Below, piece by piece: positions 1 to 32,306 of a DNA stretch of 32,306 nt; position 1 is the stretch's first letter, and each line of letters begins with the position of its first letter. Where the stretch lies: positions 1-32,306 of the forward strand of contig JAJYCT010000019.1 of the NCBI GenBank assembly GCA_021778125.1, written 5' to 3'. Both the position numbers and the translations under genes were made by a program. Origin of the DNA: Myxococcales bacterium. Lineage in GTDB: Bacteria > Myxococcota_A > Polyangia > Polyangiales > Polyangiaceae. Below the pieces are notes generated by a model. That model worked only from the letters and a program-made list of their open reading frames with translations, was not told the DNA's origin and made no database searches.

Positions 1-1
1 G

Positions 2-1321
2 TCGCCGCCGCCGGACAAGCAACCCAAGAAGCGCGGCGCCAAGAAGCCGACGGCGCACGGGCGCCCCCAGCTCCCCGCTCACCTGCCGCGCGTGCCCGAC
101 GTGCGGCTCGTCGCCGACGACAAGCGCACCTGCCCGCACTGCGACGTCCCGGTCGAGCGCCTCTGCATCAAGACCACCGCCGAGAAGCTCGACGTGCAGC
201 CCTCGCAGTTCATCGTGGTGCAGACCCAGGTCGAGACGTGCAGCTGCCCCAAGTGCCATCGGTACATCGTCGCCGCCGACAAGGGCGACGAGGTGCTCGA
301 CCGCGGCATCCTCGGCAACAACCTCCTGGTCGAGGCCCTGGTCGACCACTACGACGACGCCGTCCCCTGGGAGCGCATGGAGCGAAACGCGCGCCAGAAA
401 GACGTCCCGCTCGCCGCCAACACGCTCGCCTCCTCGGTCGGCCGCGTCATCGATCTGTTCGACCCCGTCGTCCGCCACATCCGCGACGCGTGCCTTTCCT
501 CGACCTTCACGGCCCTCGACGCCACGCGCATGCCCGTGCTCGATCCGGAGCATCCGCTGGGCATCCGCACCGCGGCGCTCTGGCTCATCGAGGGCGACCA
601 CCGATACGCCTGCTTCCTGTACGCGCCCAGCGGGCACGCCGAGCATCTGCGCACGTTCCTCGAGGGGCGCACGCTCGGCAGTGTCATGTGCGACGGCTCG
701 CCTACCAACAACTGCGTCGAGGACGTCGGCGGCCGGCGTGGCGGGTGCAACGCCCACGGACGCCGCGGCCTGGTCGATGCCCTTCGCCGTGGCGACGCAC
801 GCGCCGTCGAGGGACTCGAGCTGTACGCACAGATCTTCCACGTCGACGCCGAGGCCGCGCGCCGGGGCGAGAGCCTCGAGCTGCGCTTCGCGCGGCGTCT
901 TCGCGACAGCGCGCCGCTCATCGCCCAGCTCCGCGACTGGCTCGATCGACGGCTGGGCGACGTCGAGCCCAAGACACCTCTGGGCCAGGCCCTCGGCTAC
1001 CTCGACCGGCAGTGGTCGCGCCTGACCGCCTTCCTTCGCGACCCCCTCATGGAGATGACCAACAACGAGGTCGAAGGCGGCCTTCGCACCTGGGTGCTCG
1101 ATCGCAAGACGTGGCTGTTCGTCGGACACGAGCTGAGCGCGCGGCGCGCCGCCGATGCCCTCACGCTCCTGCGCACCTGCAAGCGGATGGGCATCCCCGC
1201 GCGCGACTACCTGCGCGACACGCTCGCGAGGATCCTCGCCGGCGAGAAAGACCTCGCGGCGCTGCTGCCCGAGACCTACGCCGCGGCGCGCGCCAAGCGC
1301 GCCCCTGCCATCGCCGCGTAG
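2..1321 (+). CDS. tnpC: IS66-family transposase (TnpC-like), 5' end cut by window edge
   Basis: This is a DDE transposase of the IS66 family, which moves the element by cut and paste. The frame is open to the first bases of the window, so the track's GTG at 92 is internal. The upstream in-frame residues read KKPTAHGRPQLPAHLPR, the usual IS66 lead-in to the zinc-finger. A zinc-finger-like segment follows (CPHCD, then CSCPKC), then the catalytic core (MCDGSPTNN region), and a C-terminal block NNEVEGGLRTW...WLFVGHE typical of IS66 ends. About 440 codons are visible; full-length members are around 500, so only the N-terminal helical region is missing. A small accessory ORF follows in the same direction. 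No internal stop or shift is seen. The family call is secure. Mobility cannot be judged without the left end. Confidence 0.93.
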   Translation, partial: SPPPDKQPKKRGAKKPTAHGRPQLPAHLPRVPDVRLVADDKRTCPHCDVPVERLCIKTTAEKLDVQPSQFIVVQTQVETCSCPKCHRYIVAADKGDEVLDRGILGNNLLVEALVDHYDDAVPWERMERNARQKDVPLAANTLASSVGRVIDLFDPVVRHIRDACLSSTFTALDATRMPVLDPEHPLGIRTAALWLIEGDHRYACFLYAPSGHAEHLRTFLEGRTLGSVMCDGSPTNNCVEDVGGRRGGCNAHGRRGLVDALRRGDARAVEGLELYAQIFHVDAEAARRGESLELRFARRLRDSAPLIAQLRDWLDRRLGDVEPKTPLGQALGYLDRQWSRLTAFLRDPLMEMTNNEVEGGLRTWVLDRKTWLFVGHELSARRAADALTLLRTCKRMGIPARDYLRDTLARILAGEKDLAALLPETYAAARAKRAPAIAA

Positions 1322-1376
1322 ACCGACTCCGCAGAGCTGACGCGCCGGCGCAGGCGTGCTTGGTTGCGCGCACCCG

Positions 1377-1829
1377 ATGTTGCCGCTCGAAGGAACGCTG
1401 CTCGAGAAGCTCCGCAAGATCGAGGCGCTGCACGCCGGCACCACGGTCGACGGCGAGCGTGAAGCCGCTCGTCGTGCCGCCGAGCGCATTCGCGCCCGAC
1501 TCGCCGAGCTACGCGCACGCGAGCACGACGAGGAGCTCTTCTACTCGCTGCCCGATCCCTGGAAGCGCAAGCTGTTCGTCGCACTCTGCCGGCGCTACGG
1601 GCTCAAGCCCTACCGCGAACGGGGCCGGCGCTACAGCACCGTCATCGTCCGTGCGCCCAAGGCGTTCCAGCAAGCCACCTTGTGGCCGGAGTTCCTCGCG
1701 CTGTCCGAGGAGCTACACGCGCACCTCAACGCGCTGACCGAGCGCGTCATCTGCGAGGCCATCAACGAGGACGTCAGCGAGCCGACCGAGCAGCCGCCCA
1801 AGGCGCTGCCCGAGGCGAACGGCGCCTGA
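1377..1829 (+). CDS. Conserved small protein carried with IS66-type element
   Basis: This is a charged protein of about 150 residues. It starts at ATG 1377 (MLPLEGTLLEKLRKIEAL); the track's GTG at 1356 adds seven residues with no better support. The N-terminus (LLEKLRKIEALHAGTTVDGE, then an Ala/Arg-rich helix) resembles the short DUF2786-like helix found in many bacterial proteins. The centre is a conserved block, LPDPWKRKLFVALCRRYGLKPY, followed by RRYSTVIVRAPKAF and a second helical region. From memory, similar proteins sit directly downstream of IS66-like transposases in myxobacteria and planctomycetes; this was not checked here. It is not an obvious TnpA or TnpB. Its function is unknown, and it could be an element-encoded accessory factor or a passenger. 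Codon use matches the transposase. Confidence 0.75.
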   Translation: MLPLEGTLLEKLRKIEALHAGTTVDGEREAARRAAERIRARLAELRAREHDEELFYSLPDPWKRKLFVALCRRYGLKPYRERGRRYSTVIVRAPKAFQQATLWPEFLALSEELHAHLNALTERVICEAINEDVSEPTEQPPKALPEANGA

Positions 1830-1919
1830 ACTCACGCCCGCGCCGAGCACGCGGGCGACGCCTGCGTCAACTGCTCTCCGGGGACGTCAGTCGCCGATGG
1901 GATACGGTGCAGGTCTACC

Positions 1920-3166
1920 TATACTCATCGCCTCGCGAGCCTGCGCGCGCAGGGAGAGGGCCTCGCCGCCGACGCGCTCACGCGAGGAGGACTGCGCGCG
2001 CTCGCGCTTCTGGCCACGGTGGGCACGGTGGTGGTGTTCGCAGCGTTCGTCGCGACTGGGCGCGGCGTATGGCGGGCCCTTCCCTACCAGAGGCGCTGTT
2101 TGCGGCGCTGGCGCAGGTGCTCGCCGGGGGCGCGTCTCTCGCCTCGGGCTCCTGGTGCACGGCGGTGGACTGCGGGCGCGAGCGCTACCTTCGCATCCAG
2201 GTCTTCGGCCTCGCCCGCACCCTTGTCACGACCGCGGGAGTCGCGCTACTGGCGCTGGGAGGTCTCGGCCCGGCCCGAGCGCTGATCATCGTGAGCTTCG
2301 CGCAAGTCGTTCTCGAGCTGTCGCGCTTCGTGGTCACGCGCGCAGGAGAGCCACGAGACGTCAAGGAGGCAGTGCCGGCCCGCCAGGTCCTCCGCGAAGG
2401 GCGGGGGAGCTTGGTGTACGCGTTCGCGGTGACGACCCAGAACGGGCTGCAGCCGTACGTCACGGCAGCTCTCTCTCCCTCGGTCGTCAGCGTGGCGGTC
2501 CCCGGCCGAACGCTGGCCAATAGCACGCGGACGCTGTCCACGGCGATCTTCAACGTCGTATGGGTCCCCGTCGCGGCCCGCTTCGCCGAGCTCACCGACG
2601 GACCACGCCGGCACGCCTTCTGGAGTCGCAACGCTCCGCTCCTGTCCCTCGTGCAGCTGGCGGGAGTCGCCGCGCTCCTGGCCCTCGCTCCACTCGTCGT
2701 GCCGCACTGGCTTCCGTCCAAGGCCGACGACATCCTCCGGCTTCTTCCTCTGTACTGCGTCGAGCAGGGCGCGTATGCCGCAAGCCTCCCGGTGCTCGTC
2801 TTGGCGCTGGCCAACGGACGCTTCGGGCTCCTTGGCGCCGTGACCCTCGCGTCCGCTACGGTGTCCATCGTGGGGACGCTGGTCTTCGTACCTTCCCACG
2901 GCGCCGTTGGATTTGCAGCGGCGAACGCAGTGGCCGGAGCCGTCGTAGCGGCGCCCCTGCTCATTGCGTGGGAGTGGCGGTACTGGCGGGAGCAAGGCGT
3001 CGTTGGGGTGGGGACGACTGGCACCCGGGCCCTGCTGCTCCTCGCGTCCATCGCGATCAGTATTGCCCACTGGCGCTCGCCGCGCCTCGGCGTGTGCCTC
3101 AGCCTCGTCCTGGTAGCCGTCGTCGGCGGGGCTGTCGTGCGTTCACGACGACGCGTGACCGCTTGA
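1920..3166 (+). pseudogene. Decayed Wzx/MATE-type polysaccharide flippase, 5'-truncated and frameshifted
   Basis: This is the C-terminal half of a multi-pass flippase that would move lipid-linked glycan repeats across the inner membrane. From about 2090 to 3166 the frame of the 494-aa ORF gives hydrophobic segments typical of Wzx (ALAQVLAGGASLASG, then RYLRIQVFGLARTLV, and several later TM stretches). Upstream, the plausible protein is in a different frame: YTHRLASLRAQGEGLAADAL followed by a TM segment (ALALLATVGTVVVFAAFVA), which runs out into Arg-rich shadow near 2070-2090. One frameshift in that interval joins the two parts. No credible N-terminal half exists before 1920, where the IS66 element begins. 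The first 75 or so residues of the track ORF are shadow sequence. A sequencing error could explain the shift but not the missing half. It overlaps the convergent wecA-like gene by 24 bp. Confidence 0.75.
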
Positions 3167-4693
3167 GGGGAGGTCGCGCCGGTACGCCACGCCGGGACAT
3201 GGCTCGTTCGGTGCGGGCCGCGACTCTGCCTGGCGCGGAGCGTGAATGCTACCAACTCTCGCAAGCGCTCCCGCCACCACGTCGGCAATGACCTGGAGCA
3301 GGACGTCCACCTGCGGGGAGACGTCCGGGGCACCGCTGCGCCATCGGAAGCGCAGGTCCGCGCACGCCAACGCGTCGGCGCCCAATGGATACCTTGCGGA
3401 GACAGCCTCCGGATCACGCGACAGATCGTCGCCCCTCCCGGTCGACTCCGCGACCGGGACCTTGGCGCCATCGGAACGCACCACGTCGAATGCGTCGATC
3501 TGCGCCCGCGAGAGTACCTCGCGGAGCGCCCGCCATACGTCCCGCTCCGAAGTCGCCAGTTCGAACAGCCCGGGAACCTCGGGGAGCACGGTTCTAAGCC
3601 GCTCTACCTCGGGACTGCGAAGGCGGCTCTTTTGTCGCCGAGCCAGCAACGCGTACTCGTACTGACCAACGAACCGCACGACCCCCACGACGAGTAGCGA
3701 GCCACCGAGCATCGCTGCTCCCACCTGCCAGCTGTGACCGAGAGACACGGCGATCGCCGTCACCGTGAAGAGCACGGAAACCCCATAGAGCGTCAGCACG
3801 GCACGCCGGTGCGTGAGCCCCATGTCGAGCAGCTTGTGATGGATGTGCCCGCGATCCGGCGAGAAGAGCGGACGTCGCTCCAGAAAGCGGCGGACCATGG
3901 CGAACGACGTGTCGACGATCGGCAAGCCCAGCGCGAGCACCGGGACGAGCAGCGACACAGTGGTCGACGCTTTCTGCGCTGCCCCCGCCAGCGACATCGT
4001 CCCGAGCAGGAACCCCAGGAAGTAGCTCCCCGAGTCGCCCATGAAGATGCGCGCCGGGTTGAAGTTGAAGAGCAGGAAGCCCACCACGGACCCCAGCACG
4101 GCTATCATCGTGATCTCGACAAACATGGCCCCGGTGACGTGCGCCACGACGAGATTCGAGATCGCGGCAAAAACGATGACACCACCAGCGAGCCCATCGA
4201 GGCCGTCGATGAGATTGATTGCGTTGGTGATCCCGACGATCCAGAAGACCGTGACGGGGAGCGCGAAAATCCCCATCGACATGGACCCCAGATAGGGGAG
4301 CAAGATGGAGTCGATCCGGAAGCCCAGCGCAAAAGCCAGGAGCGCCGCAGCGATCTGCGCGTAGAGCTTGTAAAGGGCCCGCACCCGGCGCGTGTCGTCG
4401 ATCACCCCCACCACGCACAGTCCGATGCCCCCGACGACCAGGGCGAGTAGTCGCTTCGCCTCACCGTGAATGGCGACAGCCACGACAGCCTCGGTCGCAT
4501 ACAGGGCCCCCACGGCCACGAAGAACGCGATACAGATCGCGACGCCGCCAAAGCGCGGGATCGCCCGCGCGTTTACGTTACGTCCCCCCGGGTGGGACAC
4601 GGCCCCGAGCCGAAACGCGAACGCCCGCATCAATGGCGTGAGCAGCGCGCTGACGACAGCGCTCACGAAGAAGAGGGCGACGTAGGACCTCAT
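3143..4693 (-). CDS. WecA/TagO-like polyprenyl-phosphate HexNAc-1-phosphate transferase with extra C-terminal domain
   Basis: This inner-membrane enzyme starts glycan assembly by moving a HexNAc-1-phosphate from UDP-sugar onto undecaprenyl phosphate. It has about ten hydrophobic segments over residues 1-345. Family motifs are present in order: the GVIDD pair near 98-100, NLIDGLDGLAGG near 160-171, FMGDSGS near 217-223, and HIHH near 283-286 in the large cytoplasmic loop. WecA and TagO proteins are usually about 350 residues. This one is 516, with a soluble C-terminal tail (about 350-516) containing a conserved-looking helix (SERDVWRALREVL) and a final amphipathic helix; its role is unknown and could be regulatory, GAF-like. 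It is the last gene of a minus-strand unit with the Alg14-like and Alg13-like genes, 114 bp after the latter. The symbol is left blank because the substrate sugar cannot be told. Confidence 0.93.
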   Translation of the reverse strand: MRSYVALFFVSAVVSALLTPLMRAFAFRLGAVSHPGGRNVNARAIPRFGGVAICIAFFVAVGALYATEAVVAVAIHGEAKRLLALVVGGIGLCVVGVIDDTRRVRALYKLYAQIAAALLAFALGFRIDSILLPYLGSMSMGIFALPVTVFWIVGITNAINLIDGLDGLAGGVIVFAAISNLVVAHVTGAMFVEITMIAVLGSVVGFLLFNFNPARIFMGDSGSYFLGFLLGTMSLAGAAQKASTTVSLLVPVLALGLPIVDTSFAMVRRFLERRPLFSPDRGHIHHKLLDMGLTHRRAVLTLYGVSVLFTVTAIAVSLGHSWQVGAAMLGGSLLVVGVVRFVGQYEYALLARRQKSRLRSPEVERLRTVLPEVPGLFELATSERDVWRALREVLSRAQIDAFDVVRSDGAKVPVAESTGRGDDLSRDPEAVSARYPLGADALACADLRFRWRSGAPDVSPQVDVLLQVIADVVAGALARVGSIHAPRQAESRPAPNEPCPGVAYRRDLPSSGHASS

Positions 4694-4807
4694 AGGATCA
4701 CAGGATTCCGGCGAGGCAGGGGGTCTCGTCGTTCGTTGCGCGGCCTAGGCCGTGCGTTCGTAGGCGCCCACGCTACCACATCGCCCGAAAGCCCCCGGGA
4801 GCAGAGG

Positions 4808-5407
4808 TCACGACGACCTCGGCGGTCGCTCCCGTAGCGTCGCCAGAGGAGGGGCGAAAGCTCCGAGTAGGGCCAGATACGCTCGGCGCAGCCGCCCAAC
4901 GCTCCGCCGCTCCGCCCTACCCTCTCCCAAAGCTGCCCGCAGGCTGGCAAGGGCGTCCGCCTGCGCCCTCTCGCCGGCGGTGCGCCCCCGGCGCTCCCCC
5001 CGAGCAAACGCTCCCAGCAGCGCGGCGAGATCGTCCTCGTCACCAGCGACCAGCACCCGCTCCGTGCGCGCGAATTCTTGCACGAGCTGGAGCTGGTGGT
5101 CATCGACGATCTCTCCCAGCCCGCTCCGCCGCGCCATCACGATGGGTACGTGTCCCGCCCGCAGCGCCGTCTGCACAGAGCCGACCCCCGCGTGCGTCAC
5201 CACGACCTCTGCCGCCTCGACCTCCGCGTCGAACTCCGTCCGGCTGAGCGACGCCACGGTGCGCAGGCCCCGCGGCCTTACCGCCGACGGCCCATGTTGG
5301 CACGTCCCCACAAAGGCCCCCGGGTGGCGCGCGAGCGCGCCATCGACCGCCCGCAGCATCCGGTCGAACGACTGCTGCGCGTTGCCGACGGTGACGAAGA
5401 CCCTCAT
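4808..5407 (-). CDS. Alg13/PssE-like glycosyltransferase family 28 C-terminal subunit
   Basis: This is the nucleotide-sugar-binding half of a two-protein GT28 glycosyltransferase. The start is ATG 5407 (MRVFVTVGNAQQSFDRML), not the track's 5464, because the partner gene's TGA overlaps it as ATGA and the preceding 19 residues are shadow. The protein is 199 residues. It has the family N-terminus VFVTVG..QQSFDRML and the donor-site region EVVVTHAGVGSVQTALRAGHVPIVMARR, with EIVDDHQLQLVQEF after it, as in Alg13 and PssE. In eukaryotic Alg13/14 and in bacterial EpsE/EpsF or PssD/PssE pairs, this half becomes active on binding the membrane-anchored Alg14-type partner, which is the gene directly upstream. 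The sugar transferred (often GlcA or GlcNAc in relatives) cannot be read from sequence. The Arg-rich tail looks poorly conserved. Confidence 0.9.
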   Translation of the reverse strand: MRVFVTVGNAQQSFDRMLRAVDGALARHPGAFVGTCQHGPSAVRPRGLRTVASLSRTEFDAEVEAAEVVVTHAGVGSVQTALRAGHVPIVMARRSGLGEIVDDHQLQLVQEFARTERVLVAGDEDDLAALLGAFARGERRGRTAGERAQADALASLRAALGEGRAERRSVGRLRRAYLALLGAFAPPLATLRERPPRSS

Positions 5408-5850
5408 CCGAACACCACTGGAGCGAGGCGCCCCCGCGGGAAGAAGCGCTCGAGGGCAGGCCACTGGTAGAAGAAGTCGTGCGCGAGGGGGTACATCAGC
5501 CGGCCGGTCAGCGTCGGCTTTACAATCGCCGCGGCCGACTCGAGGAACACGATCCGGGTGCCGAGCAGCACGCGCGCGACGACCGCGAACGGCACCACCG
5601 GCCCCGCCCCCGCCGACACGATCACGTCCGGATCCTCGCGCCGCAGGATTCGCGCAGCCTCGGCGAAGTTGAGCAGCACGCGCCAGTCACGCTCGGCGTG
5701 CGCGATGCGGTACACGCGCGCGAACGGAAACGCCGGCAGCTCGGCCCGGTCGTTGACCACGAGCACGACCTCGTGCCCCGCGAAGAGCGGGGCGAGTTGC
5801 ATGACCTCCGTGAGGTGCCCCCCTACGGACGAGACGACGAGGACGCGCAT
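5404..5850 (-). CDS. Alg14/PssD-like glycosyltransferase membrane-anchor and acceptor subunit
   Basis: This 148-residue protein is the partner of the Alg13-like protein. It starts MRVLVVSSVGGHLTEVMQL; the SVGGHLTE motif right at the N-terminus is the family hallmark and fixes the start. DVIVSAGAGPVVPFAVVARVLLGTRIVFLES follows, as in Alg14, PssD and EpsE, then DFFYQWPALERFFP near the C-terminus. It is likely associated with the inner face of the cytoplasmic membrane, where it would recruit the catalytic half to a lipid-linked acceptor. It is the first gene of the minus-strand unit, and its TGA overlaps the next ATG (ATGA), so the two subunits are probably made in step. The divergent GT4 gene begins 124 bp away, so promoters for both directions should lie in that gap; I see no clear consensus boxes there. 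Confidence 0.9.
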   Translation of the reverse strand: MRVLVVSSVGGHLTEVMQLAPLFAGHEVVLVVNDRAELPAFPFARVYRIAHAERDWRVLLNFAEAARILRREDPDVIVSAGAGPVVPFAVVARVLLGTRIVFLESAAAIVKPTLTGRLMYPLAHDFFYQWPALERFFPRGRLAPVVFG

Positions 5851-5973
5851 GGGCCGCGCCCGACAGTCTACCCACCGTCCGGTGCCCGTCCACGCGCCCT
5901 GAACGCCCGGAGCGGCCGCCGCACCCGATTTCCGCTACTACTGGGCGCCCTGCTCCGACCGACGCCTCGCCTG

Positions 5974-7218
5974 ATGCCTCGCCGCGTTCTCCTGGCCCAC
6001 CACTTCTTCCACCCCGACGACGTGGTGAGCGCACGCCTGTTCACCGATCTGGCCCTGGGCCTGCGCGCGCGCGGCTGGGACGTCACGGCGCTCACCAGCG
6101 ACCGCGCCTGGTCGGATCCACGCGCGGTGCTGCCCCCGCACGCCCAGCTGCACGGCGTGCGCATCGAGCGGGTGCACCGCCCCGCCTGGGGACAGGCCCG
6201 GCCTGTCGAGCGCCTCGCCAACTCCGCCTGGGTGCTCGCGACCTGGACGCGCCGCATGACGGACCTCGAGCCGGCGGACGTGGTCGTCGTGGGCTCCGAT
6301 CCGGCCTTTGCCGCGACGGCGCTGGTCCCCTGGCACCGCCTGTGGCCGCGCGCGACGCTCGTACACTGGTGCTACGACGTCTACCCGGAGGTCGTGGTGG
6401 CCGACAGCGACAGCGCTGCCGTGCGCGCCATCGCGCCCGTGGCTCGTCGCATGATGGCCGAGGGCTACCGCCGCTGCGACGCGCTGGTCGATCTCGGCCC
6501 TGGCATGCGCAAGCGGCTGGAGGAGTATGAGACGCGCGCGCTCCGGGCGACCATCTCGCCGTGGGCGCTCGTCGAGCCGGAGGGGGCTCCTCGCCCGCCC
6601 GACGCCGCGATGCGCAGGGAGCTCTTTGGCGACGCGCAGCTCGGCCTCCTGTACTCGGGCACGCTCGGGCGAGCCCACGACTTCCGCGCCCTGCTGGAGC
6701 TGGCGCGCGCCTGCCGCCGGCGATCCGGCGACCGCGTCGCCCTCACCTTCTCGTGCCGCGGCCACCGCCTCGAGGAGCTCGGGGCCGCGCTGCGCCCCGA
6801 CGACACCAACGTCCGCCTCGCCTCGTTCTGCTCGGAGGAGGATCTCGCGGTGCGGCTCGAGGCGGCCGATCTGCACGCGCTGAGCCTGCGGGCCGAGTGG
6901 TCCGGCCTCGTCGTGCCATCGAAGTTCTTCGGCTCGCTCGCGGTCGGCCGCCCCGTGGTCTACGCCGGACCGGCGGGCTCCGACATCGCGCAGTGGGTCG
7001 CCTCCCTCGGCGTCGGCTACGAGCTGCGCGACGACACCATGGACGCGACGGTCGACGCGCTCCACGCCCTCGCCGGCTCGCCCGGGACGCTCCGGACGCT
7101 GCAGCTCCGCGCCCGGCAGGCCTACGACGCCGAGTTCCGGCGGAGCCACGGCATCGCGGCGTGGGATCGGCTCCTGCGCACGCTCCTGGGCGACACGCCG
7201 CCGGAAGATCGAGGGTAG
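5974..7218 (+). CDS. Glycosyltransferase family 4 (WbuB-like)
   Basis: This is a GT-B glycosyltransferase of 414 residues. The start is ATG 5974 (MPRRVLLAHHFFHPDDVVSARLF). The 165 residues that the track adds upstream are shadow of the Alg14-like gene and Pro/Arg-rich. The N-terminal acceptor domain opens with a short hydrophobic strand and HHFFHPDD, as in WbuB-type enzymes. The C-terminal donor domain has LGLLYSGTLGRAHDF near residues 220-235 and the conserved loop SGLVVPSKFFGSLAVGRPVVYAGPAGSD near 310-335, where a Glu or polar residue normally contacts the sugar nucleotide. It is predicted to be a cytoplasmic or peripheral enzyme that adds one sugar to the lipid-linked repeat. Its stop is 8 bp before the asparagine synthetase ATG, so the two form one unit. 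Donor and linkage are unknown. Confidence 0.92.
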   Translation: MPRRVLLAHHFFHPDDVVSARLFTDLALGLRARGWDVTALTSDRAWSDPRAVLPPHAQLHGVRIERVHRPAWGQARPVERLANSAWVLATWTRRMTDLEPADVVVVGSDPAFAATALVPWHRLWPRATLVHWCYDVYPEVVVADSDSAAVRAIAPVARRMMAEGYRRCDALVDLGPGMRKRLEEYETRALRATISPWALVEPEGAPRPPDAAMRRELFGDAQLGLLYSGTLGRAHDFRALLELARACRRRSGDRVALTFSCRGHRLEELGAALRPDDTNVRLASFCSEEDLAVRLEAADLHALSLRAEWSGLVVPSKFFGSLAVGRPVVYAGPAGSDIAQWVASLGVGYELRDDTMDATVDALHALAGSPGTLRTLQLRARQAYDAEFRRSHGIAAWDRLLRTLLGDTPPEDRG

Positions 7219-7226
7219 CGAGCACC

Positions 7227-9089
7227 ATGTGCGGCATCTTCGGCTACGTCCTTCGCGGCACCCCGGCCGCCCAGCGCCCCTCGCTCGAGGCCGCCGTCAG
7301 CGCGCTGCGCCACCGCGGCCCCGACGGCAGCGGCGTCTTCGAGGACGCTGAGGGCGAGCCTGCGTGCGGCCTGGCGCACACGCGCCTCGCGATCATCGAT
7401 CTCTCGCCCGCCGGTCACCAGCCGATGCGCTCTCCCGACGGGCGCTACGCGATCACGTTCAACGGCGAGATCTACAACTACGCGGACGTCCGTGCGGAGC
7501 TCCAGGCGGCCGGCGATGTCCTGCGCGGCGGCTCGGACACCGAGGTGATCCTCGGCGCCTACGCCCGCTGGGGCGAGCGCGCGCTCGAACGCCTGCGTGG
7601 CATGTTCGCCTTCGCGATCTGGGACCGGATCGAGCGGCGCCTCTTTCTCGCCCGGGATCGCATGGGGGTGAAGCCCCTGTACCTGGCTCGCACGCCCGCG
7701 GGGCTCCTGTTCGCCTCCGAGGTGCGCGCGCTGCTCGGCACGGGCCTGGTCGAGCGTGTCCTCGACCGCAAGGCACTGGCGGACTACCTGGCGTTCGGCT
7801 CGGTGCGCGAGCCGCGCACGCTCGTGAAGGGCGTCACGATGCTCGCGGCGGGCAGCCTCGCCGAGTACCGCGACGGCGAGCTGCGCGAGCGGCGCTACTG
7901 GACGCCGCCTCTGCGCATCGACCGCTCCGTCTCCGCCACGCAGGCGGTCGAGGAGACACGCCAGCGCCTGCTCGACTCGGTGCGTCTCCGCCTCGTCGCC
8001 GACGTGCCCGTGGGGATCTTCCTGTCGGGCGGCATGGACAGCGGCGCGACCGTGGCCCTCGCCACCAGGGTCGCCACCTCCCCCGTGCACACCTTCACGG
8101 TGACGTTCGACGAGGCGGCGTACGACGAGTCGTCCTTCGCTCGCGACGTCGCCCGCCGCTTCGGGGCGCAGCACCACGAGCTTCGCCTCGTGGGGCGCGA
8201 GGCCCTCGCGCACATCGACGACGCGATCGGGGCGCTGGACCAGCCCTCGGCCGACGGCACGAACACGTACTTCGTCTCGAAGGCCGCGCGCGACGCCGGG
8301 CTGGCCGTCGCGCTCTCCGGGATCGGCGGCGACGAGATCTTCGCGGGCTACGCGGGCTTCCGCCGCTTTCCTCGCCTGCTGGCGACGTCGCCGCTGCTCG
8401 GGCACGTCCCTGCCCTGCCTCGCCCGCGCGGCAGCGCCTTCGCCCTGCCCGCCCGCCTGCGCAAGGCGACCGACCTGCTCGGAAGCAGCGGCTCGGCGTT
8501 CGCGCTCTACGCGCTCCTGCGCGGGATGTTCACTCGCGCCGAGCGCGCCGCGCTGATGGGCGAGGATCCGGGGCCCGTCCCGCCGCTGGAGGGCGACGAC
8601 GCGGTCGCCCGCTGGCTGGGCGGCCCCGACGCCGATGCCATCGAGGGCTACGGCCACTTCGATCTGACCAACTACCTTCGCAACACGCTGCTGCGCGACT
8701 CGGACGTGATGGGCATGGCGCACGCGCTCGAGATCCGCGAGCCCTTCCTCGACGATCGGCTGATTGAACGCGTGATGACCCTGCCGGGTCGCATGAAGCT
8801 CGCGCGCGGCGTGAACAAGCCGCTCCTCGCCCGGGCGGTGCCCGAGCTGCCGAGCGACACGAGCCGTCGCCGCAAGATGGGCTTCACGCTGCCGCTCGAG
8901 GCGTGGCTCCGCGGGGAGCTCCGCACCTGGGCGAGAGACGCTCTGCTCGACACGGGCTCATCCTCGCCCCTCGACGCGTCGGCCGTGCGCGACGCCTGGC
9001 GGGCCTTCGAGCACGGCAGGCTGTCCTACTCGCGCGTCTGGGCGCTCATCGCCCTCGCGCGCTGGTGCCGGCGGCATCGGATGTCGTGA
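7227..9089 (+). CDS. asnB: Asparagine synthetase B-type glutamine amidotransferase
   Basis: This is a glutamine-dependent amidotransferase of 620 residues, the normal length. The start is ATG 7227, giving MCGIFGYVLRG with the catalytic Cys2 exposed after Met removal; the 842-aa track ORF starts far too early. The N-terminal Ntn glutaminase domain shows LRHRGPDGSG, NGEIYNY and GGSDTEVIL. The C-terminal synthetase domain has the PP-loop FLSGGMDSG near residue 265 and the GIGGDEIFAGYAGF motif. It could make asparagine. In polysaccharide loci, however, AsnB-like proteins such as WbpS amidate uronic acids, and a UDP-HexNAc dehydrogenase is present at 23.6 kb. The sugar-amidation role is inference. 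It shares a unit with the GT4 gene upstream (8-bp gap) and overlaps the convergent GT4 gene by 44 bp. Confidence 0.95.
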   Translation: MCGIFGYVLRGTPAAQRPSLEAAVSALRHRGPDGSGVFEDAEGEPACGLAHTRLAIIDLSPAGHQPMRSPDGRYAITFNGEIYNYADVRAELQAAGDVLRGGSDTEVILGAYARWGERALERLRGMFAFAIWDRIERRLFLARDRMGVKPLYLARTPAGLLFASEVRALLGTGLVERVLDRKALADYLAFGSVREPRTLVKGVTMLAAGSLAEYRDGELRERRYWTPPLRIDRSVSATQAVEETRQRLLDSVRLRLVADVPVGIFLSGGMDSGATVALATRVATSPVHTFTVTFDEAAYDESSFARDVARRFGAQHHELRLVGREALAHIDDAIGALDQPSADGTNTYFVSKAARDAGLAVALSGIGGDEIFAGYAGFRRFPRLLATSPLLGHVPALPRPRGSAFALPARLRKATDLLGSSGSAFALYALLRGMFTRAERAALMGEDPGPVPPLEGDDAVARWLGGPDADAIEGYGHFDLTNYLRNTLLRDSDVMGMAHALEIREPFLDDRLIERVMTLPGRMKLARGVNKPLLARAVPELPSDTSRRRKMGFTLPLEAWLRGELRTWARDALLDTGSSSPLDASAVRDAWRAFEHGRLSYSRVWALIALARWCRRHRMS

Positions 9090-10230
9090 CCGCCCGGCCC
9101 GCGGCGCCGCGATACATCCGCTCCAGCGCGCCGGCCATCGCCTCCACCGTGAAGCGCTCCTGGACGAGCCCACGCGCTCGCTCCCCCGCACGCGCACGCA
9201 CGGTCGGGTCCAGGTACCGACCGAGCGCCGCGGCGAGCCCACCGGCGTCTCCGTCCCGAAATCGGATCCCGGCGCCCGCGGCGTCGATCTCGGACGACAG
9301 GGCGACGCCGTCGCTCACCACCGCCGGCAACCCGACGCCCATCGCCTCGAGCGCCGCGAGCCCGAAGTTCTCGTGGTGGCTGGGCAGCACGAAGACGTCG
9401 CTGTCGGCGAGCAGGCGCGCCTTCTCGTCGCCGTGCACGAACCCGAAGAACCGGACCCGCGCCGCGATGCCGAGCGACCGCGCCTGGGCTTCGAGCTCGG
9501 CGCGGTGCGCGTCGTCGCCGCCTCCGCCGATGTCGAGACGCCAGGCGCGCCCGCTCATGTCGGGCAGCTTCGCGACGGCGTCGAGCAGCACCGGCAGCCC
9601 CTTGATCGGGTGCAGGCGCCCGATGAACAGGATGCGCAGGGTCTCACTTGCGGACCGCTGGACCGCCCTCGGCAACTGTACGCCGTAGCCGATCGCGCAG
9701 GTCCGGGCCCCGAACCCCAGGTCGTCGAGCGCCTGACGCTCCATCTCGGACGTCACGTGCACGACCGCCGCCGCGCGCAGGTTCCGCTTCTCGAGGAGCT
9801 GGTAGTAGGGCCACTTCTTCCACGCCCGGTGGCGGAGCGACCAGGGGTCCATCGTGCCGAGCGTGCGGTAGACGTAGGGCACGCGGCGGTAGCGTGCCGC
9901 GGAGCACGCCGCGAGCGAGGGATACGAGAACGGAGCGTGGACGTGCAGCACGTCGTAGTGCCCCGCGCTGGCGTAGAGCCAGCGCGTCAGCGGCAGCGAC
10001 AGGTTCCAGCCCGATCCGGTCACACGGGGGAACAGCCGGTAGCGCACCGCCTGCTCCTCGTAGGTCCACACGCGCCTCGGATCCTCGTGCCCCTGTGGCG
10101 TCCCGAAGCTCGTCGCCGCGACCTCGACCTCGAGCCCGCGCGCGGCGCACGCTGTCGCCATCATCCGGACCCCGTGGCTCGGTCCCCCGTGCTCCAGCGC
10201 GATCGTCGGGATGACGTGCAGGATCTTCAT
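9046..10230 (-). CDS. Glycosyltransferase family 4 (GT-B fold)
   Basis: This 394-residue glycosyltransferase starts at ATG 10230 (MKILHVIPTIALEHGGPSHG). The 798-aa track ORF adds only shadow of the carbamoyltransferase. The N-terminal domain has the usual HVIPT..GGPSHGVRMMA opening. The C-terminal domain has ILFIGRLHPIKGLPVLLDAV near residues 200-215 and the family motif DVFVLPSHHENFGLAALEAMGVGLPAVVSD near 290-320, the E-x7-E-type donor motif of GT4 retaining enzymes. It likely adds a sugar to the polysaccharide repeat on the cytoplasmic face. Its ATG overlaps the TGA of the carbamoyltransferase upstream (ATGA), suggesting coupled translation and a shared substrate chain. It ends 44 bp inside the convergent asnB. 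Donor sugar is unknown. Confidence 0.93.
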   Translation of the reverse strand: MKILHVIPTIALEHGGPSHGVRMMATACAARGLEVEVAATSFGTPQGHEDPRRVWTYEEQAVRYRLFPRVTGSGWNLSLPLTRWLYASAGHYDVLHVHAPFSYPSLAACSAARYRRVPYVYRTLGTMDPWSLRHRAWKKWPYYQLLEKRNLRAAAVVHVTSEMERQALDDLGFGARTCAIGYGVQLPRAVQRSASETLRILFIGRLHPIKGLPVLLDAVAKLPDMSGRAWRLDIGGGGDDAHRAELEAQARSLGIAARVRFFGFVHGDEKARLLADSDVFVLPSHHENFGLAALEAMGVGLPAVVSDGVALSSEIDAAGAGIRFRDGDAGGLAAALGRYLDPTVRARAGERARGLVQERFTVEAMAGALERMYRGAAGRAVTTSDAAGTSARGR

Positions 10231-11975
10231 CCCGCGTCGCTCTTCTCCATCCAGAACGATCCCACCCCCAGGCAATCCATCCGCGTCCGCCGGAAGCAGT
10301 CGATCGCCTGCTCGGGCGTGTGCACGATGGGCTCGTTCTCGTTGAACGAGGTGTTGAGCACCACGGGCGTTCCGGTTCGCTTCTCGAAGGCCGAGATGAG
10401 GTCGTAGTACAGGGCGTTCTCGTCGCGGCGGACGGTCTGCACGCGGCCGGTCCCGTCCTCGTGGGTGATCGCGCTCAGGCGGTCCTTCCACTCGGGGCGC
10501 ACCTTGTAGACGACGATCATGAACGGCACCTCGTGCGTGCCGCGGAAGCAGGTGTCGAGCTTCTCGGCGAGCACCGCCGGCGCGAACGGCCGGAACGGCT
10601 CGCGGTTCTTGATGCGCGCGTTGAGCGTGGCCTTCATGTCGGGCCAGCCCGGGTGGCAGAGGATGCTGCGGTTGCCGAGCGCGCGCGGGCCCCACTCCTC
10701 GCGCCCCTGGAACCAGCCCATGATGCGGCCCTTCGCCAGCGTGTCCGCCGCGCGCTCGATGAGCGCCTCGCGCCCGAGCTTCTCGAACCGCAGGCCGGAC
10801 GCCGCGGCGGCCCTCTCGATCTGCTCGTCGGTCCATTCGGACCCGAGGTACGCGTGGCGCAGCGGCTCGGCGCGCCGGACGCCGTGCTTCTGGTGCTGCA
10901 CGAAGAGCGCCGCCCCGGCGGCCGTGCCGTCGTCGGAGGCCGCGGGGTGGAAGTAGGCGCGATCGGCCACGCGCTCGGTGAGCATCCGCCCGTTCGCCAC
11001 CGAGTTGAGGACGCTGCCGCCGGCCATGACGACGTCCCGGACGCCCACCGCGCGCACGGCGTCCTGCACGTACGCCAGGTACATGTCCTCGAAGTGCGTC
11101 TGCATCGACGCCGCGACGTCGCGCTCGCGATCCTCGACCGGCGCCGGCCGCCGCCGCGCGGTCCCGAGCAGGCGCTCCATCTCGGGCGACCACAGCGCCG
11201 GGACCGACACCTCCTGCCCCTCGACGATCTCGAGGCCCCGCGTCTGCTCGTGGTGCTTGAAGTATCGGAGGTTCAGGCGGAACCCCTCGCCCGGCGCGTA
11301 CGAGGCCAGCTCGCGCATCTCGCGGACGTAGCGGTTCACGCCGTACGCCGAGAGGCCCATCACCTTGTACTCCTCGCCGAAGCGGTCGAAGCCGATGAGC
11401 TGGCAGATCGCCGTGTAGTAGACGCCGGGCGAGTGCGGCCACAGCGTCCGCCGCTCGACGTCGATCCGCGTCCCCTCGCAGCGCGCGATGAGCCCACTGG
11501 CGAAGTCGCCGGCACCGTCGGCCGTGATGCCGGTCGCGCGCTCGAAGGGCGAGCAGAAGAACGAGCTCGCGACGTGCGCGACGTGGTGCTCCACCTGGTG
11601 GAAGCCGGCGCGCACGTCCGCGGCCGCGGCGCCCATCGCGTCGGCCACTTGATCGGACGTGGACGCCACCTCGCGGTGGATGCGCAGGCGGTCGAGCACG
11701 CGGGGCAGGGTCGTCGCCGGCCGCCTGGCCACGAACGCCGCCTTGGCCGCGAGGTTGGCCTTCGGATCCCGCGCGACGGCGATGTCGGTCACGTCGCGCA
11801 GGCTCGCCCCGGCGATCCGCAGCACCTCCTGCACGGCCAGGCGCGGGAAGCCGGCGCAGTGCTTGTTGCGGTTGAGACGCTCCTCGGCGATGGCGGCGAG
11901 CACGCCGCGCTCGCTGACGAGGACCGCCGACGAGTCGGCGTGGGCGGAGTTGATGCCGAGGACGAGGCGGGCCAT
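10227..11975 (-). CDS. NodU/CmcH/TobZ-family O-carbamoyltransferase
   Basis: This cytoplasmic enzyme transfers a carbamoyl group from carbamoyl phosphate, through carbamoyl-adenylate, to a hydroxyl, here probably on a sugar. It is 582 residues, normal for the family. The start is ATG 11975 (MARLVLGINSAHADSSAVLV); the extra 28 residues in the track are unlikely. The N-terminal Kae1-like domain has EHHVAHVASSFF near residue 125 (metal and carbamoyl-phosphate site) and ITADGAGDFASG. GGSVLNSVANGRML is near the middle. The C-terminal YrdC-like part shows EWGPRALGNRSILCHP, NREPFRPFAPAVLAE and LNTSFNENEPIV. It heads a two-gene unit with the GT4 gene (4-bp overlap) and diverges from carB, which makes its co-substrate. 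It could modify either the polysaccharide or a small molecule; location favours the former. Confidence 0.95.
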   Translation of the reverse strand: MARLVLGINSAHADSSAVLVSERGVLAAIAEERLNRNKHCAGFPRLAVQEVLRIAGASLRDVTDIAVARDPKANLAAKAAFVARRPATTLPRVLDRLRIHREVASTSDQVADAMGAAAADVRAGFHQVEHHVAHVASSFFCSPFERATGITADGAGDFASGLIARCEGTRIDVERRTLWPHSPGVYYTAICQLIGFDRFGEEYKVMGLSAYGVNRYVREMRELASYAPGEGFRLNLRYFKHHEQTRGLEIVEGQEVSVPALWSPEMERLLGTARRRPAPVEDRERDVAASMQTHFEDMYLAYVQDAVRAVGVRDVVMAGGSVLNSVANGRMLTERVADRAYFHPAASDDGTAAGAALFVQHQKHGVRRAEPLRHAYLGSEWTDEQIERAAAASGLRFEKLGREALIERAADTLAKGRIMGWFQGREEWGPRALGNRSILCHPGWPDMKATLNARIKNREPFRPFAPAVLAEKLDTCFRGTHEVPFMIVVYKVRPEWKDRLSAITHEDGTGRVQTVRRDENALYYDLISAFEKRTGTPVVLNTSFNENEPIVHTPEQAIDCFRRTRMDCLGVGSFWMEKSDAG

Positions 11976-12111
11976 GCGCGTAAGGAGGGACCTGGTTCGT
12001 TGCGGCGCGGGGTTCAGGCGTTCGGTCGCGTGCAGCGTGCTAGCCTGCGGCCGATTCACCTGAACGCGGGCGCGGTTTGCCGCGTCTTATCATGGGGAAG
12101 CCCCGTCTGCG

Positions 12112-15100
12112 ATGCCCCGACGCGAAGACCTACGCAGCGTAGCCGTCATCGGCTCGGGCCCGATCGTCATCGGGCAGGCGTGCGAGTTCGACTACTCGGG
12201 CACGCAGGGCATCCACGCCCTCGCCGAGGAGGGCGTGCGGGTCGTCGTCGTCAACTCGAACCCCGCGACGATCATGACCGATCCGGACCGCGCGGTCCGC
12301 ACGTACCTCGAGCCGCTCGAGCCCGAGAGCGTGCGGCGCGTGCTCGAGCGCGAGCGGCCCGACGCGCTGCTGCCCACGCTGGGCGGCCAGACGGCGCTCA
12401 ACCTGGCCCTCGCGCTGAGCGACGACGGGACCCTCGAGCGCCTGGGCATCGAGCTGATCGGAGCGTCGGTGCGCTCGATCCGCATGGCGGAACAACGCGA
12501 TCTCTTCCGCGCGGCCATGCAGGGCATCGGCCTCACCTGCCCTGACGCCGAGTACGTCGGCTCCGTCGACGACGGTCTGCGCTTCGCCGAGCGCGTCGGC
12601 CTGCCGGTCATCCTGCGGTCGAGCTTCACCCTCGGCGGCGGGGGCAGCGGCATCGTGCGCGACGAGGCGCCCCTGCGCGAGATGCTCGAGCGGGCGCTGC
12701 GCGGCTCACCCGACGGCCGGATCCTCGTCGAGCAAAGCGTCCTCGGGTGGAAGGAGTTCGAGCTCGAGGTCATCCGCGACGAGGCCGACAACTTCATCGT
12801 CGTGTGCGCCATCGAGAACGTCGATCCGATGGGCGTGCACACCGGTGACTCGATCACCGTCGCCCCCGCGATGACGCTGACCGATCGCGAGTACCAGCGC
12901 CTGCGCGACGCGGCGCGCGCGGTGATGAGCGAGATCGGCGTCACCACGGGCGGCGCCAACGTGCAGTTCGCGGTCGATCCGCGCACCGGCCGCTTCCACG
13001 TCATCGAGATGAACCCGCGCGTCTCACGCTCGAGCGCGCTCGCCTCCAAGGCCACCGGCTACCCGATCGCGCGCGTCGCCACCAAGCTCGCGCTCGGGTA
13101 CCGGCTCGACGAGGTCCGCAACACGATCACCGGCACCGCAGCGGCCATGGAGCCGGTGCTCGACTACGTGGTGGTCAAGTGGCCTCGCTTCGACTTCGAG
13201 CGCTTCCCGGGGGCCGACCGCTCGCTCGGCACGCAGATGAAGAGCATCGGCGAGGTCATGGCGATCGGGCGGACGTTCGCCGAGGCCGCGCAGAAGGCGG
13301 CGTGCTCGCTCGAGACCGGCGCCGACGGCCTGGTGCGCCACGCCACCGATGCGCAGCTCCTCGCGCGTGCGCCGCAGGCGCCGGACGCCGACGCGGCGCT
13401 GCGCGAGCTCGTCGCGACCCCCAGCCCCGAGCGTCTGTTCGACGTGGTCACCGCGCTCGAGCGCGGCTGGTCCGACGCGCAGCTGCATGCGGCGACGGCC
13501 ATCGATCCGTGGTTTATCGCGCAGCTGCGGCGTCTGGTCGCCGCCGAGGCACGCATCTCGGCGAGCGCCGAGGGGTTGCTCGAGGCCAAGCGCCTGGGGT
13601 TCAGCGACGCTGCGATCGCTCGGCGGGTCGGCGAGACGCCCGCGGCCATCGCGGCACGGCGCCATCTGGCGGGTGTCCGCGCGAGCTTCTCGCGCGTCGA
13701 CACGTGCGCGGGCGAGCTCGACACCCGCACCCCCTACCTCTACTCGCACTACGACGGCGGCGACGAGGCGCAGCCGAGCGACCGTCGCAAGGTCATCATC
13801 CTCGGCGCGGGCCCCAACCGCATCGGCCAGGGGCTCGAGTTCGACTACTGCTGCGTGCATGCCGCCTTCGCGCTGCGCGAGGCGGGCGTCGAGTCGGTGA
13901 TGGTCAACTGCAACCCCGAGACGGTGTCGACCGACTACGACATCGCCGACCGGCTCTACTTCGAGCCGCTGACGCTCGAGAGCGTGCTGGCGATCTGCGA
14001 GGAAGAGCAGCGCCAGGGGACGCTCGAGGGCGTCATCGTGCAGCTCGGGGGGCAGACGCCCCTCAAGCTCGCGACGGGGCTGGCCAAGGCGGGTATCCGT
14101 CTGCTCGGCACGTCGGCCGAGACGATCGACCGCGCCGAGGACCGCGAGCAGTTCGAGGCGTTCCTCGAGTCGCTGGCGGTCAGGCGCCCCGAGGCGCGCG
14201 CGGCCCGCTCAATGCCCGAGGCCATCGCCGTCGGGCAGACCCTCGGCTATCCGCTGCTCGTCCGACCGTCCTATGTGCTGGGCGGCCAGGCGATGGCGGT
14301 CTGCCACAGCGCCGACGAGCTCGAGACCTACGGCCGCAGGGCGTTCGTGGGGGCCACCGGCCCCCTGCTGATCGATCGCTTCCTGGGCGAGGCCGTCGAG
14401 GTCGACGTCGACTGCGTGTGCGACGGCGATGACGTGTTCGTCGCGGGGATCCTCGAGCACGTCGAGCGCGCCGGCGTGCACTCGGGCGACTCGGCGGCCG
14501 CCATCCCGCCCTTCTCGCTCAGCGAAGACGTGCAGGAGCGGCTGGCCGAGCAGAGCCGCCAGATCGGCAAGGCGCTGCGCGTCGTCGGCCTGATGAACAT
14601 CCAGTTCGCGGTCGTGGGCGACCAGATCTTCGTCCTCGAGGTCAACCCGCGCGCCTCGCGTACGGTGCCGTTCGTGGCGAAGGCGACGGGCGTGCCGATC
14701 GCGAAGATCGCCGTGCACGTGATGCTCGGGCGCAAGCTCGCCGAGTTCGGGCTCGTCGAGAGGCGACCGCGCTTCACCGCGGTCAAGGAGGCGGTGTTCC
14801 CGTTCGCGCGGCTGCCGGGCGCCGATCCGGCGCTCGGGCCGGAGATGCGTTCGACCGGCGAGGTGATGGGTATCGCGCCGGCGTTCGGGCGCGCTTTTGG
14901 CAAGGCGACGCTCGCTGCCGGTCTTCCACTCGCGTGGGAGGGAGACGTTCTCCTCAGCCTGCCCGGGACCGCCCCTTCGGTCGCCGGAGAGATCGGTCGG
15001 CGTCTGTCGGCGCTGGGCTTCCGACTCGTCGCCACGCCGTCCACCGCCGAGGCCCTTGCGCGCCAGGGACTGGCCGTGGTGCCAAGAGACGACGCCGCCG

Positions 15101-15354
15101 CGCTCGACGAGCTCCGCGCGGGGCGCGTCGCCACGCTGTTCGTGACGGCGACCACGCGCGCCGAGACGGCCGCAACGCGTCCGCTTCGTTGCGAGGCGGT
15201 CGCGCGTGACGTCCCGTACTTCACGACGGTCGCCGCGGGATGCGCCATCCTGACGGCGCTGGAGGCCGGGCGACAGCACACCGAAGCGCCGCTGCTCAGC
15301 CTCCAGGAGTGGCAGGCGGCCCCCAGAAAGGAACGAGGCCGTTTTCTGCTATGA
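12112..15354 (+). CDS. carB: Carbamoyl-phosphate synthase large subunit
   Basis: This makes carbamoyl phosphate from bicarbonate, two ATP and ammonia, normally delivered by the CarA glutaminase. It is 1080 residues, full length. It shows the duplicated architecture: [21 protein letters not shown] at the start and [20 protein letters not shown] near residue 560. Each is followed by an ATP-grasp domain ([11 protein letters not shown], then [12 protein letters not shown]), with an oligomerisation region between them. Both halves carry IEMNPR or LEVNPRASR metal sites. The C-terminal MGS-like allosteric domain looks short and degenerate compared with enteric CarB. No carA is in the window. It diverges from the carbamoyltransferase, with 136 bp between start codons, so it may be a dedicated copy feeding carbamoylation, or simply the housekeeping gene. 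gmd follows after 7 bp. Confidence 0.97.
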
Positions 15355-15361
15355 GGACGCC

Positions 15362-16408
15362 ATGAAGCGCGCGCTGATCACCGGGATCACCGGCCAGGAC
15401 GGCTCGTACCTCGCCGAGCTCCTGCTCGAGAAGGGCTACGAGGTCCACGGCATCGTCCGGCGGGCGAGCACGTTCAACACCGACCGGATCGACCACCTCT
15501 ACAAGGATCCGCACGATCCGACGGCGCGCCTCTTCCTGCACCACGGCGATCTCTCCGACGGCACGGGTCTGCGGCGCATCCTCGAGCGCGTGCGCCCCGA
15601 CGAGGTCTACCACCTGGGCGCGCAGTCGCACGTGCGCGTCTCCTTCGATGAGCCCGAGTACACCGCCGACGTCGACGGGACCGGGACGCTGCGCCTGCTC
15701 GAGGCGCTGCGCGACTCGATGGGCGGCTCCGGCCGGAGCACGCGCGTGTACAACGCCGGCTCGTCCGAGATGTTCGGCGCCGCGGAGCCCCCGCAAAGCG
15801 AGTCCACCGCGTTCCACCCGCGCAGCCCGTACGCGGTCAGCAAGGTCGCCGCGTTCTGGTACTCGGTGAACTACCGTGAGGCGTACGGGATGTTCGTGTC
15901 CAACGGCATCCTCTTCAACCACGAGTCCCCGCGCCGCGGCGAGACGTTCGTCACGCGCAAGATCACGCGCGCCGCCGCGCGCATCAAGCTGGGCCTGCAG
16001 GACAAGCTCTACCTCGGCAACCTCGAGGCGAAGCGCGACTGGGGCTTCGCGGGCGACTACGTCGAGGCGATGTGGCGGATGCTGCAGCAGGACCGGCCAG
16101 ACGACTACGTCGTCGCCACCGGCGAGGCCTACTCGGTGCGCCAGTTCGTGGAGGCCGCCTTCGCCTTCCACGGCCTCGAGTGGACGCCCTACGTACAGAT
16201 CGAGGAGCGCTACTTCCGCCCCTCCGAGGTCGACCACCTGTGCGGCGACCCGCGCAAGGCGCGCGCGGCGCTCGGATGGGCGCCCCGCGTGAGCTTCCAG
16301 GATCTCGTGAAGATGATGTGCAGCCACGACCTCGAGCTCGCGCGCCAGGAGAAGACGCTGCGCGACGCGGGGCACACCTTGGGCGTACGCGGAGGCGGTC
16401 GCGAATGA
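15362..16408 (+). CDS. gmd: GDP-mannose 4,6-dehydratase
   Basis: This converts GDP-D-mannose to GDP-4-keto-6-deoxy-D-mannose, the first step to GDP-L-fucose. It is a 348-residue extended short-chain dehydrogenase. The NADP-binding glycine motif [12 protein letters not shown] is at residues 8-19. [16 protein letters not shown] and the acceptor-loop segment follow, and the catalytic Tyr-x3-Lys lies in SPYAVSK near residue 157. [19 protein letters not shown], a hallmark of Gmd, is present. A GAGGA Shine-Dalgarno overlaps the carB stop and supports ATG 15362. Its TGA overlaps the fcl ATG (ATGA), so the two enzymes of the pathway are coupled. The gene is typical in length and motifs, and nothing is missing. 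Confidence 0.98.
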
Positions 16409-17334
16409 ACAAGGGCGACCGCATCTACGTGGCCGGCCATCGCGGCCTGGTGGGCTCGGCCATCGTGCGCCGCCTCGAGACCGACGGCTTCGACCATCTC
16501 GTCCTGCGCACGCGATCCGAGCTGGATCTGCGCCGCCAGGACCAGGTCGACCGGTTCTTCGAGCAGGAGCGGCCGGACTACGTGTTCCTCGCCGCAGCCA
16601 AGGTCGGCGGCATCTATGCGAACAACGCGTATCCCGCCGACTTCATCCGCGACAACCTCCTCATCCAGACGCACGTCATCGACGCTGCCCACCGGGCGGG
16701 CGTCGAGAAGCTCCTGTTCCTCGGGTCCTCATGCATCTACCCGAAGCAAGCGCCCCAGCCGATGACCGAGGAGTGCCTGCTCACGGGTCCCCTCGAGGCG
16801 ACCAACCGGCCCTACGCGCTCGCCAAGATCGCCGGCCTCGAGATGGTTCGCTCGTACCGCCGGCAGTTCGGTTTCCGGGGTATCGCCGTCATGCCCACCA
16901 ACCTGTACGGCCCGCACGACAACTTCGATCCCGAGACGTCGCACGTGCTGCCGGCGCTGCTCCGCAAGATCCACGAGGCGCGCGCTGCGGGGGCAGCCGA
17001 GGTCGAGGTCTGGGGCACCGGTCAGCCGCGGCGCGAGTTCCTGCACGTCGACGATCTGGCCGACGCCTGCGTGTTCCTGATGCAGCGCTACGAGGGCGAG
17101 CTCGCGCTGAACGTAGGCGTCGGCGACGACGTGACCATCCGGGAGCTCGCCGAGCTGATCGCCGGGGTGGTCGGCTTCGAGGGGAAGCTCCGATTCGATG
17201 CCTCCAAGCCCGACGGCACTCCCCGCAAGCTCCTCGACGTCTCCCGGCTGCATGCCCTGGGCTGGCGCGCGCGCATCTCGCTCGAGAAGGGCGTCGCGGA
17301 CACCTACGAATGGTTCCGGAGACGCGCGACGTGA
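16405..17334 (+). CDS. fcl: GDP-L-fucose synthase (GDP-4-keto-6-deoxymannose epimerase/reductase)
   Basis: This does the second and third steps to GDP-L-fucose: 3,5-epimerisation, then NADPH reduction of the 4-keto sugar. It is 309 residues starting at ATG 16405 ([20 protein letters not shown]); the 420-aa track ORF extends into gmd and should be trimmed. The nucleotide motif GHRGLVG is at about residues 11-17. [19 protein letters not shown] and [15 protein letters not shown] are highly conserved Fcl segments, and the catalytic Tyr-x3-Lys is in PYALAK near 136. [20 protein letters not shown] is diagnostic. It overlaps the gmd stop as ATGA. Together they show that L-fucose, or a derivative, is a component of the polysaccharide. 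It is also known as wcaG. Confidence 0.98.
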
Positions 17335-17399
17335 AGGGGGCCGCAGTCACGCCTGTTGCAGGGGTGCGCTCGTTCGCCACGAAGCGTACACTGGACACC

Positions 17400-18062
17400 A
17401 TGAGGGCTCGTTTCGCTCGCGGATGCGTCGGCGCGATTGCAGTGTTGGCCATGCTGGGGTCCTACGCCTGCAGCCTGTCCAGCAACGGGGAAGGGACTGT
17501 CGGGCCCGATGGTTCGACGACCGATACGGGCGGGCCGGCGGAGGACGGGGCCACGGAGGCCAGCGTCGTGACGGATTCCTCCATCGTGGACGCGGTGACG
17601 ATGGATGCTCAGTCGGTCGATTCGGGGCCACTCCAGGAGTCCGGCGTGCTCGAAGCGGGCCCTGACTGCGGCGCGGGGTTCCGATGCGGGAACGACTGCC
17701 TGCCTCCGGGCACCGATCCGTGCGGCGCGTGCGACGCGGGACACCTCGCCTGCAACGACGACCAGTCGTGCGTTAGCGACTGCGTCCAGTGCACCGGACG
17801 CCCCGTCGAATGCTGCAACGCTCAGGGGGCTCCGTCCGGAGCGTGCCTCACGTTCTACCTGATCAACACCTTCTACAACGGGCAGTGCCCGACGAACCAG
17901 GTACGCTGCCCCTGCGCAAGCGGCGACGCGGGGTCGTGTCCGAGCGCCAGCCAGGTATGCCTGCAGGATGGCTGTAACGCCTGCGGCGAGACCCCCGGTA
18001 CCGATGGCCTGACGTGTCACGGTTCGGGGACGTGCAGCCTGGAGGCGGGGGCTTGCCTCTAG
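17400..18062 (+). CDS. Cysteine-rich putative lipoprotein
   Basis: This is a secreted protein of 220 residues, start ATG 17400 (MRARFARGCVGAIAVLAMLGSYACS). The N-terminus is a basic, hydrophobic signal sequence. The Cys in SYAC could be the lipidation site, though the box is imperfect because Ser replaces the usual Leu or Val at -3. An acidic, Thr/Gly/Asp-rich linker (about residues 28-85) is followed by a domain with about 20 Cys (CGAGFRCGNDCLPPG, CGACDAGHLACNDD, CVQCTGRPVECCN). The regular spacing suggests disulphide-bonded modules. Proteins of this style are common in myxobacteria and mostly uncharacterised. It lies between fcl and the nucleotidyltransferase; the latter's probable start codon sits within its last 10 bp. 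No Shine-Dalgarno is evident. Whether it belongs to the lasso operon is unknown. Confidence 0.82.
   Translation: MRARFARGCVGAIAVLAMLGSYACSLSSNGEGTVGPDGSTTDTGGPAEDGATEASVVTDSSIVDAVTMDAQSVDSGPLQESGVLEAGPDCGAGFRCGNDCLPPGTDPCGACDAGHLACNDDQSCVSDCVQCTGRPVECCNAQGAPSGACLTFYLINTFYNGQCPTNQVRCPCASGDAGSCPSASQVCLQDGCNACGETPGTDGLTCHGSGTCSLEAGACL
18041..18055 (+). promoter_or_regulatory. Shine-Dalgarno deciding a TTG start for the nucleotidyltransferase
   Basis: GGAGG at 18041-18045 stands 7 nt before TTG 18053, which is in frame with the nucleotidyltransferase and overlaps the end of the lipoprotein gene. The track's GTG start at 18014 has no comparable site, and its extra residues (MSRFGDVQPGGGG) look like shadow. 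The TTG is therefore the better start. Confidence 0.55.
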
Positions 18063-18922
18063 GCCAGGCCCAGGATCCGCGCCTCGCGACCTGGGTTCGG
18101 CACCAGTACGCCGCAGTAGCGCTCGAACAGGTACTGGTGGCCTTCGACCGAGAAGGCATCGACGCGCTCCCCGTGAAGGGGGTGGTCCTCGCACCGCGGC
18201 TGTACGGCAGCCTCGCTGACCGGCCGATGGGGGACGTCGATCTGCGCGTCCGCCCTGCGGACCTCCAGCGCGTCGCGCGCGTGGCTTCGGCGTCTGGATG
18301 GCCCGTTCGCCGGACCTCCCGACAGCTCGGAACGCTCGATCTTGATGTCTGCAACACACTCATCGAGATCGAGACGACAATCGGTCCACCAGGGGTGTGC
18401 GCGGTGGACGTGGATGCCATGCTCCGCCGTTCGACCGTCCAGACGGCGCCCTTCGGCTTCCGGCACAGGGAGCCGGAGGTCCATGACCACGCGCTCGTCC
18501 TCTGCGTGAACGCGTTCAAGGACCAGCTCCGCTTCGCTCCTCCAACGTGCGCGACCGATCTGGCTCTGCTTGCGCGCCGTCCGGAGTTCCACGCGGACCG
18601 CATGGTGTCGAGAGCCCGCGAAGCCCGCCTTACGGCGCTCGTCTGGCTCGTGGCCGACTGGCTCGAGCGCCGGACACCGGGCACGACGTGGGGCGAGGTG
18701 CTCATCCGGCTGGGAAGCGTGCCTCCCCGCCCGGTCTACGCCCGCGCCTTTGCGGCCACCATCCGGAGCCCGTCGGCGTCCTCGGTTGCCGCAGCGGCCG
18801 TGCTGGCCCGGACCTGCTCGGACGACTGGTGGATGCGCTGCAAGGCACTGGGCCTCGGCGCCCTGGGAACTGCACTGGCCCTCGGTCACCACAAGGGCTG
18901 GGCCGCTCGCACGAGCGCGTGA
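18053..18922 (+). CDS. PF14907-type nucleotidyltransferase of lasso-peptide operon
   Basis: This is a predicted cytoplasmic nucleotidyltransferase of about 289 residues (302 if the GTG at 18014 is used). The signature is LPVKGVVLAPRLYGSLADRPMGDVDLRV, near residues 40-67. Its KG followed by GDVDL matches the NTP_transf_5 (PF14907) fold, in which the D-x-D pair binds metal and nucleotide. NAFKDQLRF follows in the middle, and the C-terminal half is helical. This family recurs in lasso-peptide clusters that also encode an HPr-kinase-like protein, as here. Its exact chemistry on the peptide is not established to my knowledge. It starts over the end of the lipoprotein gene and ends 65 bp before the precursor. 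The substrate could be the lasso peptide or its leader; that is inference from position. Confidence 0.82.
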   Translation: MPLGQAQDPRLATWVRHQYAAVALEQVLVAFDREGIDALPVKGVVLAPRLYGSLADRPMGDVDLRVRPADLQRVARVASASGWPVRRTSRQLGTLDLDVCNTLIEIETTIGPPGVCAVDVDAMLRRSTVQTAPFGFRHREPEVHDHALVLCVNAFKDQLRFAPPTCATDLALLARRPEFHADRMVSRAREARLTALVWLVADWLERRTPGTTWGEVLIRLGSVPPRPVYARAFAATIRSPSASSVAAAAVLARTCSDDWWMRCKALGLGALGTALALGHHKGWAARTSA

Positions 18923-18975
18923 ATCTTAGGGGTGGCTCATGACACCAACGTCAGGTAGGGTCGGTGTCCTGTGAT

Positions 18976-18990
18976 GGAGGAGAACCCGTG
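18976..18990 (+). promoter_or_regulatory. Shine-Dalgarno and GTG start of lasso precursor
   Basis: GGAGG at 18976-18980 lies 7 nt before GTG 18988. The track's GTG at 18964 has no such site. A 58-residue precursor is therefore preferred over the 66-residue one. Confidence 0.7.
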
Positions 18991-19164
18991 ACGGATCGCA
19001 AGCAAGATGGGCTCGAAGCCGCGTGCTCCGGCGCCGGCGAGCAAGCCGCGGCGCGGCGCAAATACTCGCGCCCGACGCTGCGGCATCTAGGCTCGGTCCG
19101 CGAGATCACGCTCGGCGGGACCAAGGGCACCTCCGAGACCGGCGGGCACCGAACGAACGGATGA
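18988..19164 (+). CDS. Lasso peptide precursor (A)
   Basis: This 58-residue ribosomal precursor starts at GTG 18988 on a strong Shine-Dalgarno. The leader is residues 1-42 and ends in the recognition motif Y26-x2-P29-x-L31-x3-G35-x5-T41, the YxxPxLxxxGxxxxxT pattern that PqqD-like RRE proteins bind. Thr41 is the penultimate leader residue required by lasso peptidases. The predicted core is GGTKGTSETGGHRTNG (16 residues), with Gly1 as ring amine and Glu8 as ring acid, giving an 8-residue macrolactam and an 8-residue tail. My hand sum for the cyclised core is about 1497.69 Da monoisotopic. The core has no aromatic residue; His12 and Arg13 are the only bulky plugs. Its TGA overlaps the cyclase ATG. 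The alternative Gly2-Glu8 seven-membered ring would break the Thr -2 rule. Confidence 0.9.
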   Translation: MTDRKQDGLEAACSGAGEQAAARRKYSRPTLRHLGSVREITLGGTKGTSETGGHRTNG

Positions 19165-20942
19165 TCGCTGCAGTCCTGGCTCCGAGCGTCGCCGACCGCG
19201 ACGAGCGGATGGCCAGGATCGTCGCGTGGGCGGGGCCCACGAGCGCCCGCTGGACGGTGGGCCGCGCCGTCTTTGCAACGTGGCCGCATTGCGGGCGAGC
19301 GGGCCGCACGGGCGATGGCGCCGTGTTGGGCCGTCTGGATACGGCGGTCGATCACCTGGGGCTGGACCTAGGGCGTGCGAGCGGAGACTTCGCGCTCGTC
19401 AGTCCTGCCGCCGATGACGGCCTCCTGCTCGCCCGGGCGCAGCTCGCAGGCCGCCCCCTCTACTACTGGCGCGACAGGGCGACGGGGGCCGTCGTCGTGT
19501 GCTCGCAACTCGCCGGGTTGCTGCATGTCATCGGGCACCGGCCCTCCTTGAACGTGCAGCGGCTCGCGTCACTCGCGGTCGAATGGCCCCACTTCGATCC
19601 GACCGCGACCGTCTACGACGCCGTCTCCCGTGTGGACCTCGGCCAGGCGCTGGTGTTGTCCCTGGAGCGCCGCGTCGCGACCCGGACCCATGCCATCGGT
19701 GTGGAGCCGCTGCTCGAGGGGACGGCCGAGGAGCTCGCCGACCAGCTCCGGGCACACGTCCTTTCTGCCGTTCGCCGCTCGATCGAGGGTGCGACCCGGG
19801 TGGCCGTGATGGCCGGCGGAGGCGTCGACTCGAGCGGCCTCCTGGCAGCCGCCGTGGCCATCGCTCGGGGGGCTCCGAAGCGCGACGTCCAAGCGATCGC
19901 CTTCGACTTCGCCGGCCCTGGCGACGACCGTCCCTACCTCCGGGCGCTCGCGTCCGCCCTGGGCCTCGAGCCGATCCGGGTCGGAGCGAGTGGCCTGAGC
20001 CCCTTCCTCCGGAAGACGCTCGTCATCGATGCGTCGCCCGCGGCATGGCCATCGATAGCGGTGGACGTAGGCCTCGCGGCGGCAGCCCGGGAGGCCGGCG
20101 CCGATCGCCTGATCTCTGGTGTCTGCGGGGACGATCTCATCGATGGCGAGCCACGGTTCCTCGCCCAGGTCGCACGCGGGGGGCATCTCGTGGAAGCGCT
20201 GCGGGATGCGGTCCGCCTGCGACTCTACTGGAGGACGTCCGCGGCCGAGCGAGTCGTCTCGTTCGTCCTGCGCCCCCTCGCCGCGACCACGCTGCCCTGG
20301 TTGGCCCTCGCGACACGCCGCATGCGCAACCGGGTGGATCAGGACTGGCTCGGACCCGAGCTCCGCGCTCTCGTGGAGACGACTGCGGCGAGGGATCGGC
20401 GTCGCTATCCGCAGGACGTCCATCTGAGGTCGCGGCATCGCATCCTGGCCGCGCGCTACCTGCAGAGCGTGATGGAGGTCCAGGCGCAGGTCACCGCAGC
20501 GACGGGGCTCGCCACGGCGAGCCCCTTCTTGGATCGCGAGCTCGTTTCCTTCGTTACCCGGATCCCTCCGACCATGCTGTTGCACGGAGGTCGCCTCAAA
20601 GGCTTGTACCGGTTGGCCATGCGCGGCCTGGTACCCGACCAGATCCTCGATCGCCCCGACAAGGCGGAGTTCGTCTGCGGCTACGACGAGGTCGTCCAGG
20701 GCGCCGGGGGGTTCGGGGCGCTCGAGGATCTGGCGACCATGAGGGAGCTCGGTAGGCTCGGGCTCGTCGAGCCGGCCCCATACCTGCGCGCGTACCGGAA
20801 GCTCACGGGCGAGGCCCGCGCGAGTGGGGAGTGGCTCCTGCTGTGGCCTGCCCTCGCCGTGGAGGCATTCGTGCGAGCGTACGAGCGGGGAGATCTGACA
20901 CCGCGACCTCCGCGCACTGTCGCCGCGGACGTAAGGGCCTGA
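19161..20942 (+). CDS. Lasso macrolactam synthetase (C), asparagine-synthetase-like
   Basis: This ATP-dependent enzyme adenylates the ring Glu of the precursor core and closes the isopeptide bond with Gly1. It is 593 residues starting at ATG 19161 (MIAAVLAPSVADRD), overlapping the precursor stop as ATGA; the 639-aa track ORF starts within the precursor. The N-terminal half resembles an Asn-synthetase glutaminase domain but lacks the Cys2 nucleophile, as expected for McjC-type cyclases, which need no ammonia. The ATP PP-loop is VAVMAGGGVDSSGLLAA near residues 212-228 (usually SGGxDS; the first Ser is Ala here). LISGVCGDDLIDGEPRF near 315 matches the second synthetase motif, and TASPFLDRELV near 450 is also family-like. 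The order A-C-kinase-B1-B2 leaves little doubt about its role. Confidence 0.93.
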   Translation: MIAAVLAPSVADRDERMARIVAWAGPTSARWTVGRAVFATWPHCGRAGRTGDGAVLGRLDTAVDHLGLDLGRASGDFALVSPAADDGLLLARAQLAGRPLYYWRDRATGAVVVCSQLAGLLHVIGHRPSLNVQRLASLAVEWPHFDPTATVYDAVSRVDLGQALVLSLERRVATRTHAIGVEPLLEGTAEELADQLRAHVLSAVRRSIEGATRVAVMAGGGVDSSGLLAAAVAIARGAPKRDVQAIAFDFAGPGDDRPYLRALASALGLEPIRVGASGLSPFLRKTLVIDASPAAWPSIAVDVGLAAAAREAGADRLISGVCGDDLIDGEPRFLAQVARGGHLVEALRDAVRLRLYWRTSAAERVVSFVLRPLAATTLPWLALATRRMRNRVDQDWLGPELRALVETTAARDRRRYPQDVHLRSRHRILAARYLQSVMEVQAQVTAATGLATASPFLDRELVSFVTRIPPTMLLHGGRLKGLYRLAMRGLVPDQILDRPDKAEFVCGYDEVVQGAGGFGALEDLATMRELGRLGLVEPAPYLRAYRKLTGEARASGEWLLLWPALAVEAFVRAYERGDLTPRPPRTVAADVRA

Positions 20943-20952
20943 AGGCCCCGCC

Positions 20953-21744
20953 ATGGCCGCCCTTACCTGGCTCTGCGAGCAGCGTGAGCGCGACGAGCTG
21001 ATCTTCCGGGTCGGACGTGACGGAGAGAGCCTCGTGGCCGACTTCGTGGGCGTCGGAAGGCTCAGCGCTCGCCCGGGCGATCCGGCGCCGACGTTCGAGC
21101 CCTACCCGGATGCCTCACCGGCGGCGGTCGCCAAGCTGCTCGAAGGCCCGGTCCCGGCCTTGCTGCGCACCCTCGAAGGGAGGCTCGCCCTGCACGGCGC
21201 GTCGGCCGCGCGGAACGGCCGCGCCATCGTCTGCGTGGGCCCGAGCGGAGCCGGAAAGTCGACGACGATCGCAGAGCTCGCGCGGCGTGCGGGCGTCGAG
21301 CTCGTGAGCGACGACGCGGCGGCGCTCGATGCCGTGGAGGGGCGGATCCAGATCACGCCGACCGAGCCTACGAGCTGGCTGTTGCCCGCGGCGCGAAGGG
21401 CCTTGGGACTCGATGCCTCATCCGAGTTCAAGACCCGGGTCGCTCCACGAGCGCGGTGCACCGGGCGGCCAGACGTCATCGCGATCTGTGGTCTCACGTT
21501 CGACGACTCGGCGGAACCGAGTCTTCGTCGACTCGCGGGGGCCGAGGCCTTCGCCGTGCTGGCCGGTTGCGCGGTTCGATTCGACATCGACGACCCGACG
21601 GCGCGCGTCCGGGAGCTCGAGCAACTCATGGAGGTCTGCCGACGAGTCTCGATCTTCGAGCTGCGCCGTCCGCGCGCGTTGGAGAAGCTGTCCGCCCTCG
21701 GCGACCTGCTGGAGGCTCTTCTGACTGCCGGGGGGAATCCATGA
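20953..21744 (+). CDS. HPr-kinase-like lasso peptide kinase
   Basis: This is a 263-residue protein with an HprK-like P-loop domain. The Walker A motif GPSGAGKSTTI is near residues 96-106, preceded by LEGRLALHGASAARNGRAIVCV. ELVSDDAAALDAV near 115-127 is the acidic site typical of HprK-like kinases. The N-terminal 85 residues are less conserved. In paeninodin-type lasso clusters a homologous kinase phosphorylates the C-terminal Ser of the precursor. The precursor here ends in Asn-Gly, so if the kinase acts on the peptide it must use another Ser/Thr (core T3, T6, S7, T9 and T14 are available) or another target. The gene starts 10 bp after the cyclase stop and overlaps B1 as ATGA. Family call is strong; substrate is inferred. 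Confidence 0.88.
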   Translation: MAALTWLCEQRERDELIFRVGRDGESLVADFVGVGRLSARPGDPAPTFEPYPDASPAAVAKLLEGPVPALLRTLEGRLALHGASAARNGRAIVCVGPSGAGKSTTIAELARRAGVELVSDDAAALDAVEGRIQITPTEPTSWLLPAARRALGLDASSEFKTRVAPRARCTGRPDVIAICGLTFDDSAEPSLRRLAGAEAFAVLAGCAVRFDIDDPTARVRELEQLMEVCRRVSIFELRRPRALEKLSALGDLLEALLTAGGNP

Positions 21745-22034
21745 GGCTCGGCGACCACGATCGCGTCCTCGTCGCTACGGGGGTCCACGTGCGGGAGTTC
21801 GAAGGGGAGCTGATCATCCTCGACCTGGCGCGCGGCGACTACTTCGGGCTCGACGAGGTGGGGGCGCGCATGTGGGTCCAGCTCGCGGCCGGACGGACCC
21901 TGCGTGAGGTGGCCGAGGTGCTCTCGGCCGAGTACGGTGAACCCGTGGATCGAGTGCTCGACGATGCGCGCCATCTGGTCGAAGCGCTCCTCGAGCGCGG
22001 CCTGGCCGTGGTAGCAGCCAAGGCCCAGCCATGA
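21741..22034 (+). CDS. PqqD-like RiPP recognition element (lasso B1)
   Basis: This 97-residue RRE protein binds the precursor leader and presents it to the peptidase. The start is ATG 21741 (MRLGDHDRVLVATGVHVREF), overlapping the kinase TGA; the 192-aa track ORF extends into shadow. The fold signature of PqqD is visible: a beta strand pair (VREFEGELIILDLARGDYFGLDEVGARMW), then helices with LREVAEVLSAEYG and the final VEALLERGLAVV. As a stand-alone protein split from the peptidase, it fits the B1/B2 arrangement typical of lasso clusters outside the E. coli McjB type. The leader motif it should read, YxxPxLxxxGxxxxxT, is present in the precursor. Its own TGA overlaps the B2 ATG. Confidence 0.93.
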   Translation: MRLGDHDRVLVATGVHVREFEGELIILDLARGDYFGLDEVGARMWVQLAAGRTLREVAEVLSAEYGEPVDRVLDDARHLVEALLERGLAVVAAKAQP

Positions 22035-22384
22035 GGGCCGTCGCGGCCGCACACGCGCTGCACGCCGTGGCCCGGATGGCTCTTCGGCTGGCCTCCCCGT
22101 TGAGGGCGAAGCGCATCGTCGATGCCGTGGGGCGCCGTATGCCCCGCCTGCTTGCGCACGAAGCGCGAGCCGTCGCGAACGCCATCGACTCCCGAGGAAC
22201 GTGCCTGAGCCGGGCCATGACGGTTGCGGCCATGGTCCCGGGCGCGGCCGTCGTGATCGGGGTCGATCCGCTCGCCCGTCGTCCGCTGTTCGGTCACGCG
22301 TGGGTAGAACTGGCAGGCCAGCCCCTGCGCCCGGGCGACGTCGACGGCTTCGAAATCGCGCGCCTGGTGACGGATCAGCCGTGA
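22031..22384 (+). CDS. Lasso leader peptidase, transglutaminase-like (B2)
   Basis: This cysteine protease of 117 residues removes the leader after Thr-x. The core is GTCLSRAMTVAAMV with catalytic Cys58, and FGHAWVEL with His89. An Asp in the following PGDVDGF segment could complete the triad seen in PF13471 (Transglut_core3) B2 proteins. A hydrophobic amphipathic N-terminus (ALHAVARMALRLASPL) is typical. It is slightly short compared with many B2 proteins, which run about 120-150 residues, but no key residue is missing. It overlaps B1 as ATGA and is the last biosynthetic gene of the unit. No exporter gene follows at once; the next gene is a lipoprotein 63 bp away with its own strong Shine-Dalgarno. 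Confidence 0.92.
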   Translation: MRAVAAAHALHAVARMALRLASPLRAKRIVDAVGRRMPRLLAHEARAVANAIDSRGTCLSRAMTVAAMVPGAAVVIGVDPLARRPLFGHAWVELAGQPLRPGDVDGFEIARLVTDQP

Positions 22385-22447
22385 CGGGGTACTCTCGGGT
22401 TGAGCTGCTTCCCGCTGGAGGCGACTGGGGATGAAAGGAGACTTGCC

Positions 22448-23482
22448 GTGAAGAACTTGCTGCGCGTGGCTGGTGCCTTGGGGGCCGTCGGTACCGTGGT
22501 TGGAGCTCTGGTCATGACGGGAGCGGGGTGTTCCGGTTCGACGGCTACGTCGCCGGGCTCCGACGCGGGGGAGGACGCAACGGGGGACTCGGCAGCCGAC
22601 GGCGGCGAGGACGTCACGTCGACCGAGACCGGAACCGACTCGGGAACGGTCGACTCCAGCACGGTCGACTCCGGGACCAGGGACTCCGGCACGGTCGACT
22701 CGGGCACGGTGGATTCGGGGATCATCGTGGACTCCGGCTCCGTTGACTCTGGCACCGGCGACGGCAGCCCGGAAGCGGCCCCGTCCTACGCCTTCTTCCC
22801 CAACGAGGTCGTGCAGACCATCTGCAACCACCTCGCAACATGCTGCGAAGGCTCGAACACGTCCTCCTTCAACATGCAGCAGTGCTTCGCGGTGTTCACG
22901 TCGTTCGGCGGACTCAACGGCGACGGCCTCTACCTCGCCGAGCCGGCCCTGCAGGCCGACGGCGGGGCCGCGGTGGCGTACAACCCGAGCGCGGCGGCAG
23001 CATGTCTAGCGGACATCTCCGCGCTGCCCTGCGGCAGCGTCCACGACACGTCATGGCAGCAGGTGACCAGTCAGTGCTTCGCGGCGCTGACGGGGGGCAT
23101 TCCGGTCAACGGCACGGGCTGCCACGGGTCGATCGAGTGCGCGCCCGACTCTTATTGCAGCAACGGGACGTGCACTCCCATCCTCGCGCTGGGGGCGCCG
23201 TGTACGACGAACGACCAGTGCCAGTACCGTGGCACGGCACCCAAGACGGCGTACTGCGACTACCAGTACCCGAACCCGGACGCGGGCACGCAGACCTGCG
23301 TCGCGGCGCAGCCGACCGGTTCAGTCTGCGGGTACACGTTCTATTATCCCAACGAATGCCAGACGTTCGTGTGCAACGCGAGCTCGGGTCTCTGTGACAC
23401 GGCCCAGCTCTTCAGCGATCCCGGTGTGTCGCAGGGTCTGTGCGACTCGTTGACCATCAAGGACGCAGGCGGCGGCGGCTGA
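22448..23482 (+). CDS. Cysteine-rich lipoprotein with DSGTV-repeat linker
   Basis: This secreted lipoprotein of 344 residues starts at GTG 22448, set by AAAGGAG at 22434-22440 seven nucleotides before it; the track's start at 22400 adds non-signal residues. The signal sequence is KNLLRVAGALGAVGTVVGALVMTGAGC, with a likely lipid-attachment Cys. A long acidic linker follows (about residues 30-110), containing tandem DSGTV units coded by 15-bp DNA repeats. The globular part has many Cys: ICNHLATCCEG, then CHGSIECAPDSYCSNGTCTPI and later pairs typical of small disulphide modules. Such proteins are frequent in Polyangia and lack known function. It lies between the lasso B2 gene and a nucleotide-sugar dehydrogenase, and a hairpin at about 23506 may end its transcript. 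A link to the lasso pathway is not shown by sequence. Confidence 0.85.
   Translation: MKNLLRVAGALGAVGTVVGALVMTGAGCSGSTATSPGSDAGEDATGDSAADGGEDVTSTETGTDSGTVDSSTVDSGTRDSGTVDSGTVDSGIIVDSGSVDSGTGDGSPEAAPSYAFFPNEVVQTICNHLATCCEGSNTSSFNMQQCFAVFTSFGGLNGDGLYLAEPALQADGGAAVAYNPSAAAACLADISALPCGSVHDTSWQQVTSQCFAALTGGIPVNGTGCHGSIECAPDSYCSNGTCTPILALGAPCTTNDQCQYRGTAPKTAYCDYQYPNPDAGTQTCVAAQPTGSVCGYTFYYPNECQTFVCNASSGLCDTAQLFSDPGVSQGLCDSLTIKDAGGGG
22637..22757 (+). repeat. 15-bp tandem repeats coding DSGTV
   Basis: Units close to GACTCSGGMACGGTC recur in 15-bp steps, in frame, with one or two longer interruptions, and encode the DSGTV linker of the lipoprotein. Third-position variation shows that the units have been under coding constraint since they arose. 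Confidence 0.75.
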
Positions 23483-23505
23483 GCCCGGATTTCTCGTTCG
23501 CCCCC

Positions 23506-23533
23506 GTGCCGGCCCTCGCGAGGCGTCCGGCAC
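23506..23533 (+). terminator. Possible transcription-ending hairpin
   Basis: GTGCCGG (23506-23512) pairs with CCGGCAC (23527-23533), and the loop contains the palindrome CCTCGCGAGG. It stands 23 bp after the lipoprotein stop. There is no clean T-run, only a loosely T-rich GTTCTCTT about 10 nt later, so intrinsic termination is uncertain. Confidence 0.35.
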
Positions 23534-23550
23534 CGGGCCCGAATGTTCTC

Positions 23551-23581
23551 TTGACGCGCGGACACTGAGAAGCGCGAGTAT
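23551..23581 (+). promoter_or_regulatory. Weak candidate sigma70-type promoter before the dehydrogenase
   Basis: TTGACG at 23551 is a good -35 box. The best partner, GAGTAT at 23576, matches TATAAT at only three positions and has a 19-nt spacer. Position is suitable, 22 bp before the gene, but that leaves almost no 5' leader. Confidence 0.3.
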
Positions 23582-23602
23582 TCTCCGCGGCCTGAGCGCC
23601 TC

Positions 23603-24883
23603 ATGAACGAACGCATCGCGGTCATCGGTCTGGGCTACGTGGGCCTGCCCGTGGCTCTGGCCTTTGCCCGGAGGTTCCCTGGCACCATCGGCTTCGACGT
23701 CAACGCGGAGAAAGTCGACGAGCTGCGACGCGGCTTCGATCGGAACCACGAGCAGCCGCGCGAGGTGCTCGAATCCACCTCGTTGCAGATGACGGCCAAC
23801 CTGGCCGATCTTCAGGGCGCAACCTTCTTCGTCGTCGCAGTGCCGACGCCCGTCGACCAGAACAACCTCCCCGACCTCACGCCGGTCGAGCGCGCCAGCG
23901 AGGCGGTCGCCCGGGTCCTCTCCAAGGGCACCGTGGTCGTCTACGAGTCGACAGTCTACCCCGGGGTCACGGAGGAGATCTGCGGTCCGATCCTCGAGCG
24001 CGTGAGCGGATTGAAGCAGGGCGTCGACTTCAAGCTCGGCTACTCTCCCGAGCGGATCAACCCAGGAGACAAGGAGCACACGCTCGAGCGCATCACGAAG
24101 GTCGTGAGCGGGGAGGACGCCGCGACGCTCGAGCGCGTTGCGTCGGCCTACGGCGCGATCATCGACGCCGGTGTCCACCGCGCGCCGAGCATCCGCGTCG
24201 CCGAGGCGGCGAAGGTCATCGAAAACACTCAGCGCGACCTGAACATCGCCCTCATGAACGAGCTGGCGATCATCTTCGACCGCATCGGGATCCGTACGTC
24301 CGACGTCCTGGCGGCGGCGTCCACGAAGTGGAACTTCCTGCGCTTCCGCCCCGGGCTCGTCGGCGGTCACTGCATCGGCGTGGATCCGTACTACCTGACG
24401 ATGAAGGCGCAGCAGCTCGGCTACCAGCCCGAGGTCATCCTCGCGGGGCGCCGCATCAACAACAACATGGGGCCGTACGTTGCGGCGAAGGTCGTCAAGC
24501 TGCTCATCGACGCGGACCTCAGCGTGAAGGGAGCGCGTGTGGGCGTGCTCGGCCTGACGTTCAAGGAGGACTGCAGCGACATCCGCAACAGCCGGGTGCC
24601 GGACATCCTGCGGGAGCTGAAGCAGTTCGGTATCGAACCGCTGGTGCATGACCCGATCGCGGACGCCAGCGACGCGGCGCATGAGTACGGAATCAAGCTC
24701 GTGTCGGTCGACGAGCTGGCTCGCCTCGATGCGCTCGTGCTTGCAGTGAGCCACCGCTGGTACCTCGACCGGGGAACCGAGGCGTTGAACTGCATGCTGC
24801 GCAGGGGCGGGGTCCTGATCGACGTGAAGAGCGCGCTCGAACCTGCTCAGGTCCGCGCCGACGTGAGGTATTGGAGCCTGTAG
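23603..24883 (+). CDS. UDP-HexNAc 6-dehydrogenase (WbpA/TviB-like nucleotide-sugar dehydrogenase)
   Basis: This cytoplasmic NAD-dependent enzyme oxidises C6 of a UDP-sugar, probably UDP-GlcNAc or UDP-GalNAc, to the uronic acid. It is 426 residues. The NAD-binding motif IAVIGLGYVGLPVA is at residues 5-18. VPTPVDQNNLPDL, YESTVYPGVTEE and YSPERINPGDKEHTL follow in order. The catalytic Cys lies in PGLVGGHCIGVDPYYL, near residue 256. LGLTFKEDCSDIRNSRV in the C-terminal domain is characteristic of the TviB/WbpA branch, whereas GlcA-forming Ugd proteins usually read differently. It belongs by function to the polysaccharide locus at 3-17 kb but is cut off from it by the lasso operon. Its product could be the substrate for the AsnB-like amidotransferase. 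The exact UDP-sugar is uncertain. Confidence 0.95.
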   Translation: MNERIAVIGLGYVGLPVALAFARRFPGTIGFDVNAEKVDELRRGFDRNHEQPREVLESTSLQMTANLADLQGATFFVVAVPTPVDQNNLPDLTPVERASEAVARVLSKGTVVVYESTVYPGVTEEICGPILERVSGLKQGVDFKLGYSPERINPGDKEHTLERITKVVSGEDAATLERVASAYGAIIDAGVHRAPSIRVAEAAKVIENTQRDLNIALMNELAIIFDRIGIRTSDVLAAASTKWNFLRFRPGLVGGHCIGVDPYYLTMKAQQLGYQPEVILAGRRINNNMGPYVAAKVVKLLIDADLSVKGARVGVLGLTFKEDCSDIRNSRVPDILRELKQFGIEPLVHDPIADASDAAHEYGIKLVSVDELARLDALVLAVSHRWYLDRGTEALNCMLRRGGVLIDVKSALEPAQVRADVRYWSL

Positions 24884-25168
24884 CCGAGGCAAGCCGGCGC
24901 GCGAACGCACCCATATCCCGACGGCGAGGCGTCCGAGGCACGATGTCACGTTCGCCGGAACCTCTTCCCGTGCCCGTCAGCAAGGAGACCTGCATCGAGA
25001 GCACACATTGCAAGTGAGCGCGCACCTTGCGCGGTTCGTGGCGCGTGGCGGTGCCTCGTGGGCCCCCGGGTGCGGGCGATCGCAAGTCGCGCAATGGCGC
25101 CCAGCCGTGGCCCGCGCAATGCACGCTTCGCGTGCATCTCGAGGTGCAAGACGGACTGGAGGTAGGTC
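24884..25168. other. 285-bp intergenic region
   Basis: No convincing gene lies in this stretch. It holds short repeated GCGCAA/TTGCGC words and a strong hairpin near its right end (listed separately). A promoter for the collagen-like lipoprotein is expected here, but no clear -10/-35 pair was seen. Confidence 0.5.
25119..25137 (+). other. Hairpin in leader of collagen-like lipoprotein
   Basis: ATGCACGC and GCGTGCAT form a perfect 8-bp stem around TTC, ending 31 bp before the ATG at 25169 and 20 bp before its GGAGG ribosome site. It could stabilise or modulate the 5' leader, or be a protein site. It has no T-run. Confidence 0.45.
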
Positions 25169-26659
25169 ATGCGCAGCGCAGCGGCTTGGGCCGCGGTCGT
25201 CGTTCCGACGCTGACCGCGACGATGCTCGGGTGCTCCGGATCGACGGGCCCGCTGGGGCCCACGGGAGCGCAGGGCCCGCAAGGGCCGGAAGGTTCCCAG
25301 GGCGCACAGGGGCCCCAGGGCGACGCAGGAGCGCCCGGAGCGCCCGGCACCAGCGGGCCGCAGTCCCTCTCCGGCGTGGTCCCGGCGGTGGGGTTGCTCG
25401 ACCGAGGGGTCGACGTCGTCTTGCTGGGCAGCGGCACCGCGTTCACGTCGTCCACGAGCATCGACTTCGGGCCGGGTATCGCGGTCTCCAGCGTCATGCG
25501 CCTGTCTGCGAGCGCCTTGTCGGCGCACCTCGCGATCGACGCCACTGCAGCAGTGGGGGCGAGAGCCGTGAGCGTGACCACGGGCGATCAGAAGTTCCTC
25601 GCGGCCGGCGCCTTCCGCGTGGCTGCGCCGATTGACGTGGCCATCACGGCGGGCAATGCCATCCAGGGAGGGCTGGTGCAGCTCGACGTGGTCGACCAGG
25701 ACGGCGACTCCTTCAGCACCAGCTCGATGGCGATCATCGGTTCGGTGAGCACGCTGGGAACCGTCTCCGCGGAGACAGCTACACGCGCGTCGGTCATCGC
25801 GTTCGTCGACCCTCTGGCCCCTGCGGGCGCAGCGCAGCTCGAAGTGGCGAACGTCGAGCTCAGCCTCGGAGGCGCAGTCGTCTTTCCGGAGACCTTCTTG
25901 AGCACGCCGAGGGCGGTGACCGTAGGTACGGGCGCGCTGCTCTGGCTCAGTCCGGGAAGTCCGCTCGCCAAGGAGCGGATCGACGCCGTCGCCGGGACCC
26001 GAGCCTACAAGACGTACACGACGGGCCCCGGCGTGGTGTCCGTCGCTGTGACGCCGACCTCGGGCAGCCGCATGGCACCGCGGCTCAACGTGTATCCGAC
26101 GAGCGGCCGCTCCGCCGACCTCGTGGGCTCGGTGGCGGCCTCGATGCCGAGCATCGCCTATCCGGTGCTCGACAAGACGTGGACGTACTCGGTGGTCAGC
26201 GACCAGACGCTCGGCGGCGGCTCGTCCCTGTACGGCTACGGCATCGCCGCCGACTTCCGCGGCGCCGACGCGATCCAGACCGAGGCGCCAGGCCTGCACT
26301 TCAACGCGGCGAGCGCGCAAGTGATGTGCGCGACCGTGGCGGCGCAGGGGGCGGGCGTTTGCCTGTTGACGGGCGCAGTGGCGCCCGTCACGGACTTCGA
26401 CGTCTATCAGCTTCCGGCCACCGGACAGCCGACCGATGTCTACGTTTCGAGCGCGTTCGACACGCAGGCCTGGCTGACCCAGGACCAGACGCTCGTCCGC
26501 GTGGACGGCGACCTGTCCCCGGTCTGGCCGGCGCACGTGGCCGCGCACACCATCGACGGGAGCGCTCCCTGGTACATCGTGGTCGAGGGCCGGAGCGGTG
26601 GGTCCGCCCCGACGGGCAACTACGCGATCGGCGTCGCCATCCACGCGGCCGATCCCTAG
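25169..26659 (+). CDS. Lipoprotein with collagen-like Gly-X-Y stretch
   Basis: This is a secreted lipoprotein of 496 residues. The start is ATG 25169, with GGAGG six nucleotides upstream. The signal sequence MRSAAAWAAVVVPTLTATMLGC gives a lipobox (MLGC) near residue 22. Directly after it comes a collagen-like run of about thirteen Gly-X-Y triplets (GPLGPTGAQGPQGPEG and on to about residue 62), rich in Pro and Gln. The rest is a Ser/Thr/Val/Ala-rich beta-type ectodomain of about 430 residues with only two Cys, including an IPT-like stretch and a C-terminal WYIVVEGRSGG..GNYAIGV segment reminiscent of pre-peptidase C-terminal (PPC-like) domains. Short collagen tracts of this sort can trimerise surface proteins. 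Function is unknown. It is likely surface exposed. Confidence 0.87.
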   Translation: MRSAAAWAAVVVPTLTATMLGCSGSTGPLGPTGAQGPQGPEGSQGAQGPQGDAGAPGAPGTSGPQSLSGVVPAVGLLDRGVDVVLLGSGTAFTSSTSIDFGPGIAVSSVMRLSASALSAHLAIDATAAVGARAVSVTTGDQKFLAAGAFRVAAPIDVAITAGNAIQGGLVQLDVVDQDGDSFSTSSMAIIGSVSTLGTVSAETATRASVIAFVDPLAPAGAAQLEVANVELSLGGAVVFPETFLSTPRAVTVGTGALLWLSPGSPLAKERIDAVAGTRAYKTYTTGPGVVSVAVTPTSGSRMAPRLNVYPTSGRSADLVGSVAASMPSIAYPVLDKTWTYSVVSDQTLGGGSSLYGYGIAADFRGADAIQTEAPGLHFNAASAQVMCATVAAQGAGVCLLTGAVAPVTDFDVYQLPATGQPTDVYVSSAFDTQAWLTQDQTLVRVDGDLSPVWPAHVAAHTIDGSAPWYIVVEGRSGGSAPTGNYAIGVAIHAADP

Positions 26660-26734
26660 GTCCTCGGTTGGGTGTAGGCCGCGAAGGCGTGAGGACGTGG
26701 ACGCCCGCGGACCCCTGGCGATAGCCTGCGGCAC

Positions 26735-28414
26735 GTGCGTGCGCGAGTCCGCGAGACACTAGGGCTCCTTGCGTCGGTCTCGTCGCCAGCGGCGGGGCCC
26801 GGCGCTCGGGCGGTGGCAGCGCTGGCGCTCCTCGAGCGCCTACTGACGCCAGCGACGGCCTGGTTCGTCCTGCAAGGCGGGCTCGCCGCGAAGATCGGCG
26901 CGACGGCCACGCTGGCGGCCGTCTTCACGCTAAGGAGCTTCGCGCAGCGTACGCTGGCGGCACGACGCGAGGCGCAGCTGTTCGAGCGGGTCATCTCGAC
27001 GCTCATCGAAGGCGAGGTTCTCCGCGCCAGAGTGCTGCTGAGGCGCGACGCCCGCAGTGACCTACCGCAAGCAGTCCACTACTCGGCCATCACCCAGGCG
27101 CAGACCGTCCCCAACCTGCTCGCCGACACGGCAGCATCGATCCTGCTGATGCTCGTCGTGCTGACGATCGAGCCCGTTCGACTCGTGCTGTCGGCCGCCG
27201 CGCTGACGGCGGTGGCAGCTGCCGGCGTCGTCTGGTCTCGAGGGCGCCTGCAGCGAGCCGCGAAGCGTGCGTGGGCTGCACAGGAAGCGGTGATTCTCGC
27301 GCTCGTCGACGCGCTCGAGGGTCGCCTCGAAGTCGTGGCGGCTGGCCGAGGTGACGCCTTCCTGGACGAAGCCCGTGCACGGGCGCGTGCCTGGTGGCGG
27401 GCCAGCTCGCGCGTGGCCTCGGCGACGCTCGTGTCGGGTCGCCTTCCCATGCTCGCGGTGGCCGCCGCCGTCGTGGTCCTCGTGGCGCTGAGCTCTCGTT
27501 CGCGCGGGGTGCTCGCGATCACGCTCCCGGACCTCGCGCTCTTCGCGAGCGTCACCCCCGCGTTCGCGGGCATCGCACAGGGCCTCTATGCGCTCACACA
27601 GGCCGAACCGTGGTTAGGCCTGGTCGCTGAGACCCTTCGTCTGTCGAAACGGCCTCCGGGGGGCGCGCGACCGGTGCCGCAGCTACCCGCGACCGTCGAC
27701 TTTGCCCGCGTATCGTTCGAGTACGGCCCCTCGGGAACCCGCCGCGCGCTGCAGGACGTTACCTTCGCCTGGGATCGCGGCCGCGTCTTGGCTCTCGCTG
27801 GCACCAATGGCTCGGGCAAGAGCACGTGCCTGCGCCTTCTGCTCGGTCTTGCCCCGCCGATCGCGGGCCACATCACGATCGGCGGAGTCTCGCTGTCCGA
27901 GCTCGACATCGAGGCCTGGCGCCGCGGCATCGCGTTCCTCCCCCAGCGCGCGTACATGCCGCCGCAGGCCGATCTCGGTGCCGCGATCCGTTTCCTGGTC
28001 CCCGAAGCGACTGATGATCGGATCCTCGCCGCCCTCGACCGCGTCGGCCTGCTCGCATCGCTCCACCGCTTCGGGGACGCTCCCCTCGCCGCCCCCATCG
28101 ACGCCCTCTCCGTCGGCGAACGCCAGCGCGTCGCGATCGCGCGCCTGCTCTGCCACGACGCCGCGGTGTACCTTCTCGACGAGCCGGACGCGAACCTGGA
28201 TCGCGCGGGGATCGCCTTGTGCGCCCGGCTCGTACGCGAGCTCTCTCAGGGCGCGATGGTCGCGTTCGCGGCACACACCCCCGAGCTCATCGAGGCTGCG
28301 GATGACGTGCTGACCCTGGAGCGCGGGCGCGGGGTCGCCAATCTCGAGCCCGACGTGTCCGCGTTACGTCATGGCAAGGTCGACATCTCCGGAGGCGGCG
28401 CAAACTCCGAGTAG
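26735..28414 (+). CDS. ABC transporter, fused permease and ATPase (possible lasso exporter)
   Basis: This one-chain half-transporter has 559 residues and starts at GTG 26735. The N-terminal ~315 residues hold about five or six TM segments (ALLERLLTPATAWFVLQGG, SILLMLVVLTIEPVRLVL, MLAVAAAVVVLVAL). The nucleotide-binding domain follows. Its Walker A AGTNGSGKST is near 354, the Q-loop FLPQRAYM near 405, the signature LSVGERQRVAIARLL near 457 (SVGE in place of SGGQ), Walker B AVYLLDEPDANLD near 475, and the H-loop AAHTPEL near 510. It probably works as a homodimer in the inner membrane. McjD-type exporters of lasso peptides have this architecture, and none is found nearer the lasso operon. At 4.3 kb distance, with unrelated genes between, the link is only plausible. 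It could also export a polysaccharide or another peptide. It overlaps the convergent gene by 46 bp. Confidence 0.88.
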   Translation: MRARVRETLGLLASVSSPAAGPGARAVAALALLERLLTPATAWFVLQGGLAAKIGATATLAAVFTLRSFAQRTLAARREAQLFERVISTLIEGEVLRARVLLRRDARSDLPQAVHYSAITQAQTVPNLLADTAASILLMLVVLTIEPVRLVLSAAALTAVAAAGVVWSRGRLQRAAKRAWAAQEAVILALVDALEGRLEVVAAGRGDAFLDEARARARAWWRASSRVASATLVSGRLPMLAVAAAVVVLVALSSRSRGVLAITLPDLALFASVTPAFAGIAQGLYALTQAEPWLGLVAETLRLSKRPPGGARPVPQLPATVDFARVSFEYGPSGTRRALQDVTFAWDRGRVLALAGTNGSGKSTCLRLLLGLAPPIAGHITIGGVSLSELDIEAWRRGIAFLPQRAYMPPQADLGAAIRFLVPEATDDRILAALDRVGLLASLHRFGDAPLAAPIDALSVGERQRVAIARLLCHDAAVYLLDEPDANLDRAGIALCARLVRELSQGAMVAFAAHTPELIEAADDVLTLERGRGVANLEPDVSALRHGKVDISGGGANSE

Positions 28415-29109
28415 TCCGGCTGCGCCCCGATGTTCCCGCCGATCCCGGCGACGTACACCCACGACTCGACGCCGTTGAGCTCGTGCATCACCGTCACCTC
28501 GGGCTGCCACGAGAACGTGTCGCTCGTGCGGATGTTGACCCCGAGGCCGAGGCGGGCCCCCACGCCCCCCGTCGCGAAGGCGAGCACGTCGGAAGTGGGG
28601 CTCGTGGCCTGCGGGTTGTTCGCGCCGGTGACGAGCACGTCACCCGCGGTCGCCGTGGCCACGAACCCCGGCGTGAGCACCAGCGTCCGGTCCTCGTCGA
28701 AGTTGTAGCCGAGCAGCAGCGGCAGGTGGACCTGCAGCACCTCGACGGGGTTGGCAGACGCGTTGCCGAGCGTCGGGCCCAGCAGCCGGAAGGCCTGCAC
28801 CCCCGGATCGAACGCCACGTCGAACCGCCCGCGGACCACGTTGAGCTTGAGATCCCCTCCGAGCCCCGTGAAGCCCACGATCCGGGCCCCCACGTCGACC
28901 CGGTCGACCAGCCCGTAGCGGATCCCCACGCTCGGCAGCCCGGGCGACAGCCCCGTGCTGCCGCTCGCCGTCCCGCCCCACGCGCCGAGCGCCGCCTGAA
29001 ACTGCAAGTCCCCCGGCGCCAGCGTCCGCGGCGTCCCGTACGTGTTGGGATCCGGGCACCCGCTCAGCAACACCAGCGCCGCCGCCGCCGCGAGAACCCG
29101 GGGGATCAT
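28369..29109 (-). CDS. Putative outer-membrane lipoprotein
   Basis: This is a secreted protein of 246 residues. The start is ATG 29109 (MIPRVLAAAAALVLLSGC), with a clear lipobox LSGC at residues 15-18. The track's 336-aa version adds 90 residues of repeat-field shadow and should be trimmed. The mature part has alternating hydrophobic and polar residues and many Gly (FQAALGAWGGTASGS, VGIRYGLVDRVDVGARIVGF, LVLTPGFVATATAGDVLV), as expected for a small beta-barrel or barrel-like outer-membrane protein. No enzyme motif is seen. It converges on the ABC transporter with a 46-bp overlap. Its upstream side is the 980-bp gene-free repeat field, so its promoter lies in or near those repeats. The family is not identified. 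Confidence 0.82.
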   Translation of the reverse strand: MIPRVLAAAAALVLLSGCPDPNTYGTPRTLAPGDLQFQAALGAWGGTASGSTGLSPGLPSVGIRYGLVDRVDVGARIVGFTGLGGDLKLNVVRGRFDVAFDPGVQAFRLLGPTLGNASANPVEVLQVHLPLLLGYNFDEDRTLVLTPGFVATATAGDVLVTGANNPQATSPTSDVLAFATGGVGARLGLGVNIRTSDTFSWQPEVTVMHELNGVESWVYVAGIGGNIGAQPDYSEFAPPPEMSTLP

Positions 29110-29224
29110 CGGAGCGCCCGACGCTAGCGCAGCCCGCCCCTGCTTGCGAGCCGACGATCGCCGTCGCTTCCTGCCCGTTGAGGGCGCCGGCCTCGCGCTC
29201 GGGTCAGCCCACGCGTCGACGCCT

Positions 29225-29545
29225 CCCTGTGACCGCACACCCCGGACTTGTCTCCCGCACACCCCGGACTTGTGGCCCGACGATCCCGCTCTTGTCGCCG
29301 ATCGGCACGCCTTTCGTCGCCCGCGATCCCCGGACTCGTCGCCGGCACGATCCGGACCTGTCCGCCGGCACCTTCGCACCTGGCGCCCGCACGATCCGGA
29401 TCGTGCGCCCGGCCGATCGACCTTTCACCCACGCCTCATCTCGATCCCTCTCCCGCGTGCCCCGGTGTCGTCGCGCCCCATCTCTGCTCTTGTCCCGCGC
29501 AGGATCGAGACTTGTCGCCCCTGGGATCCGGTCTTGTCCCGCGCA
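29225..29545 (-). repeat. Degenerate 22-bp tandem repeats, about 14 units
   Basis: Read on the plus strand, CTTGT or a close variant (CTCGT, CCTGT, CCTGG) recurs at 29247, 29269, 29291, 29335, 29357, 29379, 29489, 29511 and 29533. All are exact multiples of 22 from the first. Weaker copies sit at 29313, 29401, 29423, 29445 and 29467, so phase is held over fourteen units. On the minus strand a unit reads roughly GACAAGTCCGGGRTNGTGCGGG. Two adjacent units near 29232-29275 are almost identical (CGCACACCCCGGACTTGT). The period is not a multiple of three, which argues against coding. Confidence 0.85.
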
Positions 29546-29560
29546 GCAAACGGTTTCCTC

Positions 29561-29800
29561 TCCGTACAAAACCGTTCCCATGCGCGACAAACCTTTCCCA
29601 TGCGCCGAAATGTTCTCCCTTGCGCGACAAACCTCTTCCCGTCCACACGTGATCAAGTCCGCCCCCTCGGCCGGTACGATCGCCCTCCCCCACGCCCCAA
29701 GTCCCCTCGACGCGCGAGACAACTGCCGATCATCCCACGACAAAACCGATCCCCCGGGCCGACAAGACCGCCCTCTCCGGGCCCCAAATCGCCCTTCTCC
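29561..29800 (+). repeat. Same repeat family in plus orientation, 20-22-bp spacing
   Basis: TGCGC falls at 29581, 29601 and 29621 (20-bp steps), with GCGCGACAAACC occurring twice 40 bp apart and TTCCCATGCGC twice 20 bp apart. Farther on, GACAA starts at 29718, 29739 and 29761, with a weaker copy at 29783 (21-22-bp steps). GACAAG is the same word that opens the minus-strand units of the 29.2-29.5 kb block, so orientation flips here. Confidence 0.75.
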
Positions 29801-29900
29801 ACCCATGAAGTCCTGATCCTGCGTGGGACAGATCGCCCCGATCCGCGCCCCAGATCCTCCCTCTCCACCGCTCAAATGCGATCCGATCGCGCCCCAAGAC

Positions 29901-30005
29901 TGGTTTCTCCGCGCACGGGAACGGTTTCTCGCGCATGGGAACACTTTTTGTCGCACGGGAGAAGATTTCGCCGCACGGGAGAACATTTCGCCGCGAGGGA
30001 GCGCT
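29901..30005 (-). repeat. 20-bp tandem repeats with exact phase, inverted relative to the 29.6 kb block
   Basis: CGCAYGGGA-type words start at 29911, 29931, 29951, 29971 and 29991 (the last is CGCGAGGGA), exactly 20 bp apart. The reverse complement of 29972-29992 (GGCGAAATGTTCTCCCGTGCG) matches plus-strand sequence near 29603-29624 with two mismatches in 21. GAAACCGTTCCCGTGCGCG likewise matches sequence near 29570. Confidence 0.85.
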
Positions 30006-30090
30006 CCCCCGCGCGTCATTCCCCCCCCGGCTGCGAACCGCGGCCCCATCACCCACGCCTTCCGCCGCCCCTCGAAGCTCCGCAGCAGCC

Positions 30091-30543
30091 TCACGGGTTG
30101 AGATTGAGCACGCCGCGCTGCTGCCGGGCGGCCATCACCGCCGTCATCAGTCGGTCGTAGACGTCGCGCGAGCCGGGAGCGCCGAAGATGACGAGCGCCG
30201 GCTCCTCCACGTCGTGCGCGCGGAGCGTGAGCGTCGCCACGTCGAGCATCCGCTGCAGCGCGGTCTGCCGGAGCTCGACGTCCTGCACCTTCCACAGCTC
30301 CAGCGTGTCGAGCGATCGCGACAGCCACCCGCTCTCGGTCTCGATGCGCCGCGTGGTCACCTTCCAGGACATCGAGCGCTTGCGGACGGCGAGCACCAGC
30401 AGGAGGACGATGCCCACCAGGACCGGCGCGAGGACCCAGCCGAGGATCGTCAGCCCCGGCCAGGCGCGCCAGTCGGGGCGCCCCGTCCAGATGATCTCCT
30501 CGCCGGGAATGAGGGCCTCGGTCACGACGACCTTCCATACCAT
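30091..30543 (-). CDS. Membrane protein with bacterial PH domain
   Basis: This is a small protein of 150 residues. The start is ATG 30543 (MVWKVVVTEALIPGEEIIWTG); the 276-aa track ORF adds shadow. It has the usual plan of bPH2/YdbT-like proteins: the motif PGEEIIWTGRPDWRAWPGL, then one long hydrophobic segment (ILGWVLAPVLVGIVLLLVLAV, about residues 33-53), then the PH fold, beginning WKVTTRRIETESGWLSRSLDTLELWKVQDVELRQTALQRML. The Y/W-x-V-T-x-R-R-I-x-x-x-x-G pattern is diagnostic. It is anchored in the inner membrane with the PH domain probably cytoplasmic. Members have been linked to membrane stress or scaffolding, but function is largely unknown. The gene stands alone: the repeat field lies downstream of it, and a divergent lipoprotein gene is 193 bp upstream. 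A G-rich run abuts the ATG rather than a properly spaced Shine-Dalgarno. Confidence 0.87.
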   Translation of the reverse strand: MVWKVVVTEALIPGEEIIWTGRPDWRAWPGLTILGWVLAPVLVGIVLLLVLAVRKRSMSWKVTTRRIETESGWLSRSLDTLELWKVQDVELRQTALQRMLDVATLTLRAHDVEEPALVIFGAPGSRDVYDRLMTAVMAARQQRGVLNLNP

Positions 30544-30736
30544 CCCCCTCGCGACGGGTGGCGTGCGTCTCTCGCGTGGGCTCGCGAGCGGCGTCCGAGG
30601 GGCTCCCGCGGGGAGCGTGGATCCAGACGCTGCGCGCCGCGACGGTGTCGATTTGCCGTGGGTCCGGATGGCACGACCTCTGCTATCCGAGGCGGCCCTT
30701 CCACCGCGCCGAGCGCCCCTGGAGCAACGACGATCC

Positions 30737-31759
30737 ATGCTGCACCCTGATCTGCCGACGCTCTTGCCTCGCACGCTGCTCGCGACGTGCGCCCTCGCGT
30801 GGATGGCCGCGTGCTCGTCGAGCGCATCGACCGAGGCGAGCGGCGACGGTGGGCTCCCGGATGCCGGCACGTCCGGGGACGCGTCGGGCTCGGATCCCGC
30901 GGACGCCGCGGCCGACGCCAATCACCACGACGGCGCGGCGTCCACCGCCCCCGTCCCCTCGTGCCAGGCCGGCGATCGAGAGGAGTGGTCGGGCCCCGTC
31001 GGGACCACGGGGATCGCGCTCGCCGTCTGCTCGGCATGCGGCGCGAGCTACGTCGTGGCCGCGAACGGCAACGCGGGCGACGGGCAGGTGTCGGTCGACA
31101 ACGCGAGCAAGACGATCACGCTCGCGGTCCCCGCCGGCGGGACCGCGACGTCGGCGAAGCTCGCCGACAACCCGGCCGACGGCACGGTGAACGTCTGCGC
31201 CACCGGCGCCTCGCACGCGTGCCTGCCGAACGCGCCGCAGAACCAGCGCTACTGCAACCCGTATCGCGACGTCACGAGCCTCACGCCGGAGCGCATCGAT
31301 CAGGGCGTCGACTACGCCGGCGCGGGCCCCATCTACGCCATCGGCCCGGGGACCATCGACCTCTATCGCAACCGGGACGACACCGGCTGGCCCGGCGGGA
31401 CGTTCGTCTCCTACAAGCTGACCGCCGGTCCCGGCGCGGGACGCGAGATCTTCCTCGCCGAGAACATCGACCTCGATCCGAGCCTGAAGTCCGGATCGTT
31501 CGTCTACGGCGGCACGGTGCTCGGCACGCAGGTCAACGCCTCGCCCGAGTCCGAGTCGGGTTGGGGCGTCGCCGGCGAGGGCGTCACCGCGGAGTACGGC
31601 TGCTACACGGAGGGCTGCACGACGCCGCTCGGGCAGAACTTCAACCAGCTGCTCGGTTGCCTGGGCGCCCCGTCGGGGATCGTCGAGACCGGCGGCTGCT
31701 GTCCGCAGCCGACCGGTTGGCCGACCGACTGGTGCAAGGACCTGGCAGGGTGGCAGTAG
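30737..31759 (+). CDS. Lipoprotein with degenerate M23-peptidase-like domain
   Basis: This is a secreted lipoprotein of 340 residues. The start is ATG 30737 (MLHPDLPTLLPRTLLATCALAWMAAC), with signal and a likely lipid-attachment Cys in MAAC. An Ala/Asp/Gly-rich linker runs to about residue 70. The ectodomain contains RIDQGVDYAGAGPIYAIGPGTIDL (about 186-209) and GWPGGTFVSYKL, then IFLAENIDL and GGTVLGTQ. This order resembles M23/LytM peptidoglycan peptidases (HxGvDfa..G.PvyAi..G.V). However, the first zinc-ligand His is replaced by Asp or Gln, and the later H-x-H is absent, so hydrolase activity is unlikely. Similar degenerate M23-like proteins exist among actinobacterial and myxobacterial secreted proteins. 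It may bind peptidoglycan. The C-terminus has several Cys (CYTEGC, GGCCPQ). Function is unproven. Confidence 0.8.
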   Translation: MLHPDLPTLLPRTLLATCALAWMAACSSSASTEASGDGGLPDAGTSGDASGSDPADAAADANHHDGAASTAPVPSCQAGDREEWSGPVGTTGIALAVCSACGASYVVAANGNAGDGQVSVDNASKTITLAVPAGGTATSAKLADNPADGTVNVCATGASHACLPNAPQNQRYCNPYRDVTSLTPERIDQGVDYAGAGPIYAIGPGTIDLYRNRDDTGWPGGTFVSYKLTAGPGAGREIFLAENIDLDPSLKSGSFVYGGTVLGTQVNASPESESGWGVAGEGVTAEYGCYTEGCTTPLGQNFNQLLGCLGAPSGIVETGGCCPQPTGWPTDWCKDLAGWQ

Positions 31760-31767
31760 CGGCCGCC

Positions 31768-32306
31768 GTGCGCCATCGAGCGCCATCGAGGCTCGCCCGC
31801 GAGCAGGATCACGCCAGAAAGTGCTGGTCCGAGTTCACCGAGGTCAGCTGCCAAGGCCCGGGCACCCTTTGGGTGTCCCGCTCGGGCTACTTCGACGTCA
31901 ACGTGCCCCCCAATCCTCCACCCGACGCGGGCTACCCGCTTGACCGAATCATCGCGCACCCGGATGCGTACGTCGACTCCGGCGCGTGTCAGCCGGGCCA
32001 GCCGATGAGTTGCCAGTACACTCTGCACGACGAGGGCCCGGGATGGAACTACGGTGGTGCGATGGACGAGGCGCTGTTCCACTTCCACGTGGATCCCGGA
32101 CAGCCGACGCCGTCGGACCTCGGGATCGTCCCCATCCCGATCATCACCAGCCTGAGCGATTCCGGCAAGACCTCCTGTACGCCAGGGGCGACCACCCTGC
32201 CGTTCTCGTCCACCGCGTCGGATGGAGCGGCGGTTCACGCGTGTATCGATGAGACGATCGACTTCGGGGCAGGGGCCAACACTCAGGCCTGGCCCGTGGG
32301 CCGAGG
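31768..32306 (+). CDS. Hypothetical protein running off the window end (not in ORF track)
   Basis: This frame is open to the last base, so the track, which needs a stop, omits it. The translation looks real: CWSEFTEVSCQGPGTLWVSR, then an Asp/Pro/Gly-rich stretch, CQYTLHDEGPGWNYGG, ALFHFHVDPGQP, and ACIDETIDFGAG. Residue choice, paired Cys and aromatic content resemble an extracellular domain of the kind in nearby lipoproteins, while other frames here are Arg/Ala-rich. The start is uncertain: GTG 31768 gives MRHRAPSRLAREQDHARKCW and GTG 31750 gives MAVAAAVRHR, and neither is a proper signal peptide. It begins 9 bp after the M23-like lipoprotein stop, so it may be the second gene of that unit or the 5'-truncated remnant of a duplicated secreted protein. 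Family not recognised. Confidence 0.6.
   Translation, partial: MRHRAPSRLAREQDHARKCWSEFTEVSCQGPGTLWVSRSGYFDVNVPPNPPPDAGYPLDRIIAHPDAYVDSGACQPGQPMSCQYTLHDEGPGWNYGGAMDEALFHFHVDPGQPTPSDLGIVPIPIITSLSDSGKTSCTPGATTLPFSSTASDGAAVHACIDETIDFGAGANTQAWPVGR

Follow-up and report, generated by a model that had tools for sequence, protein, structure and literature searches.

The window analysed here, a stretch of 32,306 bp, is one whole contig of the 5.9 Mb assembly of a Myxococcales bacterium. At 18053–18922 on the plus strand it carries a gene, referred to below as N, for a protein of 289 aa from the nucleotidyltransferase-fold family NTP_transf_5 (PF14907). In the ORF reading of the window the frame is open up to the stop at 18922; its TTG start at 18053 agrees with the N-termini of homologues in the alignment and has a GGAGG (18041–18045) seven bases 5' of it. 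The initial annotation had placed the protein in this family, and a Pfam profile search bore this out (E-value of 1.4e-25, 90.8 bits against a curated cut-off of 31.2), with the match spanning positions 51–241 of the 249 in the profile. N is the sole PF14907 match in the assembly. Its nearest named relatives are Myxococcales MAGs, a search of named genomes having returned four real matches, all of them MAGs that are also in the order-wide set described below. No relative of the family was found by sequence search of the PDB, and a plasmid search using an N from a lasso operon gave no match.

N had also been described as sitting directly before the precursor of a kinase-bearing lasso peptide cluster, and this holds. 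Gene A, encoding a lasso precursor of 58 aa (18988–19164), begins 65 bp after N on the same strand, with a GTG start and a GGAGGA upstream. It matches the profile NF033521 (lasso_leader_L3) at 20.4 bits (cut-off of 19), and its leader carries the pattern common to the precursors of relatives. The predicted core, GGTKGTSETGGHRTNG (19114–19161), has a ring from G1 to E8 and ends in RTNG with a C-terminal Gly. A is followed, all on the plus strand, by C, an asparagine synthase-like lasso cyclase (19161–20942), K, an HprK-related kinase with the P-loop GPSGAGKS (20953–21744), and B1, a PqqD-type leader-binding protein (21741–22034), each identified by profile matches, and by B2, a leader peptidase (Transglut_core3, 22031–22384) identified from Pfam and from relatives. 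Neighbourhood comparison adds a lipoprotein gene (22400–23482, plus strand), with homologues at the 3' end of this operon in relatives, and, together with Pfam, an ABC transporter gene (26735–28414, plus strand) whose homologues close it.

Inspection of the sequence between N and A revealed an imperfect dyad, GACACCAAC-N10-GTCGGTGTC (18941–18969, plus strand), possibly an operator of the lasso operon; a search for it in relatives gave nothing, and it is known from the window alone. Neither a promoter nor a terminator consensus was found between N and A. As the two genes are on the same strand, 65 bp apart and without a terminator consensus between them, a shared transcript is possible. On its other side N overlaps by 10 nt the end of a gene for a predicted Cys-rich lipoprotein (17400–18062, plus strand, from ORF reading; no match in the Pfam search), which suggests that N is coupled to the genes upstream.

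The lasso genes are set among genes for polysaccharide synthesis. Before the block lie a WecA-like sugar-phosphate transferase (3143–4693, minus strand), of which a homologue is found directly 3' of N in genus g23, an AsnB, a carbamoyltransferase (10227–12059, minus strand) with ~70% identity to the corresponding member of the N-WecA-carbamoyltransferase-AsnB string of that genus, and, annotated upstream of N on the plus strand, a GDP-mannose dehydratase (15362–16408) and an epimerase/GDP-fucose synthase-like gene (16405–17334). After it comes, by sequence comparison, a UDP-glucose dehydrogenase (UGDH, 23603–24883, plus strand), so that the lasso operon is placed between N and UGDH. The gene between UGDH and the transporter (25169–26659) encodes a protein that is predicted to be secreted and contains a short collagen-like G-P-Q repeat.

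Fold and active site of N

The family signature was located by alignment at 18176–18241 (plus strand) and comprises K42-G43 (18176–18181) and D61-V-D63 (18233–18241), of which D61 and D63 are presumed to be the metal-binding aspartates. K42, D61 and D63 are invariant in the relatives compared (98/98), and position 105, which is E105 in the window, is acidic (D or E) in all 98. This third acid of the active site forms part of E105-I-E107 (18365–18373, plus strand), where the second Glu is specific to the clade of N described below: position 107 is Glu in 23 of the 27 clade members versus His in 68 of the 71 other N proteins, including every N inspected from a lasso operon. Given Glu107 in place of His, the chemistry of the N proteins of lasso operons, or of PsmN (see below), should not be transferred to the N of the window without a test.

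An AlphaFold model of N, built from only five sequences, had a mean pLDDT of 77, with the last ~35 residues poorly modelled. The best match of this model in a structure search was to a nucleotidyltransferase fold (E-value of 2.7e-4, ANT(2'')-Ia being first), and all seven PDB matches at E ≤ 0.001 were nucleotidyltransferase-fold chains; a Pol beta nucleotidyltransferase fold is therefore predicted for N. ANT(2'')-Ia, LnuA, MenT1 and CCA-adding enzymes share the fold of the model (TM-score by target of ~0.6–0.67 for ANT(2'')-Ia and MenT1) at an identity of 11–18%. These enzymes have the usual G-S motif, whereas N has the conserved K-G at that site.

Relatives of N and of the lasso operon

In the tree, N falls within a 27-member clade (support of 97/82) which is separate from the N proteins that are part of lasso operons in other genera; the sister of the window's N is the N of genome G096 (support of 87/90, 35% identity). 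A gene for Wzc, Wzy, WecA, a sugar transferase or UGDH lies within 7.5 kb of N at 20 of the 27 clade loci, compared with 15 of the 69 N loci outside the clade (Fisher 3e-6, with the window included in the 27 and with loci that are non-independent, several clade loci being from one genus). With markers taken solely from outside the clade the figures were 20/27 and 14/69, and counted per genus such a link was seen at least once in 14 of the 18 clade genera. Pfam identified Wzc/Wzz beside N at three loci (L106, L096, and L088) and Wzy at the first of these. Directly after N at L111 (genome G113), and in the same orientation, comes a UGDH with 74% full-length identity to that of the window. In genus g23 an N-WecA-carbamoyltransferase-AsnB-glycosyltransferase string was found at L107, L143 and L149, and in part at L158, with identities to the genes of the window of 50–52% (WecA), 64–72% (carbamoyltransferase) and 44–46% (AsnB).

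A recurrence of NTP_transf_5 proteins in kinase-bearing lasso clusters had been proposed from the window, and it was observed: C, K and B1 are found within 7.5 kb of N at 18 of the 96 N loci compared. Within the clade the full set (C, K, and B1) is near N in only 3 of 27 cases, namely the window, G096 and G122. Since searches with K and B1 also pick up radical-SAM modules (L084 and L109), these two genes alone were not counted as a lasso cluster. Both of these modules (L084:4234–7522 and L109:2476–7963) place N next to radical SAM genes and an HprK-like kinase, and L084 has a PqqD-like gene as well. A complete lasso set is not close to either, and they are possibly another peptide-modification system with the same parts.

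The lasso operon itself was compared across 184 genomes of one order, in 14 of which a B2 of the window type was found at E ≤ 4e-19. Four loci were left out as operons, one recruited by B2 with no other lasso gene (L180) and three with K, B1 and B2 without C (L185, L187, and L188). The readable loci have the order A-C-K-B1-B2, mostly followed by the lipoprotein and the ABC transporter. Seven operon loci of this type have no adjoining N (L177, L178, L179, L181, L182, L183, and L184), and the first of these is from the window's own genus (G143, a genome 77% complete in which no N was found). A ~32 bp tandem duplication which shifts the frame is present in the precursor leader of this locus (L177:5230–5300) and is either a mutation or an assembly error.

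Of the 14 genomes with a window-type B2, 10 have an N of the clade. N shares a contig with the operon in the window, in G096 and, far off, in three single-contig genomes, with 343 kb, 366 kb and 6.2 Mb between N and B2, and in no others; in genus g23 (G097, G098 and G099) the operon and the N string are on different contigs. An N near an operon of the window type was seen only in the window, L150 and L144. In G096 and G122 two or three genes, some of them on the opposite strand, separate N from A, with N ~3 kb from the lasso precursor in G096, where the contig ends at N. At the level of genera, the clade N occurs in 6 of the 7 with a window-type operon versus 14 of the 48 genera of the family (hypergeometric 0.0014, uncorrected for shared ancestry), and N is also found in genomes without a detected B2. 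A check for an empty site within the genus showed that G143 and G144 carry UGDH in unrelated surroundings. A weak N-like match in G144 was rejected as a different type of nucleotidyltransferase.

Nucleotidyltransferases and kinases of known lasso systems

The initial annotation called the reaction of the family poorly defined. This was overstated, as knock-outs tie PsmN to hexoses, although it stands to the extent that no in vitro work has been reported (PMC9266682, PMC8498205). In the pseudomycoidin pathway PsmK phosphorylates the C-terminal Ser and PsmN is needed for the addition of one or two hexoses there, with an indirect route via a host enzyme still being possible (PMC9266682); the in vitro activity of PsmN has not been investigated (PMC8498205). 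Like N, PsmN (Bacillus pseudomycoides DSM 12442) is an annotated nucleotidyltransferase in a kinase-bearing lasso cluster. It is required for hexoses on a phosphorylated C-terminal Ser, while the core of the window ends in Gly, and the N of the window belongs to a clade that is mostly polysaccharide-linked; the two proteins were compared by description.

Published work also describes NTP_transf_5 as recurring beside kinase-bearing lasso genes (PMC8498205, PMC13381572). For the LPP peptides, PMC13381572 reports an NTP transferase alongside an HprK-like kinase, with LppK phosphorylating Ser3 of the core. LppN is an NTP transferase like N and is conserved alongside an exporter, a discrete RRE and an HprK-like kinase, in loci with many glycosyltransferases; LPP loci differ in having a signal-peptidase-like enzyme, and lasso enzymes in only ~1/3 of cases (PMC13381572).

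Closer in taxonomy are the N proteins of kinase-bearing lasso operons in the same bacterial order, which share PF14907, K-G and D-x-D with the N of the window but form separate supported clades with His after the third acid. At seven loci (L036, L038, L040, L041, L047, L049, and L054) N follows B1, in most cases with a GT2 gene as neighbour, and at four others (L070, L079, L101, and L108) it lies between WecA and B1. All of the first seven except L054 have N directly beside the GT2 gene, an arrangement that would fit joint action with a glycosyltransferase. The second clade, which also includes L050, is placed between a WecA-type gene and the lasso genes B1-K-C, so that the order has more than one instance of lasso, N and polysaccharide genes coming together. 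The three are likewise found together in g45 genomes (WecA-N-B1-K-C) and in G114.

Among the kinase-bearing lasso cores read in the order, none ends in Ser and all have a Ser or Thr in the predicted ring. The tail is free of Ser and Thr in the predicted cores of L182, L183, L184, L144, L181 and L041, and there the kinase site, if on the peptide, would be in the ring, unlike in paeninodin. Should the precursor be the substrate of K, phosphorylation would more likely be at a ring residue.

Role of N

The claim that N is the first gene of the lasso unit was weakened by these comparisons, which contradict it in that the clade is mostly polysaccharide-linked and the operon usually occurs without N. 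Because the N genes of relatives are mostly in polysaccharide clusters and the same operon is usually without N, N is more probably a polysaccharide-cluster gene neighbouring the lasso operon than the gene that opens the peptide pathway. N would then belong to a cluster for surface polysaccharide (EPS or O-antigen-like) as an enzyme with the Pol-beta-type nucleotidyltransferase fold, and the operon A-C-K-B1-B2-lipoprotein would lie inside this cluster, between N and a UGDH, the two being direct neighbours in a relative. Metal ions would be held by D61, D63 and E105, the donor may be an NTP or a nucleotide-sugar, and an intermediate of polysaccharide assembly would accept a nucleotidyl or sugar-phosphate group on a hydroxyl or phosphate. 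The simplest account of the present arrangement would be that the lasso operon came to adjoin a resident N. Biochemical support for the N family acting in polysaccharide synthesis was not found in the literature.

A tailoring role like that of PsmN, with K phosphorylating the precursor at a Ser or Thr and N then attaching a nucleotide, or one or more hexoses, to this phosphate, is possible but rather unlikely. It has the knock-out precedent of PsmN (PMC9266682, PMC8498205) and the direct adjacency of N and A in its favour, the N genes of G096 and G122 (L144) also precede a lasso precursor in the same orientation, sugar-nucleotide genes on both flanks could supply a donor, and other N clades are truly built into lasso operons, at six loci directly beside a GT2 gene. 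Against this stand the seven operon loci without an adjoining N, the genes that intervene in G096 and G122, the membership of N in a mostly polysaccharide-linked clade with Glu where the lasso-operon N proteins have His, and a core ending in Gly instead of the C-terminal Ser modified by PadeK and PsmK. The core of the window thus offers no C-terminal Ser acceptor, although its other Ser and Thr residues are still possible acceptors. The initial annotation had regarded a grouping with stand-alone nucleotidyltransferases as evidence against a lasso role; the tree largely agrees with such a grouping, the clade being mostly polysaccharide-linked, except that the sister N of G096 lies near a lasso precursor. 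Adjacency, this sister and the co-occurrence at genus level leave a link of N to the lasso peptide with a minor but appreciable probability.

A combination of the two pathways appears improbable. In this reading N and its clade would be glycan-linked transferases, and N would modify a lasso peptide phosphorylated in the ring with polysaccharide donors that the flanking genes supply (UDP-glucuronate or GDP-fucose), turning the peptide into a glycoconjugate or tethering it to the surface polysaccharide. Immunity or detoxification by nucleotidylation of the mature lasso peptide or its target, in the manner of ANT(2'')-Ia and LnuA on antibiotics, would suit the fold matches to these two enzymes, but those are at fold level with only 11–14% identity, the same lasso operon occurs without N, including in the 77% complete genome of the same genus, and N occurs in genomes without a detected B2, making such a function very improbable. 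That N is a passenger kept by chance, with no current role in either pathway, seems the most improbable of all, as the frame is intact, the active-site residues are invariant and N is repeatedly placed in polysaccharide clusters across many genera.

Genome miners tend to assign every enzyme adjoining a precursor to its pathway. The comparison of 184 genomes of one order suggests that here a textbook-looking tailoring gene before a lasso precursor is more likely a polysaccharide-cluster gene. The NTP_transf_5 family and one in vivo reaction are already known, and it is the polysaccharide-linked clade with the active-site change that is apparently undescribed, no description having been found in the literature searched, coverage of which was incomplete. 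The split between this mostly polysaccharide-linked clade, with its His-to-Glu change, and the clades within lasso operons offers a testable residue and two substrates to compare in a family for which no in vitro reaction is given in the reviews read.

Lasso clusters of the order repeatedly contain a class I methyltransferase gene, either ahead of the precursor or at another site (L144:9524–10660, L178:3847–4983, L181:10981–11946, L150:3915–5192, and L036:9052–10191); none was found in the window. The product at L144 is PrmA/TRM5-like by Pfam and starts with M-Y-S-V. Many of the cores in methyltransferase-bearing lasso clusters have tails rich in Arg or Lys.
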